DNA of 64,000 nt from Sphaerochaeta associata (GCF_022869165.1 NZ_CP094929.1:3410001-3474000), one strand, 5' to 3'; positions 1-64,000 are shown, counted from the stretch's first letter. Made by a program: numbers and translations. Notes: a model not told the origin generated them from the letters alone.

Positions 1-27
1 TATGTGTGTTTCTTCTATACTGGTTTT

Positions 28-462
28 ATGGAACCCATACACACAGTCGTAGTCATCGACGGCCAGGGTGGAAGCCTCGGAAAAAGTTTGGTTGAAGCAA
101 TAAAAAAACGATTCGAACAGGTATACGTACTGGCCATCGGGACCAACAGTCTTGCTGCAAGCGCCATGCTGCGCAGCGGTGCAGATGGAATTGCCACCGG
201 GGAGAACCCGGTCGTGGTTGCTTCCCGGAACGCCGATCTGATCATCGGACCGTTGGGAATCATAACAGCCGACGCCCTGCACGGGGAGATTACACCGACA
301 ATGGCTGTTGCCGTTGCCCAGAGCAAGGCCCATAAGATCCTGCTTCCGATCAGCAAGTGCAATGTGAGCATCGTAGGAAGGCAGGACCTGAGCCTGACAG
401 AGATGATCGAGCTCGCCCTTTCCGAGATTGCAGCCTTTCTTGACAACCAGCCATCTGGCTAG
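28..462 (+). CDS. DUF3842 family protein
   Basis: Short soluble protein of about 144 residues opening with a Rossmann-like strand-loop (VVVIDGQGGSLGKSL), the hallmark of the DUF3842 family. No enzymatic role is established for the family. The loop suggests nucleotide binding, which is inference. I start it at the second in-frame ATG (28) because the family begins a few residues before VVVIDGQGG; the ATG at 4 would add eight residues (MCFFYTGF) not typical of the family, and the upstream region is cut off. The promoter of the metal ABC operon overlaps its 3' end, so it may be separately transcribed from the genes that follow. There is no membrane segment or signal peptide. Confidence 0.75.
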   Translation: MEPIHTVVVIDGQGGSLGKSLVEAIKKRFEQVYVLAIGTNSLAASAMLRSGADGIATGENPVVVASRNADLIIGPLGIITADALHGEITPTMAVAVAQSKAHKILLPISKCNVSIVGRQDLSLTEMIELALSEIAAFLDNQPSG

Positions 463-468
463 TACAAT
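440..468 (+). promoter_or_regulatory. Sigma-70-type promoter for the metal ABC operon
   Basis: TTGACA at 440-445 and TACAAT at 463-468 are separated by exactly 17 bp, inside the last codons of the DUF3842 gene. The predicted start near 475 would give a leader of roughly 100 nt ending in the hairpin at 528-578. Confidence 0.65.
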
Positions 469-527
469 ACGCCCAACCAAGCCCTATGAAGGGGCTGATC
501 CTAAACCGTTTACCTGTTTACGAAAAG

Positions 528-578
528 AGCCATGAAGGCAGAGAAGGATGACAGTCCTTTGCTTTCATGGCTTTTTTT
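528..578 (+). terminator. Intrinsic terminator or attenuator directly before the ATPase start
   Basis: AGCCATGAAGGC... at 528-548 pairs with a complementary arm at 555-572 (one G-U pair and a small bulge), followed by seven T at 572-578. The U-tract ends 12 bases before the best start codon (GTG 591), so termination here would keep RNA polymerase out of the operon. A shorter GC hairpin (AGCCC...GGGCT, about 480-496) precedes it. The layout fits a leader attenuator. It could also simply end DUF3842 transcription, but the promoter at 440-468 fires upstream of it. Confidence 0.7.
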
Positions 579-590
579 ATGGAGTTGTCC

Positions 591-1622
591 GTGGAACTGT
601 ATAAAAAGCCCCTTCCAGAGGGAACCACCTTATGTGTCTACAACCGTGACCGGCTCATCTTCTCAGACAGCGGCCGCTGGCTCACCCCGCTCTTCGCCCT
701 TGAGCGATTCCTGGCTACATACAGCGGCGAACGCGATTGCCTCTGCGCCCACGACACCGCAGCAGGGAAAGCGGCTGCGGTATTGATGAGCCGCATGGGA
801 ATCAAGCGATGTCACATAAATTTGGTAAGCGACCTTGCTGTTGCATTCTATGAAGAGCACGGCATTGTGGTAAGTTGGGAGAAACGCATCGAACGTCTGG
901 CCTGTAAAACTGAGGAGTTGCTTGCCGATATGACCAGCGAGGAGGAGATGTACCGCCTGCTCAGAAGACGCGCCAAGCTGGTACGAGGGGTAAGCATTGA
1001 AGCCAAAAAGGTCTCGTTTGCCTACGCAGACCAAAAACCGATACTTGAAAACCTGTCATTTTCTGTCGAAGAAGGGGGAAGGCTCATCATCCAAGGCGAC
1101 AACGGCATGGGTAAAACCACCCTGCTCAATGTACTGATGGGAAAGCTCAAGCCTACCGGGGGAGTCGTTCTCATCGACGGCAAGGAGCCCTCGACTTTAG
1201 CAAAAAGAACCATCGGATACATCAAGCAGCAACAGACCCAAGAACAGTACCCCGTCTCGGCGCGGGAGGTGGTCAGCATGGCCGTCGATCCAAATCTGGA
1301 CACCAAGCAACAAAAATGGGAGATCGACACAGCCCTTAGGAGGACCGGTGTCTTTGAGATGGCTGATCGGAATTTCTTCACCCTCAGCGGTGGGGAGCGG
1401 CAGAAAGTGTCGCTCTCACGGACGCTCTGCCAAAAGGCCCGGCTTTTGCTTCTCGACGAACCCACATCATTTCTGGATGCCAAGAGTCGGACGACCCTTG
1501 TAGAAGTACTGCACTCCCTCACCGTCGATGAGATGCCGACCATTGTGATTGTCACCCACGACAAGGAGCTTGAGGCCGATCTCGCCTGGCCTGTTCTCCG
1601 TCTGGAGGGCAGGCATGCATGA
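591..1622 (+). CDS. DUF1893 domain fused to a metal-type ABC transporter ATPase
   Basis: About 343 residues. The first 125 resemble DUF1893 (TM1506-like, a deaminase-fold domain of unknown function): a strand with VYNRDRLIFSDSGRWL, then AAGKAAAVLMSRMGIKR and AVAFYEEHGIVVSWEKRI. The rest is an ABC ATPase with Walker A (GDNGMGKTT), a Q-loop region, the signature LSGGERQ, Walker B LLLLDEPTS and the switch His (VTHD). It energises the ZnuB-like permease that follows with an 8-nt overlap. I prefer GTG 591 because GGAG at 581-584 lies six bases before it; the ATGs at 567 and 579 lie in or against the terminator hairpin and lack a spaced ribosome site. The fused domain is unusual for ZnuC/TroB-type ATPases. 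Confidence 0.82.
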   Translation: MELYKKPLPEGTTLCVYNRDRLIFSDSGRWLTPLFALERFLATYSGERDCLCAHDTAAGKAAAVLMSRMGIKRCHINLVSDLAVAFYEEHGIVVSWEKRIERLACKTEELLADMTSEEEMYRLLRRRAKLVRGVSIEAKKVSFAYADQKPILENLSFSVEEGGRLIIQGDNGMGKTTLLNVLMGKLKPTGGVVLIDGKEPSTLAKRTIGYIKQQQTQEQYPVSAREVVSMAVDPNLDTKQQKWEIDTALRRTGVFEMADRNFFTLSGGERQKVSLSRTLCQKARLLLLDEPTSFLDAKSRTTLVEVLHSLTVDEMPTIVIVTHDKELEADLAWPVLRLEGRHA

Positions 1623-2430
1623 TTTTCTGTTCGCCCTCAGTCTCCCCCCGGTTGCACGGGGTCTGGTTGCGATGGCCATAGCAGGCCTGTGCTTTCCGGC
1701 AAGCGGAGTGATGGTATTGCGTCTGAATCTGGTACCGATGCGCTATATGCTCATGCATGGGGTGATTCTCGGCGGCGCACTGTCGCTTGCATTCTCCCTG
1801 CCGGTACTACCCACCAGCATCCTGCTCAATGTTCTGCTCGTCTTTCTCATGCTGCACTTGAAAGGAAATTCCTCCCATGGCTTCGGGCTTGCCAGCGCCG
1901 CTGCAATGGTCTTCTCCATGGCCCTAGCCTCCTTGGTCATGCATGTGTGGGATGTACCGGCCAAGGATACCCTGCAGCTTTTATGGGGGAGTCCGTTCGC
2001 CCTTGATGCACTGGATATTGCAGGCTTGGTTGCCATTGCCGCACTCTTGGTTCTCTATCTGGTGCTTGGTTTCCGAACCATCAGCGCAATGTTTTTCGAC
2101 CAGGAGATCGCCCAGTCGTTGGGAATGAGGGTGAAGCTGCATCATACTCTCATGGTACTGCTCATCGCCTTGGTCATCGCTTTTGCGATGAAACTGCTTG
2201 GAGCGTTGCTCATCGACGCCCTTCTGATCCTTCCGGTCATGGTTGCAAGCAAGCGTGCAACGAGCTTGAAGCACCTCTTATGGTATTCGTGCCTTACCGG
2301 TCTATTCATCTCGACTCTCGGCTACTTGCTGGCCGTTGCCACCGACCTTCCACCCAGCGGAACGATTGCCTTGCTTTCGGCTCTGCTGTATCTCGCCCCA
2401 ACATCACACAAGAAAGGAACCGTTGTATGA
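1615..2430 (+). CDS. ZnuB/TroC-like metal ABC transporter permease
   Basis: About 271 residues with seven to nine hydrophobic segments, of the ABC-3 permease family that imports Zn, Mn or Fe. Family-typical stretches are the early FPASGVMVLRLNLVPMRYMLMHG, the AQSLGMRVK coupling region, and the LLGALLIDALLILPVMVA core. It starts at ATG 1615, overlapping the ATPase stop, with GGAGG at 1604-1608, so translation is probably coupled. It should pair with the ATPase upstream and the binding protein downstream. The metal cannot be read from the permease alone. Confidence 0.88.
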   Translation: MHDFLFALSLPPVARGLVAMAIAGLCFPASGVMVLRLNLVPMRYMLMHGVILGGALSLAFSLPVLPTSILLNVLLVFLMLHLKGNSSHGFGLASAAAMVFSMALASLVMHVWDVPAKDTLQLLWGSPFALDALDIAGLVAIAALLVLYLVLGFRTISAMFFDQEIAQSLGMRVKLHHTLMVLLIALVIAFAMKLLGALLIDALLILPVMVASKRATSLKHLLWYSCLTGLFISTLGYLLAVATDLPPSGTIALLSALLYLAPTSHKKGTVV

Positions 2431-3200
2431 AAAAATTGAGTATCGTCACCCTGTTGCTCATCGTATCCGCCTCACTCTTCGCCCAGGGAGTGCCGGAGGA
2501 CGTGGCGGCCTCGGCGGCATCCAGGCCCGCCGCCATTGTCGCATCCACCAGCTGGACAGCAGCATTTGCAGACTTGGGCGGCCTCGATGACGTCCCCTTC
2601 ATCGCCCCGGCAAACCTGATACATCCGCCGGAGTACGAGATCATCGTCGGTGATGTATTGAAGATCAACAACGCCGACTACTTCATCTATGCCGGCTATG
2701 AGCGGATGATGCAGAGCATGGGCTCCTCGATCAAGAAAGACGAGGCTTCGATGATCAAAATCAACACCAACAACAGTATTGAAAACGTCAGGGAGCAGGC
2801 AAGCCTTATCGCTGCTGTGATGGGGACGCAGGCCGAAAGCTCCAAGCGTGTTGCACAGTATGTACAGGTTGTGGAAGATGGAGCCCGGAAGGTCAGGGAA
2901 CAGGGTCTGGACCAGCTGAAAGTCTACTGCCACAGCATGCAGGTGTTTCTTGCCAAGGACCTGGGTCTCTCAGTGGCTGGAACCTTCGGCCCCGGTCCCG
3001 TCACGGCCGCCCAGATTGCAGAGGTTGCCAAGGGTGGATACGACCTTATCATCGACAACATCCACAATCCGATCGCCAAGCCTTTCTTGGAGGTGTCACC
3101 AACAACCAAGGTGGTGGTATGGCGCAACTTCCCCGACAGAGGTGGGAGAGACAGCCTCGCCGAGATGGTCGGCGAAAATATTGAAGTATTGCTGCAGTAG
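2427..3200 (+). CDS. ZnuA-like metal-binding ABC receptor
   Basis: 257 residues with a signal peptide (KK then a hydrophobic stretch ending LFAQG). It is a cluster A-I solute-binding protein: first metal-ligand motif IHPPEYE, further His in YCHSMQ and DNIHNP, and a C-terminal Asp in FPDRGG, matching the three-His plus acid pattern of ZnuA/TroA. It lacks the His-rich loop that marks many zinc-specific ZnuA proteins, so Mn or Fe remain possible. It is shorter than typical ZnuA (about 300). The start overlaps the permease stop (ATGA). Last gene of the operon. Confidence 0.88.
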   Translation: MKKLSIVTLLLIVSASLFAQGVPEDVAASAASRPAAIVASTSWTAAFADLGGLDDVPFIAPANLIHPPEYEIIVGDVLKINNADYFIYAGYERMMQSMGSSIKKDEASMIKINTNNSIENVREQASLIAAVMGTQAESSKRVAQYVQVVEDGARKVREQGLDQLKVYCHSMQVFLAKDLGLSVAGTFGPGPVTAAQIAEVAKGGYDLIIDNIHNPIAKPFLEVSPTTKVVVWRNFPDRGGRDSLAEMVGENIEVLLQ

Positions 3201-3217
3201 AGAAAGTGAAAAGAGCT

Positions 3218-3247
3218 GGGAGATAAACATTGCTTTTTCTCCCTTTT
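3218..3247 (+). terminator. Weak terminator after the metal ABC operon
   Basis: GGGAGA at 3218-3223 pairs with TCTCCC at 3238-3243, with a 14-nt loop and TTTT following. The stem is short, so confidence is moderate. From here to 3501 I see no gene or other structure. Confidence 0.4.
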
Positions 3248-3501
3248 CGTTAGTCTATAATCTCGTCCTTCTTTGTGGGTTTGTACATGTTACATAGACT
3301 TCAACTGGGTTGTTACTACAGCTATGAACTAATTATTCTGACCTACCCAGCAAAACCTATTCAAAACTTCTCTATTTAGAGGTTTCCAGCACCATGAATT
3401 TATTTGCTTAGGTAAACAGAGCGGCAACTGCATCAACAAATAAAAAGAAGCAGCCATGATATGGTAGTTGAATCCATACTTGATCAGTTTTAAAGTTTTT
3501 T

Positions 3502-4176
3502 CTACTGTATCAAACTGTTGATAGCTTTCTGGATATGTTCTTCCATTATCGAACGTGCTTGCACTGCATTCTTTTCTTTCAAAGCTTTCAATATCTTTTT
3601 ATGGAAGTAAAGGCCATCTGAGTAGCCATACAGGACATTCAACAATTCCAAATTACGCAAAGTCTTGTCAAAAACCTCAGAAAGAGCTCCTAAGAGCAAA
3701 TGATTCTGGGATGCCTTTGCAATTTCCAAGTGAAACATCAAATCATGTTTTACAAACTCTTCGGAATTGCCAATATTGGCCTGCATTTCATGGTAGCTCT
3801 CGTCGAGCATTGCAAGAATATCCCCACCGATTCGACCGGCGGCAAGAAAGCAAGTGATCGGTTCAATGGCAAGCCTGAATTCAAGTACTTTCCTGACATC
3901 CAAAAAATCTTCTGAAGTTATGGCATTTCTTGAGGAGGTTAGAAGTGAAAGTTGGTTCGTCAGAACGAATGTACCTTTACCGTGGATACTTTCCACTATT
4001 CCTTGGGATGCCAGACTCTGGATTGCCATACGCAAACTATGTCTGCTCACCTTCAACTCTTGGGTCAAGGTATTTTCCGAAGAAATCTTCTCTCCAACCC
4101 GCCATTCACCCGACTCAATTTTATCCCGCAAATACATTGTGATTTGTTGGACTATCGGAGTCCGATCAAAGCTCAT
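3502..4176 (-). CDS. GntR-family (FadR/FCD subgroup) transcriptional regulator
   Basis: About 224 residues: N-terminal winged helix with the GntR pattern (ENTLTQELKVSRHSLRMAIQSLASQGIVESIHGKGTFV) and a C-terminal all-helical FCD ligand domain with the metal-binding-type pattern (D/H in KHDLMFHLEIAKAS, H in MEEHIQKA). FCD domains usually sense a hydroxy or sugar acid. I start at the second Met (4176) because AAGGA sits eight bases before it, while the first Met is inside that ribosome site. It lies at the far end of an acid-sugar cluster and probably controls it; the palindrome at 9392-9411 is its likely operator. Confidence 0.85.
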   Translation of the reverse strand: MSFDRTPIVQQITMYLRDKIESGEWRVGEKISSENTLTQELKVSRHSLRMAIQSLASQGIVESIHGKGTFVLTNQLSLLTSSRNAITSEDFLDVRKVLEFRLAIEPITCFLAAGRIGGDILAMLDESYHEMQANIGNSEEFVKHDLMFHLEIAKASQNHLLLGALSEVFDKTLRNLELLNVLYGYSDGLYFHKKILKALKEKNAVQARSIMEEHIQKAINSLIQ

Positions 4177-4321
4177 AGAATCCATCCTTCAAATAGCAGT
4201 TGGTTGTCTCATACAATATTGAACATAGTATCGCAGAACGTTGTTGAAGAAAAGTCCAACCAATAACATAATCACTTTTTGTTGAATTTCCACCATTCCA
4301 CAACCAAATTCCACAATTTGA

Positions 4322-4358
4322 TTATAGGCTACTCAGTCTATGTTGAAATAGCCTATAA
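4322..4358. other. Perfect 10-bp stem-loop in the gap before the GntR gene
   Basis: TTATAGGCTA (4322-4331) and TAGCCTATAA (4349-4358) form a perfect stem around a 17-nt loop. There is no U-tract on either strand, so it is not a classical terminator. It could be an mRNA processing or stability element between the dehydrogenase and the regulator, or a protein-binding site. The surrounding 4186-4376 also carries TTGGTTGT-like half sites resembling the operator at 9392-9411. Confidence 0.5.
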
Positions 4359-4376
4359 CCATTACAAACACTCACT

Positions 4377-5150
4377 TTATTTCACTAAATATCCGCCATC
4401 AACAGGAATGATTACTCCGTTTAAATAGTCTGAAGCATGCGATGCCAAGAACAATACAGGTCCCTTTAGATCAACAGGAGTTCCCCAACGCCCGGCAGGA
4501 ATCCGCACAGTGGTTTCATCCCTTCTAGACTGGGACATGGTTGCACACATCTCAGTGTCCATGTATCCTGGAGCTATAGCGTTGATATTGATTTTCCTAC
4601 CAGCACAATCGACGGCTAGGCTCTTTGTCAACTGGGTCACTGCTCCCTTGGATGCAGTATATGCCGGAACCGTTGTCCCTCCAAACCAAGAAACCATTGA
4701 CCCAATATTGATTATTTTGCCGCCTTCTTCTTGTTTGAGCATCACTTTAATCGCTTTCTGGCAGATTATGAAAACATGGTTGAGGTTGATGTTCAAAACA
4801 AGGTCCCATTCTTCAATCGGAAATTCCTCAGGCAAGTGACGCCGTTGTATTCCCGCAGCAGGAATCAATACATCAAGTCGACCGCCCAGAAGTTCCAAGG
4901 CTTCGTCAAACATCCGATTGATTTCGTTGCGGTCTCCAAGATTTCCACTCACTCCAAACGCTTGATACCCAAGGTCCCTATATTCCTCCACAACCTCAGC
5001 AAGCTTATCCTTTTGAAGATCCATCAGAACTACTTTAGCACCATTTTCCAGAAGCCCTTCTGCCATTCCCCTAGAAAGACCTTGGGCTCCCCCAGTAACG
5101 ATGCAGCATTTATTCTCTACACTAAACTCTTTCTCGATACTAAACTTCAT
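4377..5150 (-). CDS. SDR oxidoreductase, KduD/gluconate 5-dehydrogenase-like
   Basis: 257 residues, classical short-chain dehydrogenase: nucleotide-binding TGGAQGLSRG, NAG-equivalent PAAG, catalytic Ser in NIGSMVSW, and YTASKGA with the Tyr-Lys pair. The C-terminal IPAGRWGTPVDLKGPVLFLAS and DGGYL are very like 2-dehydro-3-deoxy-D-gluconate 5-dehydrogenase (KduD), so an NAD(P)-dependent oxidation or reduction of an aldonate or keto-deoxy sugar acid is likely. AGAGG precedes the start by six bases. It follows an RspA/ManD-like dehydratase by 19 bp, which would supply a 2-keto-3-deoxy acid. Confidence 0.85.
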   Translation of the reverse strand: MKFSIEKEFSVENKCCIVTGGAQGLSRGMAEGLLENGAKVVLMDLQKDKLAEVVEEYRDLGYQAFGVSGNLGDRNEINRMFDEALELLGGRLDVLIPAAGIQRRHLPEEFPIEEWDLVLNINLNHVFIICQKAIKVMLKQEEGGKIINIGSMVSWFGGTTVPAYTASKGAVTQLTKSLAVDCAGRKININAIAPGYMDTEMCATMSQSRRDETTVRIPAGRWGTPVDLKGPVLFLASHASDYLNGVIIPVDGGYLVK

Positions 5151-5169
5151 ATTTTACCTCTGTTTTTTG

Positions 5170-6417
5170 TTATGGTTGTTGCATGGTCCCGTCAAACCTT
5201 CTGGTTTGCGTCCACACTGTGGTTTCCTTCGTGCAGGGATACTTGGCTGCTTCCTTCTCATTGACGGTGATACCCAATCCTGGCCGTTCGTTTGGATATA
5301 CATACCCTTCTGAGTACTGTGGCAACCCATTAAAGACATCCAATAAAGCCTCCTTCGGGCCTGATAATTCCTGGATTACTTTATTCGGGGGTTCCGTACC
5401 AGACCACTCCTGATACCGCACATTTGAAGATGCAATATCGATATGAACATTGGCCGCATGTCCTACCGGGGAGAGATCCCCAGGACCATGCCAAGAAATA
5501 TTCACACCATATTGTTCAGCGAAAATCTGAACCTTACGGGCTGGAGAGATTCCACCAATCTGAGAGATATGGATACGGATATAGTCAATAAGGTGTTTTT
5601 CGATCAAGGATTTCCATTCTACGGGGTTGTTGAATAGTTCTCCCAAAGCCAAGGGAGTACTGGATAATGGACGCAACCCTTCAAGCCAGTGCAGATTTTC
5701 CAAAGGAACCAAATCCTCCAAGAAGGCCAGCTGATATGGTTCCAACCCTTTCAAAAGCCTCATGGCATCGGGATAATCCAATCGCTCATGAACATCATGG
5801 CATAGATCTACATCATACCCAACCTTGTTTCTAATACCTTCAAACAATTTAACTGTGTCCCTGATATAGGATTTTGAGTCGAGATATACACCATCCATCG
5901 CTCCTTTCGGAGCGGAAGCAGGCGCCTTGCTGTAACCGCCACCACCATATCCACCCAATTGACAGCGGATGCATTTGATGCCAGATTCTTTGTATTTCTG
6001 GATGTTATCACATATTTCATCCAAATCAGCCCCATCAGCATGGCGATATACTGCCACACCTTCCCTGACCTTTCCCCCAAAGAGTTGATACAAAGGCATA
6101 TTGGCCATCTTCCCCTTGATGTCCCATAGAGCCATATCAATGCCAGACATCGCATTGTTTAGAATCGGTCCATTACGCCAATATGCATTGAAACTCATCA
6201 ATCTCCAGATTTCTTCGATATTGGAGACATCACGCCCAACCAGCAATGGTTTAAAATAGTCAATCAAGATTTGTTCTACTGCCAAATGCCGATATGCGAA
6301 TGTCGCACAACCTAACCCATACAATTCCGGCTCAGATGTTAGAACCTTCACCACTACCAGGTTGATGCCTTCTGGTGCAGTGTTAATCACAGTGATATCT
6401 CTAATTGTTATATTCAC
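5170..6417 (-). CDS. Enolase-superfamily sugar-acid dehydratase, RspA/ManD-like
   Basis: 415 residues, about the length of RspA/D-mannonate dehydratases. The barrel shows the ManD-type metal ligand order: D/H in DLCHDVHERL, E in FLEDLVPLEN, E in LGELFNNP, then His in ISWHGPGDLSP and the QEW segment. It probably dehydrates an aldonate such as mannonate or gluconate to a 2-keto-3-deoxy acid. Family members differ widely in activity, so the substrate is open. The start is GTG with AAGGAG five bases upstream; no ATG fits. It sits between the dehydrogenase and the TRAP transporter genes in one operon. Confidence 0.85.
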   Translation of the reverse strand: MNITIRDITVINTAPEGINLVVVKVLTSEPELYGLGCATFAYRHLAVEQILIDYFKPLLVGRDVSNIEEIWRLMSFNAYWRNGPILNNAMSGIDMALWDIKGKMANMPLYQLFGGKVREGVAVYRHADGADLDEICDNIQKYKESGIKCIRCQLGGYGGGGYSKAPASAPKGAMDGVYLDSKSYIRDTVKLFEGIRNKVGYDVDLCHDVHERLDYPDAMRLLKGLEPYQLAFLEDLVPLENLHWLEGLRPLSSTPLALGELFNNPVEWKSLIEKHLIDYIRIHISQIGGISPARKVQIFAEQYGVNISWHGPGDLSPVGHAANVHIDIASSNVRYQEWSGTEPPNKVIQELSGPKEALLDVFNGLPQYSEGYVYPNERPGLGITVNEKEAAKYPCTKETTVWTQTRRFDGTMQQP

Positions 6418-6443
6418 AACAACTCCTTGAAAAAAATTTTTGC

Positions 6444-8297
6444 CTAATTAAACAAGGTGAAAAGTCCTGTAATTATCCATGGATTGAAAATGATCAAGAC
6501 TATACCAATCATAATTACTAGAATGAATGGAACACACTCACGAAATACTTTTGCTGGCTGGATTTCGGCAATCGAAGAGGTAATGTAGACGAGTATGCCT
6601 ACCGGAGGAGTGATATTGCCGATAACAGCTGCAAGAATCAAGATAACACCAAACACCGTCATATCAATTCCCAGTATATTGGCCAAAGGGAGAAATAAAG
6701 GAGCTGCAATCAAAATTGATACGGAGACATCCATGAAAGTACCAAGTGCAATCATACTAACCGCAACCACAAGGAGAAAACCTATATGGTTCAATTCCAT
6801 ACTAGCAGCCCAACTCACAAGTTGCTGGGGAACATGATCAGCAATCAAGACCCATGCAAATGGACTGGAAACTGCAATCAGCAAACCAATTAATCCAGCA
6901 TCAATGGAACTATCCAAGATTGCTTCAAACAGTTGTTTTCCCTTGAAGGCTTTATATACAATGCCCAATCCCAGTGCCCAGACCACACCAACAACTCCGG
7001 CCTCGGAAGCAGTCACGATGCCAAATCTTATACCACCGATTATCCATACAAAAAGCAGTAGCGACGGGAGTGCTTTTAAGAATGCTATGAATCGTTCCTT
7101 GTTTGTATTCTTGATTTTTTCTAATTCATATCCGCGGCGAATTGCTACAATTTGGACATATCCCATCATTAACAAAGTAATCAGAATGCCAGGTCCGATA
7201 CCCCCAAAAAACAACTTGAGAATAGAAACATCAGCAACGGATGCGAAGACAAGCATGGTAATGGCAGGAGGAATAATGTTTGGAAGTACTGCGGAAGATG
7301 CAGTGACCGCGCAGGCAAAGGCTCTGTCATACCCTTTCTTTTCCATTTCTGGAACCAGAACTTTCGTCGTACTGGCAGCATCAGCCCCAGAGGAACCAGA
7401 AATGCCACCCATCATGAGGCTGTTAAGTATATTGACCTTTGCAAGGCCTCCCTTGAATTGATTGACCAAGGTACTTGCGAAATCCATGATACGACTTGAA
7501 AGCCCACCCAAATTCATCAAATACCCGGCAATAATGAAAAAGGGTATTGCGAGAAGAATGAATTTTCCACCCCCTGCGACCATATTCTGAACCACGGCAA
7601 CCGGGGGAAGCAAATCAGCAGAGGATGTGGCGGTAAAGGTCGCAAGTATCATTGAAAAGGAGACTGGAGCACCAACCAACATGAAGGTAAAGAAGAGAAC
7701 CATCATGACCAGGCTAGGCTGCAAACCGAGACTTGGGATTGAATTGCCGAACCCAACGAGTATCCATATAATTACACTTGTTACAATTGCAAAGGCTCGT
7801 GGAATGAAGGTTTTCATATCTTTCATATCCTTGAATAGGATAAAGAGAAGACTCAGCAAGCAGAAAATCGGAAGTGGAATGATTTTAATATAATTCGGGA
7901 GGTTAAGAGTGATACTGTTTCCTCCTATATGCTGGATAAAACCAACAGAAGCCGAAGTCATAAGTAAAGTTGCAAGCCCAATTACTAGGTTTATGATAAA
8001 TACTTGAATCTGCTTTCCAATTCCAGTAAGTTTGTTGGCAAACAAATCAATTGCAATGTGATTATTATTCAAATGACCATTTGCTATTGCGGCACAGATA
8101 ATCCAGAAGAACAGCCAAGAAGCCAGCTCTTCAGTCCAACTAAACGGACTTTGTGAGATGTATCTGGTTACTACTCCTAGTATGACGACAATGGTTAAAA
8201 TGATGGCAAGTGCAAAGGAAATAAATCTTGTAATCTTCCCCAACCTCTTGACGGTCTGCTCCATCACATTCCTTGTATTTACAACAGGTGAATCCAT
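6444..8297 (-). CDS. Fused DctQM TRAP transporter permease
   Basis: About 617 residues combining the small DctQ subunit (residues about 15-170, four membrane segments, WTEELASWLFFWIICAA motif) and the large DctM subunit (about 190-617, twelve or more segments, with GISGSSGADAAST and the NIIPPAIT / NITPPVGILVY loops). It imports an organic acid by Na+ symport together with the receptor encoded just upstream. The start chosen, MDSPVV at 8297, has GGAG seven bases before it; an upstream ATG at 8327 lies against the GAGAGG sequence. Fusion of Q and M is known in some TRAP systems, but the second TRAP system in this window (23942-25713) has them separate. Confidence 0.88.
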   Translation of the reverse strand: MDSPVVNTRNVMEQTVKRLGKITRFISFALAIILTIVVILGVVTRYISQSPFSWTEELASWLFFWIICAAIANGHLNNNHIAIDLFANKLTGIGKQIQVFIINLVIGLATLLMTSASVGFIQHIGGNSITLNLPNYIKIIPLPIFCLLSLLFILFKDMKDMKTFIPRAFAIVTSVIIWILVGFGNSIPSLGLQPSLVMMVLFFTFMLVGAPVSFSMILATFTATSSADLLPPVAVVQNMVAGGGKFILLAIPFFIIAGYLMNLGGLSSRIMDFASTLVNQFKGGLAKVNILNSLMMGGISGSSGADAASTTKVLVPEMEKKGYDRAFACAVTASSAVLPNIIPPAITMLVFASVADVSILKLFFGGIGPGILITLLMMGYVQIVAIRRGYELEKIKNTNKERFIAFLKALPSLLLFVWIIGGIRFGIVTASEAGVVGVVWALGLGIVYKAFKGKQLFEAILDSSIDAGLIGLLIAVSSPFAWVLIADHVPQQLVSWAASMELNHIGFLLVVAVSMIALGTFMDVSVSILIAAPLFLPLANILGIDMTVFGVILILAAVIGNITPPVGILVYITSSIAEIQPAKVFRECVPFILVIMIGIVLIIFNPWIITGLFTLFN

Positions 8298-8369
8298 AAG
8301 TCCACTCCATATAATTATCACCTTCATCCTCTCATACCTACATGAGCGATGAAGGTGAATCGTTATCGA

Positions 8370-9368
8370 TTACTTCCCGAGCAACCCATCGAACATTTCT
8401 TGACTATTTGGAATGCTGGCACCGAATTGGTCCCAAACGGGCTTCATCTTTTCAATCCAAGGAGTCTTATCGATATTTCTAATTATGGTGGCCCCATTAT
8501 CTGCTGCCTTCTGTAAGGCAGAAACATCCTGCTTTCTGAGCTCAGTATGGATGTAGGAAATGGTCTTACCAGTAAGGTTGGAAATGGTTTTCTGATCATC
8601 TGCAGACAGTCCATCATACCAATCCTTGCTGCAAACCCAAGCAGCCACAGCATAAATATGATTCAGCTCTGAATAGTATGGCGCAGCTTCGTAGAATTTC
8701 CAGGACCAATAATTCGTTGGAGTATTATCGAAGAAGTCGACAACCTTGGTTTGCATCGAAGTGAAGATCTCATTTGCAGGAATTGATACAGGAGTGGATC
8801 CAACGGATTTCCAGAGTGCAAGATGGATGGGGCTCTGGATAACACGAATTTTCTTTCCTTTCACATCATCAGGTGTATAAATTGGGAAAGAACTCATCGG
8901 ATTGCGTGCACCATTAATGGAGAATCCGATTAAATGAAAGCCTTGCTTCTCAAATTTGTCCTGCAAATAGCCGGCGAGCCATGTGGTTCCGTTGGTTGCC
9001 TCCTCATCTTCTGTAAATAAGAAGGGCATGTCGAGAATCTGCAGTTCAGGAATCCAGGATGTGAGCACACTGGTAGTGATTGAACCCAATTGGATTGAAT
9101 TCAGCTTGATACCTTCAGCGGTTTCCAATTCACCACCAAGCTGACTACTCGGGAAGATTGTGATGTCGACCCTACCATCAGTCTCAGTCCTGAGCTCGTC
9201 TGCAAAAGACTGAAAGGCAACTGCTTTCGGATGATCAACAGGCACGTCAATGTTAAACTTGCCTTTGCTTACTTTCTGAGTGGTATTTGCTTCAGCTGCA
9301 CCACCGGCGAATAGACCTTGGGCAAGCATCAGCATGCCACAAATCAAAACGATGATTGTTTTCTTCAT
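8370..9368 (-). CDS. TRAP transporter receptor (DctP family)
   Basis: 332 residues with a signal peptide (MKKTIIVLICGMLMLAQGLFAGG), then a DctP fold: the KVSKGKFNIDVPVDHPK entry strand, IFPSSQLGGELETAEG, FLFTEDEEA, and the ligand-binding segment GKKIRVIQSPIHLALWKSVGSTPV, whose Arg normally pairs with the substrate carboxylate. Start at 9368 with GGAGG at 9379-9383. First gene of the acid-sugar operon, downstream of a good promoter and an operator-like palindrome. An acidic sugar (uronate or aldonate) is the expected ligand from the enzymes beside it. Confidence 0.9.
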   Translation of the reverse strand: MKKTIIVLICGMLMLAQGLFAGGAAEANTTQKVSKGKFNIDVPVDHPKAVAFQSFADELRTETDGRVDITIFPSSQLGGELETAEGIKLNSIQLGSITTSVLTSWIPELQILDMPFLFTEDEEATNGTTWLAGYLQDKFEKQGFHLIGFSINGARNPMSSFPIYTPDDVKGKKIRVIQSPIHLALWKSVGSTPVSIPANEIFTSMQTKVVDFFDNTPTNYWSWKFYEAAPYYSELNHIYAVAAWVCSKDWYDGLSADDQKTISNLTGKTISYIHTELRKQDVSALQKAADNGATIIRNIDKTPWIEKMKPVWDQFGASIPNSQEMFDGLLGK

Positions 9369-9391
9369 AATAACATAACCTCCAGTTCTTT

Positions 9392-9411
9392 CTTGTTGGT
9401 TGTCCAACAAG
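9392..9411. promoter_or_regulatory. 20-bp operator-like palindrome at the TRAP receptor promoter
   Basis: CTTGTTGG and CCAACAAG are perfect inverted arms around TTGT. The site lies a few bases downstream of the predicted start of transcription and before the ribosome site, the position of a roadblock repressor site. Its type fits a FadR/FCD GntR regulator; the nearest candidate is the gene at 3502-4176. Confidence 0.6.
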
Positions 9412-9423
9412 TTGATTTACTTA

Positions 9424-9451
9424 ATCTTACACCAAATTTGATATCTGTCAA
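9424..9451 (-). promoter_or_regulatory. Sigma-70-type promoter of the acid-sugar operon
   Basis: On the minus strand TTGACA (9451-9446) and TAAGAT (9429-9424) are 16 bp apart, with transcription expected to begin near 9417. The next 350 bp (9452-9805) hold no convincing gene. The only structure I see there is a 14-bp perfect palindrome, TATGCGATCGCATA, at 9770-9783. Confidence 0.7.
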
Positions 9452-9805
9452 TATTTTTTTAATCTCTTTTTCTTCTCTTTTTTTTAAGAAAATTGTACTA
9501 TCCCAAAACTTGTGCTATTTGGCTCTTTCCAATTCACTTAGAGATTCTTCATTGACGCTATTCATCATCCTCAATCAATGCTATGCAATATTTCATTCAA
9601 ATGGAAAAAGGGTCACAGACAAGAAGCTCTCTATTGCCGTGAGAGAATGAAATATTACGGTTATCAGAAATAAGCCAACAAGAGCATAGTGGTCATAGGT
9701 TCTGTAACCCTGACCAAGGATGGAAAAGGTAGTATATTTTCAGCTTTATATGCTCTATTACACGGAAGTTATGCGATCGCATACTTACCCATCAATGGGG
9801 CCAAC

Positions 9806-9840
9806 TAAAAAGCCGTCACAATGTTACTTTTGCAACGGCT
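9806..9840 (-). terminator. Terminator of the transketolase/alcohol dehydrogenase operon
   Basis: On the minus strand AGCCGT pairs with ACGGCT across an 18-nt loop and is followed by TTTTTAG. It lies 12 bp after the stop of the isomerase gene. Confidence 0.55.
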
Positions 9841-9851
9841 CAATGATTTGC

Positions 9852-10670
9852 TTAGTGATAATACTTGCCGAAAGTCCCTTTCAGGAAGGCAACAGTACGT
9901 TTTGCAGCAGTATCGGGATCAGGATACGGCAGGATTTCTGCGGTAGTCCAGCCATCGTAACCGATGGACGTCAATGCTCCAAAGACTTCATCCCAGTTCA
10001 TGTGTCCGTCGCCCGGGGCATGCCGGTTGGTATCGGCGAAGTGCACATACCTGACATACTCCTTGTTGCGGATGAAGCTCTCTCCGATTTTGTCATCCTC
10101 GATGTTCATGTGAAAGACATCGGGCATCATGACAAAGTTCTTGCGATTGAGCTGCCTCAACATCGCAGTACATTCATCAAGGTTGTTGATGAAGTCGATC
10201 TCATAGCGGTTCACCGGCTCCAGGATCAACTCGACCCCGCGCTTCTCGGCGTGGTCGGCAACCTTATGGGCCATATCCAAAAAGAGCCGTTCAACCAAGG
10301 CTTTATCGCGTCCGGCGTAAGGCCCGCGGGTCCGCCCGATATTGACCAAACCTCCGAATTCACCGGCAAGGTCTATGAATTCACAGAACGTCTTGTAGAG
10401 TTCCGCCCTATTTTCCTTATTCTCATCGGTGAAATGAAGGCCGCGGGCGGCGAACACCTGACCCGAGGAGATTGCGCTTACTTCCAAGTGGTTCTCTCGA
10501 AGCCATTGCTTGAGCTCTTGTGTATTCACCTCATCAGGATTCTTCAGGGCGAGCTCCACACCGTCGTACCCGAGCTCATGGGCCTTGATGATTGACTCTT
10601 TGACTCCCCTGAACACAACAAATGCATTGGGCATCGCCTCCTTGGAGGCAATGGCTACCGCTAATTTCAT
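9852..10670 (-). CDS. Sugar phosphate isomerase/epimerase family TIM-barrel protein
   Basis: 272 residues of the AP-endonuclease-2/xylose-isomerase-like family. Metal-site motifs are visible in order: GYDGVELAL, ILEPVNRYE (Glu), MPDVFHMNIED (Asp, His), VHFADTNRHAPGDGHMNW (His, Asp, His) and TAEILP (Glu). The family includes hydroxypyruvate isomerase, tagatose 3-epimerase and inosose enzymes, so a keto-sugar or keto-acid is likely but not identified. GGGAG lies 10 bases before the start. Last gene of the transketolase operon, after a 66-bp gap that contains an imperfect GC-rich hairpin (about 10704-10730). Confidence 0.82.
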   Translation of the reverse strand: MKLAVAIASKEAMPNAFVVFRGVKESIIKAHELGYDGVELALKNPDEVNTQELKQWLRENHLEVSAISSGQVFAARGLHFTDENKENRAELYKTFCEFIDLAGEFGGLVNIGRTRGPYAGRDKALVERLFLDMAHKVADHAEKRGVELILEPVNRYEIDFINNLDECTAMLRQLNRKNFVMMPDVFHMNIEDDKIGESFIRNKEYVRYVHFADTNRHAPGDGHMNWDEVFGALTSIGYDGWTTAEILPYPDPDTAAKRTVAFLKGTFGKYYH

Positions 10671-10736
10671 AGTTTTACTTCTCCCTTATCGACAGAAGCA
10701 GGACACCGATGGGCGCCCTGCTTCCAGGAAACAACC

Positions 10737-12014
10737 TTACATCTCCTTGATCAGGGAGAGGTCTCCAGAGGCGGCTGCACGGAGCAGCGGCCCCATGTAG
10801 ACGTCCACATCACCGCTGGTCATCGGCACGGGCATGTTCTTCAGCTTCATCTCAAGCTGGGGGTCCTTGGCTGCAGAGAGAGCCCGCTCGATATGGGCAT
10901 CGGTGAAGCCCTTCAAGTCGCTAAGCTTGGAAGGAGCCTTGATGGACTTGCTGAAGGCGATCATTGCATCGGCTACCGCCAAAGCAAGTTCACGGCCTTC
11001 CAGGCTCTCAACAGAGGAGCCGAAACCGAAGGAGGAGAAGATGGAACCAACAACCTTCAACTGCTTCTGGATGGCCTTGCTGTAGAGCACAGCGTAGTAC
11101 GGGTTCATGATGCCGCAGGCTGTGCCGTGACTGACGATGTCAACGAGGGAGAAGCTGGTCAGGTGGGCGCCGCTGGTTCCGCCGATCATGATGGCGTAGC
11201 CGCCGAGGTCGGTGGCAAGACCGATGGCCTCACGGGCCTTTACATTCTTCGGGTCGTCAACCAAGACCTTTGCATACTCTGCAACCAGACTGATGGCGCA
11301 TTCGGCGATCTGCTTTGCCTTCTCATAGGTTGCTTCCTTGGCACCGCAGAACACCTCGAAGGTGTGGGCGATGGCATCCAGTGCTCCGTCGATGGTGACC
11401 GAGATCGGCATGGAGACGGTGGTCTCGTAGTCGAACAGACCTACGGTGGGAACCAATGCATTGTCGACGATCAGCTTCTTCTGGCCGACCACCGGATCGG
11501 TGATGTTGGAATACTTGGTCAGATGGGCGCCGCTGGAGGCGGAAGTCTGCACGGCGATTACGGGAATCAAGGTGGTGTTGGTCTTTGCAAGAGCATCAGT
11601 TATCACATTGGTTCCGAAGTAGTGGTCGATTTCAGGGGTTACCTTGGCGCCCAGCGCGGCCAGGGCGTTGGCAGCCTTCACGGCATCGATTGCCGAACCG
11701 CCGCCGATGACAACAATGCTGTCCGGCTTGGTATGCAGAATATAGGACTCGAGTCGATAGACGTCCTCACGGGGGGCATTGGGCTTGGCATCGGGGGCGA
11801 TGACATTGCCGGCAAGCTCGACACCGGAGCCCTGCAGGTAGGAAACAACACGATCGGCAACAGGCTTCATATAGGTGGTGTTGCTGACCACCAGTGCACG
11901 CTTGCCGAAAGCTGCAGCAAGAGGTCCTACCTGGTCAAGGACACCCAGACCATGGACATAAGAGTCCCCTTTCCACTCTTTCAGAAGTTCATACGCACGT
12001 TTCATTTGATCCAT
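10737..12014 (-). CDS. Iron-containing alcohol dehydrogenase
   Basis: 425 residues, group III Fe-ADH. NAD-binding segment VVIGGGSAIDAVKAAN; metal ligands Asp and His in IDGALDAIAHTFE, His in GTSGAHLTSFSL and His in DIVSHGTACGIMNP. It should reduce or oxidise a short aldehyde, ketone or polyol with NAD(P). AAGGAG lies 8 bases before ATG 12014. It follows the split transketolase by 12 bp and precedes an isomerase, suggesting that it reduces a glycolaldehyde- or ketose-type product of the transketolase; that assignment is inference. Confidence 0.85.
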   Translation of the reverse strand: MDQMKRAYELLKEWKGDSYVHGLGVLDQVGPLAAAFGKRALVVSNTTYMKPVADRVVSYLQGSGVELAGNVIAPDAKPNAPREDVYRLESYILHTKPDSIVVIGGGSAIDAVKAANALAALGAKVTPEIDHYFGTNVITDALAKTNTTLIPVIAVQTSASSGAHLTKYSNITDPVVGQKKLIVDNALVPTVGLFDYETTVSMPISVTIDGALDAIAHTFEVFCGAKEATYEKAKQIAECAISLVAEYAKVLVDDPKNVKAREAIGLATDLGGYAIMIGGTSGAHLTSFSLVDIVSHGTACGIMNPYYAVLYSKAIQKQLKVVGSIFSSFGFGSSVESLEGRELALAVADAMIAFSKSIKAPSKLSDLKGFTDAHIERALSAAKDPQLEMKLKNMPVPMTSGDVDVYMGPLLRAAASGDLSLIKEM

Positions 12015-12026
12015 TATTCATTCTCC

Positions 12027-12944
12027 TTATTTGCAGAGTGCTTTTGCACGGTTTGCAATGTTCTCTGCGCTGATTCCATACTTTGCCAAGAGCGGCTCGT
12101 AAGGGCCGGACTCGGTAAACATATCTTCAATACCTATTGCATCAAATTTACAGGAAATTCCCTGTTTCATAAAGGCCTCGCTGACAACACCTGCGAAACC
12201 ACCGGCCAGCACATGCTCTTCGATGCAGAGCAACTTTCCGGTTTTTGCCACACTCTGTGCAAGCGGAGCAACATCGAACGGCTTCACTACAGGAACGCTG
12301 AGAACCTCGGCCCTGATGCCGTCCTTGGCGAGCAAGGCAGCGGCTTCCACGGCAAAACTGGCGGTGATGCCGTTTGCGGCAATGGTTACATCGGTTCCTT
12401 CTACTGCCCGGACAGTTCCGATGGTCTTGGCTGCAGGAAGGTCGGGCATGGCGTTTCGGTTGAGCCTGATGTAGACCGGTCCTTTCTGGGTCAGGGCATA
12501 CTCAAGGGCTTGTTCAGCCTGCGCACTGTCGGAGGGGACGATCACCTGCATGTTCGGCAGGGCCCGCATGATGGCGATGTCGGTGATGGACTGGTGACTT
12601 GCACCATCGAAGGAGTCGGACAGGCCGCCGTACGCGCCTGCGATGATCACCGGAAGGTTGTTGTAGCAGATGGTATTGCGAATCTGGTCGGTCGCCTTGA
12701 GGGCAAGGAAGATTGCAAAGGCATTTACCACCGGGTGATACCCCGCAGTAGCCATACCGGCTGCAATGTCCACCATGTTGGCTTCGGCAACCCCTACGTT
12801 GAAGAAGCGGTCAGGGAAGGCCTTGCCGAACAAGGCACTCTTGGTGGAGGAGGATACATCGGCATCCAATACCACCAACTCGGGATGGGTAGCGCCCAGC
12901 TCGGCAAGCTTCTTGCCGAAGGCATCTCGCATGGCAATGCTCAT
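12027..12944 (-). CDS. Transketolase-like protein, C-terminal (pyrimidine-binding) subunit
   Basis: 305 residues covering the Pyr and C-terminal domains of a transketolase: VGVAEANMVDIAAGMATAGYHPVV carries the catalytic Glu that activates thiamine diphosphate, GLSDSFDGASHQSITDIAIMR follows, and the C-terminal domain ends with a YEPLLAKYGIS segment. Its ATG overlaps the stop of the N-terminal subunit (ATGA), with AAGGAGG seven bases before. Together they form a heteromeric transketolase. Split enzymes of this type often act on unusual ketose donors rather than in the core pentose phosphate path. Confidence 0.88.
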   Translation of the reverse strand: MSIAMRDAFGKKLAELGATHPELVVLDADVSSSTKSALFGKAFPDRFFNVGVAEANMVDIAAGMATAGYHPVVNAFAIFLALKATDQIRNTICYNNLPVIIAGAYGGLSDSFDGASHQSITDIAIMRALPNMQVIVPSDSAQAEQALEYALTQKGPVYIRLNRNAMPDLPAAKTIGTVRAVEGTDVTIAANGITASFAVEAAALLAKDGIRAEVLSVPVVKPFDVAPLAQSVAKTGKLLCIEEHVLAGGFAGVVSEAFMKQGISCKFDAIGIEDMFTESGPYEPLLAKYGISAENIANRAKALCK

Positions 12945-13831
12945 AGTGCAGCCTCCTTCTTGCTCAAATCGGAATTCAATTCTTCGATACCCTTTGCATA
13001 AGAGTCGTCATCGATGACCGCCCCGTGCCAGGTATTCTTCCCTTCGGTGAAGGAAACACCCTTGCCCTTGATGGTGTCGTAGATGACGGCCTTCGGCCAG
13101 ACATCGTCGCCGTCCATCCAAGCGAACGAGTCAAGGATTTCCTGTGTATCGTGACCGTTGTAAGCCTTGGGGGCAACGTTCCAGCCGAATGACTTCAGCT
13201 TCTCGGCAAGCGGTCCGAGGGGCATGATCTCGTCCACGGTTCCATCGAGCTGAACCTTGTTGTAGTCGATCATCAGAACAAAGTGCTCAGGCTTGAACTT
13301 GGCTGCACTCATGATGGCTTCCCAGCTCTGACCCTCGTTGAGACATCCCTCTCCGCTGATCACGTAGGTCCACCAACTCTTCTTGGAAAGTTTTGCCGCC
13401 ATCGCCATACCGAGGCCCACAGAAAGCCCATGGCCCAGAGCTCCGGTGGACATGTCCACACCCGGGAGCTTGTTCATGCATGGATGACCCTGCAGACGCG
13501 AGTCAAGCTTGCGGAACGATGAGAGTTCCTCGACAGGGAAGAACCCGCGGTGAGCAAGAATCGTATAGAGATTCATCGACGCATGGCCTTTGGAAAGGAT
13601 GATTCGGTCGCGGTCCTCCCAATGGGGATTGGCTGGGTCGATTGAAATGCGATTGAAGTAGAGAGCGGTGGTCAGCTCCGCACTGGATGCCGCCCCACCC
13701 CAATGGCCGGTTCCCCTGTCGTGCAGGGTATCGAACATTACGGTCCTGAAATATGCTGCCAAGGCGGAAAGTTCTTGTGCATTGAACGTTCGGTCCGGTT
13801 GGGAGAGCAACTCCTTGATACGTTTACTCAT
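12941..13831 (-). CDS. Transketolase-like protein, N-terminal (ThDP-binding) subunit
   Basis: 296 residues with RIILSKGHASMNLYTILAHRG, GALGHGLSVGLGMA and the thiamine diphosphate motif. The motif reads GEG (in ISGEGCLNEGQSWEA) instead of the usual GDG, with the matching Asn in DYNKVQLDG present; Glu can plausibly hold the Mg ion, but this is a deviation. Two half proteins replace one chain of about 660 residues. Start at ATG 13831 with AAGGAG 8 bases before. First gene of an operon driven by the promoter at 13910-13938 with a GntR-type operator over the transcription start. Confidence 0.88.
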   Translation of the reverse strand: MSKRIKELLSQPDRTFNAQELSALAAYFRTVMFDTLHDRGTGHWGGAASSAELTTALYFNRISIDPANPHWEDRDRIILSKGHASMNLYTILAHRGFFPVEELSSFRKLDSRLQGHPCMNKLPGVDMSTGALGHGLSVGLGMAMAAKLSKKSWWTYVISGEGCLNEGQSWEAIMSAAKFKPEHFVLMIDYNKVQLDGTVDEIMPLGPLAEKLKSFGWNVAPKAYNGHDTQEILDSFAWMDGDDVWPKAVIYDTIKGKGVSFTEGKNTWHGAVIDDDSYAKGIEELNSDLSKKEAAL

Positions 13832-13890
13832 CTAGGAAACTCCTTGTTTTGTACAGATTCCGGCGTACGATACACCGTAACGAATCTGTA

Positions 13891-13907
13891 TTGTGTACTG
13901 TATACAA
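13891..13907. promoter_or_regulatory. GntR operator at the transketolase promoter
   Basis: TTGTGTAC-T-GTATACAA is a 17-bp inverted repeat with one mismatch between arms. It overlaps the expected transcription start of the transketolase operon. The TGTATACA core recurs at 14137, 22649, 22678 and 26599. Confidence 0.65.
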
Positions 13908-13909
13908 TA

Positions 13910-13938
13910 TAGATACCATGGAGAGAGAATCTTGTCAA
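13910..13938 (-). promoter_or_regulatory. Sigma-70-type promoter of the transketolase operon
   Basis: Minus-strand TTGACA (13938-13933) and TATCTA (13915-13910) are separated by 17 bp. The GntR operator lies immediately downstream. Confidence 0.65.
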
Positions 13939-14070
13939 AGGGATTCTTGTACATATCAATATTTTTACAGAAAATACAGCGCAATCTATGCGTATCTCAC
14001 AATAAAGCAGGAATAATGGCAACCTGGGAGGGCCAATGGCAGTGAGGAGTTTTTTTGTACACAATTATCA

Positions 14071-14099
14071 TTGACGAACTACACTTTTCCTTTTACAGT
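14071..14099 (+). promoter_or_regulatory. Promoter of the divergent GntR gene
   Basis: TTGACG (14071-14076) and TACAGT (14094-14099) are 17 bp apart. TTGTACACAA at 14055-14064, just upstream, resembles half of the GntR operator. Confidence 0.5.
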
Positions 14100-14127
14100 T
14101 ATTGGAGAGTAGTTAAGGAGACATCAC

Positions 14128-14778
14128 ATGCCCAAATGTATACAAAACAGCCTATCCGACCAAGTTTATACGATGCTCAAGGACCAGATTTTGTCCGGAC
14201 AGCTGAAGGGAGGCATGAAGATTCCCGAGGAATCATTGGCTGAGCAGTTCGGGGTTTCACGAACGCCCATCCGTGAGGCCATCAGACGCTTGGCCGAGTA
14301 CGGCTTGATCACCATCAAGCCCAGGAGCCATGCAACCGTCTCATTAATTTCCGAGCAGGAAGCCAGCGACATAGCAAAGGTTCGTGTCACCTTGGAGCAG
14401 CTTGCCATCGATTCCATCGATGAAGCCTCCTATACCAAGAACGTAAAGGAACTCTCTCGCTATGCCGCCGATTGCCAGTATGCCATGGGCATCGGAGACA
14501 GGGCGACTGTTTTCGAACAGGACAGCCTGTTTCATCTCGCCTTGATCCGATCCTCGGGAAACAGCGCCCTGATCAGCATCTGCGAACGCCTGGATGCAAA
14601 AATACAGCAGCTGAGAATCGCCCAGAACCTGCCTGAGGATGAACTGTCCTACTACCTTGGTCAGCACGCCCAAATGATGACGTTACTCAAGAACGGGGAG
14701 AAAGAGGCTTGCAAACGCCTGCTGTATGAACATATCACCCACGATTTGACCAGCCATGTCGGGAGCCGGCAGGCATGA
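14128..14778 (+). CDS. GntR-family (FCD) regulator, likely controller of the catabolic island
   Basis: 216 residues: winged helix (EESLAEQFGVSRTPIREAIRRLAEYGLITIKPRSHATVS) and an FCD ligand domain (FEQDSLFHLALIRSSGN, YLGQHAQMM, LLYEHITHDL with the expected acid/His metal ligands). AAGGAG lies 7 bases before ATG 14128. A TGTATACA palindrome occurs at 14137-14144, inside its own fourth to sixth codons, suggesting autoregulation. It is divergent from the transketolase operon and its stop overlaps the DUF362 start. Matching operators occur before the PdxA and cyclase genes, so I infer that it represses all three units. Confidence 0.87.
   Translation: MPKCIQNSLSDQVYTMLKDQILSGQLKGGMKIPEESLAEQFGVSRTPIREAIRRLAEYGLITIKPRSHATVSLISEQEASDIAKVRVTLEQLAIDSIDEASYTKNVKELSRYAADCQYAMGIGDRATVFEQDSLFHLALIRSSGNSALISICERLDAKIQQLRIAQNLPEDELSYYLGQHAQMMTLLKNGEKEACKRLLYEHITHDLTSHVGSRQA
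14137..14144. promoter_or_regulatory. TGTATACA palindrome inside the start of the GntR gene
   Basis: An 8-bp perfect palindrome identical to the core of the operators at 13891, 22647 and 26597, nine bases after the A of the start codon. Repressor bound here would block elongation of its own message. Confidence 0.45.
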
Positions 14779-15869
14779 CAAAAGAAGAAATTATCATCAC
14801 CTACGGGTCGGATGCTTCAATGATGACAAAGGCTCTCCTGAAACGTATCGACATCGAGAAGCTTCTTCCTGACAAGCAAGCCACCATTGCCCTCAAACCC
14901 AACCTCGTTGTTGCAGTAACGGCGGACAGCGGGGCTACGACCCATCCCGAGATTGTGGTTGCCATTATCGAGCACCTCCAAGGCCTGGGGTATAAAAATC
15001 TAAGCATCGTCGAAAGTGCCTGGGTTGGTGATTCCACCAAGGAAGGATTTCGAGTAAACGGCTACAACCAGATCAGCAAACACTACAAGGTGCCTTTGGT
15101 GGATGTGAAGGACGATGAGTATGTCAAGAAAACAGTTGACGGCATTACCATGGAGGTCAGCAAAACCATCCTGGAGACCGACTTTCTCATCAGTCTTCCC
15201 GTTCTGAAGGGACACTGTCAGACAGCGATGACCTGCGCGCTTAAGAACATGAAGGGAGTTCTCTCCGATCGTTCCAAACGACTCTTCCATACGCTGGGTT
15301 TGAACCGCCCCATAGCTGCGTTGAACAAGGTCAGGGCCGCCGACCTGGTCATTGTGGACAGCCTCAACGGCGACCTTGACTTCGAGGAAGGAGGCAATCC
15401 TGTTGAGACGAACCGGATGTTCGCCTGCCGCGACAGTGTGTTGTGTGATAGCTTTGGAGCAAGCCTGATGGGCTTTGAGACCAAGGATATCCCCTATATC
15501 GAGCTGGCACAGCAGCTGGGAGTTGGGTCTGCCGATCTTTCACAGGCTGTCATGGTCCAGCTCAATGAGCCGAGTGACGAGCTTCCTTCAAGACCAAGTG
15601 GAAGGGCCTCCTACCTTGGCAGGTTCACCGAGCCCGACAGTGCATGCTCAGCATGTTACGGGAATCTCATTCATGCCCTCAAGCGCCTGGACGAGGTGGA
15701 CCGCCTCAAGGATGTGAAGCAGCAGATCTGCATCGGCCAGGGCTACAAGGGTAAAAGCGATCCATCCAAGGTCGGAGTGGGAATCTGCACGAGAGGACTC
15801 GGGAAAAGCCTCCCGGGTTGTCCCCCGAAGGCTATTGATATGATTCGTTTCATCAAGGAGTTAGAGTAG
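14775..15869 (+). CDS. DUF362 family protein with four candidate Fe-S cysteines
   Basis: 364 residues. The DUF362 core is seen in IALKPNLV, the middle LKGHCQTAMTCALKNMKGVLSDRSK segment and VIVDSLNGDLDFEEGGNPV. The C-terminal part has CSACYGN, GICTRG and PGCPP, spaced like ligands of an iron-sulfur cluster. The biochemical role of DUF362 proteins is unsettled; some are linked to redox or cofactor chemistry. It is co-transcribed with the GntR regulator (ATGA overlap) rather than with the enzymes, and its 3' end overlaps the convergent aldo/keto reductase by nine bases. Confidence 0.8.
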   Translation: MTKEEIIITYGSDASMMTKALLKRIDIEKLLPDKQATIALKPNLVVAVTADSGATTHPEIVVAIIEHLQGLGYKNLSIVESAWVGDSTKEGFRVNGYNQISKHYKVPLVDVKDDEYVKKTVDGITMEVSKTILETDFLISLPVLKGHCQTAMTCALKNMKGVLSDRSKRLFHTLGLNRPIAALNKVRAADLVIVDSLNGDLDFEEGGNPVETNRMFACRDSVLCDSFGASLMGFETKDIPYIELAQQLGVGSADLSQAVMVQLNEPSDELPSRPSGRASYLGRFTEPDSACSACYGNLIHALKRLDEVDRLKDVKQQICIGQGYKGKSDPSKVGVGICTRGLGKSLPGCPPKAIDMIRFIKELE

Positions 15870-16829
15870 TGTCCGTGCCAGTGAATCGATGATCGCCCAG
15901 TCCTTGGCGGTAATGACAAGCTCTTGCGCCTTGCTGTTCTCTTCGATTTGGCTTGGCTTTCTTGCTCCGCACAAGACGTTCATCGTACTGGTTGCCTGCC
16001 TGGTCCATGCAATAACCAGATTTCCCACACTTGTATTGTACTTTTGTGCGAGGGTTTCAAGCGAGGTAAGTAAAGCCAGCACTTTGGTCCTGTTCTCCAA
16101 CTTGTACCAGACCACCGAGGCTTTTGCCGTCCCTACAACACTTTGGGAGAGAGCCTGCTTGCCGGTCAGGACACCACGCTCGAGCGGGCTGTAGGCCTGG
16201 AAGGTGATTTGGTTCTCTGCACAGTAGCCAGCAATGTCCGCCTTGGCTCGGGTAAGCAGGCTGAAACGCTCCTGCACCAATGAAGGAGTTCCGTACTTCT
16301 GATAGGCTTTCAACTCATCGAGGCTTACGTTGCAGGCTCCATAGCTGCGAATTTTCCCCTGTTGCCTGAGCAATTCGAACGTCTCGATTGTCTCTTCGAT
16401 CGGGGTATGGAATGGAGGAATAGACTGCCAATGGGTGAGAAGCAGATCGATGTAATCGGTCTTCAATCTTCCAAGACTCTCCTCAACCTGCTTAAGAATG
16501 CTATGCTTGCTGAGGTTGCGCCGGATGATGACTCCATCACGGCTTTTGTGTACCGACCCTTCATCGTCCGATCCCCAGACCAAGCCACACTTTGTGGCCA
16601 GTACCGCTTGATTTCGCTTGCCTTGCAAGGCAGTCCCAAGCAGCTGCTCACTCAAGCCATTGCCGTAGGCAGGGGCTGTGTCGATGAAGTTGATGCCAAG
16701 CTCGAGAGCTTGGTGCACGGTTTGAATCGCCAACGAAGGGTCACTATCCCCCCAGCTGTCCCCTCCTCCCATGGCCCAGGTTCCCAAGGCGATGGGAGAG
16801 ATATCGATGTCGGTGGTACCGAGTTTCAT
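15861..16829 (-). CDS. Aldo/keto reductase
   Basis: About 322 residues of the AKR family: LGTWAMGGG near the start, FIDTAPAYGNGLSEQLLG with catalytic Asp and Tyr, LATKCGL (Lys), LLLTHWQ (His in place) and IVIAWTRQ near the NADPH pocket. It should reduce a carbonyl of a sugar-derived intermediate. I start at 16829, where ATG overlaps the stop of the upstream isomerase gene and GGAG lies nine bases before; an ATG at 16844 in frame lacks a spaced ribosome site. Last gene of the unit that begins with the PdxA-like gene. Confidence 0.87.
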   Translation of the reverse strand: MKLGTTDIDISPIALGTWAMGGGDSWGDSDPSLAIQTVHQALELGINFIDTAPAYGNGLSEQLLGTALQGKRNQAVLATKCGLVWGSDDEGSVHKSRDGVIIRRNLSKHSILKQVEESLGRLKTDYIDLLLTHWQSIPPFHTPIEETIETFELLRQQGKIRSYGACNVSLDELKAYQKYGTPSLVQERFSLLTRAKADIAGYCAENQITFQAYSPLERGVLTGKQALSQSVVGTAKASVVWYKLENRTKVLALLTSLETLAQKYNTSVGNLVIAWTRQATSTMNVLCGARKPSQIEENSKAQELVITAKDWAIIDSLARTLL

Positions 16830-17740
16830 AGTACGCATCTCCATGCAGACAACAGAGTCCGTTTGGCATTTGCAACCACCAAGTCGGCATCCTCCCCAGC
16901 TTGGGGTTTCACCTCAAAAGAGAGAATATTGGAGCTGCCTTCAGCAAGATAGCCGATGTCCTTCATCTTCTGCAGGAATGATGCAAGATACTCGGTGTCG
17001 TTCTCGCTGCCGGGGTAGCCGAAACGCGGGTGCAAGTCGCCATAGCTTGGATTTGCGGGGTCGCTGATCAAGGTGTTTCCTACATGTACGTGGCGGATAT
17101 AGGGAATTATCGGGTCGACAGCCTCATCGACGGTCTCCCCTATCATCGGGATGTGGGAGCAGTCGATCATGATGCCGAAATTGTCGTACTCACTGCATAC
17201 CGCCTGGGCATACTCCTTGACCAAGGAGGCAGGACCAAGCAGTGATTTCTTATCGATGGTGTGGTCGAATACCTCCAGAACCACCGGCATGGAGCCTTTG
17301 CTTTTTGCATACGCGCAAATCTCTTTTGTGCTGGCGATTAAAGCGTTTAGGTATGCCTGCTCTTTTCCCGGTTCATATGAGCGGGAGAGGAATTGGAATT
17401 CCGAGCAACCCAATTCATAGGCCTCATCAATGCCTTCCTTCAACGCCGAAACAGCTAGTGCCCGTTCACTCTCATCGAGGCTGTTGATATTCAATTTCCG
17501 GGAAAAGAGCAGTGAATGGCCGCTGAAGGTGGAAGTGCAGTGAGCGGTTTCCACCATGGTCGGAACTGCCTGCTTCAAGGAGGCAAACGGCAGGGAGCCG
17601 AGTTCCACGACATTGAAGAAAGGGTCGGTCAGGATTGTTTTCAGGCAACAGCGGTACTCCTCTTCGCTTTTGATACAGGATGGGTAGGCCATGGAGAGGA
17701 CAATGCCGAGGTTGCAGTAATTGTGGATGCTCTCTTTCAT
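16826..17740 (-). CDS. TIM-barrel sugar isomerase/epimerase-like protein
   Basis: 304 residues with the xylose-isomerase-like metal residues in order: VVLEVFDHTID (Glu), GIMIDCSHIPMIGE (Asp, His), IRHVHVGNTLISDP (His) and LSFEVKP (Glu). Only weakly like the isomerase at 9852-10670, so it is not a recent duplicate. The substrate is unknown. The start follows the racemase-like gene by one base, with GAGG nine bases upstream. Second isomerase of the island. Confidence 0.78.
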   Translation of the reverse strand: MKESIHNYCNLGIVLSMAYPSCIKSEEEYRCCLKTILTDPFFNVVELGSLPFASLKQAVPTMVETAHCTSTFSGHSLLFSRKLNINSLDESERALAVSALKEGIDEAYELGCSEFQFLSRSYEPGKEQAYLNALIASTKEICAYAKSKGSMPVVLEVFDHTIDKKSLLGPASLVKEYAQAVCSEYDNFGIMIDCSHIPMIGETVDEAVDPIIPYIRHVHVGNTLISDPANPSYGDLHPRFGYPGSENDTEYLASFLQKMKDIGYLAEGSSNILSFEVKPQAGEDADLVVANAKRTLLSAWRCVL

Positions 17741-17741
17741 A

Positions 17742-18401
17742 TCACATAGCCTCGAGCATGTGCTTCACTTTCTCGCAGCAGAGAATCGGGGAAGCCAGAA
17801 CAGGGACTCCGGCAATTTTCTGCGCTTTTTCTTGCAGATGTCCCATGGATGCCTGGGCAAGGACAATACAATCGAATCCCTTCACTTCCCTGATCATCTC
17901 AAGGACAAGGCGGTCATGCGTGGTCATGTCACCGGCGCGCATTGCGGTATACGCAGGTTCGTGGTCCTGGGCATCCACCTCGATTTCAACACCGGCGAGT
18001 GCTGCTTCCTGCTCGAGCTTGGCGATGGTCGGCTTGAGGGTGCTCATGGCGGTTGCCACTACCTTGATTTTTTTCCCGATGCGTACCGCCTGTTCGGTCA
18101 TGGCATCATCGATGGCGACAATAGGTACATTGATGAACGGACGGATAAGCTGCACGGCAGGGGTGAGTGTTGAACAGGTAACAATAATCAAATCGGCCTT
18201 GGTAAGTTCACAAGACTTCAGGTCGTTGAAAAGACGATTGCGGTTCTCAACAGAAAAGCATCCAATCTCTGCCGGGTCCGAAGCCAAGAACTCATCCAAC
18301 AGGTTATGGATCTTCAACGGCTGCCCCACCACCTGCTCAAGCAGCTGGGGAAAACTTGCGAGTACCGGCCGTACCGTATGAACAATTGCTACACGTTTCA
18401 T
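17742..18401 (-). CDS. Asp/Glu/hydantoin racemase superfamily protein with one catalytic Cys
   Basis: 219 residues of the Asp/Glu racemase fold. The first catalytic loop is intact (VTCSTLTP), but the second position, normally GC-type, reads LAQASMGHL, with no Cys. Loss of one Cys rules out ordinary two-base racemisation; relatives with a single Cys act as decarboxylases or isomerases of malonate- or maleate-like acids. That makes a diacid intermediate plausible but unproven. GAGG lies 7 bases before the start. Between the TctC receptor and the isomerase, likely co-transcribed past the hairpin at 18427-18459. Confidence 0.75.
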   Translation of the reverse strand: MKRVAIVHTVRPVLASFPQLLEQVVGQPLKIHNLLDEFLASDPAEIGCFSVENRNRLFNDLKSCELTKADLIIVTCSTLTPAVQLIRPFINVPIVAIDDAMTEQAVRIGKKIKVVATAMSTLKPTIAKLEQEAALAGVEIEVDAQDHEPAYTAMRAGDMTTHDRLVLEMIREVKGFDCIVLAQASMGHLQEKAQKIAGVPVLASPILCCEKVKHMLEAM

Positions 18402-18426
18402 ATTCTCACCTCATTGATTAAGTAAA

Positions 18427-18459
18427 AGGGATGAGTGTGATTATACCCCTCATCCCTTA
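18427..18459 (-). terminator. Partial terminator between tctC and the racemase-like gene
   Basis: On the minus strand AAGGGATGAG and CTCATCCCTT form a 10-bp stem with a 13-nt loop, followed by TTACTT after the stem. The weak U-tract suggests partial termination, giving more transporter than enzyme message. Confidence 0.55.
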
Positions 18460-18496
18460 TATTCAAAACATCTGATGCCCTTGCATCTGATTTTCC

Positions 18497-19486
18497 TTAT
18501 TTCCCGATGGAAGCAAGGTAATCCTTCTGGAACTGCATGCCATAGGTTCTGAAGGTCTCAGAATCCATGTAATCGGGAACCAGCTTCTGCTTCTCGATGT
18601 AGCCCTTGTTCCAATTCTCGGTCTCGGATACTTTCTTGAAGACGTCGGTCCAATAGGCTACAGCTTCAGCACTCATGGACTTGGGCGCTACGATGGATCT
18701 CCAGTTGGGAACCTCGACGTTCTTGTAGCCGAACTCACTGAGGGTGGGTGCAGAATTCAGGTTGCCGGGGAAACGACTGGTGGAAAGAGCCAAGATCGGT
18801 TTAATCTTGCCAGCTTCGACATACTGGGAAGCAGCAGCAGGCTTGGAGATCAAGAGGTCGAAGTGACCACCCAGGATTGCAGTGATGGCACCACTGGTTG
18901 CGTCGTGTGCGATGTAGGAGAACTGGTCCTCGGTTACACCGATTTCCTTGATCAAGGCAGCATGGCAACCGATGTCGTCACCCTTGGAACCACCAAGCAC
19001 AATTCTCTCGCCTCTCTTGAGGGCGGCCAAGACTTCCTCAAAGCTCTTGTACTTGGAGTACTCGCCGATGAAAAGCAGGTGCTTGTCAACAGCCATGTGA
19101 GCGATGGGTTGGAAGTTCTCAAAGCGGTTGGCAGTGTTCTTCACCATCGGCATGAGATCGCCGCTGTTGAAGGTAAGCAGAGTGTGGTCAGCCTGTACAC
19201 CTGCCTTGATCTGGGAGACCAAGAGGCGTCCTACTTCACCAGCTCCGTCGGTCTTGTACTGGACAACAACGTTCTGGCCGTTGAGCAGGTTCTCTGCAAC
19301 TGCGATATCCATGATGGTGCGGGTGAAAATATCGGAACCACCACCGGGGGAGCTGGTAACATACCATTCAATGTTCTTGGTAGGAACGAAGGCCTTTGCA
19401 GCACCAGTAGCTTCAGCCTGACCGGCAGCGAATACGGACATGCTTACGAGTAGCAGAATGCCAAGCAGAATAGCAAGTTTTTTCAT
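18497..19486 (-). CDS. tctC: TTT transporter receptor, TctC/Bug family
   Basis: 329 residues; signal peptide ending SVFAAGQAEA, then the Bug fold with IEWYVTSSPGGGSDIFTRTI (substrate carboxylate loop), VVVQYKTDGAGEVG and GGSKGDDIG. It delivers a tricarboxylate-like or other organic acid to the TctAB channel. AGGAG is 8 bases before the start. It is the third transporter gene, after TctB and TctA, with the palindrome at 19512-19527 between it and tctA. Confidence 0.87.
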   Translation of the reverse strand: MKKLAILLGILLLVSMSVFAAGQAEATGAAKAFVPTKNIEWYVTSSPGGGSDIFTRTIMDIAVAENLLNGQNVVVQYKTDGAGEVGRLLVSQIKAGVQADHTLLTFNSGDLMPMVKNTANRFENFQPIAHMAVDKHLLFIGEYSKYKSFEEVLAALKRGERIVLGGSKGDDIGCHAALIKEIGVTEDQFSYIAHDATSGAITAILGGHFDLLISKPAAASQYVEAGKIKPILALSTSRFPGNLNSAPTLSEFGYKNVEVPNWRSIVAPKSMSAEAVAYWTDVFKKVSETENWNKGYIEKQKLVPDYMDSETFRTYGMQFQKDYLASIGK

Positions 19487-19511
19487 AGTCTTTTCTCCTA
19501 TTTGTTTCTTT

Positions 19512-19527
19512 CAGGACACCTGTCCTG
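19512..19527. other. Perfect 7-bp-arm hairpin between tctA and tctC
   Basis: CAGGACA-CC-TGTCCTG can fold in the message between the membrane and receptor genes. There is no U-tract. It may protect a processed tctC message, since receptors are needed in excess; this is inference. Confidence 0.4.
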
Positions 19528-19558
19528 GAATTCACATCTCATTTCCAACCAAGTTGGA

Positions 19559-21070
19559 TTACTTCTTTTTTAAAATGCCCGCTTTTCTCAATACAAACTT
19601 CACAACAGGGGTCAATACTATGGCAAAGAGAACGAGCAGCAGGAAGGCCGAAATCGGTTTGTCGAAGAAGATGCCAAGCTTTCCGTTGCTGATGATGAAA
19701 GCCTTTCTCATATTCGATTCAAGCAGCGGTGCAAGTACGAATGCCAGGAGCATCGGAGCAACACTGTAGCCATTACGGTCGAGAATGTAGCCGAATACGC
19801 CTGAGAGGAACATGATGATCACCCCGTACATGGAGTTTGAGGTGCTGTATCCGCCGACGACGCAGACAACAGTGATGATCGGAATCAACATACGTACCGG
19901 AACAGTCAGGATCTTGATCAGGAAAGGGATGATTCCCACTGCAATAATCAGGGTCAGGATGTTCGCAAGGAACAGGCTGGCGATCAAGCCCCAGGCGAAG
20001 TCAGGATTGGTGGAGAAGAGCAGCGGCCCAGGATTGAGGCCCCACATCATCAGGCCGCCGAGCAGGACGGCACCGGTACCGGAGCCCGGGATACCCAAGG
20101 CAAGCAGAGGAGCAAAGGCACCAGCTGCAGCAGCATTGTTGGCAGATTCACATGCAGCAATACCCTCGATTGCACCGCTTCCGAGCGGCTCTTCACTCTT
20201 GAAAGCCTTCTGCATTGCATAGCCAAGGAATGCACCGGTGGTTGCTCCTGCGCCGGGTAAAACACCGACAAATGTTCCCATGAAACCACTTCTGATAGCA
20301 GGAGGCAACAGTCTCTTCAGATCGTGAAAGGTCAGCAACGATCCTTTGATGGTCAACTTCTGGTTTACCTTGCCATCAATTGTCTTGTTCCTTTCTTCCA
20401 TCAGTTTGAGCACTTGGCTGAAACCAACAGCACCAATGACAAAGGGAGTGAACGGGATGCCTCCAAGCAGATACATGTTTCCAAAGTCATAGCGCGGACT
20501 GCCGGTAAGAGTGTCCATACCCATTGTTGCCAGAAGTATGCCGACCATTGTCAGCACAACACCTTTTGTCGGATTCTCGCCGACCAACCAGCCGATGGAT
20601 GTCATCGCAACCAATAGAAGCGATGTCATTTCCGCTGGACCGAACTTCAAGCCTACGTTTGCAAGCAGGGGGCCCATGAAGGTAAGAATCAGAATTCCGA
20701 TGGTACCACCAGTAAATGAGGATATGTTTGCAGTAAACAAGGCTTGACCAGGACGGTTTCGCTTGGTAGCCATCGGATATCCATCCAAGGCAGTCATAAC
20801 TGCCGGGGAGTCACCGGGGATATTGAGCAGAATGGCACTGAAGGCACCGCCGTACATATTGGAGTAATACAGGGCTCCAAGCATGATGATTGCGGTTGTG
20901 GGATTGAACTTATAAGTAAGGGGCAAAAGCAAGGCAACGCCTGCAAGAGATCCGATACCTGGCATGGCTCCTACAATCAACCCAAGTATTGCTCCTAATA
21001 AGGTTGCAAGGATGTTTTCCATGGTAAAAAGGACTGAAAAGCCCATGAACAGCATTTGTAAATTTTCCAT
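19559..21070 (-). CDS. tctA: TTT transporter large membrane subunit, TctA family
   Basis: 503 residues and about twelve membrane segments. It has the family signature near the N-terminus (LGLIVGAMPGIGSLAGVALLLPLTY), GALYYSNMYGGAFSAILLNIPGDSPAVMTALDGYPMA, and the internal repeat PGAGATTGAFLGYAMQK and NNAAAAGAFAPLLALGIPGSGTGAVLLGGLM. It forms the Na+-coupled import channel with TctB. AAGAGG precedes the start. Confidence 0.92.
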   Translation of the reverse strand: MENLQMLFMGFSVLFTMENILATLLGAILGLIVGAMPGIGSLAGVALLLPLTYKFNPTTAIIMLGALYYSNMYGGAFSAILLNIPGDSPAVMTALDGYPMATKRNRPGQALFTANISSFTGGTIGILILTFMGPLLANVGLKFGPAEMTSLLLVAMTSIGWLVGENPTKGVVLTMVGILLATMGMDTLTGSPRYDFGNMYLLGGIPFTPFVIGAVGFSQVLKLMEERNKTIDGKVNQKLTIKGSLLTFHDLKRLLPPAIRSGFMGTFVGVLPGAGATTGAFLGYAMQKAFKSEEPLGSGAIEGIAACESANNAAAAGAFAPLLALGIPGSGTGAVLLGGLMMWGLNPGPLLFSTNPDFAWGLIASLFLANILTLIIAVGIIPFLIKILTVPVRMLIPIITVVCVVGGYSTSNSMYGVIIMFLSGVFGYILDRNGYSVAPMLLAFVLAPLLESNMRKAFIISNGKLGIFFDKPISAFLLLVLFAIVLTPVVKFVLRKAGILKKK

Positions 21071-21079
21071 ATCCGCCTC

Positions 21080-21556
21080 TTAGTACGCAATCAGGTTGTA
21101 GATGAAGCCCTTGGGGAAAGGGACCCCAAGCCACATCACAAACGCACCGATGACGATTGCCATAATGACGGCAAATCCAATCAGGGTGGCCTTCCAGCTG
21201 AATTTTTCAAACCAGCGCAGCCACAGCAACACAAAGATTGCCAAGCTTGGCAGCATCCCGATTACCAGCGTTGAGAGCATGATGGCTATCACGCCGAGGG
21301 CGGGATACCAGTTTGCGATTGGAAATCCAGGGCCCTCCTCTTTCAGCGAGCCAATAAAGGCAAGAATACTCAGACCCAGCAGCATAAACCCGATGATGGT
21401 GGGGAAAAAGCCAGGGAGAGGGCCTCTCACCTCATGCATGAATCCATACTTGGTAATTCCGAAATAGATGAAAACAATAGCAATAATTGCAGTCACCACC
21501 GGAATCACCATCTTGCTTGTAATCTTCTTGGTCAGCATATGTACGATACTCCTCAT
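21080..21556 (-). CDS. tctB: TTT transporter small membrane subunit, TctB family
   Basis: 158 residues, four predicted membrane helices, with the TctB-like GPLPGFFPTIIGFMLLGLSI segment. The first ATG overlaps the PdxA stop (ATGA); an alternative Met six residues in (21538) has GAGGAG ten bases before it and may be the real start. Pairs with TctA encoded ten bases downstream. Confidence 0.85.
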   Translation of the reverse strand: MRSIVHMLTKKITSKMVIPVVTAIIAIVFIYFGITKYGFMHEVRGPLPGFFPTIIGFMLLGLSILAFIGSLKEEGPGFPIANWYPALGVIAIMLSTLVIGMLPSLAIFVLLWLRWFEKFSWKATLIGFAVIMAIVIGAFVMWLGVPFPKGFIYNLIAY

Positions 21557-22560
21557 GCCTGCTTCTGCAGGTGAATTGCCATGCGGGAAGCCATCTTGAC
21601 TGCATTCTCAAATGCACTGGTCTTCACGATGCCCTTCCCTGCTATATCATAGGCCGTACCATGGGCACAGGTCACTATCGGAGCCGGAAGTCCTCCTGCT
21701 ATGGTGATACCTTCATCAAAACCACGAAGCTTCAAGGCGATCTGCCCTTGGTCGTGATACATCGTCACCACTCCGTCGAACTCTCCGCGGAAAGCCTTGA
21801 TGAAGGTAATGTCACTCGGATAAGGACCGGAAGCATCAATACCCATCTCTTTGGCCTTGGCTATTGCGGGTTCAATGACATCAATCTCCTCACGACCGCA
21901 CAAGCCGTGTTCACCGGCATGGGGGTTGAGGGCTGCAAGGGCAAGGCGGGGCTTTGCGATACCGCTGTTCTTCAGAGAGGCATTTGCCAGTCTTACTGCA
22001 CGGAGGATTCTATCAACGGTAAGGTTCTTGCTCACTTCAGCTATAGGGATGTGGCTGGTGGTCCTGGTGGTCCAAAGGTCACCGAGTACGTTGATCTCTC
22101 CAAAGGGTTCGGTGTGATTGAAGAGCTGAGCAAGATAGTGATGCTCGCTTTCCAGCTCACATCCAGCTTCCTTCATGCCTGCCTTGTTGAAAGGCCCGAA
22201 ACAGAAGCCTTCGATTTTTTTTGCCTTGTACAGGTCAACACCCAGTTTCAATCCATCGAGGTTGGCTTTGCCAGCTTCAATAGTCAGTTTTCCGAAAGGC
22301 ACGTTGACAGGGTCCTGATCCTTTCGATCGAGAACGGCCAAGTCTGCATTCCAGTCGATTTGATCGATATCGGTAACTATCTGCAAGGGTACGGAGGAGC
22401 CTACGATGCCGAAGGCACGCTGGAGAATGCGTACGTCTCCAATGATGACAGGTCTGCAATAGGCGGCAAAGAAATTCTGTACTGCAAGCTTTGCAATGAT
22501 TTCAGGTCCTACTCCAGCACCGTCGCCGATTAACATACCCAACACAGGTTTATTGTTCAT
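21553..22560 (-). CDS. PdxA-family dehydrogenase (PdxA2-like, probably catabolic)
   Basis: About 335 residues of the 4-hydroxythreonine-4-phosphate dehydrogenase family: GDGAGVGPEII, LESEHHYLAQLF (metal His region), LNPHAGEHGLCGREE and VVTMYHDQGQIALK, each with a metal-ligand His. Family members oxidise a hydroxy group next to a carboxylate, and the product decarboxylates. It heads a transport and catabolism operon and not a vitamin B6 operon, so a PdxA2-type catabolic role (threonate- or erythronate-like phosphate) is likely. The DUF1537 kinase that normally supplies such substrates is absent here. Start at 22560 with GGGAG seven bases before. Confidence 0.83.
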   Translation of the reverse strand: MNNKPVLGMLIGDGAGVGPEIIAKLAVQNFFAAYCRPVIIGDVRILQRAFGIVGSSVPLQIVTDIDQIDWNADLAVLDRKDQDPVNVPFGKLTIEAGKANLDGLKLGVDLYKAKKIEGFCFGPFNKAGMKEAGCELESEHHYLAQLFNHTEPFGEINVLGDLWTTRTTSHIPIAEVSKNLTVDRILRAVRLANASLKNSGIAKPRLALAALNPHAGEHGLCGREEIDVIEPAIAKAKEMGIDASGPYPSDITFIKAFRGEFDGVVTMYHDQGQIALKLRGFDEGITIAGGLPAPIVTCAHGTAYDIAGKGIVKTSAFENAVKMASRMAIHLQKQA

Positions 22561-22621
22561 GAAAAACTCCCTTTCTATACTACAGAGGCACAAACAGAGT
22601 GAGCCCGTTGCTATTGATATA

Positions 22622-22635
22622 GCAACTTGCGTGCC
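22622..22635 (-). promoter_or_regulatory. Sigma-54 (-24/-12) promoter of the PdxA/TctBAC unit
   Basis: On the minus strand TTGGCACGCAAGTTGCT has GG (22635-22634) and GC (22623-22622) separated by exactly ten bases, matching the RpoN consensus closely. Transcription is expected near 22610. An inverted repeat GTTGCTAT-TGAT-ATAGCAAC (22607-22626) overlaps the -12 element and start site. Confidence 0.8.
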
Positions 22636-22646
22636 AACTTTATTCT

Positions 22647-22686
22647 ATTGTATACAATTTTGATTTTCTTACGTTTTTGTATACAA
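22647..22686. promoter_or_regulatory. Two GntR operators upstream of the PdxA sigma-54 promoter
   Basis: ATTGTATACAAT (22647-22658) and TTGTATACAA (22677-22686) are perfect palindromes with centres 29 bp apart, about 11 bp upstream of the -24 element and between it and the activator block at 22771. The same pair with the same spacing lies at 26597-26637. Confidence 0.75.
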
Positions 22687-22770
22687 GTATCTCGTGATTG
22701 AAGAACTAAATACGTGACTGTAGGTATGGATTTTACACAGAACTGAATGGGTGCTCAGTGGATGTTGCAA

Positions 22771-22835
22771 TGTTTCATAAATATGTTTCATGTTCCATTT
22801 GAAACGATTTTGAAACATATACAGAGCAGTGTACA
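22771..22835. repeat. Enhancer-like block of TGTTTCA/TGAAACA repeats (copy A)
   Basis: TGTTTCA at 22771 and 22784, TGAAAC at 22800 and TGAAACA at 22811 make an interleaved inverted arrangement. The block continues to AGCAGTGTACA and matches 26718-26782 at 58 of 65 positions by hand alignment. It lies about 135 bp upstream of the sigma-54 promoter, a normal enhancer distance, and probably binds the Fis-type helix-turn-helix of the activator at 26791-28668. Confidence 0.7.
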
Positions 22836-22882
22836 TCCAGAAGATGTAAAAACGCCTAACAAATATTCAATTGATGCAAAAG

Positions 22883-22911
22883 AAAAATCGCTGAGCAGAA
22901 CGCTCAGCGAT
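22883..22911 (-). terminator. Strong terminator after the DctP gene
   Basis: On the minus strand ATCGCTGAGC and GCTCAGCGAT form a perfect 10-bp stem with a 5-nt loop followed by TTTTTCTTTT. It ends the cyclase/TRAP unit and insulates the enhancer of the PdxA unit. Confidence 0.88.
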
Positions 22912-22925
22912 ACAAACATGTTCAC

Positions 22926-23906
22926 TTACTTATTCAGAAGCTTCAACATCTCGTCACCATACTGAGTGCTGAAAAGTGATTGCGAACCGGACATCAAACT
23001 CTTAAATGCCTGCCTATCAGGATTCTCATTCACTGTCACTCCAGCAGCTTTGATATTCTTCAGATAATTTGCATTCTCTGTATCGTTGACCGAGTATACG
23101 ACGGCCTGAGCATCCTTGGCAGCCCTCTTGATGATTTCCTGCTGTTCAGCAGTCAATCGAGCCCAAGTCTGTCCGCCTGCACTGAACAACATCGGGGTGT
23201 AGACATGTGCCGTAAGTGACATGAACTTCTGGACTTCGTGGAATCTCTGATTATAGATTTCACTGAGGGGATTCTCCTGACCATCAACGACACCCTGCTG
23301 CAACGCAGAGTAGAGTTCTGACACATCCATCGGTACCGGAATGGCGCCCGCACTCTCCCATGCTTTTACCTGGAAGGTAGCCGGCAGGGTCCTGACCTTC
23401 AAACCCTTCAAATCTGCAGGAGAATTAACAGCTTTTTTGGAGTTGGTAAGATTGCGGAACCCAATCTCCCAGAACGTCAGGGGCTGAATACCCTTCTTTG
23501 CAAGTTTCTCACTGATTGCCTGGCCTGCAGGACCTGCGACCGCAGCTCGTGCTTCAGCAACCGAGTCGAACATATAAGGAAGTTCAAAAACCTGAATTTC
23601 AGGAACGAGGCTGGAGTAGTAGGCGTCACCACAGACACCAAAGTCGATTGTTCCCTGTTGCATCCCACTTACCATGGATGAGGGGGAGCCAAGAGTGGTA
23701 TCATAAAACACCTTGATCTCAATCGTTCCATTCGAGTACTCGGCTACCTTCTCAGCAAACTTTGCCATGCCCTGTCCACCGGGACTAGAAGCAGACATAC
23801 CCCCTGTGGAGGCACTGAACTCAAGCTTTTTGCCTTCCTGTTGCCCACCACCAAACACCATTGCCATACCAACTACGAGAACCACCACCAATGCAATTTT
23901 TCTCAT
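22926..23906 (-). CDS. dctP: TRAP transporter receptor, DctP family
   Basis: About 326 residues with a signal peptide (MRKIALVVVLVVGMAMVFGGGQQEG) and DctP features: STGGMSASSPGGQGMAKFAEKV, FYDTTLGSPSSMVSGMQQG, FELPYMFDSVAEARA, LKGLKVRTLPATFQVKAWESAGAIPVPM (carboxylate-binding Arg) and VDGQENPLSEI. It feeds the separate DctQ and DctM proteins encoded upstream. Start at 23906 has GGAG seven bases before. Not close to the receptor at 8370, so the ligand probably differs. Confidence 0.9.
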   Translation of the reverse strand: MRKIALVVVLVVGMAMVFGGGQQEGKKLEFSASTGGMSASSPGGQGMAKFAEKVAEYSNGTIEIKVFYDTTLGSPSSMVSGMQQGTIDFGVCGDAYYSSLVPEIQVFELPYMFDSVAEARAAVAGPAGQAISEKLAKKGIQPLTFWEIGFRNLTNSKKAVNSPADLKGLKVRTLPATFQVKAWESAGAIPVPMDVSELYSALQQGVVDGQENPLSEIYNQRFHEVQKFMSLTAHVYTPMLFSAGGQTWARLTAEQQEIIKRAAKDAQAVVYSVNDTENANYLKNIKAAGVTVNENPDRQAFKSLMSGSQSLFSTQYGDEMLKLLNK

Positions 23907-23941
23907 TTCATGACTCCTTTCTATTTTCTCCCTACACATTT

Positions 23942-25219
23942 CTATTTACCAAGACTTGGCAAGAACAAAGAAATCTGTGGAACAAATATGATTAGCAAGA
24001 TTGCAAAAAGCATTGCGAAAATAAACGGCATTGCCTTTTTCCCAACAACAAGTACTGGTCTTTTTGAAATATTCGAAGCAACAAACAGTGTCATTCCTAC
24101 CGGAGGGGTAACCAATCCAATACAGAATGTTGCAACCATGACTACACCGAAGTGAATCGGATTGATCCCCATCGCAATTGCAGATGGCGTCAAAATCGGT
24201 GCAAAAATGAGCACTGCAGGAACAGGATCGAGGAACATACCGACCACTAATAAGATCACCGAGATTATCAACATAAATACATACGGGTTGTCTGAAATCG
24301 TAGAGCTCAGCAACGCTATTTGTTGAGGAAGTCCTTCACGGGTCATGATCCAACTGAATAATTGCGTGACGGCAACAATACCAAGGATGATACCCGTACC
24401 CTTGATGGAATTGAACAGACACCTTAAAAGAGCCTTGATCGTCAATTCCTTGTAGATGAAGAGTCCCACGATCATTGCATAAAGACAGCTGAAGGCTGCA
24501 GCCTCCGTAGGAGTGAATATTCCCGAATAAATTCCTCCAAGAATGGTTACCGGTGTAAGTAACGCCCAGATAGAGTCCTTGAACGACACAACTACACGCT
24601 TGAGTGAAAACTTTTCACTGCTTCCATATCCTTTCTTGATGGAGATGATCACCGTCACAATCATCATGGAAACAGCCATCAAGATTCCGGGAAACAACCC
24701 GGCCAAGAGCATATCGCCTACAGAATTATTCGTGGAAACGCTGTACAGGACCATAAGGATGCTGGGGGGAATCATCGGACCAAGTGTACCACCTGAAGCT
24801 TGGAGAGCAGAGGCAAAATCGATATCGTAGCCGTTCTTTACAAGTGCAGGGATCATCATGCCGCCGATGGCTGCAACACATGCAGCACCGGAACCCGTCA
24901 TGGCTGCAAAGAATGCACTAGCCACAATTACCACCAATGCAAGACCACCGGGAAGGCTCCCGACCAAGGCAGTTGAGAATGATATTATTCGTTTGGAAAT
25001 GCCACCAGATTCCATGAGTGCCCCAGATATGATGAAGAAAGGGATGGCCATCAAGGTATATGAGCCAACACCGCCCAGCATCTGGTTTGCAACAATACTC
25101 ATCGGTATGTTCATGAAGCCGATGATATAGACGATTGCCGCAAGGCCCATTGCTCCGACGACAGGGATTCCAAAAAACAGGAACGCCATAAAAAATACAA
25201 TGATCAGGCTACTTGTCAT
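23942..25219 (-). CDS. dctM: TRAP transporter large permease, DctM
   Basis: About 425 residues, twelve or more membrane helices, typical DctM length. It has FLFFGIPVVGAMG, MAIPFFIISGALMESGGISKRI, FFAAMTGSGAACVAAIGGMMIPAL, LGPMIPPSILMVLYS and LVTPPVGMTLFVAS. It translocates the acid bound by DctP with Na+. Start at 25219 overlaps the DctQ stop (ATGA), with GAGG seven bases upstream. Confidence 0.92.
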   Translation of the reverse strand: MTSSLIIVFFMAFLFFGIPVVGAMGLAAIVYIIGFMNIPMSIVANQMLGGVGSYTLMAIPFFIISGALMESGGISKRIISFSTALVGSLPGGLALVVIVASAFFAAMTGSGAACVAAIGGMMIPALVKNGYDIDFASALQASGGTLGPMIPPSILMVLYSVSTNNSVGDMLLAGLFPGILMAVSMMIVTVIISIKKGYGSSEKFSLKRVVVSFKDSIWALLTPVTILGGIYSGIFTPTEAAAFSCLYAMIVGLFIYKELTIKALLRCLFNSIKGTGIILGIVAVTQLFSWIMTREGLPQQIALLSSTISDNPYVFMLIISVILLVVGMFLDPVPAVLIFAPILTPSAIAMGINPIHFGVVMVATFCIGLVTPPVGMTLFVASNISKRPVLVVGKKAMPFIFAMLFAILLIIFVPQISLFLPSLGK

Positions 25220-25713
25220 ACCGAGGCCTCGCTTTCTACAGGGCTTGCCTGTATAAGGTGATACGTATCTGTGAGGAGAATGGTCAACCAAATCAAGCTT
25301 CCGATGCTCATCGCCAATGTGGTGATATACACAGGGATATTCAGGATTGCCGTAAACTGTTCAGTCCTGGCTTGCAGAAAGACAATTTTCCAACTCTGAA
25401 AACACACCACCGCAATAAATACGATGAACAGCAGATTCTGGATGATGCCGACAATCTTTTTAGTGGTTCCACGGAGGGCATCCTGAAAAATAGTAATGGT
25501 GATGTGACTTTTTGTTACACTTGCCATAGCAGCACCCATGAAAATAACCCAGTTGAACAAGAGAACCGTCAGTTCCTCATTCCAGGGTATGGCAATTTTA
25601 AAAACGTAGCGTGTAAGAATTGCTATATTCACAATCATCACCCATACAAGCACAATAAAACCGAGAATGTATTCAAAGCGTTGTTTAAGTATCATACGTT
25701 TCTGGAAATCCAT
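25216..25713 (-). CDS. dctQ: TRAP transporter small permease, DctQ
   Basis: 165 residues, four membrane helices, with the DctQ motif IPWNEELTVLLFNWVIFMGAA. Start at ATG 25713 with AAGGAG eight bases before; an earlier GTG (25722) would overlap the ribosome site. Lies 13 bp after the cyclase gene in the sigma-54-controlled unit. Confidence 0.88.
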   Translation of the reverse strand: MDFQKRMILKQRFEYILGFIVLVWVMIVNIAILTRYVFKIAIPWNEELTVLLFNWVIFMGAAMASVTKSHITITIFQDALRGTTKKIVGIIQNLLFIVFIAVVCFQSWKIVFLQARTEQFTAILNIPVYITTLAMSIGSLIWLTILLTDTYHLIQASPVESEASV

Positions 25714-25726
25714 ACAATACACTCCT

Positions 25727-26383
25727 TTATACGCGTGCTATCGCCCGAACAGGGCAACCATCGATATGCTCGAATTTCAAGGGAAGACAAATAAACTCAC
25801 ACTCCTCGCTTCCTATTGCATGGAAGTTTGTGAGGTACTCAATCAACAAAATGTTATTACGTAAAAGGATGGTATGTGTCTTTTGCTCCTCTGGAGCAAC
25901 TGCTCGCTGCTGCAAAAGACGTATGGTATAATCCTGAGGAAAATCAAATGCTACTGCAGTTGGATTCTGTTCCTTGATCCAAAGGATGGCATCATCGGTC
26001 AGGTAGGGAGCATTATCCCAGAAATCCTTGGTTTCCCAGGATGTTTCCAAACCCCAGTCAGTCCGAATCAGCAGGATGGAGTGCAGGTGCTTACCGGCAG
26101 CTGCCATCGCCAAGTCCTCTCTGGTAATGGCATGCATCGCAATACTTTGCTTTTGAACATACAACACAGAAGCCATACCGTTGTAATGTTCAAGCGGGAA
26201 CTGATTGCTATCAGGATATTCCAATCCCGTATGTCGGGGGAAATCGATATGGGAGAACCAATGAGACTTCATGGTAAACTCGGAAACTTGCCAGACATCA
26301 CCTTTTTCAAAAGATGAAACCGTATCCCTTTTCAGCGGATATCTCCAGTGCGACTGTATAGGCAAACTCAAATCTACGAACAT
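25727..26383 (-). CDS. Cyclase-family (kynurenine formamidase-like) hydrolase
   Basis: About 218 residues of the PF04199 family, metal-dependent hydrolases of amides, esters and lactones. The metal motif, usually HxGTHxDxPxH, appears as SHWFSHIDFPRH; the GT pair is replaced, so activity may be altered. LIRTDW and VAFDFPQDYTI resemble later family motifs. I start at 26383 because a GGGGGGAT ribosome site precedes it and the region before it is leader. First gene after a sigma-54 promoter, ahead of a TRAP transporter: it may open a lactone or cyclic form of the imported acid. That function is inferred. Confidence 0.72.
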   Translation of the reverse strand: MFVDLSLPIQSHWRYPLKRDTVSSFEKGDVWQVSEFTMKSHWFSHIDFPRHTGLEYPDSNQFPLEHYNGMASVLYVQKQSIAMHAITREDLAMAAAGKHLHSILLIRTDWGLETSWETKDFWDNAPYLTDDAILWIKEQNPTAVAFDFPQDYTIRLLQQRAVAPEEQKTHTILLRNNILLIEYLTNFHAIGSEECEFICLPLKFEHIDGCPVRAIARV

Positions 26384-26570
26384 GTCATCCCCCCTGGTTT
26401 TTTTCAGCACGCAGGATTCCCTTGCGCAGGGAATCTGCTCAATATTTTGCAACGGAATAGTCATCATGAATCTCGATAGTCACCATTACCAATATCCAAA
26501 CAAAGAATATTGCAACAAGAAGCACTTGCATGCTTCCTGTCCCGGCCTTCTCACCCACATGCACAAACAA

Positions 26571-26586
26571 GCAACTTGCATGCCAA
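26571..26586 (-). promoter_or_regulatory. Sigma-54 (-24/-12) promoter of the cyclase/TRAP unit
   Basis: On the minus strand TTGGCATGCAAGTTGCT places GG (26584-26583) and GC (26572-26571) ten bases apart. Nearly identical to the promoter at 22622-22635. Transcription should begin near 26559, leaving a leader of about 175 nt. Confidence 0.8.
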
Positions 26587-26596
26587 CTTTTTATCT

Positions 26597-26637
26597 ATTG
26601 TATACAATATTGATAATTGAGCGAAATAGTATACAAT
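26597..26637. promoter_or_regulatory. Two GntR operators upstream of the cyclase sigma-54 promoter
   Basis: ATTGTATACAAT (26597-26608, perfect) and ATAGTATACAAT (26626-26637, one arm degenerate) have centres 29 bp apart, as at 22647-22686, and lie about 12 bp upstream of the -24 element. Confidence 0.72.
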
Positions 26638-26709
26638 TAACTATTGATTCACACGACACTTATGGAACAATAGATTTTGTGATGACAGAGAAAACACTTT
26701 CCTTGAGTA

Positions 26710-26782
26710 TGTTTCAATGTTTCATGAATTCGTTCCATGTTTCATTTGAAACTTTTTTGAAACATATACAGAGCAGTGTACA
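26710..26782. repeat. Enhancer-like block of TGTTTCA/TGAAACA repeats (copy B)
   Basis: TGTTTCA at 26710, 26718 and 26738; TGAAAC at 26747; TGAAACA at 26758. It ends eight bases from the stop of the sigma-54 activator gene and about 134 bp upstream of the -24 element. It shares 58 of 65 bases with 22771-22835. Confidence 0.7.
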
Positions 26783-26790
26783 GTCGCATT

Positions 26791-28668
26791 CTACTGTTCG
26801 AATGCGGCAAACTTGCGCCATAGCGTCGTCCTGCTCAGACCCATCTGCCTGGCGAATTGCTCCCTGCTCAAACCGCTGGCAAGAAATTGCTGATAGAGGG
26901 CTTCATCCGATAACTTGGGTTTCCGAAGACCCTTTCTGGGCGGCTCATCGTGCATCTGCAGACTTGTCGACCCAATATCAAGCAGATCTATCTCCTTGAC
27001 GGTGACAACTTCAGCCGTATTGAGGATGGCCAGCCGCTCTGCAGCATTTCTGAGCTCCCGGATGTTCCCCGGCCAGGGAAAGACCTTGAGAGCGGTTATC
27101 GCCTGTTCGGTGAGCAGCGGCTCCTGAAGAGAATGCCTTCTACAGTATTGCTGGACGAAATGCCTGAAGAGGATTCCAATGTCCTCCTGACGCTCACGCA
27201 GAGGTGTCAATTGCAGACTCAAGAGGCTGATCCTATAAAATAGGTCCAAACGGAATTTTCCCTCTCTTACCTTCTCAATTATCGCACTGTTTGCCGCACT
27301 GATGATCCGCACATCCACAGGGATGACCATGTCGGCCCCGATCTTCCGGACCTCGCGTTCCTGCAGGACCCTGAGAAGCTTTGCCTGCACGATAATCGGC
27401 ATCTCGGCGATTTCATCGAGGAAGAGCGTCCCCTTGTGGGCAAGCTCGAACAAGCCTGGCTTGCCTCCCTTTGCAGCACCGGTGAAGGCTCCGTCGGTGT
27501 ACCCGAAGAGCTCGCTCTCCAACAGTTGTTCCGGCAATGCTGCACAGTTGACGGCAACAAAAGGCTCCTTGGCCCGAGGCGATGCATTGTGAATGCTTTG
27601 GGCGAAGAGTTCCTTACCTGTTCCTGTCTCACCGAGAAGCAAAACAGTTCCGGGAACCTGGCTGAAACGCTTTGCCTTTTCCACCAACGCTTGCATATGG
27701 GCGTTCTGGGTAACAATATCGGAAAAGCTGTAGCGTGCCACCAAGCCTTTGCGATTGAGTTCGGTACGGATTTTATGCTCGGTCCGCCTGATGGCCTCTG
27801 CATTCTGGAACGTGTACAAAAAGCCAGCCTTCTTGTCGTCCATGCTGATCGGCTGCTGGGTTACCAGGCACTGCTGACCGTTGATGGTTACCAGCTCTTC
27901 CTTTTGATTTCCGGAAGTGAACGCTTCTGCCCACCTGCTGGAAAAATACACATCCTCCACCGGCAGACCTTCCAGGGGACTCTTGGCGAACAAGTTCTCG
28001 GCTTGTCTGTTCCCTGCGATGATCTGCCCGTTGCTGTTGATAGCAAGCAAGGCATAGGTTGCATTATTGAGCAGGGTTCCCAGAAGATTTCCCCTGGTCT
28101 GGGCACGGTCGAGGGAACGAGCAGCGCCGACTGCCTCGTTCACTGCATGCACCACCGCTTGGTAGCCGGTCTTAACATGGATATAGGAGAGGTTGCGCTC
28201 CTCACAGATCCTGCACATGGTCAAGCCGCCCACGAATACCGTACATCCAAGTTTCTGCAAGGTTGAGACACCTTCAATGACATCGTTTTGGTCGGTGACT
28301 TGGAATACAGAGACATCGAGGCCAAGCAAGGTGGTCAGCTCATCCTGCTCGCACAACTGTTCGTTGGTGATCAGGCCGATACAACCCCTGGGCGAGACGG
28401 TTTTTGCCTGGGCAAGGGCGGAGAGCAAATCGGCATTGCTCCAGTTGATGGGAACTACGTGCACCGAAGGCTTCTGCAAGGCGATAGCCGTCGCTGTAAT
28501 TCCCCGAGCCACGATGATGTCGGCATCCAGGGGTTCTATGACCTGGGGGTCGGTCCCGAATATGTGCGTAGTGCTGACTGACAGGTCTTGGAGATCGAAG
28601 GTATGAATGACCTCTTCGAAAGCCTGCTGCAGTTCAAGATAGGGTACAACGATCAGAATTTTTATCAC
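26791..28668 (-). CDS. PrpR-type sigma-54-dependent activator
   Basis: 625 residues. Order: PrpR_N-type sensor (about 1-185), PAS domain (about 195-290, [21 protein letters not shown]), AAA+ domain with Walker A GETGTGKE, the sigma-54-contacting loop GAFTGA, Walker [12 protein letters not shown] and [10 protein letters not shown], then a Fis-type HTH ([22 protein letters not shown]). PrpR_N domains bind small carboxylates, so it should sense an intermediate of the pathway and activate the two -24/-12 promoters through the TGTTTCA blocks. Start is GTG 28668, GGAG seven bases before; longer forms overlap its own promoter. Confidence 0.9.
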
Positions 28669-28686
28669 TGCGACTCTCCGCCTGCC

Positions 28687-28715
28687 AGTGTAGCATGGAC
28701 CGCCTCTCTTTACAA
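28687..28715 (-). promoter_or_regulatory. Sigma-70-type promoter of the sigma-54 activator gene
   Basis: Minus-strand TTGTAA (28715-28710) and TACACT (28692-28687) are 17 bp apart; the start would fall about 12 nt before the GTG codon. The activator is thus made independently of sigma-54. Confidence 0.55.
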
Positions 28716-28743
28716 AGCTTGGTCTATCTTGGTATTGTCGGCT

Positions 28744-29280
28744 ATGACTTTTACAACCATCCTGCAATACCTGCTTTTGGCTCTTCTGGCTGTAGTGACA
28801 ATATTCAACTTCTATTCATTGACCGTCGGCAAAAAGAAGCGAAACCAGGCAAAAATCAATTACCAACAGACTTTGAGCGCCCTCGAGCGGAAAGCATTCG
28901 AACTGATGAAGCAGAAGAACCTGAAGTTCGATGTAAAGCAAGGGTATATAAACGACCTCAATGACGGGATCCTGCTGACCTTCGACACCACGCATAAAAC
29001 CGTTGCCGTGGTGCTCAAGGATGCCGAATACCTGTTCGGATACGATGAATTCATCTCCTCTACCCAACACTACGAGACATTGGAGAACAACAAAATCTCC
29101 AACATCACCGTAGAGATTGAGACGAAGGACAGCATCATCAGCCTGCTCTTCGGGTCAAAAGCATGGAAGCCAAACTCCTACCTGGGAAAATTCCTGATCT
29201 CGGATTCCCGTGAGTTCTGTACCCTTCTGGAGCGCTATTGCTTGGAGAAGGAATCTAATTCGCCTTCGGCTGATCAATGA
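28744..29280 (+). CDS. Small membrane-anchored protein of unknown function
   Basis: About 178 residues: one N-terminal membrane helix ([20 protein letters not shown]), a basic stretch (GKKKRNQAK), then a soluble mixed domain of about 140 residues. I do not recognise the family. ATG 28744 fits the start of the helix, but no good ribosome site precedes it; a start a few codons upstream (TTG) is possible. Divergent from the sigma-54 activator. Its 3' end overlaps the convergent mscS gene by 26 bp. Confidence 0.6.
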
Positions 29281-30142
29281 TGTGCACGTCAAGCTGATTG
29301 AACGGAACGGAAAAGCCGGCTTGTGCCATCTTTTCGAGAATTTCACCATTGAATCTCCAATAGACCTTCCAATAATCGGCAGGCTTCGTCCAAGGGCGCA
29401 CGACAAAATCCACTGAAGAAGTATTGAGCTTGTTGACTTCAATGACTGGTGCAGGTTCGGCTAGTACTTCAGGATACGTATCGATGATATTCTTGATCAC
29501 TTGTTTTGCCAAGGCGAGATCAGCCTTATAAGGAACGCTGACGGTCAGCTCCACTCTTCTGCGTTCAATGTTCGAATAGTTTACGATGGGATTACTCCAT
29601 ACCAGTTTGTTGGACATGGTGATCTTCTTGTTGTCGGGAGTTGAGAGGATGACACATATCATATCCATATCAGTGACAGTCCCGCTGAACGCTCCGGCCT
29701 CTATGTAGTCCCCGATCCTGAACGGGGCGTTGATGACGATCATAACGCCGCTGAGCAGATTGCCGATGGTCTCCTGAAAGGCGAAACCGAGAATGACACC
29801 GGTGATTCCCAGACCGGCAAGAACGGGTCCCATATTCAGGCCCATGTGCTGCAGAAAGGCTATGATCAGAAAAATCCAACCAACAATATTGACCAGCTGC
29901 AGAATGAAACGAGCCATCAGGTCATTGATCTTCTTTGCCCGGGCAAGTGAACGCCTTAGGATTCGGCTCAACCATACGATGAGAATTTTTCCTACCAGGA
30001 CCATGAGAAGGCCGGTGCCCAACGTAATCAGAAACGATACAGGCCCAAGTTGAGTCCACCCGTCGATCTTATACATGAGCCGGCCGAAGAACGAATCAGA
30101 AACTGCCGCCTCACTGCTTAATGCCATGATTGCTGGAAGCAT
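29255..30142 (-). CDS. mscS: Small-conductance mechanosensitive channel, MscS family
   Basis: 295 residues: three membrane helices, the last being the pore helix with VLAGLGITGVILGFAFQETIGNLLSGVMIVINAPFRIGDYIE, then the cytoplasmic beta domain (GTVTDMDMICVILSTPDNKKITMSNKLVWSNPIVNYS) and C-terminal cage. It releases osmolytes on hypo-osmotic shock. Start at 30142 with AAGGA seven bases before. Length matches E. coli MscS (286). Downstream of htpG but behind a strong terminator, so probably its own unit. Confidence 0.92.
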   Translation of the reverse strand: MLPAIMALSSEAAVSDSFFGRLMYKIDGWTQLGPVSFLITLGTGLLMVLVGKILIVWLSRILRRSLARAKKINDLMARFILQLVNIVGWIFLIIAFLQHMGLNMGPVLAGLGITGVILGFAFQETIGNLLSGVMIVINAPFRIGDYIEAGAFSGTVTDMDMICVILSTPDNKKITMSNKLVWSNPIVNYSNIERRRVELTVSVPYKADLALAKQVIKNIIDTYPEVLAEPAPVIEVNKLNTSSVDFVVRPWTKPADYWKVYWRFNGEILEKMAQAGFSVPFNQLDVHIIDQPKAN

Positions 30143-30193
30143 ATATACATCCTTTTTGAGAATAGATACTAAAAACGTACCATCAGAGCACAA

Positions 30194-30233
30194 AAAAGGC
30201 AAGGCAAAGAAGTTCTCCTTGCCCTGCCTTGTC
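30194..30233 (-). terminator. Terminator of htpG
   Basis: On the minus strand AAGGCAGGGCAAGGAGAA pairs with TTCTTTGCCTTGCCTT (two G-U-type pairs), followed by TTTTTT. It starts about 18 bp after the htpG stop. Confidence 0.85.
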
Positions 30234-30251
30234 AATAACTGAAAACTTGGG

Positions 30252-32135
30252 TTACTTGCTCAAGAGACTGTGCAGCTTCTTGGTGAAGGCAACAGGGTCC
30301 TTGGGCATCACGCCCTCTGCAAGCAGCGCCTGGTCGAGCAGTACCGAGCACAGGTCCTCGATGTACTGTGTATCATCGCTTGCATCAATCTTCATGATCA
30401 TGGGATCATCGACGTTGATTTCCAGGATGGGTTTCACATCCTCGAAGTCACCTTGACCCATGCTCTTGAGAATCTGTTGCATCTGTACCGACGGGTCGTT
30501 CTCATCGACAACCACCACGGCAGGAGACTCAACGAGGCGCGAGGAGACTACTACGTCCTTGACCTTGTCACCGAGAGCCTTCTTGATCTTCTTGACCAGA
30601 CTCTTTGCTTCCTTGGTCTTCTCGGTATCCTTCTCCTCTTTCAGGTCGTCCACCGCACCGCTCTTGTTGATGGCCTTCAACGGCATTTCCTTGTAGGTTC
30701 CGATCGAGCCTACAACAATATCGTCGATGTCATCACTCATGATCAGAACCTCGAAGCCCTTCTTTCGATAGGATTCAAGCAAGGGGCTTGCCTTCAGGGT
30801 TGACTCCTTTCCTCCGGCGATGTAGTAGATCGACTTCTGGTCGGCGGGCATCCGCTGCTTGTAGGAAGCAAGGCTGACATAGCCGTCCTGAGAGGAAGAC
30901 TTGAAGCGAACCAGCTCAAGCAGTGCATCCCGGTTGGCATAGTCAGAGTAGAGCCCTTCCTTGAGCGGTCTGTTGAACTGTTCGATGAACTTGGTATAGA
31001 GCTCAGGGTTCTGCTCGCTGATCTTCTGGAACTCACCCAAGAGTTTCTTGACCGAGGCGTTGCGGATGGCGCTCATGACCCTGTTCTGCTGAAGAATTTC
31101 GCGGCTTACGTTCAGAGGCAGGTCCTCACTGTCGATGACGCCCCGGACGAAACGCAGATAGGTGGGAAGCAGCTCTTTGTCGTCGTCGGTGATGTACACC
31201 CTCTTCACATAGAGCTTCACACCCGGCCGATAATCGGCATGATAGAGATCGAACGGTGCCTTGGAGGGGATGAAGAACAGGGTTGTATACTCGGTGGCCC
31301 CTTCAGCACGCGTATGGACATAGAAAAGGGGATCTTCGCTGTCGTAGCTCGACTGCTTGTAGAACTCCTTGTACTGCTCATCGGTGAGTTCGCTCTTGCT
31401 GCGTCTCCACAAGGCCGAGGAGCTGTTGATCTGCTCCACCTTGTGCTCGACCTTCTTAACGGCGTTCCCTTCCTTGTCCTTCTTCTTGTCATCATAGGTT
31501 GTCTGGTCGTAGGAGAGGAAGATCGGATAGGCGATGTGGTCGCTGTACTTCTTCACCAGCTGCTCGATCTGCCAGCGGTTGGCATACTCATTGCCTTCCT
31601 CGTTCAGATGGAGGGTGATCGTGGTGCCATGGCCGTCGCGGACAGCCTCTTCCAAGGTGTAGCTGCCCTTTCCGGTGCTGCTCCACTTCCATGCCTGCTC
31701 TTCACCAGCCTTGAGGCTGATCACTTCAACCTTGTCGGCCACCATGAATGCGCTGTAGAAACCTACACCGAACTGGCCGATCAGGTTGCTGTCCTTCTTC
31801 TGTTCCTCGGTCAAAGAAGCAAGGAACTTCTTGGTTCCGCTTGAGGCGATGGTTCCCAGGTTGTCACTCAGGTCGTCATGGCTCATTCCAAGACCGTTGT
31901 CACTGATGGTCAGATTCCGTTTGTCGCCCTCTTCGGTAAAGGAGATGTCGATTCGCGGATCGAAAGAGAGACCTTTGAGTTTTTCATCGGTCAGGTTGAG
32001 ATACTTAAGTTTGTCCAATGCATCGGACGAGTTGGACACCAACTCGCGAAGGAAAATTTCCTTGTGTGAGTAGAGCGAGTGGATGATGAGCTGAAGCAGC
32101 TCTGATACTTCAGTCTTGAACTTCTTTTGTTCCAT
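30252..32135 (-). CDS. htpG: Hsp90 chaperone HtpG
   Basis: 627 residues, normal for bacterial Hsp90. N-terminal GHKL ATPase: EVSELLQLIIHSLYSHKEIFLRELVSNSSDALDK (Asn/Glu), DNGLGMSH and GQFGVGFYSAFMVAD. Middle domain: LPLNVSREILQQN with the catalytic Arg. The C-terminal dimerisation domain is full length. ATP-driven folding of client proteins in the cytoplasm. Start at 32135 (MEQKKFKTEV) with GGAGG upstream; the longer frame reads into the leader. Divergent from the ROK gene at 32239. Confidence 0.97.
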   Translation of the reverse strand: MEQKKFKTEVSELLQLIIHSLYSHKEIFLRELVSNSSDALDKLKYLNLTDEKLKGLSFDPRIDISFTEEGDKRNLTISDNGLGMSHDDLSDNLGTIASSGTKKFLASLTEEQKKDSNLIGQFGVGFYSAFMVADKVEVISLKAGEEQAWKWSSTGKGSYTLEEAVRDGHGTTITLHLNEEGNEYANRWQIEQLVKKYSDHIAYPIFLSYDQTTYDDKKKDKEGNAVKKVEHKVEQINSSSALWRRSKSELTDEQYKEFYKQSSYDSEDPLFYVHTRAEGATEYTTLFFIPSKAPFDLYHADYRPGVKLYVKRVYITDDDKELLPTYLRFVRGVIDSEDLPLNVSREILQQNRVMSAIRNASVKKLLGEFQKISEQNPELYTKFIEQFNRPLKEGLYSDYANRDALLELVRFKSSSQDGYVSLASYKQRMPADQKSIYYIAGGKESTLKASPLLESYRKKGFEVLIMSDDIDDIVVGSIGTYKEMPLKAINKSGAVDDLKEEKDTEKTKEAKSLVKKIKKALGDKVKDVVVSSRLVESPAVVVVDENDPSVQMQQILKSMGQGDFEDVKPILEINVDDPMIMKIDASDDTQYIEDLCSVLLDQALLAEGVMPKDPVAFTKKLHSLLSK

Positions 32136-32238
32136 CGTAGTTTCATACCTCCAAAAGGATATACGCAAACATACTGATTTTTCACGCCGTCGGCAATTGT
32201 TCCTTAACAAAAATCACAAGGTGGGCTATGCTCAATGC

Positions 32239-33399
32239 ATGAAGTTTTCACAGCCCAGTAGCGCCCGAACGATCAATCGGCTGCGCGTGTTGAATTTGCT
32301 CGCCCAACAAGGGGAGATCAGCCGAGCCGATATTGCCAGATTGTTGGATTTGAACAAGCCCTCCACCAGTGAAATCGTGGAACAACTGCTTGCAGAGGGC
32401 CTTGTCGAGGAACAGGGCAAGGTGACCACCAGCAACGGCAGGAGACCCACTGCCCTCTCGCTGAGATCCGATGCCCGCTTGGTACTGGGAGTCGATGTTG
32501 GAAGCAGAACCACCACATTTCTGCTTGCCGACCTGCAGGGGAAAATCCTGCGGTTCGAGCGTCTGCCCACCCCGCTGCAACCGCAGCCCAAGGAGTGGGG
32601 GGAGACCATCATCAGGACCTGCATGAAACTGACCAAGTTCGCCACCACCACGATCGCCGGTATCGCCATCTCCACCTCAGGAAGCCTGAGTCCCGACGGA
32701 CAGTCGATTCTCTCTCACGAGTACTGGTCTTGGGAGGATATTCCCTTGGCAAAGGCTGTTGCCGTCCACACCAAGCTCCCCACCCTGCTTGTCCACCATG
32801 TCCAGGCGATGGTTGAGGCCGAGCGTTGGTTCGGAGGCGAGCAGTCCAAGAACTTCCTTTACGTCAACTGGGGCGAACACATTGCATCGGCTTTTTATAC
32901 CGGCCATTCGATTATTGCCGAGCGAAGTAGATTCGGCCACCTTCCCATCGCCCCTACCGGCTTGTGCCGTTGCGGGGGTATCGGGTGCCTGGAGACGGTG
33001 AGTGCCGGGTGGGCCCTCAGCGAGAAGCATCAAGGACTTTCAGTCAAGCAGCTTGCACAGGGCAATTCCAAGGAAGCACAGCAATCGCTTCAGGGCGCCT
33101 GTCAGGCCATGGGCATGTCCCTTATTGCTGCAAGTGTCGTAACCGGAGCACAAAAGATTATTCTCGGCGGTGGTATTGCAAATCTGGACGACCGATACCT
33201 GGAAATGGTTGCTACGTTCTATCGCGAGCATGCCCACCACGAACTTGCTTCGATTCCTATCTGCCGGTCTGCACTGAAGGACCAGAGTTCTGTTCTGGGA
33301 AGCATAGCTGTAGCACTCGATCGATGGGTGTTTCAACGGCGGATGCTGGAAACGATGCAGGACCTGGACAGTAAAAAACCGCTACTCGAAACCGAGTAG
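32239..33399 (+). CDS. ROK-family transcriptional regulator (NagC/XylR type)
   Basis: 386 residues. N-terminal winged helix (GEISRADIARLLDLNKPSTSEIVEQLLAEGLVEEQG), then a ROK domain: ATP-site LGVDVGSRTTTFLLADL, zinc motif GLCRCGGIGCLE and GAQKIILGGGI. The segment that carries the catalytic Asp in sugar kinases (NDANAA-like) reads LLVHHVQAMVEAE, so I expect no kinase activity and pure sugar-responsive regulation. Start at ATG 32239; the ribosome site is weak (AAGGTGGG, 13 bases off), and GTG 32221 is an alternative. No obvious target operon adjoins it apart from divergent htpG. Confidence 0.87.
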   Translation: MKFSQPSSARTINRLRVLNLLAQQGEISRADIARLLDLNKPSTSEIVEQLLAEGLVEEQGKVTTSNGRRPTALSLRSDARLVLGVDVGSRTTTFLLADLQGKILRFERLPTPLQPQPKEWGETIIRTCMKLTKFATTTIAGIAISTSGSLSPDGQSILSHEYWSWEDIPLAKAVAVHTKLPTLLVHHVQAMVEAERWFGGEQSKNFLYVNWGEHIASAFYTGHSIIAERSRFGHLPIAPTGLCRCGGIGCLETVSAGWALSEKHQGLSVKQLAQGNSKEAQQSLQGACQAMGMSLIAASVVTGAQKIILGGGIANLDDRYLEMVATFYREHAHHELASIPICRSALKDQSSVLGSIAVALDRWVFQRRMLETMQDLDSKKPLLETE

Positions 33400-33521
33400 C
33401 GGCAACCTCCTTGAGAACCCCAGGACTCCTCTCCTAAGGTACGCGTCCACCCGCTGGATACTTCGGACTGGACTCGAGCAACGACACTCATGATTATTGC
33501 ACGCTTTCGTCCGGCTGTAAA
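33373..33521 (-). ncRNA. Candidate small RNA of about 150 nt with its own promoter and terminator
   Basis: A minus-strand promoter, TTGAAA (33555-33550) and TAAAAT (33533-33528) 16 bp apart, predicts a start near 33521. A perfect 10-bp terminator stem (CCGCTACTCG, loop GTTT, CGAGTAGCGG on the minus strand) with a TTTTTT tract ends it at 33373, inside the 3' end of the ROK gene. No open frame of note lies between. The transcript has several GGA-containing motifs. I compared it by eye with SRP, 6S, RNase P and tmRNA features and saw none. It might instead be the 3' UTR of the gene at 33607-34131. Confidence 0.6.
33379..33402 (-). terminator. Terminator of the candidate small RNA, embedded in the ROK gene end
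   Basis: Perfect 10-bp stem, 4-nt loop, six T on the minus strand (33378-33373). On the plus strand the stem is not followed by T, so it does not serve the ROK gene well. Confidence 0.8.
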
Positions 33522-33606
33522 ACGATAATTTTACAATTCTGCTACTATTTTTCAAATCCCTTGTTTAATTAGCCCGATGGTGCGAAAAAGAGCAAATAAA
33601 ACAGAA

Positions 33607-34131
33607 TTAACTGCCTTCAGTATAATTAATCATGAAGGAACCTGCATACGTTCCTGCAGAGAACACATCTTCCGCACGCTTGCGAAGCTTGACGGTGAGT
33701 TTTCCGATGGGGACATCGTCCTGAGGTCCGGCAGGGAATGTGGTATGAAACGTATCGCCATTCTCTACAAAGGTAAGTAGATTCTCCGAAGTAAGCTCCA
33801 AGGAGGTTCGAAGACTATTTACGTCATCGAGGGAAAGATCGCCGATTTGAAAGATCAACTTACCGGCCTTCTGCTTGGCCAAGTGTGAGGAGTAGCGGAA
33901 ATAGATGGATTGACTGACTTCCCACTCCTCAAGGTTCGGAAACACGAAGCTAAGCAGTGCATCCTCGCGAGTCAGCTCTTCTCCGGCTTCATTATAGATG
34001 CGTATCGCTAAATCCTTGGGCTTGATCTCCCCTACAAGATAGACGGTAGCTGCAGGAAACTTGGGCATCTCTTCCGCCCCGAGGGGGAGAAATAATATAA
34101 TCAACAGTACTATGGAAAGGAGCTTTTTCAT
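33607..34131 (-). CDS. Small secreted protein of unknown function (family of three, member 1)
   Basis: 174 residues with a signal peptide (KKLLSIVLLIILFLPLGAEE). The mature part looks all-beta and ends in GTYAGSFMINYTEGS. The last segment matches the endings of the two proteins upstream (pattern GxYxxxxxIxI), so the three are probably distant paralogues of an exported beta-sandwich family. The function is unknown; pilus-like or surface matrix proteins are possible. Start at 34131 with GGAG six bases before. Confidence 0.7.
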   Translation of the reverse strand: MKKLLSIVLLIILFLPLGAEEMPKFPAATVYLVGEIKPKDLAIRIYNEAGEELTREDALLSFVFPNLEEWEVSQSIYFRYSSHLAKQKAGKLIFQIGDLSLDDVNSLRTSLELTSENLLTFVENGDTFHTTFPAGPQDDVPIGKLTVKLRKRAEDVFSAGTYAGSFMINYTEGS

Positions 34132-34208
34132 GTATATCTCCAATAAATCAAAACTAGCTATATCCTAGCAAGAGAATGTAAAACTTGATAGTGGGAGAGA
34201 TAAGAAAA

Positions 34209-34230
34209 GCTGTGCAGTTGCCTGCACAGC
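34209..34230 (-). terminator. Terminator after the second small secreted protein gene
   Basis: On the minus strand GCTGTGCAG and CTGCACAGC form a perfect 9-bp stem with a 4-nt loop, followed by TTTTCTT. Confidence 0.82.
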
Positions 34231-34256
34231 CCAAACTCTCAACACAAGGAGAAAAA

Positions 34257-34814
34257 TCAGGAAGCGGAGATTGCGATAGTCACAGTTGCAGTATAAGCAC
34301 CAGGGGTTGCATCACCAACATATTGACCAGCACCAATAGAAGTCCCAAGATGGTCCGTACCCGTTGCAGTTGCAGGAACAATTGTGAATGTATCTTCACC
34401 GGTATGAGTTACCGTTCCAAGGCTTGTAGCATTGTTTTCAGAGAACAACAGATAATATGACTGACCGGAAACTGGATCTATGGATACATTGCTCTTCTTG
34501 ACGTCAGCAATTTTGACAATGCTGGATCCATTCGTATGCAAGAAATTTCCAACTGTCATCCTAAACTTAAAAGCGCCCTGTGCATTTGTGCGATATCCAT
34601 ACACAAAGGAAGGATTTGTCTCGAATGCATCAAGAATCTCAATTGAGCTCTGATATTTAACAGAGTTGACGGTAAAACCATGCTCAAGGAATTCTCCAAC
34701 ATTTGCCTTTAACAGAGCTTCAACACTCGTAGGAACAGTGACGGAATAGGTAGCAAACAACCCACCAACAGCAAGCAGTAGAACCAAAGCAAGTGCAATC
34801 AACTTTTTATTCAT
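34257..34814 (-). CDS. Small secreted protein of unknown function (family of three, member 2)
   Basis: 185 residues with a signal peptide (NKKLIALALVLLLAVGGLFATYS). Mature chain rich in Thr, Ser, Val and Gly, predicted beta. It shares with member 3 an early pattern (FLEHGFTV versus YLVHGFLK), a middle FVYGYRTNAQGAFKFRMTV versus FTYAIQTNVSIPLKVTATV, and the ending PGAYTATVTIAIS versus SGAYESTVSIGIT. The role is unknown. Strong AAAGGAG six bases before ATG 34814. Lies between its own terminator and a 350-bp AT-rich gap. Confidence 0.75.
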   Translation of the reverse strand: MNKKLIALALVLLLAVGGLFATYSVTVPTSVEALLKANVGEFLEHGFTVNSVKYQSSIEILDAFETNPSFVYGYRTNAQGAFKFRMTVGNFLHTNGSSIVKIADVKKSNVSIDPVSGQSYYLLFSENNATSLGTVTHTGEDTFTIVPATATGTDHLGTSIGAGQYVGDATPGAYTATVTIAISAS

Positions 34815-34829
34815 TCTCAACTCCTTTGG

Positions 34830-35125
34830 GAGGTAATCCTTTTATGGCACGATCCCTTTATACATGCATAGCCTACTACCGAGTCAGACTTATGTCAAGA
34901 TTAGAGATATGATTTTTGATTATTTTCATAATAATTTTTTTTGAAATTTTTATATCTTTTATTTATATATATTTATCATATATCCTACTTATTACACATG
35001 TTAGACAATCATCTAAATATATCTAGATGTTAATTACGATAATGATTTTTATTAAGAAGAATATATGGTAGCAATACGGGTACTCCTGTCACAACTATGT
35101 ATGTAAGTAATTGGATTTCCATAAC
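34830..35125. other. AT-rich gene-free stretch
   Basis: Runs of T and A (for example around 34920-35000) make this far more AT-rich than the rest of the window. I find no gene or clear repeat. It probably holds the promoter of the secreted protein gene at 34257-34814 with an extended AT-rich upstream element. Confidence 0.5.
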
Positions 35126-35129
35126 AAAG

Positions 35130-35150
35130 AGGGTGCCTTTTCGGCACCCT
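35130..35150 (-). terminator. Terminator after the third small secreted protein gene
   Basis: AGGGTGCC and GGCACCCT form an 8-bp stem with a 5-nt loop; on the minus strand TCTTTGTT follows. The U-tract is imperfect. Confidence 0.6.
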
Positions 35151-35173
35151 GCTTCCCTAAACACATGAGTCTC

Positions 35174-35707
35174 TTAATTATTCGGGGTTATCCCGATTGA
35201 AACCGTTGATTCATACGCACCTGAAGGAGCGTTTTGTACCTGGGTTTGATTGGCAAGGACGGTCAACGTATATGCATAGGTAGCCATACCCGAGGCATTG
35301 GGAGTGAACTCCACAAGGTTGTAGGTACCGCTGGTTGAGTCCACCGGAGCTTCGCTGAGAATCGCCGCTTCACTCTCCTGTACATAAATCTTGTCGATCC
35401 CAACCTGATAGGAGGTGGGGGCGTATTGCAGGTTGAACGGTGAAACCGTAGCCGTCACCTTCAGTGGAATGGATACGTTGGTCTGGATGGCATAGGTGAA
35501 GGAAGCTCCACTGGTATTGAATGCATCGTCCACTTCGGTTGAGGAGACAATGACCTGAGAGCCCTCTGTTGTCTTGAGAAATCCGTGTACGAGGTACTCG
35601 GGAACCCTGGTGGTAAGCGAGATGGTGACTTGTGCTGGATTTACTGGAGCTGCAAAGAGACTCAGCTGAAATATAAGCAGCAACGCAATAACAGTATATC
35701 GTTTCAT
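35174..35707 (-). CDS. Small secreted protein of unknown function (family of three, member 3)
   Basis: 177 residues; signal peptide KRYTVIALLLIFQLSLFAAPV, then a beta-rich, Thr/Val/Ser-rich chain. Similar in plan to the protein at 34257-34814, including the closing GAYESTVSIGITPNN. Likely exported and possibly assembled on the surface. Start at ATG 35707 with GGGAGG about 12 bases before. Nothing around it gives a function. Confidence 0.72.
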   Translation of the reverse strand: MKRYTVIALLLIFQLSLFAAPVNPAQVTISLTTRVPEYLVHGFLKTTEGSQVIVSSTEVDDAFNTSGASFTYAIQTNVSIPLKVTATVSPFNLQYAPTSYQVGIDKIYVQESEAAILSEAPVDSTSGTYNLVEFTPNASGMATYAYTLTVLANQTQVQNAPSGAYESTVSIGITPNN

Positions 35708-35759
35708 GAAGCTGTAGTTCCCTCCCGGAAAATCGTGCAAGAGTTTTCCCGTCATCTTC

Positions 35760-36147
35760 AGTTAGAACTATACTGCGAGAGAAAAACATATGTCAATACA
35801 CAAGGTATTTGTCTTACATGGTTCATCACCAAAAAAGCATTTATTTTCTTATTTCTCTACATTATATATTTTTATCATGTTTCTTGCTTATGACATCTTT
35901 TTTCTTTGCAATTGAAACAATATACAGTAGATTCTCAATACATATACATCTTTATTTCCTGCATATGAGGCGATTGTTCTGTCACAATGAAAGAAGTTTT
36001 TGCTAATGTAACAAGTGATTTTGTGAAGCAAATAATCGGCATTGCGGAACAAACCACTACTTTATCAATAATTATAAACATCCAGTAAAATAAATTCTTT
36101 TTCCAAACTTATAACATATACCACTGTTAGACGATTGCTTTTCAAGA
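35760..36147. other. AT-rich gene-free stretch upstream of the GntR gene
   Basis: No gene or strong structure. It probably contains the minus-strand promoter of the secreted protein gene (35707) and ends at a TATAAT at 36148-36153, the likely -10 element of the plus-strand GntR gene. Confidence 0.45.
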
Positions 36148-36176
36148 TATAATAGCGTATATAAGAGGTTGTAGGA

Positions 36177-36260
36177 TGTATACAGTTGCAACTACAGACG
36201 TCAAACGGTATCACCAAGGAAGTAGACAAGATGAGCGGAAACAACATTACAGGATCTGAG
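36177..36260 (+). other. Possible 27-codon upstream frame overlapping the GntR start
   Basis: An ATG at 36177 behind AGAGGTTGTAGG opens a 27-codon frame that ends at 36260, 27 bases inside the GntR gene and in another frame. Its translation would compete with or couple to the regulator start. It may be chance. Confidence 0.25.
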
Positions 36261-36971
36261 ACAAAATCGACCGTAATTGCAAACAAACTCGAGGAGGAAA
36301 TCCTCGCTAAAAAATATAAGGCCGGGGAGACGCTGCCAAGCCAGCACGACCTGGCAGCCCAGTTCTTCGCATCAAGCAGGAGCGTACGCGAGGCTTTCAA
36401 AAATCTGGAGGCAAAGGGGCTTATCAGCGTAAAGCAGGGCAAGAAAGCCATCGTCAAGAGCAACAGCCTCGACCAGTTTGTGGAGTCGCTCTCTGCATCC
36501 ATGATCAGCAAGCAGGCTCCGGACAAGAAGCTGCTCACCGACTTGATGCAGGTACGAACGACCATCGAGGTATCTGCGGCAAGAGAGCTCTCCCGAGACC
36601 CCAACAGAATGCTGATCGTCCGGTCCCTCGACCGCGCCTGCACCAAAATGGAGCACCTGCTGCCCAGCCTCGAAACCGGCAAGGATGCAGAAGCGACCAA
36701 GCAGTTCAAGGCAACGGAGTTCGAATTCCATGCCGCTTTGATCAAGTCGAACGACAACATCATCCTCAGCAGCATCTATGAGAACCTCGCACCGCAGCTC
36801 TATGCTGCAATGGACAGGTTGCCTGAGACCTACAACGAGCAAAAAAAGAAAGTAAACGAGTACCGCTATTTGGTGGAAGCATTGGTAAACGGGCAGACCG
36901 ACCTTGCGGTAGCCCTCACGCTGGTGAACCTCACCAATATCAGGGATAAATTCGAGACCCTCGACCTGTAA
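36231..36971 (+). CDS. GntR-family (FCD) regulator, paralogue 1 flanking the sucrose gene
   Basis: 246 residues: winged helix (QHDLAAQFFASSRSVREAFKNLEAKGLISVKQGKKAIV) and FCD domain (ATEFEFHAALIKSNDN, NEYRYLVEALVNGQ). Close in sequence to the regulator at 39495-40250: both share NSLDQ(F/Y)VES, L(M)QVR, ANGxxxLSxIYxNLxP and ALxNGQTDLAVALxLVxLT. AAGGAAG precedes ATG 36231. Sits directly before the sucrose-phosphate synthase gene, beyond a terminator. The usual FCD metal ligands are partly altered (Tyr in place of the third His). Confidence 0.86.
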   Translation: MSGNNITGSETKSTVIANKLEEEILAKKYKAGETLPSQHDLAAQFFASSRSVREAFKNLEAKGLISVKQGKKAIVKSNSLDQFVESLSASMISKQAPDKKLLTDLMQVRTTIEVSAARELSRDPNRMLIVRSLDRACTKMEHLLPSLETGKDAEATKQFKATEFEFHAALIKSNDNIILSSIYENLAPQLYAAMDRLPETYNEQKKKVNEYRYLVEALVNGQTDLAVALTLVNLTNIRDKFETLDL

Positions 36972-36990
36972 AAAAGGTCCTTACTTGAAT

Positions 36991-37023
36991 AAACGCTGCC
37001 GTGGATTTTGGCAGCGTTTTTTT
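36991..37023 (+). terminator. Terminator between the GntR gene and the sucrose gene
   Basis: AAACGCTGCC pairs with GGCAGCGTTT around a 9-nt loop, followed by seven T. Strong intrinsic terminator. Confidence 0.92.
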
Positions 37024-37030
37024 GTGCCGG

Positions 37031-37065
37031 TTGACACATCTTATCTCATATGTAACGATTACATA
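37031..37065 (+). promoter_or_regulatory. Promoter and operator of the sucrose-phosphate synthase gene
   Basis: TTGACA (37031-37036) is followed after 16-17 bp by TAACGAT as -10. The -10 lies inside a perfect inverted repeat TATGTAA-CGA-TTACATA (37049-37065), so a bound repressor would block RNA polymerase. One of the two flanking GntR proteins is the obvious candidate. Confidence 0.65.
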
Positions 37066-37075
37066 AGAGGTTAGT

Positions 37076-39217
37076 ATGTATATAGCAATAATAAATATTC
37101 ACGGGCTTGTTCGTAGCGAGCACATCGAAATGGGTAGAGATGCCGATACCGGGGGACAGACCCGATATGCAGTCGACCTCGTCAAGGAGCTTGCAAAGCA
37201 CCTGGATGTCGAGGTGGACCTTTTCACCCGCCTGATCAAGGATGCGCGGCATGACGCCGATTATGCAAAAAGCATCGAGCCGATCGGAGAGAGAGGGCGC
37301 ATCGTTCGTCTCAGCTGCGGTGGCAATGCATATGTACGGAAGGAACTGCTGTGGCCGCATTTGGATGAGTATGTAGATAATCTCATCAGCTTTTTTAGGA
37401 CACAGAAGAAAATACCGGATATTTTGCATGCTCACTATGCCGATGCCGCCTATGTAGCCAATGAACTTGCAGCCTACTTTGACATCCCGCTGGTCTTTAC
37501 CGGCCACTCCCTGGGAAGAAACAAGTTGGAGTACCTGAAAGAACAGAATACCAGCGAAGAAAAACTGAATCAGTACTACCATATTCAAACGAGGATCCAG
37601 AACGAAGAGAAGATTCTTGAAAAGGCAGACCTTGTCATCACCAGCACCGAGTATGAGAAGGAGAGCCTGTATGCACCGTACGAGAAGCGTAACCTATCCG
37701 TCATGCAGGTAATCCCGCCGGGACTCGACCTGGCGTCGTTCTTCCCCTACTACCATTATGAAATTCAGGATCCCTCGATCACCGAAGAGATGAAGCATGC
37801 CCAGTACTCGATGATCAAGGAGCTTGAACGCTTTCTCACCACCATGGACAAACCCTTCATCCTCGCCCTGTGCCGACCTGATGGAAGGAAGAACATCGAC
37901 CAGCTGATCGAAATCTACGGCAAAAGCCAACGATTGCAGGCACTTGCCAATCTGGTCATTGTCGCCGGCATCCGTGATGACATCTCCACCATGGAAGAGG
38001 GAGAGAAGCAGGTGCTCACCGACATGCTGCTCTTGATGGACCGTTACGACTTGTATGGGAAAATGGCCATACCCAAGCATCACAACCCTGATTCGGATGT
38101 CCCGGAAATCTATAGGCTTGCCGCCATGAAACGAGGCTTGTTCGTCAGTACAGCCGCCTTGGAGAACTTCGGCCTGACCTTCATCGAGGCATCTGCAGTC
38201 GGCCTCCCCTTCGTTGGAACCAACAAAGGAGGGGTGCAGGACATCCAGAAGAATTGTGAAAGCGGAATCCTCGTCGACATAGGTGATCACAAACATGTGG
38301 AACAAACCATCCACGACCTGCTCACCGATGCAAATCTGTGGGATACATTGTCTCATAACGGAGTTGAACGGACCCGGACGGTCTACAATTGGGAGGCCCA
38401 TGCAGAGAGATACCTGCACGCCCTGAAGAGCATCAAAACCGACAAGACACCGCTGCCAACACTTGAGAAGCGGCTTGGTTCGATCAAGCACCTTGTGGTC
38501 TGCGACATCGACAACACCCTTACCACCGACCAGGCTTCGGCACAGAGACTCATTGCGGCCCTCAAGGAGCATCACCAGCATCTGGGTTTTGCCGTTGCAA
38601 CCGGGAGAAACATCGATTCCGCCCTGTCCATTCTCAAACAGTACGGCTATCCGAATCCGGACATCCTCATCACCTCCGTCGGCAGCGAAATCCACTATGG
38701 ACGACAGGCAATGCCTGACAAGGGGTGGGCTGATTACATCAAGCGCGCGTGGAAACCGAAGGCGATCATGGATGCCCTGCAGGAATTCAAGGAGCTCGAA
38801 TTGCAAACAGAGGAAGGTGCCCAACGCACCTACAAAGTCAGCTATACCGTCAAAGCGGGTACAGATACGGCACTACTGGTTAAAAACATCAAGGAAGCCT
38901 TGCATAAGGGTTCGGGCAAACAGCATATCATCCTCTCGCATGACACCTATCTGGACATCCTTCCCTACCGTGCCGGCAAGGGAAATGCAATCCTCTACCT
39001 GGCTTGGAAGTGGGGCATCGCCGAACAGGATATCGTTACGGCCGGCGACAGTGAGAATGACCGAGACATGTTCACCAAGGGCCTTTCGTCGATCATTGTG
39101 GCAAACCACGAGAAGAGCCTTGCCAAACTCCGAAGAACCAAACATCGGTTCTTCGCATCCAAGGCGGAAGCGGCAGGGGTGCTTGAAGGCCTTTCGCACT
39201 TCGGCATAATTGAGTAA
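37076..39217 (+). CDS. Bifunctional sucrose-phosphate synthase/phosphatase
   Basis: 713 residues. Residues 1-460 are a GT4 glycosyltransferase of the SPS type: GRDADTGGQTRYAVDL, HAHYADA, VFTGHSLGRNKLE, ALCRPDGRKNI and ALENFGLTFIEASAVGLPFVGTNKGG (nucleotide sugar site). Residues 470-713 are an HAD phosphatase like sucrose-phosphate phosphatase with motif I DIDNTLT, TGRNIDSA, the conserved Lys region RAGKGNAI and motif GDSENDRDM, all intact. It should make sucrose 6-phosphate from a nucleotide-glucose and fructose 6-phosphate and hydrolyse it to sucrose, probably as an osmolyte or reserve. AGAGG precedes ATG 37076. Confidence 0.9.
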   Translation: MYIAIINIHGLVRSEHIEMGRDADTGGQTRYAVDLVKELAKHLDVEVDLFTRLIKDARHDADYAKSIEPIGERGRIVRLSCGGNAYVRKELLWPHLDEYVDNLISFFRTQKKIPDILHAHYADAAYVANELAAYFDIPLVFTGHSLGRNKLEYLKEQNTSEEKLNQYYHIQTRIQNEEKILEKADLVITSTEYEKESLYAPYEKRNLSVMQVIPPGLDLASFFPYYHYEIQDPSITEEMKHAQYSMIKELERFLTTMDKPFILALCRPDGRKNIDQLIEIYGKSQRLQALANLVIVAGIRDDISTMEEGEKQVLTDMLLLMDRYDLYGKMAIPKHHNPDSDVPEIYRLAAMKRGLFVSTAALENFGLTFIEASAVGLPFVGTNKGGVQDIQKNCESGILVDIGDHKHVEQTIHDLLTDANLWDTLSHNGVERTRTVYNWEAHAERYLHALKSIKTDKTPLPTLEKRLGSIKHLVVCDIDNTLTTDQASAQRLIAALKEHHQHLGFAVATGRNIDSALSILKQYGYPNPDILITSVGSEIHYGRQAMPDKGWADYIKRAWKPKAIMDALQEFKELELQTEEGAQRTYKVSYTVKAGTDTALLVKNIKEALHKGSGKQHIILSHDTYLDILPYRAGKGNAILYLAWKWGIAEQDIVTAGDSENDRDMFTKGLSSIIVANHEKSLAKLRRTKHRFFASKAEAAGVLEGLSHFGIIE

Positions 39218-39232
39218 TGCAGTCCATGCGAG

Positions 39233-39260
39233 TAAGGTTCTTCTGTGTGGGAGAACCTTA
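39233..39260 (+). terminator. Terminator after the sucrose gene
   Basis: TAAGGTTCT pairs with AGAACCTTA around a 10-nt loop, followed by the U-rich TTTCTTGTATT. Confidence 0.65.
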
Positions 39261-39408
39261 TTTCTTGTATTATCTGGATGTACAAAGCAAGAAAGAAGTA
39301 CTTCAATCCTATGTCCGATGTTGGGGTTTGACTAACTAACTTATTACACGAATTACAACTGATGACATCAATTATTTTTTTGATATCCAAGTATTGCATA
39401 TAGTTAGA

Positions 39409-39423
39409 AACTATACTATAGTT
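39409..39423. promoter_or_regulatory. Inverted repeat upstream of the second GntR gene
   Basis: AACTATA-C-TATAGTT is a perfect 15-bp inverted repeat about 85 bp before the regulator start. It is likely an operator or overlaps the promoter. It differs from the repeat at 37049-37065. Confidence 0.45.
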
Positions 39424-39494
39424 GGCGTGTAAGCAAACATAGAACGTATGACATGGTTGGGTCTTACATTGCTTCGCTCAACAAGGAAGAAGAA

Positions 39495-40250
39495 ATGGAC
39501 TACATTTCACAAACAAAATCAGCAAGAATTGCTTCATCCTTGGAAGAAATGATCTTGGACAACCGTCTTAAAAGCGGATCATTCCTACCATCACAGCAAG
39601 TCCTTGCCGATCAATTCAATACATCGAGCCGCCCCATCCGTGAAGCTTTGAAGCTTCTCGAAGCCAAGGGGTTGGTTATTATTTCACAAGGACGAAGGGC
39701 CCAGGTCAGGAGCAACAATCTCGACCAATATGTCGAGTCCATCTCCACCACCATCGTAAACAGCAAGATAAGCCAGGCAAAACTGATGCGAAACCTCATG
39801 CAGGTGCGTATCACCGTCGCCACGAGTGCCGCCAGGGGCTTCAGCCGCTTGGAGAACCGTGACGAGTACCTTGCCCAGCTTTGGAATTCCAGCAACCGTA
39901 TGGAAGCCTCCGTTCCCCATATCTTCCAAAAGGATGCCAAGGCTCATGCCGAATATCTGAAGGCGGAAGCCGATTTTCACAGAACCTTGGTATTTGCAAA
40001 CGGCAACCAGATTCTCTCCTGCATTTATGACAATCTATCACCGCTTCTGGATACGGCGATGAACTCAATCAAGTTCACCCCTGTCCAGATGGAAAAACGT
40101 TCCAAGGACTACTCGTATCTGTGTGAAGCGCTGCAGAACGGACAGACCGACCTTGCAGTCGCCCTGGTGCTGGTCACCCTCACCACCTTGGAAACCAAGG
40201 TGATGGACCACTATCCGGATGAAAGCATGGCGATGATCTCATACGCCTGA
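39495..40250 (+). CDS. GntR-family (FCD) regulator, paralogue 2 flanking the sucrose gene
   Basis: 251 residues, winged helix (QQVLADQFNTSSRPIREALKLLEAKGLVIISQGRRAQVRSNNLDQYVES) and FCD-type domain (AEADFHRTLVFANGNQILSCIYDNLSPLLDTAMNS). A clear paralogue of 36231-36971; both have a basic segment after the HTH in place of the usual wing Gly-Thr. Start at ATG 39495 behind AAGGAAGAAG. The sucrose gene lies between the two. They may bind as heterodimers or oppose each other, which is speculation. Confidence 0.86.
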   Translation: MDYISQTKSARIASSLEEMILDNRLKSGSFLPSQQVLADQFNTSSRPIREALKLLEAKGLVIISQGRRAQVRSNNLDQYVESISTTIVNSKISQAKLMRNLMQVRITVATSAARGFSRLENRDEYLAQLWNSSNRMEASVPHIFQKDAKAHAEYLKAEADFHRTLVFANGNQILSCIYDNLSPLLDTAMNSIKFTPVQMEKRSKDYSYLCEALQNGQTDLAVALVLVTLTTLETKVMDHYPDESMAMISYA

Positions 40251-40307
40251 CCGTCCTGCTTTGGCAAGAATCCTCTCGCGTGATATAGTCACGTGGGAGG
40301 ATTTTTT

Positions 40308-41090
40308 ATGGACGAATGCATCATGCAGCTCGAGCATGCGACAGTCCGCCGCTCAGGCGTACCCATTCTCGACGATATTTCTTTTCAGGTTAAGCGCAAC
40401 GAGCATGTTGCAATCATCGGCCCCAACGGGGCCGGCAAGAGCACCCTGGTGCAACTGCTGAGCGAAGAGATACATCCGCTGTACTCTCCCCGGACCAAAC
40501 GTATCCTCTTCGGCAAAGCCAAGTGGGAGGTCTTGAGCCTCAGGGCCCATCTAGGCATTGTATCCCAATCGCTTCAATACCTGTGCAACTCAAGCTACAA
40601 GGGATGGGAGATTGTCATCTCCGGGTTCTTCAGCTCCATCGGACTTGATTTCCATCATCACTGTAACGACCGGCAAATGCAAAAAATGGAGGAGACCATG
40701 CACCGATACGACGCCTGGCACCTTCGGGACAAGCAGATGAACCGCATGTCCAGCGGCGAGGCTCGAAGAATCCTCCTGGCACGGGCGAATGTGCACGATC
40801 CACAGGTGATGCTGCTCGATGAGGCTGTTTCCAATCTCGATTTCCCAAGCCGCTCTCAGTACCGTTCGACACTTGAGCAGCTTGACAGGGAGGGGAAAAC
40901 CATTATCCTTGCCACCCATGAACTGAGTGAGATCATCCCCGCCATCAACCGCATCGTGGTCATGCAGCATGGCCGTATTGTAGCCGACGGGCCGAAACGT
41001 GAGATTCTCAACGAGCAATTGCTGTCCGAAGTCTATCAAACAAAGGTGTTCATCGATGAGCGGGAAGGCTTGTTCAGCGCGTGGTGCTGA
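40308..41090 (+). CDS. Orphan ABC ATPase (ModF-like)
   Basis: 260 residues, single nucleotide-binding domain: Walker A GPNGAGKST, signature MSSGEARR (a variant of LSGGQ), Walker B VMLLDEAVSNLD (Ala in place of the usual Pro) and switch His ATHELSE. The segment after Walker A contains LYSPRTKRILFG as in ModF-type proteins. No permease or receptor gene is nearby, so it either serves a distant transporter or has a non-transport role. GGAGG lies seven bases before ATG 40308. Confidence 0.8.
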   Translation: MDECIMQLEHATVRRSGVPILDDISFQVKRNEHVAIIGPNGAGKSTLVQLLSEEIHPLYSPRTKRILFGKAKWEVLSLRAHLGIVSQSLQYLCNSSYKGWEIVISGFFSSIGLDFHHHCNDRQMQKMEETMHRYDAWHLRDKQMNRMSSGEARRILLARANVHDPQVMLLDEAVSNLDFPSRSQYRSTLEQLDREGKTIILATHELSEIIPAINRIVVMQHGRIVADGPKREILNEQLLSEVYQTKVFIDEREGLFSAWC

Positions 41091-41160
41091 TGCATTTATT
41101 CCACGAACCACCCTTTGTGTAGTATTATTGAAGCAAGAACAAAACAAGCGAGGTCACCAC

Positions 41161-41751
41161 ATGAAGCGTTGTTCCATCATCATTCACAGCGTAAGCGGCA
41201 ACTGCTACATCATTGGCTCCTACCTTAAGGAACTGATGTCCGCACGAAATGTCGATGCCAGGCTGTATCGGGTTGAAGACCCTGATTTGCATATCTGGGC
41301 GAACACCCAAGAGACGACCAATGATTTCTATGAAGATATCCTGGCGCTGCCGATCGTCAGTACCTCGACGCTCCTGAAAAGCGACATGGTGATTCTTGGC
41401 AGTCCCACCCGCTTTGGCAATATTTCAGCGGAGATGAAGACGTTCCTCGACACCACCCTGCCCTTGAGCAAGGACAAGAGCCTGGAAACCAAGTTCTTCG
41501 CCTGCTTCACCAGCTGCTCGAACTCCACCTGTGAAGGTGCCCATACCTTGACTGCCATGATCTATTGGGCCCAGTCGATGGGGATGCTGCACATCCCGTT
41601 CGGGGTTCACGACGAGCTTGACTTCTGCGACCAGCCGGTCGGCGGAATCGTCCATCTCGCAGGCAAGGAAGGCGCCATCCGACCCAGCGACAGGCTGGGC
41701 AAGGAGATGGAAGTATACGCCGATATTCTAAGCGCGTATATTCAGGAATAG
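41161..41751 (+). CDS. Flavodoxin-like / NADPH-dependent FMN reductase-like protein
   Basis: 196 residues with a flavodoxin fold: SIIIHSVSGNCYIIGSYL as the phosphate loop, LGSPTRFGNISAEMKTFLD as the flavin loop seen in WrbA-like proteins, and CFTSCSNSTCEGAHTLTAMIYWAQSMGM. It probably binds FMN and works in quinone or thiol-linked electron transfer. GAGG lies six bases before ATG 41161. Several Cys (CFTSCSNSTC) are unusual for WrbA. Last gene before the convergent nucleoside operon. Confidence 0.78.
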   Translation: MKRCSIIIHSVSGNCYIIGSYLKELMSARNVDARLYRVEDPDLHIWANTQETTNDFYEDILALPIVSTSTLLKSDMVILGSPTRFGNISAEMKTFLDTTLPLSKDKSLETKFFACFTSCSNSTCEGAHTLTAMIYWAQSMGMLHIPFGVHDELDFCDQPVGGIVHLAGKEGAIRPSDRLGKEMEVYADILSAYIQE

Positions 41752-41766
41752 GAAGAGAAAGTACCG

Positions 41767-41791
41767 GGGGAAGTGCACAGAGCACTTCCCC
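41767..41791. terminator. Shared hairpin between convergent genes
   Basis: GGGGAAGTGC and GCACTTCCCC form a perfect 10-bp stem with a 5-nt loop between the flavodoxin-like gene and the end of the nucleoside operon. U-tracts are poor on both strands (CTACTTCTTT on the plus side), so termination may be partial or Rho-aided. Confidence 0.5.
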
Positions 41792-42708
41792 TACTTCTTT
41801 GAGAAGAAATACTTTACCCGGTTCAACCAACGCTCGGCACGTCCTCTCCCATAGCGCATCTTGTAGTCGGACGTGGCACTCTCGATGCTCACTTCCTGGC
41901 TGCCGCTCATGTGCTTGAGGTTGTCCCAATGCCTGACAATCCACATGTAGAGGTCGGCTTCGGTATTACCCGGGAAAGAAGAAAGCAACTTCTCCCTGCG
42001 CACCTCTTCGATGATCGGCTGATACACATTCTCATACCACGACACCGCCCCGGCTTGAAAACTCAGCTCCTCACTCTTTCCCTCATTCAGATAGTACTTA
42101 TGCACCAGAATATGGTTGACCATCTCAGGGTAGGATCCCGGGGAGGTGAACTCAATTTGGTCCATGGGCAGATAGGAAGGATTGTATTGCTCCAGAAAGC
42201 GCTTGCGTTCATAGTCGATCACACGCTTTCTCAGCTGTTTCATCGTAAGGCCCGCCTCAAGCGGAATCTGGCTGTCCAGCTCAACGACCTCGGCATCGAT
42301 GAACTCAACACCTTGGGTCTTGGCCACTGAAACCCGATGGTTCCCGTCCCGAACGAAATACCACTGCCCAAGCTTGTACACAGAAATGGGGGGAAGGTTC
42401 ACATATTCCTTGACCGCCCTGTCGATGCTCCGCCAGCGGGCTCTGAGCAACTCCTTCTTCGGATAGAAGGCCAGTGAAAAGTCCTGGTACCGCCCTTCAC
42501 TTCCGATTATCTGCTTGACGGGAATGGTTCGCATTCCCAGATATGTCTCGTTTCGAGGTTTTATCAACTCGGTAACTGCATAAAAGCTCAATAAATCAGA
42601 GTTCTTCCATGCCAGACCGCTGAGCAAGGACTGGATTCGCCCGCGGCTGCGGGCTTTCTCAAAGTCCTCATTCGTCTGGGAAAGCAAATCAGTCCCTATT
42701 CTTCCCAT
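41791..42708 (-). CDS. ParB-like-domain protein of unknown function
   Basis: 305 residues. The core has a ParB/sulfiredoxin-like pattern: IPVKQIIGSEGRYQDFSLAFYP, RWRSIDRAVKEYVNLPPISVYKLGQWYFVRDGNHRVSVAKTQGVEFIDAEV, where RDGNHR is the typical motif. A C-terminal helical part ends in a basic tail. Such proteins are annotated as ParB-like or DUF4032-like without known function. Not the chromosome-partition ParB, as it lacks its HTH. It overlaps the phosphoesterase gene by 20 bases and closes the nucleoside operon. Confidence 0.7.
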   Translation of the reverse strand: MGRIGTDLLSQTNEDFEKARSRGRIQSLLSGLAWKNSDLLSFYAVTELIKPRNETYLGMRTIPVKQIIGSEGRYQDFSLAFYPKKELLRARWRSIDRAVKEYVNLPPISVYKLGQWYFVRDGNHRVSVAKTQGVEFIDAEVVELDSQIPLEAGLTMKQLRKRVIDYERKRFLEQYNPSYLPMDQIEFTSPGSYPEMVNHILVHKYYLNEGKSEELSFQAGAVSWYENVYQPIIEEVRREKLLSSFPGNTEADLYMWIVRHWDNLKHMSGSQEVSIESATSDYKMRYGRGRAERWLNRVKYFFSKK

Positions 42709-43402
42709 GCTTGCTCCCTCTCCCCAATTTCTGGTCCTGCAGTATATAACTTTGGAAGATATTAATCACCTGTGTTTGTTTGTATACATGGTGACGGTTT
42801 GCATTCATATCGTGCAAATGGATGTGTCCATGCAGAAGGTACTTGGGCTTGAACCACTGCATGAAGGTCAGGAATGTAGAAAAACCCTGATGACAACGAT
42901 CGGTGTCGTCACCGAGGCCCAACGGGGCTGCGTGGGTGACCAGAATGTCTACATACCGTCCATGAAACACTCTATTGAACAGAAGTCGGGGTGCCATCTT
43001 GAGCATTCTGAAAAACATTTCCTGCTCGGTGAATTGATGCTTGCCCTTGTTGTAGCGCATCGAACCGCCCAGGCCGGCAACGATGAGGTCCTGCTTGCGG
43101 TAGTAGAGCACCTTTCCGTCGACGTAGTCTCCACCGAAGCTGGGAAGCACCTGCATTTTTCCGTCGGTGTATCCATATTGCATGATCGGCTGGGCATTCG
43201 AGGTGAATTGATGAAGGAACTCAAGGTTATGATTACCAAACACAAAGAAAAGCGGTTTGTTCAGGCTGGAGATGATGAACTCATAGTACTTGAGCGGAAG
43301 ATCGCCCGCTGCAATGACGACATCGACGTCTGCATACCGTGAAGCTATGTTTTTGGAGTAGACCAATGGATCGGTTTCGTCGGCAATACACAAAATTTTC
43401 AT
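42689..43402 (-). CDS. Calcineurin-like metallophosphoesterase
   Basis: 237 residues with the metallophosphoesterase motifs in order: ADETD at the N-terminus (variant of DxHG), AAGDLP, GNHN, ILVTHAAP and LLHGHIHLHD. It probably cleaves a phosphodiester or phosphomonoester; placement in a purine operon suggests a nucleotide substrate, which is inference. GGGG lies about seven bases before the start. Confidence 0.8.
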   Translation of the reverse strand: MKILCIADETDPLVYSKNIASRYADVDVVIAAGDLPLKYYEFIISSLNKPLFFVFGNHNLEFLHQFTSNAQPIMQYGYTDGKMQVLPSFGGDYVDGKVLYYRKQDLIVAGLGGSMRYNKGKHQFTEQEMFFRMLKMAPRLLFNRVFHGRYVDILVTHAAPLGLGDDTDRCHQGFSTFLTFMQWFKPKYLLHGHIHLHDMNANRHHVYKQTQVINIFQSYILQDQKLGRGSKHGKNRD

Positions 43403-43405
43403 GCA

Positions 43406-44107
43406 TCACCCCGCTAAGTATCCAGCATCGATGGTGATCACCTGTGCTGTCATGGCCGTACATCGGCTCAAGAACTGAACCGCCAAGGACACCTGGTCGG
43501 CATCGACCAGACAGCCCAACAATGCACGCTGTTCATAAAGCTTTCTCAACGGATTGGTCTCATCAAGGTAGGGAGCCTCGAGCAAGCCGGGTGCGACAGC
43601 GTTCACCCTGACAAGGGGGGCGAGTTCACGAGCAAGGCTCATGGTGTATGAGACCACCGCTCCTTTGGATGCATCGTAATGGACGGTTCCTCCGAAGCCC
43701 GGATGGAACGCGTTGATGCTGGCAACATTGATGATAGAGCCCTTGGAGGCCTGAAGGAAGGGAGCCATGCGCTTGGTCACGCGCATGAGGCCTGTAACAT
43801 TAATGTCAAAAATCCGCTGGATTTCCTCGGTCTGGAGCTCCTCCACCGAAAAGACTGAGAACACACCGCTGTTGTTGACAAGGACATCCAGGCTCTGGAT
43901 TTTACTTGCAACATCATCGATGCTTGCTTGGTCTGTGACATCGAGCCGGACAGGAACCAGAGAAGAACCCAACTGCCGTACAAGCTCTTGTGCCTTCTGC
44001 TCGCCACTGGAATATCCGCAATAGACCATTGCACCCTCTGCAATGAACCTGCTGCAGACGGCTTTTCCCAGGGTACTGGTACCTCCACTGACCAGGACGT
44101 GCTTCAT
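43406..44107 (-). CDS. Short-chain dehydrogenase/reductase
   Basis: 233 residues: SGGTSTLGKAVC nucleotide loop, NNSGVF, Ser in NVASINAFH, YDASKGAVV with Tyr and Lys, and VNAVAPGLL. Classical SDR, NAD(P)-dependent, substrate unknown. ATG 44107 overlaps the stop of the cupin gene by one base and has GGAGGAG before it. In the nucleoside operon; it may act on the ribose or a related sugar released by phosphorolysis. Confidence 0.82.
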   Translation of the reverse strand: MKHVLVSGGTSTLGKAVCSRFIAEGAMVYCGYSSGEQKAQELVRQLGSSLVPVRLDVTDQASIDDVASKIQSLDVLVNNSGVFSVFSVEELQTEEIQRIFDINVTGLMRVTKRMAPFLQASKGSIINVASINAFHPGFGGTVHYDASKGAVVSYTMSLARELAPLVRVNAVAPGLLEAPYLDETNPLRKLYEQRALLGCLVDADQVSLAVQFLSRCTAMTAQVITIDAGYLAG

Positions 44108-44577
44108 CACTCCTCCTTGCTCAGAAACTCCTCGATGCTGCTGCAGGATGGATACTGCACAAGCAGGGATCGATCACCCTGCCTGTAGGACTGACCATCG
44201 TAGGGGGGAACCATGGTGGTCGCACACAAGGTCCATCCATCCTCCTGTACAGGTTTTGTTCCCTGCCAACATCCCCCTTCGACGGTAATAACCGGGTCAT
44301 AGCCATCGCTGGCCCTCCCCAGAATTCTCTCGGTGTGGCTACCATCGGGTTGGAGCACCAACTGCCGGGCTTCACAGCCTTCAAGAAAGTACCAGACTTC
44401 TGCGGTAGGCAAAAAATGGAGGGAAGAGAAGCTTTGGCCGGTCATCAGATAGTATATGGTGCTGCCTAAAGCCGCACCATTGTCGCTAAACGTATACAAG
44501 CGGCGAAAGTACCCGCCTTCGCCTTGAAGCGGCTGCAATTGCAGTTTCTGAATCAGCTTCTCTACCTCTCTCTTCAT
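44107..44577 (-). CDS. DUF985 cupin-like protein
   Basis: 156 residues, DUF985 family (RmlC-like cupin): EGGYFRRLY, TIYYLMTGQSFSSLHFLPTAEVWYFLEG, ILGRASDGYDPVITVEGGCWQG. Family members are small sugar- or metabolite-binding cupins of unclear activity. ATG 44577 overlaps the phosphorylase stop (ATGA); an ATG three codons earlier (44586) is an alternative. Confidence 0.8.
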   Translation of the reverse strand: MKREVEKLIQKLQLQPLQGEGGYFRRLYTFSDNGAALGSTIYYLMTGQSFSSLHFLPTAEVWYFLEGCEARQLVLQPDGSHTERILGRASDGYDPVITVEGGCWQGTKPVQEDGWTLCATTMVPPYDGQSYRQGDRSLLVQYPSCSSIEEFLSKEE

Positions 44578-45404
44578 ACCGGCCATTGTTTGGTAACGTT
44601 GCGGACCAGAAGGGTAAATGCTTCCTTCACCCGATCGCCCGTCTCCATCACTTCGGTGTGGTTCAGTGGTTGGTCGAGAATTCCAGCCGCCATGTTGGTG
44701 ATGCAGCTGATTCCCAGCACCTTCATCCGCATATGACTGGCCGCCAAGGCTTCGGGCACGGTGGACATACCCACCGCATCGGAGCCGAGGATGCGGGCCG
44801 CTCGAATCTCGGCCGGGGTCTCATAGGAGGGCCCGGCAAAGAACATATACACACCTTCTTGGAGGGTTATGCCCAACCGCTTCGCTTCCTCGCGGGCCAG
44901 AGCGGAAAGCTTTTTGTCGTAGGCATTGGTCATATCGAAGAAGCGCTCGCCCAAGCTGTCGTAGTTCGGACCGCGCATGGGGCTGTCTGCAATGAGTTTG
45001 ATATGGTCCACGATCAACATCAAGTCACCGGGCTTATAGGAGGTGTTCACTCCACCGGCGGCATTGGTTACCAACAGGTTGTTGATCCCCAAGGCGTGCA
45101 TGACCTGAATCGGGAACACCACCTGATCCATCCCATAACCTTCATAGTAGTGGAAACGACCCTGCATGCACATGACCCGCTTGCCTTCCAGCGTCCCCAC
45201 AACCAGCTTTCCCTTGTGGCCGAAGACCGTGGAGACGGGAAAGTAGGGAATATCCTTGTAGGAAATTGCAACAGCATCCTGCAGCTCATCGGCCAAGCCA
45301 CCCAGGCCGCTGCCCAGGACCATGCCGATATGCACCGGATCGCTGCCGATCCGGGATGTGATATACATTGCAGCTTCCTGCATTTTATCCATGAGTTTGT
45401 CCAT
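44574..45404 (-). CDS. Purine-nucleoside phosphorylase (trimeric type)
   Basis: 276 residues of the type I PNP family: MVLGSGLGGLAD (phosphate loop), GRFHYYEGY (phosphate His and Glu region), LLVTNAAGGVN, FFAGPSYETPAEIRAAR (base-binding Glu) and AVGMSTVPEALAASH with the catalytic-site ITNMAAGI. It splits inosine or guanosine with phosphate to base and ribose 1-phosphate. It directly follows the nucleoside ABC importer, matching an uptake-and-salvage job. Confidence 0.93.
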   Translation of the reverse strand: MDKLMDKMQEAAMYITSRIGSDPVHIGMVLGSGLGGLADELQDAVAISYKDIPYFPVSTVFGHKGKLVVGTLEGKRVMCMQGRFHYYEGYGMDQVVFPIQVMHALGINNLLVTNAAGGVNTSYKPGDLMLIVDHIKLIADSPMRGPNYDSLGERFFDMTNAYDKKLSALAREEAKRLGITLQEGVYMFFAGPSYETPAEIRAARILGSDAVGMSTVPEALAASHMRMKVLGISCITNMAAGILDQPLNHTEVMETGDRVKEAFTLLVRNVTKQWPV

Positions 45405-45426
45405 TCATTCCTCCAATTCGAAATTC

Positions 45427-46359
45427 TTAGAAAGGTTCTCCCGATGCCTTCGGGGCAGCGGAATTCTTTGAGAATAGCACCAAGGCAAGCAAGGTCGCCA
45501 CATACGGGAAAACCTTGAAGAAGACAGGAGGCACGACCGCCAGCGAAGGAATGACCTGGCTGACGTTCGCAATGGTGGTTGCGATGCCGAAGAAGAACGT
45601 AGCTCCCAAAATCCCAAGCGGCTTCCACTGTCCGAAAATCAAGGCGGCAATGGAGAGGAAGCCCAGGCCCGCGACCGTTCCATTGAACTCCCCGGAGTAG
45701 GTGATCAGGATGACCGAGCCACCCAAACCAGCCAAGGCTCCACTCATAATGACACCGAAATAACGCATGCGATATACATTGACACCAGCCGATGCAACGG
45801 CTGAGGGGTGCTCACCGCACGCTCTGAGCCGTAAGCCGAAACTGGTTTTATACAGCAGGATCCAAGAAAGACCCCAAATTGCAAGGCACAGCCAGGTAGT
45901 CCAATAGGATTGACTGAAAAACAGCGGACCGATGATGGGAATCTGAGAAAGGACGGGAATGTTCTTGCGAACGATTCCCATGAGGATGCGTACGTTGCCG
46001 CTTCCGCTGATGGTTCTGGCCAAATACACCGTTAAAGCAGCAGCCAGCATGTTGATGGCCGTCCCGCTGATAACCTGGTCCGCCTTCAAGTTGATCGAGG
46101 CGAAGGCATGCAGAATGCTGAACACTGCTCCTGCTGCCACACCGACAAGAATGCCAACCGGAAGAGCTTGTACACCCAAGGTGGCTTCAGTCATTTTGAT
46201 GGTAATTGCGCTGGCAAAGTACCCTACCAGCATCAAGCCTTCCAATCCAAGGTTGGTGACACCGCTTCGTTCACTGTACAAGCCTCCGAGGGAGGTCATC
46301 AACATGGGAATCGTATAGGCAATGGCATAAGGGAAAATGCTGACCAAAGTGTTCCACAT
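45427..46359 (-). CDS. Nucleoside ABC transporter permease (YufQ-like)
   Basis: 310 residues and about eight membrane helices. TSLGGLYSERSGVTNLGLEGLMLVGYFAS is typical of the second permease of BMP-type nucleoside transporters; GLRLRACGEHPSAVASAGVNVYRMRY is the coupling loop. Start at ATG 46359 with GAAGGAGGG upstream and one base after the stop of the first permease; the longer frame is not coding. Confidence 0.9.
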   Translation of the reverse strand: MWNTLVSIFPYAIAYTIPMLMTSLGGLYSERSGVTNLGLEGLMLVGYFASAITIKMTEATLGVQALPVGILVGVAAGAVFSILHAFASINLKADQVISGTAINMLAAALTVYLARTISGSGNVRILMGIVRKNIPVLSQIPIIGPLFFSQSYWTTWLCLAIWGLSWILLYKTSFGLRLRACGEHPSAVASAGVNVYRMRYFGVIMSGALAGLGGSVILITYSGEFNGTVAGLGFLSIAALIFGQWKPLGILGATFFFGIATTIANVSQVIPSLAVVPPVFFKVFPYVATLLALVLFSKNSAAPKASGEPF

Positions 46360-46360
46360 A

Positions 46361-47482
46361 TTACTGACCCTCCTTCTTCTCTGCAGTCTCCGGTACTGCT
46401 GCTTTTTCCTTCGCCTTGTTTCCCTGCCTCTTGAGCATTGCATCCCAGAAGCGCTTGAACAGCACGCTGGTTGCAGTGAAGTAGATGATGACGGCAATGA
46501 TGGTATCGGCAATCTCAGGCGGCACGCTGGTCATGGCGTTCATAAACCCCTTGCCCGACTGCAGAATGCCAAAGAATAATGAACTGAACAACACCCCCAA
46601 TGGAGTACTGGCTCCCAACAATGCAACTGCAATGCCATCAAAACCTTGGGAGGGCATTACGCCGATCTGCATATTGCGCGAGTACCCGGTATAGAAGGAA
46701 AGGCCTGCCAGACCGGCAAGACCGCCGGCGATCATCATGGAGATGACGACATTGCGGTTCACCTTGATTCCCGCATACTCGGCACAGAAGCGGTTCGATC
46801 CGACAGCCTTCAGGCCGAAGCCCAAGGTGGTCTTATCCAGAATAAACTTGATGATGAGCACTGCGGCAATGGCAACAAAGAAGGCAAGGTTCATATACGA
46901 ACCGTTGAACAGCTTGGTCAGCCAAGGGGACCTCATGGACTGACTGACAGCAATGCTTGCACTCTCGGTCTCAAGCGAAGGCCCCTTCAGATAAGCAGGT
47001 ATGAAATAGTAAATCGACCAGTAGGCGATCCAGTTCATCATGATCGTTGCCACTACTTCATGCACATTGAACTTTGCTTTTAAAAATCCCGGAATGATTC
47101 CCCACAAGGCTCCTCCAAGAAGAGCAGCTCCAATAAGCACCACCAGAAAGAGAGGACGCGGCAGAAAGACCTTGTGTGCCACCAACGTTGCACACAGTCC
47201 TCCGATGAGCATCTGCCCGGAGGCCCCGATATTGAACAACCCTGTCTTGAATGCGAAGGCAACCGAAAGCCCGACCAGCATCAAGGTGGTGGCTGTAGCC
47301 ATGGTATTGCCGATGCGCTCGATATTCATCAAACCACCACGGAACAAATACCAGAATCCGGTAAACGGGTTGCTGCCGATCAAAGCCATCAGAATCGCTC
47401 CGGCAAGCAGTCCAAGAACCGTTGCACTTGCTGCGACGAGGAAGGCATTACTCTGTTTTTCTCGTTGTTTCATGGGTTTCAT
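46361..47482 (-). CDS. Nucleoside ABC transporter permease (YufP-like)
   Basis: 373 residues, about ten membrane helices: LMLVGLSVAFAFKTGLFNIGASGQMLIGG, FNVHEVVATIMMNWIAYW, and the EAA-like loop GLKAVGSNRFCAEYAGIKVNR. ATG 47482 overlaps the ATPase stop. Partner of the permease that follows. The basic, charged C-terminus (KRQGNKAKEKAAVPETAEKK) is longer than usual. Confidence 0.9.
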   Translation of the reverse strand: MKPMKQREKQSNAFLVAASATVLGLLAGAILMALIGSNPFTGFWYLFRGGLMNIERIGNTMATATTLMLVGLSVAFAFKTGLFNIGASGQMLIGGLCATLVAHKVFLPRPLFLVVLIGAALLGGALWGIIPGFLKAKFNVHEVVATIMMNWIAYWSIYYFIPAYLKGPSLETESASIAVSQSMRSPWLTKLFNGSYMNLAFFVAIAAVLIIKFILDKTTLGFGLKAVGSNRFCAEYAGIKVNRNVVISMMIAGGLAGLAGLSFYTGYSRNMQIGVMPSQGFDGIAVALLGASTPLGVLFSSLFFGILQSGKGFMNAMTSVPPEIADTIIAVIIYFTATSVLFKRFWDAMLKRQGNKAKEKAAVPETAEKKEGQ

Positions 47483-48999
47483 TGGGCACCTTCCTTTCGC
47501 TTCACGCCCGCCATCATGAGGCCGACTTCCTCCTCATTGGTCTCACTGGTCTTCACCACATCAATCAATTCGCCGCTGTTCATGACAGCAATCCGGTCGG
47601 AAAGATTGAAGATCTCATCCAGTTCAAAGGAAACCAGCAGGACTGCATGGCCTTTGTCCCGATGGGCTACAAGCTGAGAGTGTATGTATTCAATGGCTCC
47701 GACGTCCAGGCCGCGGGTGGGTTGAACTGCAATCAGAAGCTCGGGATCCCCTACGACTTCACGTCCGACAATAAGCTTTTGCTGGTTGCCTCCGGAAAGC
47801 TTTCCAGCAAGAGAGTAAATGCCTTCACCGCTGCGTACATCAAACTGATCAATCACCTTCTGGGCGTACTCATGCAGGTATTCTGCATCGAGCAGGCCGT
47901 TCTTACTGAAGGGTCGGTGGTAGTACTCTTTGATGGCAACATTATTGAACAGCGAGGAGGCCATGACCAGTCCGCGCTTTTGCCGGTCCTCGGGAATATG
48001 CCCGATACCGATCTCATTGCGCTTTCTGATATCTGCATTGGTGATATCGTTGCCGTCCAAGGTAATGGTTCCCCCCTCAATGAGCCTCAATCCGGTGATG
48101 GCCTCGATCAATTCAGTCTGGCCGTTGCCGTCAACACCGGCGATGCCTACAATCTCGCCGGCTTTCACCGAGAGGGAAATATCTTTTACTCCAACCAATT
48201 TCTTATTGTTCAAAACCTTGAGGTCATGCAGGTCCAAAATCACCCTGCCCACTTGTGCGGGTTTCTTGTCAACCTTGAAGTTGACAGGCCTGCCGACCAT
48301 CATGGAAGCCATTTTGGAGGCACTGGTGGACTTCACATCGACCACTCCAATCAGCTGTCCGCGACGGATGATCGTACAGCGGTCGGCAACCGCCTTGATC
48401 TCATTGAGCTTGTGCGTTATGAGAATGACCGACTTGCCTTCAGCTACCAGATTACGCATGATCTGCATCAGATCCTCGATCTCCTGGGGAGTGAGGACGG
48501 CCGTCGGTTCGTCGAATATGAGAATCTCGGCATCACGATAGAGCATTTTCAGGATCTCAACCCGCTGCTGCATTCCCACCGTGATATCCTCGATGATCAT
48601 ATCAGGATCAATATTCAGCCCGTACTTCTCGGAGAGGGCCTTGATCTTCTTGGATGCACCCTTGCGGTCGAGGAAGAACTTTCCTTCCTTTCCAAGAATG
48701 ATATTTTCCGTAACAGTGAAGTTGTGAACCAGCTGGAAGTGCTGGTGCACCATGCCGATGCCCAGATCATTGGCATCGTTGGGGCTATGGATATGAACTT
48801 CCTTTCCCCGAACCAATATTTTTCCCTTGTCTGCATGGTACAAACCAAAGAGGATGCTCATCAGGGTGGACTTTCCTGCCCCGTTCTCGCCTAAAATGGC
48901 GTGAATCTCCCCCTGCTCTACTTGCAAGGTGATATCATCGTTGGCTACGATACCGGGGAACTCCTTGCGAATGTTCAACATTTCAATGACATGACTCAT
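47479..48999 (-). CDS. Nucleoside ABC transporter ATPase (YufO-like, two NBDs)
   Basis: About 506 residues with two nucleotide-binding domains. NBD1: GENGAGKSTL, VGMQQRVEILKML signature and LIFDEPTAVL. NBD2: degenerate Walker A AGVDGNGQTEL, signature LSGGNQQK, and Walker B ELLIAVQPTRGLDVGA with Gln for the usual acid-Pro context, typical of sugar/nucleoside importers. Start at 48999 (MSHVIEML) with GGGAG seven bases before. Between it and the receptor gene lies a strong hairpin. Confidence 0.92.
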   Translation of the reverse strand: MSHVIEMLNIRKEFPGIVANDDITLQVEQGEIHAILGENGAGKSTLMSILFGLYHADKGKILVRGKEVHIHSPNDANDLGIGMVHQHFQLVHNFTVTENIILGKEGKFFLDRKGASKKIKALSEKYGLNIDPDMIIEDITVGMQQRVEILKMLYRDAEILIFDEPTAVLTPQEIEDLMQIMRNLVAEGKSVILITHKLNEIKAVADRCTIIRRGQLIGVVDVKSTSASKMASMMVGRPVNFKVDKKPAQVGRVILDLHDLKVLNNKKLVGVKDISLSVKAGEIVGIAGVDGNGQTELIEAITGLRLIEGGTITLDGNDITNADIRKRNEIGIGHIPEDRQKRGLVMASSLFNNVAIKEYYHRPFSKNGLLDAEYLHEYAQKVIDQFDVRSGEGIYSLAGKLSGGNQQKLIVGREVVGDPELLIAVQPTRGLDVGAIEYIHSQLVAHRDKGHAVLLVSFELDEIFNLSDRIAVMNSGELIDVVKTSETNEEEVGLMMAGVKRKEGAQ

Positions 49000-49061
49000 C
49001 GGTGGACTCCCTATGAGGACACGCTTGGCGTGTGTTATATGCAATACCTTAGGTAGTACAG

Positions 49062-49088
49062 AAGGGCCACCGATAGATGGTGGCCCTT
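49062..49088 (-). terminator. Hairpin between the nucleoside receptor and ATPase genes
   Basis: AAGGGCCACC and GGTGGCCCTT form a perfect 10-bp stem with a 7-nt loop. On the minus strand CTGTACTACC follows, with no U-tract, so it more likely stabilises the receptor message or gives partial termination, keeping receptor expression high. Confidence 0.6.
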
Positions 49089-49110
49089 GATGATGGCATC
49101 AAGCAAGCGC

Positions 49111-50193
49111 TTACTTGAACAGTCCGTCGCCGACGGCGGCGACCTTGATCTCTCCGCTCTTCATCTTTGCATAGACCTTTGCAACTTCATCGGTCACGCT
49201 CTTGGTGAGGTTCGGATTCGTGACAGGAATACCAACACCGTCGTTGGTTGCGTCGAGGTGCAGAATCTGTCCGGCAGGATAAGTTCCGTTCAGCTCGGCT
49301 TCGATCATGTCATAGGAAGCGCGGTCGAGGTACTTCATGGCGCTGGTGAGGATGATGGACTTTCCGTTGGGCATAACGCCTTCAGGGTACTGGTCTACGT
49401 CAACACCGATGACCCACACGTTCTGGCCGCTGGAAGCACGGTTCTTTGCCTCGTTGATGACGCCGACACCGACGCCTCCGGCTGCTGCAAAGATTACGTC
49501 AACACCGCGGTCGTACATGGAAGCAGCAATCTGCTGGCCGGCACTTACGTTGTCAAAGCTGCCCTGGTACAGGTTGTTCTCCTGCTTCATGGCAATCTTG
49601 GTGCCGAAGTTTGCATTGGCGTACTTGACGCCCTGCTGGAAGCCCCAGTTGAACTTCTGTACAGCGGGAATCTCCATACCACCGACGAAACCAAAGTCGC
49701 CTTCCTTGACCTGGAGGGCTGCAGCAAAACCGGCGAGGAAGCCGGATTCGTGTTCCGCCCAATAGACGGCGACAACGTTCTGCTCAATGCGGAAGACGGA
49801 GTAGTCGGCACTGTGCGGCTCGCCGTCGAGGATGACGAACTTTACCTTGGGATACTTGTCCTGGGCTTCAAAAATTGCAGTTTCAAACTTAAAGCCGGGA
49901 GTAATGATGAAATTGTAACCTGCATCGACGAGGTTGCCGATTTCCTTGAGGTAGTCAGCTTCGGTAGTTCCGGCGGGCTTGAGGTATTTGACGTCCAGAC
50001 CGTAGTCTTTGCTCGCCCTCAGAATTCCTTCCCAGGTTCCCTGGTTAAAAGATTTGTCGTCAATCGTACCGGCATCGGTAACCATTCCGACGCGAAGATT
50101 GCTCTTTTTGGCTGCGCCCTCGGCAGAACCCTGGGCAAATGCCACGGTTCCGAGCAACAGGAAGATACAAAGTACTACAGTCAGTTTCTTCAT
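49111..50193 (-). CDS. BMP/PnrA-family purine nucleoside receptor
   Basis: 360 residues with a signal peptide (KKLTVVLCIFLLLGTVAFAQG). Hallmarks of the BMP family: MVTDAGTIDDKSFNQGTWEG at the mature N-terminus, GFVGGMEIPAVQKFNWGFQQG and AAAGGVGVGVINEA. The Treponema pallidum homologue binds purine nucleosides. There is no lipobox Cys at the expected position. Start at 50193 behind AGGAGAGAACGGA. First gene of the nine-gene operon, after a perfect sigma-70 promoter. Confidence 0.92.
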   Translation of the reverse strand: MKKLTVVLCIFLLLGTVAFAQGSAEGAAKKSNLRVGMVTDAGTIDDKSFNQGTWEGILRASKDYGLDVKYLKPAGTTEADYLKEIGNLVDAGYNFIITPGFKFETAIFEAQDKYPKVKFVILDGEPHSADYSVFRIEQNVVAVYWAEHESGFLAGFAAALQVKEGDFGFVGGMEIPAVQKFNWGFQQGVKYANANFGTKIAMKQENNLYQGSFDNVSAGQQIAASMYDRGVDVIFAAAGGVGVGVINEAKNRASSGQNVWVIGVDVDQYPEGVMPNGKSIILTSAMKYLDRASYDMIEAELNGTYPAGQILHLDATNDGVGIPVTNPNLTKSVTDEVAKVYAKMKSGEIKVAAVGDGLFK

Positions 50194-50242
50194 TCCGTTC
50201 TCTCCTATTTTGTGTTTTTTCACAAAGAGTCTATGTAACATC

Positions 50243-50271
50243 ATTCTACAATCACCGTGTAGCCTTGTCAA
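50243..50271 (-). promoter_or_regulatory. Sigma-70 promoter of the nucleoside operon
   Basis: Minus-strand TTGACA (50271-50266) and TAGAAT (50248-50243) are separated by 17 bp. The leader to the ATG is about 45 nt with no purine-riboswitch core. Nothing else is seen between here and 50410. Confidence 0.78.
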
Positions 50272-50410
50272 ACAAAGAAATACGGTCTCCTATAAGAGAA
50301 AATTGCACAAACCATTATGAAAACAATACTTATTTCCGATTGAAGAGGAATGATATTGGACTTGCGTTTACAACACTACAAACAGCATGAAAATGCTACA
50401 GTTTGTTCGT

Positions 50411-50434
50411 AAAAAAGCTCCCGACAGGGAGCTT
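50411..50434 (-). terminator. Terminator of the pectin-fragment operon
   Basis: On the minus strand AAGCTCCC and GGGAGCTT form an 8-bp stem with a TGTC loop followed by TTTTTT. It starts 12 bp after the GH105 stop. Confidence 0.88.
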
Positions 50435-50446
50435 TCACAATGAGCC

Positions 50447-51547
50447 TCAGCGACTCTGTTCTGCCTCAAGGCAGGCAAGGATGAACGGACCCACCCCCTT
50501 GAAATCATCCTCCACCACCGGTTCACAGATATAGTAGTGGAACGTACCGTCGCGATAGGGATTTCCCCCCAAGCCTGCAACACTGCAGATACCGCCAAGG
50601 TGCAGTTGACCTTTGTCATCCTTTCTCAGGTATGTGGCCTTAATCCCCTCAAGAGCCTTCAAAGCTTGTTTGCGGTAGTGCTCCTTGGAGATGAGTCCGG
50701 TTCGAAGAGCCTTGAGCAGGCTGTAGGCGAACATGCCGGTACACGAAGTTTCCAGATAGTTGCCGTCCTGTCCAGCCTTGTCCACCACCTGATACCACAT
50801 CCCGCTCTCATCCTGATATGCAAGCAACGCATCGAGCACGGACACAAGAATCTTTGCCAGTTCTCCCCGCTTGGGGTGCATGGAGGGCAGGAAATCGAGA
50901 ACATCCAGGATGGCCATGCAGTACCAACCGATTGCTCTTCCCCAGAAGTGGGGGGACAGCCCGGTTTCAATGTCCGACCATCGTTGGCCCCGCGATTCAT
51001 CGAAGGCATGGTAGAGCAATCCGGTCTTTTCATCACGCAGTGTCTGGTACACCTTGATGATCTGGTCGACAATGTCGTCGAAGCCTGCAGTGTCGCCGCT
51101 GACCTTGCAGAACTGGGCATTGAAAGGTCCCTGCATATAGACACCGTCCAGCCAAATCTGCCAAGGATAAATCTCCTTGTGCCAAAAAACACCGCCAAGC
51201 GTCCTGGGCTGGGTTGTCAACTGCTGTTTAAGCAGTTTGGCAGCAAGCAGAAAGCGATTCTCCTTGGTTTGTTCATACAGGGCGAACAAATTCCTGCCTG
51301 CGTTGATCTGGTCGAGATTGTATTCACCCAGTCGGTACGTCGCAATCCGCCCATCACCGGCTATCATGGGATCATACATGGAATATGCCCAATCAAAGAA
51401 GTCGTTCCTGCCGTATGCTTTTCCCACCAACAGGCAGCTGTGTATTACCAAGCCATGTTCATAGTGCCAGCGCATCTGTGAAGGCTTGTACCGTGCAATC
51501 ACACTTTCGGCCATTGCCAGTGAGAGGTGTTCACCCCAGTCCATCAT
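50447..51547 (-). CDS. GH105 unsaturated (rhamno)galacturonyl hydrolase
   Basis: About 366 residues, (alpha/alpha)6 barrel of the YteR/YesR type. The catalytic Asp motif is WLDGVYMQGPF; GLLYHAFDES, WGRAIGWYCMAILDVL and GMWYQVVDKAGQDGNYLETSCTGMFAYSLLKAL are family segments. It hydrolyses the unsaturated uronic acid from the non-reducing end of pectin lyase products in the cytoplasm. I start at 51547 with AGGA eight bases before; a longer TTG-initiated frame reads through a CCTCCTT/AAGGAGG hairpin after the receptor gene. Last gene of the ABC operon that brings the fragments in. Confidence 0.9.
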   Translation of the reverse strand: MMDWGEHLSLAMAESVIARYKPSQMRWHYEHGLVIHSCLLVGKAYGRNDFFDWAYSMYDPMIAGDGRIATYRLGEYNLDQINAGRNLFALYEQTKENRFLLAAKLLKQQLTTQPRTLGGVFWHKEIYPWQIWLDGVYMQGPFNAQFCKVSGDTAGFDDIVDQIIKVYQTLRDEKTGLLYHAFDESRGQRWSDIETGLSPHFWGRAIGWYCMAILDVLDFLPSMHPKRGELAKILVSVLDALLAYQDESGMWYQVVDKAGQDGNYLETSCTGMFAYSLLKALRTGLISKEHYRKQALKALEGIKATYLRKDDKGQLHLGGICSVAGLGGNPYRDGTFHYYICEPVVEDDFKGVGPFILACLEAEQSR

Positions 51548-51627
51548 GCGTATATTCCTATTGTCGAGGCTAAAACCGACCACCCCCTCCTTAAAGGAGG
51601 CGGCCGGAACCAATGTGCATACCGCTC

Positions 51628-53205
51628 TTAGTTGAGCAGGTTGTTTTCCTTGGCAAAGGCAACACCCTTGTCATTCCAATCCTGTCCGCCGAGCTTCTTG
51701 AACTCGTCGAGCCACTTGTTCCAGTTGTCCTTGTTGAGCACGCGCTTGCCGGTGATGAACTCGCTCAGACCCTGCTCGTAGAAACGCTTGAGATCGGCGT
51801 TGGGAATCGGAAGCGTATCCGAGCCAATGGCTGCAGTCCATTCCTTGGTCTGCATTTCCCGCATGACATCGAGGGCGGACATCTGCTTCTTGCTGGTCTC
51901 GGTGACGTACTTCGGATAGCGGGCATAGAGCTCGATGTCGCCGTTGTAGAACACCATGTTACGCAACTGAGTGACCGTCTGGCCGCCGGGGGCGCTGAAA
52001 GCAAGGTTTGCATCAGGAAGGTTGGCTGCCACAGGGATGCCGTTGGCATCCTTGGTGTAGTTCACCCCTTCGACACCCCAGCCGAGCAGATAGTAGCCTT
52101 CATCGGAAGCCATCCACTCCAAGAGCTCTGCAATCTTGTCCTTCTTGCCTTCCTTCTCGGCCTTTGCACTGACGGCATAGATGCGGAAGTTGGCGGTATA
52201 CGGGCCAATCGAGGCCTTGCCCTTCGGTCCCTTTGGAGCATCAATGACTATCCATTGGCCGTTGGGGAAGTTCTTGTCAAACGGAGCATAGTTCGATTGT
52301 GCGGCAAATGCAGCGTTCTGTTCGCGCATGATTCCGAAGCGACCCTGTTTCCAAGCAGCACGGAAGTCGTCCTTCTTATAGGCAAGCCAGTTGGGATCGA
52401 TGATGCCTTCGTCGACCATCTGCTTCAGATAGGCCATGGCATCATAGAATTCGGGCTTGAGGAGGTTCAGGCCGGCTCCGGCTGTGGTCATGTTCCACGT
52501 ACCATCGACACCGAAAGCACCAAAGATCGGTTCAAGGCGGCGCCCGGGCCAAGCTTCATAGTTGTTGATCTCCTGGAAGGCACCATAGCCGTAGGTGTCG
52601 TTCTTCCCGTTTCCATCCGGATCCTTGAAGGTGAAGGCGCGCATGACTTCCAGCAGTTCATCGGTGGTGGTGGGAACGGCCAGGCCGAGCTTGTCAAGCC
52701 AATCCTTGCGGACCAACAGGCCTTCGTTCTTGATGATGGAACCCGGATCGGCCAAACCGTAGGTCTTTCCGTTGAAACGGGCATGGCTTCGGCTTACTTC
52801 ATCGTAGTGGGTCTTGGTGCGGATCGGCATCTTTGCATACATGTCGTCGACCGATGCAATCAAGCCCTGGGGAACCAAGCGTGTCAGCACATCGCGGCGG
52901 ACCATGAACAGGTCGGGAAGGTTGTTGGCAGCGGCAGCAGCCTGCACCTTGACGTCCTGATCGCTTTCGTTTGAAGGAAGCGCAGTCAGCTTGAGATCGA
53001 TATTCAGCTTATCCTTGATAATCTGAAAGCCAACCCAATCAGCCGGAGGCGGGCCGGCTTCGGTGATGGCGGCGCCATACCACAGCTCGACGGTCACCGG
53101 GCCTGCGGGCTTTGCAGCCTCGGCGGCACCCTGACTGAAAAGCGGGAGAGAGACGAGAGACAGCAACGCGATAAGAGCGATGCATACGATACACTGTTTC
53201 TTCAT
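51628..53205 (-). CDS. ABC transporter receptor, YtcQ/LplA-like
   Basis: 525 residues, the longer type of family 1 solute-binding protein used for oligosaccharides. Signal peptide ends LPLFSQGAAEA; mature start VELWYGAAITEAGPPPADWVG. Internal motifs: LRKDW-type VRKDWLDKLGLAVPTTTDELLEVMRAF and DPDGNGKNDTYGYG. By context it binds unsaturated rhamnogalacturonan or oligogalacturonide. AAGGAGG precedes the start. Third gene after two permeases. Confidence 0.9.
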   Translation of the reverse strand: MKKQCIVCIALIALLSLVSLPLFSQGAAEAAKPAGPVTVELWYGAAITEAGPPPADWVGFQIIKDKLNIDLKLTALPSNESDQDVKVQAAAAANNLPDLFMVRRDVLTRLVPQGLIASVDDMYAKMPIRTKTHYDEVSRSHARFNGKTYGLADPGSIIKNEGLLVRKDWLDKLGLAVPTTTDELLEVMRAFTFKDPDGNGKNDTYGYGAFQEINNYEAWPGRRLEPIFGAFGVDGTWNMTTAGAGLNLLKPEFYDAMAYLKQMVDEGIIDPNWLAYKKDDFRAAWKQGRFGIMREQNAAFAAQSNYAPFDKNFPNGQWIVIDAPKGPKGKASIGPYTANFRIYAVSAKAEKEGKKDKIAELLEWMASDEGYYLLGWGVEGVNYTKDANGIPVAANLPDANLAFSAPGGQTVTQLRNMVFYNGDIELYARYPKYVTETSKKQMSALDVMREMQTKEWTAAIGSDTLPIPNADLKRFYEQGLSEFITGKRVLNKDNWNKWLDEFKKLGGQDWNDKGVAFAKENNLLN

Positions 53206-53265
53206 AACAAATCCTCCTTATGGAATACCAAACCACATATACTCGAATCAAACCGGGAAGCAGGC

Positions 53266-54180
53266 TCAGCCCTTTACGCTTCCCAGCAAGGTTCCCTTGG
53301 TGAAATACTTTTGGATGAACGGATAGGCGATAACCATCGGAATGGCGCTCATAAAGACCGAAGCGGCCTTGATGGCTGCAATCGGAGCATCGCCGAACGC
53401 GTTCACCTCAACATACTCGTTCATACCACTTGCCATCAGGATGTTGCGCAGCAGAATCGGAAGCGGCTGCAGTTTGTTGCTGTTGAGGTAGAGCATTGCA
53501 TGGAAGAAGTCGTTCCAGAACGATACCCCGTAGAACAGGCCGATGGTCATGATGATGGCCTTGCTCAAAGGCAGGATGATCAAAAGCAGAACCTGAATCT
53601 CTGTAGCACCATCGATACGTGACGACTCCTTCAGTTCGTTGGGAATACCCTCGAAGAAAGAGCGCATGATCAGGCAGTTGTAGGTGCTGATCGCCCCCGG
53701 CAGAAAGACTGCAGCCAGCTTGTCGATCAAGCCTAGGTTGGTGACTAACAGGTAGGAAGGAATCATGCCGACATTGAAGACATACGGAATAATGATCAGC
53801 AGGTTCAGGTACCGCCTTCCAGGCAGGCTGTGAATTGAAAGGACATAGGCAAGGGGGATGGTCAACAGCAGGGCTGTGGCGACACCCCCGATGAGAATCT
53901 TGATACTGTTGCCGAAGGCGAGGATGAACCCTGCATTGCCGAGCAGCGCTTCATATGCGGATGTCGACCAGTTCCAGGGAGCAAGGAACATGCCTTCAAG
54001 GTTGTTGCCTATGTAGTCATTGGGTCTGAAGGAGAGCGTGATCGTACTCCAAAGGGGAACGGCGATGATGATCAACAGGACAACGAGGAAGACATCAACG
54101 ACGAGGTTGAAACTATGGTCGGCCGCGGTGGGTTTCACCGCCACCGAGGTGAATCGGTTGGATTGTTTCTTTTTTGCCAT
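53266..54180 (-). CDS. ABC sugar permease, YtcP/LplC-like
   Basis: 304 residues, six membrane helices, with the EAA loop IPNELKESSRIDGATEIQVLLLIILPLSKAII. Typical C-terminal permease of the YtcP group, ending FTKGTLLGSVKG. Start taken at the second of two adjacent ATGs (54180), six bases after GGAGG. Pairs with the permease at 54191-55114; the ATPase is not in the cluster, so a shared MsmX-type ATPase elsewhere probably energises it. Confidence 0.92.
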   Translation of the reverse strand: MAKKKQSNRFTSVAVKPTAADHSFNLVVDVFLVVLLIIIAVPLWSTITLSFRPNDYIGNNLEGMFLAPWNWSTSAYEALLGNAGFILAFGNSIKILIGGVATALLLTIPLAYVLSIHSLPGRRYLNLLIIIPYVFNVGMIPSYLLVTNLGLIDKLAAVFLPGAISTYNCLIMRSFFEGIPNELKESSRIDGATEIQVLLLIILPLSKAIIMTIGLFYGVSFWNDFFHAMLYLNSNKLQPLPILLRNILMASGMNEYVEVNAFGDAPIAAIKAASVFMSAIPMVIAYPFIQKYFTKGTLLGSVKG

Positions 54181-54190
54181 CATCAGCCTC

Positions 54191-55114
54191 CTAGTAAAGA
54201 GAGTTTCCGCCGAAGCGTTTGACCAGACGGTTGGAGCCGAGGATCAGGAACATACCGATGACCCCCTTGAACAAACCGACGGCCGTTGCGAGTCCAAACT
54301 GGAATTCCAGCAGGCCTTGGCGGTACACCCAGGTATCGATGATGTCGGCAACCGAAAGAACCGGTGTCGAATAGAGCATGAAAATCTGGTTGAAGCCTGC
54401 GTCCAGAATGGTTCCCAGTCTGAGCAGGACGACAATGACGATGACCGGTCGGATGGAAGGAAGGGTGATGTAACGAACCCGTTGCCAGGAGTTTGCACCC
54501 TCAACCAAGGCAGCCTCGAACAAGGAAGGATCGATGCCCATCAGAGCGGCGATGAAGATGATGGCGCTCCAGCCCATCTCCTTCCATGCATCACTGAGAA
54601 TGACAATCCAGGGAAAAGCATTGGTATTGGTCAAGAAATCGATGGGCTTTCCGCCGAACAGCTTGACGATGTCGTTTAAGATTCCATCACCGGGAGCCAG
54701 CAGGGCAAGAAGAATGCCGTACATGATGACCCAGGAGAGAAAGTGTGGAAGGTAGGCCAGTGTCTGCACCACCTTGCTCAATCTCGGGCGGTTGCTCTCA
54801 TACAAGGAGATTGCCAGGATGATGGCAAGCGGCAGGCTGAAGACCAGCTTGCCGAAGCTGTACATCAGCGTATTGCGCAGCAGTTCGACAAAGTAATAGG
54901 AGTTGACGAAGGTCTTGAAGTGTTCCAACCCTAACCAGCGACTGCCCAACACCCCGTCGAGGGCCATGTAATCCTTGAACGCTATCTGACCGTTGAAGAT
55001 AGGCACGTACTTGAAAATAATGTAGTACACGAAGGGGATTGCCAAAAGGACATAGACCGACCTATGCCGCTTGACATCCCGCATCAACTGATTGAATTTG
55101 CTTCTTTCTGCCAT
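54191..55114 (-). CDS. ABC sugar permease, YteP/LplB-like
   Basis: 307 residues, six membrane helices with the long N-terminal segment of this group (SVYVLLAIPFVYYIIFKYVPIFNGQIAFKDYM) and EAA loop FEAALVEGANSWQRVRYITLPSIRPVIV. Start at 55114 behind AAGGA; the ATG at 55126 touches the ribosome site. First gene of the operon; an inverted repeat at 55198-55225 lies upstream. Confidence 0.92.
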   Translation of the reverse strand: MAERSKFNQLMRDVKRHRSVYVLLAIPFVYYIIFKYVPIFNGQIAFKDYMALDGVLGSRWLGLEHFKTFVNSYYFVELLRNTLMYSFGKLVFSLPLAIILAISLYESNRPRLSKVVQTLAYLPHFLSWVIMYGILLALLAPGDGILNDIVKLFGGKPIDFLTNTNAFPWIVILSDAWKEMGWSAIIFIAALMGIDPSLFEAALVEGANSWQRVRYITLPSIRPVIVIVVLLRLGTILDAGFNQIFMLYSTPVLSVADIIDTWVYRQGLLEFQFGLATAVGLFKGVIGMFLILGSNRLVKRFGGNSLY

Positions 55115-55197
55115 ACGCTTGTGCATCCTTACAGCCTAAGCATAGGGCAGAGGAACGGGGATTATGCAGAGCGGCTCTTGTACTTTTCCGACCTTTT

Positions 55198-55225
55198 TGC
55201 CTGTTTCCCCTTACGATGACAGGCA
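55198..55225. promoter_or_regulatory. Inverted repeat upstream of the pectin-fragment operon
   Basis: TGCCTGT and ACAGGCA are perfect 7-bp arms 14 bp apart, about 85 bp before the first permease gene. No good sigma-70 promoter is visible nearby, which fits an activator-dependent promoter; the AraC-type regulator at 57487-60678 is the natural candidate. Confidence 0.4.
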
Positions 55226-55344
55226 GAAAGTGCCGTCATTTACAGCAATACCAGCCTCTCGGTACTACAGGGATTAAAAAACATGCATTATACTAGGGTA
55301 TGGGTTTCGTGTGTACCAGAACAACCGTTTGAAGGAGACATCCC

Positions 55345-56529
55345 ATGAGAAAACTCGTTGTTGCCGCCTTGATCCTCACCCTGCTTCTACCGTCGGTTCT
55401 TGCCGATCAAAATGAAACGCAAGAGAATCTGTACACCCTGGTCGTGCCCACCTACTATGACATGTTGTTCGTTACCGGATCATTTGGAAGCGGTACTGCA
55501 GCCCGTTTGCAGATTGACCTTGCACCCACGGCGGCCTTCAACTTCGACGTAGGAGCCGGAGCCAACTACGATTTGTTTGCTCAGACGGTCACCACGGCAC
55601 TTTCCGTCGACGCCAACCTCAACAGCCTGTTTTTGGGGACTTCGGGCATCGGACTCAATGTCGATGCTGACATCTCGTACAAGAGCTATACCCTGCAACT
55701 GGGTGGAATGCAGGGCTTCTATGGATTCGGTGTGGACCCATTGGAGTTTGATACCAGTATCGAATTGAATTTTTCTCCCTATGCTTCGGTCGGTATTGGA
55801 AGAATATACGATATCAGCCGGCTAAAGGAACTGCAGCTTATGATGCGCCATCTCGATATTGAACCTACGGCTGAGCGCTTGAAACAAGCGGCAATGGTAC
55901 GCTATCGAAGAAACGAGTATCTGAACAGGTTCACCGATTATACTACGGAAAACTATGTCGCCTACTACCAGCATTTAGCCGATGCCTTCGGTGCATCACA
56001 GAAAATGCTCGACTTCCTCTACATCGACCAAGCCCAAGCCTATCAGTTCGATGTGGGGCGGTATGCAGGAATGCAATATGGATGGGAGTTGGAGGCGAGG
56101 CTGCGACCGACAATCGATTACAGGTGGTACAGGCTTGATCCCAAGACCCACTTCATCCTGAATCTCGACCTGATGGGGAGGTATGCCGCCTTCGCCATGG
56201 ATGAACAGCTGTACTACTATGCCAGAGTTCTGCTCTCACCAGGTATGCTCTCTGATGGAAGCACCAGTTTCATTTTCACAACAAACGTACTGGGACAGGT
56301 ACGATATCTTCCACCAAACGTTCCTTGGTATGTCGATGGTTCGCTGTCAATCGATTTCGATACTACACAAGCAACAAGAAAGTTCCAGCTCAACCTTGGC
56401 GGTAGGTTCAACTACATGATCCATCCCCTGTTCATCGCCTACGCCGGATTGGAACTTGCCGTCAACGACAGCTTCACCACCCAATCCCTGCTCGCATTCA
56501 CTGCAGGAGGAACAATCAGGCTTCGATAA
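55345..56529 (+). CDS. Probable outer-membrane beta-barrel protein
   Basis: 394 residues with a signal peptide (RKLVVAALILTLLLPSVLADQ). The mature chain alternates hydrophobic and polar residues over many short strands rich in Tyr, Phe and Gly (for example GAGANYDLFAQTVTTALSVDANL), and ends in a strand GGTIRLR, as expected for a barrel. A central charged helical insert lies at about residues 155-215. I do not recognise the family. AAGGAG lies eight bases before the start. It faces away from the sugar operon; a TATACT -10-like element lies at about 55286. Confidence 0.65.
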   Translation: MRKLVVAALILTLLLPSVLADQNETQENLYTLVVPTYYDMLFVTGSFGSGTAARLQIDLAPTAAFNFDVGAGANYDLFAQTVTTALSVDANLNSLFLGTSGIGLNVDADISYKSYTLQLGGMQGFYGFGVDPLEFDTSIELNFSPYASVGIGRIYDISRLKELQLMMRHLDIEPTAERLKQAAMVRYRRNEYLNRFTDYTTENYVAYYQHLADAFGASQKMLDFLYIDQAQAYQFDVGRYAGMQYGWELEARLRPTIDYRWYRLDPKTHFILNLDLMGRYAAFAMDEQLYYYARVLLSPGMLSDGSTSFIFTTNVLGQVRYLPPNVPWYVDGSLSIDFDTTQATRKFQLNLGGRFNYMIHPLFIAYAGLELAVNDSFTTQSLLAFTAGGTIRLR

Positions 56530-56542
56530 GGGAAATACTGGT

Positions 56543-57091
56543 TCAATCGGCCTGCCGTTTCAGCTTGCGGTACTGCAGGCCGAACCTGATGAAGATGTAG
56601 GCATACACTGCAAATAAAACCAGATATAAACCCAGCATTCCGCGATGGGGGTCGGAATCCAAAAAACTTAGCTGCAGGATGGTCTGGGGAATGATGACTA
56701 AAAAGAAGATGACCAGCAAGGGAATCATGCGGCCCTTGAAGACGCGGCCGATGAAATCGAGGCGGGAGGCTTCATCACAAAAAATTTCCTCATCGCCCTG
56801 CATGCGCTCCTCCCTCTTTCTGAAATAGCTGTAGCCGAAAAAGTCGAACATATACTCCCACCCGCAGTCCTTGAACATCTTCACATAGGTGTCTTGAGAA
56901 CCCAACCCTTCCTTATGGTAGTCGAGTTGGTAGATTACATCCTCAGCTTCACAGGCCTCGAAAAGATAGATGCCGGGAAGGGTCACCTTAAGCAGTCTCC
57001 ACCCCTCGTTGTGCCGTCTACGCAGGTACTCTTGTTCCTGTTCATACTCGGCAATGGTAAAGAATTTTAGCTCCCGCTTCTGGTTTTTCAT
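56543..57091 (-). CDS. DUF2812-type membrane protein paired with PadR
   Basis: 182 residues: a soluble N-terminal part with EYEQEQEYLRRRHNEGWRLLKVTLPGIYLFEACEAEDVIYQLDYHK and GWEYMFDFFGYSYFRK, the DUF2812 pattern, then two membrane helices (LLVIFFLVIIPQTILQL and GLYLVLFAVYAYIFIRFGL). DUF2812 genes are often found next to PadR regulators. ATG 57091 overlaps the PadR stop by one base. The function is unknown. Confidence 0.82.
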   Translation of the reverse strand: MKNQKRELKFFTIAEYEQEQEYLRRRHNEGWRLLKVTLPGIYLFEACEAEDVIYQLDYHKEGLGSQDTYVKMFKDCGWEYMFDFFGYSYFRKREERMQGDEEIFCDEASRLDFIGRVFKGRMIPLLVIFFLVIIPQTILQLSFLDSDPHRGMLGLYLVLFAVYAYIFIRFGLQYRKLKRQAD

Positions 57092-57405
57092 CAAAGATCC
57101 TCCTTCATGGTCCGGTACAGGCGAGCGATACGCTCTTTTTCCTTCTGAAGCACTTCAATGCCAAGGCTGGTGATCTCATAGATTTTCCGCTTTTCCTCTT
57201 CACGGATGAACCGGATCAGACCGTCCTTCTCCATTTTGGAAAGGCTGCCGTACAGAGTCCCCGGGCTGATGAGAATCTCACCGTCGGTCAGCTCCTTCAC
57301 CTTTTGGACAATACTGTAGCCGTGCATCTCCTGCTGCAGACACAAAAGAATATAGAAGCCCGTCTCGGTCATCGGGACATAGACTTTTCGGATATGAGCA
57401 TCCAT
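57091..57405 (-). CDS. PadR-family regulator
   Basis: 104 residues, short PadR type: ETGFYILLCLQQEMHGYSIVQKVKELTDGEILISPGTLYGSLSKMEKDGLIRFI with the GTLY motif, then a short helix for dimerisation. It represses its own operon in most studied pairs; a palindrome ATCGCA-C-TGCGAT (57434-57446) lies at its promoter. Directly upstream of the DUF2812 gene. Confidence 0.88.
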   Translation of the reverse strand: MDAHIRKVYVPMTETGFYILLCLQQEMHGYSIVQKVKELTDGEILISPGTLYGSLSKMEKDGLIRFIREEEKRKIYEITSLGIEVLQKEKERIARLYRTMKEDL

Positions 57406-57433
57406 ACAACCACCTTACATCGAATCGCTATGC

Positions 57434-57446
57434 ATCGCACTGCGAT
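57434..57446. promoter_or_regulatory. Palindrome at the PadR promoter
   Basis: ATCGCA-C-TGCGAT, perfect 6-bp arms, 29 bp before the PadR start codon; CGATTCGATG repeats part of the arm nearer the gene. Probable PadR operator. Confidence 0.5.
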
Positions 57447-57486
57447 ATACTAATCCAAACATTCGTCTTTCGTCAAGTGGTTTCAT

Positions 57487-60400
57487 TCATGGCGTCGCCA
57501 TGCGAACCTTGGTAGGAGCCATCCCCTTGACCTTCCTGAACACCCTGCAAAAATATGCCTGGTCCTGGAAGCCGGTCTGACTGGCCACTTCATTGATGGT
57601 AAGGGTGCTCTGTTTGAGCAGATTTGTTGCCAGGTGGATTCGATGGCGGTTGAGGTAGTCCCACGGGGAGAGCCCGATTTCCTTGCGGAAGATTCGGGTT
57701 AGGTAGTCCTCACTGACATTGACCGCCTCGGCCAACTGCCAGCGCGAGATCGGATTTGTTGCATGCTCGCCGAGGTAGACGATGGCACGCTTGACCAAGG
57801 CTCCGGTCAGCGGAGGAAGAACCTCCTGATGGGTAAGCAGGGTGACAATGCGGGCCAGAAATTCACTGCTCTCAACCACACAGCGATGGGCTATGATCAG
57901 GCGGGGAATGAGGCTCAGCTGCTCAGCCTCCTCTCTCGTCCAATGCTCGCGGACAATGACAATAGGAGCGGGGGAGAGCTTACGCAACTGTTCATACAGT
58001 GCAGGATCGAACAAATCGCTGAACAAAAGGCGTACCTTCTTGCCCGCATACACGTGCTCGATCTCCTGCTTTTCACACAGTACAACATTGTCCATCATGC
58101 CCAACTCACCGGCAAGCGAGTAACCCAGCGATCCCATGACAACCAACACCCCGTCCTCTTGGTTGCCGAGCTTGTTTGCGATCAGGGAGGATGCAAGACT
58201 CTCATATCCTGGAGGGGCGTGGTAACACACCATGGGAGCCTTGCTGAGCTCGCGGTTGTGTACCAGAAGGTAAAGTGCGAGCTGCAATTCCGCTGAACTT
58301 CTGCGGCCGTCCCAAGCGAGGATGTCCCCTTCCAACTGAGCAAGATTCTGCTTGTTCAACGATGAGGAAGGCAGCAGCCGTACTCGGTCGAACGCTGAGA
58401 AGAGAGGGGGTACCTCGCTTTCATCCTCAGAGCCGATGTAGGTAAGGGTGGAGGACGACCGAGCAAGGCTTTCCCCTTCCAGACTCGGCCAATTCAGACG
58501 GAAAATAATCTGATTATCCTTCAACATTACCAGACCCCCGCTCATCAGAATGATTCGTTGGGCAAGAGAAATGGAGGGGTCCTGGTTTCCCAGCGAAGCC
58601 TTCCAGGTGTCAAGGGAGCTGATGAAGGAGAACTGCAGCCCCATGGTTTGCAGTTCGGTCTTGATGGTGACCAGTCCACCTTGCTTTTGGATGTACTGCA
58701 ATACAATTTCAAACGCTTGGAAGAGCTTATCCCTGTCACCTTGCAGCACTGGAAGGTCGGCCTCCCCCTCATAGGTAAAGGGATGGGAGGCTTGCAGGGA
58801 AGAGAGCAATGCAGAGGGGCTGAAGACGATACGCTCCAACTCAAACGCCCCGGTATAGGAGAGCGTGAGGTCTAAAAGATGGGAAGCCGTACGAAGCTGG
58901 TCTTCCACTTGGCCCTTCAATGCTTCATCCCTGTCCTGCACCAAGAAGAGAATCGACTCCAAAGGATTACGCAAGCCTTCACTGATATTGGCGAAGAACT
59001 CGGTACGGGCTCGTTGGGCCCGCTCGGCCTCCTCCCTCGCCTTGTTGGCGGCATCGAGCAGGAAGGTACCTTTGATCGCCGAACTCAGTGAGGTTCTCAG
59101 CTCTTCCATGACACTTCCGCTGAACAACGCGGTCCTGACGACCAGATACCCAAGGGGTTGGTTGTCCATGAACAGGGGTTCTACAACATACACACCTTCT
59201 GCAAGATTCTCCTGAATAGCCGGAGGAAGCAAGAGATGCTTGGAGAACGTCTGCTTCCCGTCCAAAAGCATCTCATTCTCATAGCCGCCGATATAGGTGC
59301 TTTTCTCATCGTCCTCATAGAGCACCAGATACCCCGCACCCAGACCAAGGGTTCTCAAGTGCGCTGCCAAAAGAACAGGGATCGAAGAGAGGCTTCGCAC
59401 ACCCAAAAGATCACATTTCAGTGCATCCAGATGCTTGGCCTGCATGGACAACGCGTAGGCATGCTGGTGTGCGACCAAATCGCGTTGGCGTAAAAAGAGA
59501 TCACGCAGGGCACAGGCTCGTTGCTCCTTGAATGAGGGTGAGGCGAAGAAGGTGCAATACCAGTGGAGAGCCTCGGAGAGAAGGTTCGGGTCCCCTCCCC
59601 GGTCGAGAAAGTGATGAACAAGGTCCTGCGCAAGATCCAGATAGGCTTGCTCATCATCAGAGTCGGCTTCGTCCAGAAGTCTCTGCAACCGGCTGCTTTC
59701 AGCTTCAGGGACCCTGAAGCTCTGCACCAACCATGCGAAAAACAAGGAGTGTGTTCCCACAGTCTGTCTGGCTTGTTCAACACTTCCCAGCGAATAGGTA
59801 CATCCGCATGATTGGCGGATAATCGGGTGGGAAGGCAGCAGAATATCGAAGCTGGGCCCTGAACCATCCTCAAGCAGGTTGGACAGCAAGTCAAAGGACA
59901 TGTGCGCCAGTTCGGTGACCGGCATGCGTGCCGTCGTGCAGGGTACGCGAAGCAAGTGGCTTTCGCTGCTGTCGTTATACCCTACCAAGCGAATATCTCC
60001 TGGTATGGAATATCCCAAGGCTTCCAGCTGTTTTCCGGCGGCGAACATCATCATGTCGCTCGAACAAGCGAGGGTGTCGAAATCCTTGCCCGGCACGAGT
60101 CGCCGCTGTTCGACCAGTTGCAACAGGGCGGCCGCCCCCTCGGTCCATGCATGCGGGTCGGAAGCCAGGCGCGGGTCGAAGACCAAACCCGTCTGGTCGA
60201 GGGTATCGCAATAGGCGCGATAGCGGTCCTGTGCCGAATAGTGGTTCTCAGGTCCCCTGATAAAGGCGATTCTCCGGCTCTTATGCTTGGTTATGCAGTG
60301 CAGAAGTACACTCTGCACCCCGGAATAGGCATCAAAGGAGACAGCTGGACAACCCTCACGCTTGAGCCCGATGGAGACGCTGGGAAGAGAGCCAAGGGTT

Positions 60401-60678
60401 GCCAGGAAAGCCTGGACATCCTCGACCCGAACCGACCCGGCAAGTGCGGAAGCCCAGGTAAGGACTCCCTCGACATTATCGGAGTTCACCAAGGGGTAGA
60501 TTGCATTGCGCAGATACTCCTGGTTTTCCTTGCACTCAAGCCTTCCTCCGGGAAAAACGAATAAAGAGGTATGCGAATGGCTGGCAAGCTTTGCTACCTC
60601 CGACCAAAGCTCGTTTGAGGCCCCGGTATGGATTGAGGCGAGCAACAGTGCAATTTTTCTTGGCCGGGATTCACTCAC
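57487..60678 (-). CDS. LacI-like sensor / pseudo-histidine-kinase / AraC hybrid regulator
   Basis: About 1063 residues. Order: LacI-type periplasmic-binding-like domain without HTH (about 1-300), helical linker and GAF-like domain (about 400-540), HisKA-like helix pair (about 555-620), HATPase-like domain (about 630-740), receiver-like domain (about 770-940) and a C-terminal AraC double HTH (about 960-1060, VSEDYLTRIFRKEIGLSPWDYLN ... AYFCRVFRKVKGMAPTKVR). The kinase phosphoacceptor motif reads FANISEGLRNPL: His of SHE is missing, and the N-box Asn residues are gone, so it is probably kinase-dead. No signal peptide, hence a cytoplasmic sugar-responsive activator. Start GTG 60678, AAGGAG seven bases before. 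Between two pectin/uronate clusters. Confidence 0.82.
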   Translation of the reverse strand: MSESRPRKIALLLASIHTGASNELWSEVAKLASHSHTSLFVFPGGRLECKENQEYLRNAIYPLVNSDNVEGVLTWASALAGSVRVEDVQAFLATLGSLPSVSIGLKREGCPAVSFDAYSGVQSVLLHCITKHKSRRIAFIRGPENHYSAQDRYRAYCDTLDQTGLVFDPRLASDPHAWTEGAAALLQLVEQRRLVPGKDFDTLACSSDMMMFAAGKQLEALGYSIPGDIRLVGYNDSSESHLLRVPCTTARMPVTELAHMSFDLLSNLLEDGSGPSFDILLPSHPIIRQSCGCTYSLGSVEQARQTVGTHSLFFAWLVQSFRVPEAESSRLQRLLDEADSDDEQAYLDLAQDLVHHFLDRGGDPNLLSEALHWYCTFFASPSFKEQRACALRDLFLRQRDLVAHQHAYALSMQAKHLDALKCDLLGVRSLSSIPVLLAAHLRTLGLGAGYLVLYEDDEKSTYIGGYENEMLLDGKQTFSKHLLLPPAIQENLAEGVYVVEPLFMDNQPLGYLVVRTALFSGSVMEELRTSLSSAIKGTFLLDAANKAREEAERAQRARTEFFANISEGLRNPLESILFLVQDRDEALKGQVEDQLRTASHLLDLTLSYTGAFELERIVFSPSALLSSLQASHPFTYEGEADLPVLQGDRDKLFQAFEIVLQYIQKQGGLVTIKTELQTMGLQFSFISSLDTWKASLGNQDPSISLAQRIILMSGGLVMLKDNQIIFRLNWPSLEGESLARSSSTLTYIGSEDESEVPPLFSAFDRVRLLPSSSLNKQNLAQLEGDILAWDGRRSSAELQLALYLLVHNRELSKAPMVCYHAPPGYESLASSLIANKLGNQEDGVLVVMGSLGYSLAGELGMMDNVVLCEKQEIEHVYAGKKVRLLFSDLFDPALYEQLRKLSPAPIVIVREHWTREEAEQLSLIPRLIIAHRCVVESSEFLARIVTLLTHQEVLPPLTGALVKRAIVYLGEHATNPISRWQLAEAVNVSEDYLTRIFRKEIGLSPWDYLNRHRIHLATNLLKQSTLTINEVASQTGFQDQAYFCRVFRKVKGMAPTKVRMATP

Positions 60679-60831
60679 CACGCAGCTCCTTTTGGTCAGT
60701 CATACACTTGGACATCGCTGTTTCTCTTCGAATATATTCCAGTGATAATCCCAACGGTAGTACAGAAAAGTCCTCTTGTCCATCAATGGTGTTCTCCCTG
60801 CCTGAGAAATGAAGCCACAACAGAATTCGCC

Positions 60832-60861
60832 TTGACAGTCCAACAGAGAGAAGGGTATTAT
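60832..60861 (+). promoter_or_regulatory. Promoter of the BASS/uxaBA operon
   Basis: TTGACA (60832-60837) and TATTAT (60856-60861) are 18 bp apart. The predicted transcription start falls at about 60868, practically on the first ATG (60870), so the first message would be leaderless or the real start codon lies further in. Confidence 0.6.
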
Positions 60862-60869
60862 TTGGAACG

Positions 60870-61841
60870 ATGTTTCAATTTTTACCCATCGAAGCAGCGC
60901 TGCGGCGCCTCAACTCTCAATTGGACCGGATAATGCCGCTGCTTACCCCCAGTGGAGTTGTGTTGGGTCTTCTACTTGGTACACGAGTTGCTTGGATGAA
61001 ACCATCGGTTACCATCCTTTTTGCAATCATTACGTTCATCGGTGGATTGGGTATCAATTCCAATGCTTTTTTCAAAGTGGTCAAAAAGCCAAAAGCCATT
61101 TTTGTATTCATCCTCGGAGCAAACGTAGTCATGCCCCTGCTTACCTATGCCATCGCCGCAATGGTTTTCAGAAACCAGCAGGAGATTGCAACAGGCCTGA
61201 TTCTACTGATGGCCATACCTACTGCAATAACCGGTTACATATGGAGTGGAATTTATAAAGGAAACGGGGCCCTCTCATTAACACTGATTCTTGTCTCCAC
61301 CCTGCTCGCTCCCATTCTCACCCCCTACACGGTGAGCCTGCTTGCCAACACATCAGTACGGATCGACACAGCAGGAATGATGGCATCCCTTGTTCTGATG
61401 GTAGTAATTCCTTCAATAGCAGGCATTCTGATCAACAACGCAACCAAAGGCAAGGTGAATGACCATATAACCCCTTGCCTCAAGCCGTTTTCAAAAGTCG
61501 GCCTTTTCCTCATTATTGTCATCAACACAGCCCAAGTTTCCGAGCGGCTGCTAGCCAATGCTTCATGGGCCTATGTACCCATCGCCCTGACATGCGCATT
61601 CCTGGCTGTCATCGCCTATCCCATTTCCCATACCCTCGGGAGAATCGCAGGCCTTGCAGTACAGGAGAGCAAAAGCATTACCTTCGCCTCTTCGATGCGC
61701 AACATCAGTGCCGCCTTGGTTCTTGCAATCGCCTACTTTCCGCCTGAAACCGCACTTCCTGTAATTTTTGGCATTGTATTCCAACAGAGCACCTGTGCTG
61801 TCATGGCATATGTCCTGTATGGAAGAAAAAAACCCACCTGA
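60870..61841 (+). CDS. BASS-family (SBF-like) sodium-coupled transporter
   Basis: 323 residues, about nine to ten membrane helices of the bile acid:sodium symporter superfamily; the C-terminal crossover region ESKSITFASSMRNISAALVLAIAYFPPETALPVIFGIVFQQ is characteristic. It lies directly before tagaturonate reductase and altronate dehydratase, so a uronate or its derivative is the likely cargo, a use not standard for BASS carriers. Ribosome site for ATG 60870 is poor and the promoter ends right before it; MPLLTPSG at 60933 (Met 22) is an alternative start. Confidence 0.75.
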   Translation: MFQFLPIEAALRRLNSQLDRIMPLLTPSGVVLGLLLGTRVAWMKPSVTILFAIITFIGGLGINSNAFFKVVKKPKAIFVFILGANVVMPLLTYAIAAMVFRNQQEIATGLILLMAIPTAITGYIWSGIYKGNGALSLTLILVSTLLAPILTPYTVSLLANTSVRIDTAGMMASLVLMVVIPSIAGILINNATKGKVNDHITPCLKPFSKVGLFLIIVINTAQVSERLLANASWAYVPIALTCAFLAVIAYPISHTLGRIAGLAVQESKSITFASSMRNISAALVLAIAYFPPETALPVIFGIVFQQSTCAVMAYVLYGRKKPT

Positions 61842-61869
61842 TACAACAAAGCAACAAGGAGTATAGACC

Positions 61870-63363
61870 ATGCAATCAATCACCAGTGTTCACCAGACTG
61901 TACAGAGAAAAGAGAAGGTTCTTCAGTTCGGAGAGGGGAACTTCCTCCGAGCGTTCGTCGATTGGATGATCGACATTCTCAACGAGAAGACCGATTTCAA
62001 CGGCAATGTAGTCCTCGTCCAGCCCTTGGACCGGGGCCTGAGCGATATGATCAACGCCCAGAAGGGCTTGTACACCACCGTCCTCAGGGGTGTGCAGAAC
62101 AAGAAAACCGTCGAGGAGTACCGAACGATCAACAGCGTCAGCCGCTGCCTCAATCCGTACAAGGCCGACGATTACCAGGAGTATATAAAGCTCGCATCCA
62201 GTGAGGACCTGCGCTTCATCGTCTCCAACACCACCGAGGCCGGTATCAGCTACCACGGCGGTGACAAGCTGACCGACCAAATCCAGGTCTCCTTCCCAGC
62301 CAAGGTCTGCGCCTTCCTCTACAAACGCTACCAAGCTTTCAACGGGGCTTCGGACAAGGGCCTGATCGTCATTCCCTGCGAGCTCATCGACAAGAACGGA
62401 GACAATCTGAAGCGCATCGTCAAACAGTATGCACAGGAGTGGAACCTGGAGGCAGGCTTCATGACCTGGCTCGACGAAGCTTGTGATTTCTGCAACTCCC
62501 TGGTCGACCGCATCGTTCCCGGCTATCCGAGAGCCGAAGCAGAGGCAATCTGCACCAAGCTCGGCTATCAGGACAACCTGCTCGACTCTGCCGAGATTTT
62601 CCACCTGTGGGTCATCGAATGCCACAAGAACTTCCACGAGGATGAGCTGCCGTTCAATAAGGCAGGCCTGAACGTGGTATGGACCGACGATATGAGCTTC
62701 TACCGCACACGCAAGGTCCGCATCCTCAACGGAGCCCATACCATGAGCGTACTTGCAGCCTATCAGACGGGCCATGAGACCGTCCAGGACTGCATAGCCG
62801 ACAAGAATCTTCTCTTCCCGTTCATGTACAAGGGCATCTTCGAGGAGATCATCCCTTCGATGGAAGGCTCGAAAGAGGAGCTTGAGGCGTATGCAGCCGA
62901 TGTTTTGGAGCGCTTTGAGAATCCGTACAACCCCCACCAGTTGCTCTCCATCTCCCTGAACTCGGTTTCCAAGTTCAAAACCAGGAACCTTCCTTCCCTC
63001 TTGGGGTATGTTGCAAAAAACAGCAAGCTGCCCAAGCTTCTGGTGTTCTCCCTCTCCGCCCTGATCAGCTTCTACGAAGGAACCGAATATGAAGGTTCGG
63101 CTCTCAAGGGACGCAGGGGAGACGAGACGTATCTGATCCAGGACAGCCCTGAGATTCTTGAGGTCTTCGCTTCTCTCTATGCCGAGGGAGGCAGTCCGAA
63201 GGTAAAAGCGCAACGCCTTGCAAAAGCAGTGCTGTCCAACACCTCCTGGTGGGCCCAGGACCTGACCAAGGTCGATGGACTCGAGCAGGCGGTGGCCGCA
63301 AACCTTGAGGCCATCTGGACTGTCGGCATGAAAGAGGCCCTTGCCTCTCTAACGAAAAAATAA
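61870..63363 (+). CDS. uxaB: Tagaturonate reductase
   Basis: 497 residues, mannitol-dehydrogenase-type family. N-terminal NAD-binding entry VLQFGEGNFLRAFVDWMID, substrate segment LRFIVSNTTEAGISY, IPCELIDKNGDNL, and the C-terminal VRILNGAHTMSVL with the catalytic His region, all as in UxaB (altronate oxidoreductase). It reduces D-tagaturonate to D-altronate with NADH in galacturonate catabolism. AAGGAG precedes ATG 61870. Followed by uxaA after 9 bp. Length matches E. coli UxaB (483). Confidence 0.93.
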   Translation: MQSITSVHQTVQRKEKVLQFGEGNFLRAFVDWMIDILNEKTDFNGNVVLVQPLDRGLSDMINAQKGLYTTVLRGVQNKKTVEEYRTINSVSRCLNPYKADDYQEYIKLASSEDLRFIVSNTTEAGISYHGGDKLTDQIQVSFPAKVCAFLYKRYQAFNGASDKGLIVIPCELIDKNGDNLKRIVKQYAQEWNLEAGFMTWLDEACDFCNSLVDRIVPGYPRAEAEAICTKLGYQDNLLDSAEIFHLWVIECHKNFHEDELPFNKAGLNVVWTDDMSFYRTRKVRILNGAHTMSVLAAYQTGHETVQDCIADKNLLFPFMYKGIFEEIIPSMEGSKEELEAYAADVLERFENPYNPHQLLSISLNSVSKFKTRNLPSLLGYVAKNSKLPKLLVFSLSALISFYEGTEYEGSALKGRRGDETYLIQDSPEILEVFASLYAEGGSPKVKAQRLAKAVLSNTSWWAQDLTKVDGLEQAVAANLEAIWTVGMKEALASLTKK

Positions 63364-63372
63364 GGAGCATAT

Positions 63373-64000
63373 ATGCAGACCTATACCGTTTTGAAGGTCC
63401 ATCCCGAGGATTCGGTTGCAGTTGCCATCCGTCCCCTTTCCCAAGGGGAGGTGGTGGATGTTGCAGGCCTTCAGATAGCTGTGGCAACAGATATTCCCGC
63501 CGGTCACAAGTTCGCCCTCAAAGCCATCGCGAAGGGGGAGAAGGTGATCAAGTACGGAGCCCCGATCGGTTATGCCGTTACCGATATCGCATGTGGTGAG
63601 CATGTGCATGCCGCCAACATCAAGACTACCCTCAGCGAGAGTGCCGAGTATGTCTATGACAAGATGCAATCCGAGCAGTTCGCCCTCAAGGCCGAGCAGC
63701 GAAGCAAGGAATGGGAAGGTCGGGTTCCTACCATCAAGGCGTACCGCAGAAGCAACGGGGCAATCGGCATTCGCAACGAGCTTTGGATCGTCCCCACCGT
63801 CGGATGTGTCAATAAAATCGCCGAGAACCTGGTGTCATGGGCCCAGGACAATCTGCAGAAAGCCCCTTTTTATGATGGGATACATGTGTGGTCGCACCCG
63901 TATGGATGCTCCCAGCTCGGCGACGACCATGAAGCTACACGCACCATTCTTTCCGACCTTGTCCACCACCCCAACGCCGGTGGTGTTCTGGTGCTCTCCC
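63373..64000 (+). CDS. uxaA: Altronate dehydratase (5' part, cut by window end)
   Basis: 209 codons visible of about 500. The N-terminal SAF-like domain (RPLSQGEVV ... IPAGHKFALKAIAKGEKVIKYGAPIGYA) is followed by the start of the dehydratase domain: GIRNELWIVPTVGCVNKIA and HPYGCSQLGDDHEATRTIL with Cys residues expected to hold iron. It dehydrates D-altronate to 2-keto-3-deoxygluconate. AAGGAG lies six bases before ATG 63373. The other pathway genes (uxaC, kdgK, kdgA) are not in the window. Confidence 0.93.
   Translation, partial: MQTYTVLKVHPEDSVAVAIRPLSQGEVVDVAGLQIAVATDIPAGHKFALKAIAKGEKVIKYGAPIGYAVTDIACGEHVHAANIKTTLSESAEYVYDKMQSEQFALKAEQRSKEWEGRVPTIKAYRRSNGAIGIRNELWIVPTVGCVNKIAENLVSWAQDNLQKAPFYDGIHVWSHPYGCSQLGDDHEATRTILSDLVHHPNAGGVLVLS

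Follow-up and report, generated by a model that had tools for sequence, protein, structure and literature searches.

A duplicated sigma-54 control region with candidate GntR/FCD operators precedes TTT and TRAP transporter operons in Sphaerochaeta associata

Genes and operons of the locus

The window analysed here is a stretch of 64,000 nucleotides from the Sphaerochaeta associata genome (NZ_CP094929.1:3410001-3474000). Two transporter operons lie on its minus strand, divided by an intrinsic terminator after dctP (22887..22911, -). The upstream one begins with a PF04199 putative cyclase or metal hydrolase of the arylformamidase/isatin hydrolase superfamily (25727..26467, -; true start likely 26383), which is followed by a TRAP transporter (22926..25722, -) composed of DctQ (25216-25722), DctM (23942-25291), and DctP (22926-23939). 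The other begins with a PdxA-family dehydrogenase (21553..22593, -; true start likely 22560) and the tripartite tricarboxylate transporter (TTT) proteins TctB, TctA, and TctC (18497..21556, -). The rest of this pdxA operon (15861..18401, -) encodes an Asp/Glu racemase-like protein (17742-18401), a ketose 3-epimerase-like TIM barrel (16826-17740), and an aldo/keto reductase (15861-16844).

A third proposed target operon (10737..13831, -) contains a split transketolase (12941-13831 and 12027-12944) and an iron alcohol dehydrogenase (10737-12014). Divergent from it is the gene of a GntR-FCD regulator (14128..14778, +). The end of gntR is overlapped by a gene for a DUF362 protein (14775-15869), which is found beside gntR in relatives too.

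The sigma-54 promoters and the PrpR-type activator

The initial annotation had proposed a -24/-12 pair on the minus strand ahead of the two transporter operons. We found the element TGGCACGCAAGTTGCT (22621..22636, -) before pdxA-TctBAC, where it is conserved in genus relatives, and TGGCATGCAAGTTGCT (26570..26585, -) before cyclase-DctQMP. In both promoters GG and GC are 10 bases apart and the sequence is a near-perfect TGGCAY-N5-TTGCT. Taken from the -12 position, the transcription starts are predicted near 22610 for pdxA-TctBAC and near 26559 for cyclase-DctQMP. Exact TGGCAYGNNNNTTGCW matches number 13 in the whole genome (3.55 Mb), two of which are the window promoters. The earlier reading depended on the presence of rpoN, and one full Sigma54_DBD match (6.8e-49) was found in the genome, together with five strong sigma-54 activator domains.

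The PrpR-type activator gene that had been reported beside the cyclase-side repeat block is located at 26791..28767 (-), and its listed start is probably too early. Pfam analysis detected the PrpR_N (81-221) and Sigma54_activat domains in its product. The AAA+ region (351-518) contains the Walker motif GETGTGKE and GAFTGA, and a C-terminal HTH completes the features of a sigma-54 enhancer-binding protein. The HTH sequence SRTTLWRKF is close to SRTTFWRRL of E. coli PrpR. An inserted region that is missing from E. coli PrpR had no Pfam match; from its position and general knowledge, we take it to be PAS-like. Against the PrpR equivalog TIGR02329 the protein scored 363 bits, below the cut-off of 499, and we therefore call it PrpR-type rather than PrpR. 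The methylcitrate cycle genes prpBCD are absent beside the activator gene, whose neighbours in the window and in relatives are TRAP, TTT, and PdxA genes.

The enhancer blocks

Upstream of each promoter lies a block of GTTTCA/TGAAAC half-sites, at 22762..22835 (-) in control region 2 (pdxA side) and at 26709..26782 (-) in control region 1 (cyclase side). The latter contains GTTTCAAATGAAAC and starts directly after the stop codon of the activator gene. The block identity of 58/65 described before was reproduced for the 65-bp core, where the best of the shuffled regions gave 36/65, and it extends to 66/74 over the whole blocks. In both blocks the half-sites are 139-181 bp upstream of the -24 GG, in agreement with the position of about 135 bp given earlier, and this distance fits the 100-250 bp between enhancer and promoter in known systems (PMC6615313). 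The genome-wide search for TGTTTCA and TGAAACA suggested at that time was run with a spacing of N3-30; it returned four palindromic places across the 3.55 Mb, the window blocks being two of them, and the reversed control returned none.

The prp promoter of E. coli K-12 has GTTTCA and repeated TGAAAC ahead of a TGGCAC...TTGC promoter, and the published PrpR enhancer of Salmonella is CGTTTCATGAAACG (PMC4987338). Because the half-site is common to both, the window blocks with their inverted GTTTCA...TGAAAC half-sites are regarded as PrpR-type enhancers; their inner palindrome has two central bases more than the published one.

Candidate GntR/FCD operators in the control regions

Between the enhancer and the -24 element, each control region carries two TTGTATACAA-type sequences 29 bp apart, which are candidate operators of GntR/FCD type and had been missed by the initial annotation. 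In control region 2, operator O1 is located at 22648..22657 (about -47 to -38) and O2 at 22677..22686. In control region 1, O1 is located at 26598..26607 and O2, with one mismatch to TTGTATACAA, at 26627..26636. The exact sequence occurs at only 8 places in 3.55 Mb, and three of them are in the control regions. The operators fit the TKGT/ACMA consensus of the FadR subfamily, whose centre is 2 nt long in some groups (PMC4494728).

The GntR-FCD protein encoded 8 kb away is proposed, from proximity and motif class, to bind TTGTATACAA. Three further operators were found between gntR and the transketolase operon, at 13898-13907 (CTGTATACAA), 14055-14064 (TTGTACACAA), and 14136-14145 (ATGTATACAA), and the operators flanking gntR are kept in relatives. 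A protein with GntR HTH and FCD domains was found here together with TKGT/ACMA operators, both at the promoter of its own gene and at those of its proposed targets, as in a FadR-subfamily regulon. The bound protein could activate instead of repressing.

Conservation and duplication of the control region

We searched 139 genomes of the family for the composite pattern TTGTATACAA-N6-14-TTGGCAY-N5/6-TTGC. It was found in 18 of them, all from the genus Sphaerochaeta (here, this genus). Seventeen relatives have a single copy each, located before pdxA, and the window genome alone has two. The reversed pattern gave no match in the same 139 genomes. The 16 genus relatives examined, in some of which the locus is truncated at a contig end, share one arrangement: the activator gene, then the enhancer, the operators, and the sigma-54 site, then pdxA-TctBAC and mostly the same genes downstream. 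The O2-O1 spacing is 29 bp wherever both operators were detected. Since the composite pattern occurs once per relative and before pdxA, these comparisons indicate that activator-[control region]-pdxA-TctBAC is the ancestral unit and the pdxA-TTT promoter the ancestral target. A close cyclase homologue (>50%) was found only in the window genome and in three other genera of the family. From this distribution and the gene order in relatives, it is most likely that the cyclase/DctQMP cassette entered the window genome in the gap between the activator gene and pdxA, together with a duplicated control region. Neither this species-specific insertion nor the ancestral target had been recognised by the initial annotation.

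Copy 1 of the control region (cyclase side) retains the ancestral activator-enhancer junction, and copy 2 retains the promoter-pdxA leader. Identity to the control region of the nearest relative is 77.6% for copy 2 versus 68.9% for copy 1. The support at the relevant nodes of the control-region tree was weak (46-61), and for the ancestry of copy 2 we therefore rely on pairwise identity and the junctions. Between the two copies, 103/115 positions are identical in the elements and 49/97 in the spacer (Fisher p 2.7e-10). The binding sites were kept while the spacer diverged, which indicates selection on both copies and argues that both function.

The association of activator, enhancer, pdxA, and TTT was found across the family. 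No composite of O1 and sigma-54 site was found in other genera among the 139 genomes, though the activator/enhancer/pdxA part is kept there. In genome G080, TctBAC and cyclase-DctQMP lie in one cluster, twice, and in one copy of that cluster GTTTCATGAAAC precedes the cyclase, with an imperfect -12 element. In genome G048, the stretch from the activator to the cyclase holds TGAAAC sites and a sigma-54 site close to consensus. No sigma-54 site was found before the cyclase in the cyclase-TRAP operons of G035, G038, and G068, so the link of sigma-54 to TRAP is not universal. In three other species, a second, distant TTT follows the TIM-barrel gene in the pdxA operon (L099:9880-14193 in G113, L104:9940-13015 in G114, and L097:10740-13318 in G111). 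Upstream of the inserted TTT is a sigma-70-like promoter overlapped by the operator TGTATACAGTATACAA, and in L099 an amidohydrolase-family protein follows it.

Possible substrates of the two operons

Organic acids are the cargo of TTT and TRAP transporters. By sequence, DctP is close to several TRAP receptors of solved structure, among them 4p9k/4pak, and we take these to belong to the pantoate/D-erythronate ligand class. This class of TRAP receptors has been reviewed (PMC5812351). Among the enzymes, the TIM-barrel protein has a ketose 3-epimerase-like fold (TM ~0.7), and the cyclase, a relative of arylformamidase and isatin hydrolase, may serve to open a cyclic precursor. The alignment of the window PdxA with 15 orthologues showed ESEHH for GHTE, T for N, and IVTC/IATC for IRTS at residues of the substrate site in canonical PdxA. 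The protein is therefore probably a distinct enzyme subfamily, PdxA by homology only.

The TRAP receptor class and PdxA2 together had pointed to D-erythronate or threonate as the substrate. A PdxA-family dehydrogenase with TRAP/TTT acid transport is also found in the PdxA2/DUF1537 tetronate pathway; unlike that pathway, the window cluster has conserved changes in the PdxA substrate site and no DUF1537 kinase, and the two DUF1537 genes of the genome lie elsewhere. The candidate is weakened by both differences, and the altered substrate site of the PdxA subfamily makes the classical tetronate pathway doubtful. We infer that a sugar-acid-type substrate is likely.

It is plausible that both operons feed one pathway, here a carboxylate or sugar-acid pathway, since these modules also occur together in related clusters of other genomes. 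Shared regulation is no proof of a single pathway, the cyclase family and the PdxA family are both broad, and an intermediate common to the two operons was not found, so that they might be co-regulated with unrelated substrates. We consider this rather unlikely, as the cassette was inserted into a cluster devoted to one pathway and carries the two-regulator switch of that cluster, the same modules are paired twice in G080, and other species have inserted a different TTT (with an amidohydrolase in L099) into the pdxA operon under the same operator.

Proposed control of the two operons

The conserved enhancers and promoters, the lack of a comparable enhancer cluster among the places found elsewhere in the genome, and the known PrpR half-site support well the earlier proposal that one activator controls both TTT and TRAP. 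With high confidence, we propose that two copies of a composite sigma-54 control region allow the PrpR-type activator to co-induce both operons, with the GntR/FCD protein as a gate. From its upstream end, each region has a PrpR-type half-site enhancer, two candidate GntR/FCD operators at distances of ~70 and ~42 bp from the predicted start, and a -24/-12 promoter that looks strong. The activator would respond to a metabolite of the pathway through its N-terminal domain and bind both enhancers, and would then loop to sigma-54 RNA polymerase and open both promoters, so that the pdxA-TctBAC and cyclase-TRAP operons would be induced together. The GntR/FCD protein would occupy the loop operators as well as those of the divergent gntR/transketolase promoter, and most likely represses until its own ligand arrives, by blocking either the loop or the upstream edge of the polymerase. 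The elements, their conservation, and a duplication confined to this genome can be read from the sequence directly, whereas the binding events, the ligands, the substrate, and the sign of GntR control are what we infer from it.

For glnAp2 and nac, repressors that bind within the loop from enhancer to sigma-54 promoter have been described, together with a looping model based on excluded volume (PMC4740811). The sigma-54 cel operon of Bt is under the control of CcpA (PMC10864463). PrpR-type activation with GntR repression is favoured because the enhancer distance and these loop repressors fit. The GntR/FCD protein might instead be a co-activator or an architectural bending protein that replaces IHF and promotes the loop. 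The operators do lie within the loop, spaced at a constant 29 bp in almost every relative; some FCD proteins, such as CitO, activate (PMC4746285), and in synthetic sigma-54 enhancers helical phase sets the sign of the effect of a loop-bound protein (PMC4740811). The operator over the sigma-70-like -10 region upstream of the inserted transporter in L099, L104, and L097 is nevertheless in a classical repressor position, and we judge a promoting role unlikely.

It is very improbable that only the ancestral pdxA-TctBAC promoter works and that the cyclase/TRAP copy, left over from a tandem duplication, is decaying: control region 1 has a diverged spacer and a mismatched O2, and the cassette is unique to the window genome within the genus, but enhancer, operators, and -24/-12 are 90% kept against 51% identity in the spacer, a sign of selection, and the genes downstream of this copy are intact and in order.

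Returning to co-induction from two working copies, the cassette was most likely added with its duplicated control region, and a second import route would therefore have joined the regulon. On balance we give about even chances to a broader reading, in which a two-key switch of PrpR-type activator and GntR/FCD repressor was copied whole for a horizontally acquired transporter and hydrolase cassette, in a genus where this locus has repeatedly taken up different transporter modules, some of them accompanied by a hydrolase, and placed them behind the same operator.

Comparison with known systems

Like PrpR/prpBCDE of Salmonella and E. coli, the window system has an activator with PrpR_N, AAA+, and HTH, its gene adjoining the target, and a TGGCAC-type sigma-54 promoter preceded by GTTTCA/TGAAAC half-sites. 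It differs in the extra PAS-like region, the sub-cut-off score, the lack of adjacent prpBCD, the transport and sugar-acid-type targets, the added GntR operators, and the duplicated region. As in glnAp2, nac, and Bt cel (CelR/CcpA), the operator of a second regulator lies in the loop region or beside -24, whereas here the regulator is a pathway-specific GntR/FCD protein with two operators conserved in the genus. The FCD domain, the TKGT-AT-ACMA palindrome, and the divergent autoregulated cluster resemble FadR-subfamily sugar-acid regulators (DgoR, UxuR, HypR class), but two operator pairs of the window sit on sigma-54 promoters.

We found no described case of TTT and TRAP under one sigma-54 activator in the open-access literature. 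The parts are of known types, and it is their arrangement that illustrates how an existing regulon takes in a new transporter. The locus offers a testable two-signal sigma-54 regulon for acid uptake, extends the PrpR-type enhancer motif to activators other than PrpR, and provides a natural before/after comparison in which promoter duplication would draw a new transporter into a regulon with only the binding sites kept.

Other occurrences of the motifs in the genome

A relaxed enhancer pattern matched 13 places genome-wide, two of which are the window blocks and four of which are parS-like. The latter, GTTTCACGTGAAAC palindromes ~100 bp apart that resemble the parS sites of ParB, lie outside the window (G000:C1:3549528-3549825). 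No enhancer cluster comparable to the window blocks was found elsewhere with this pattern, and two places were viewed in context as candidates for a wider activator regulon. The place at 246986 lies inside a long ORF. The one at 746505 is a group of three half-sites in the gap separating two ORFs, ahead of a GntR/UTRA gene, and no sigma-54 site was found within the next 4 kb.

Three of the 13 exact TGGCAYGNNNNTTGCW matches are grouped just before the window (G000:C1:3404992, 3405235, and 3405485), in tandem, ~250 bp apart, and precede one ORF of 231 aa. A second PdxA gene lies next to a DUF1537 kinase gene at 1.98 Mb (G000:C1 1976611-1980271), near KdgT and a LarA-like gene. An exact TTGTATACAA is located there between KdgT and the LarA-like gene, upstream of the latter; it could be due to chance, or be a possible further GntR target.
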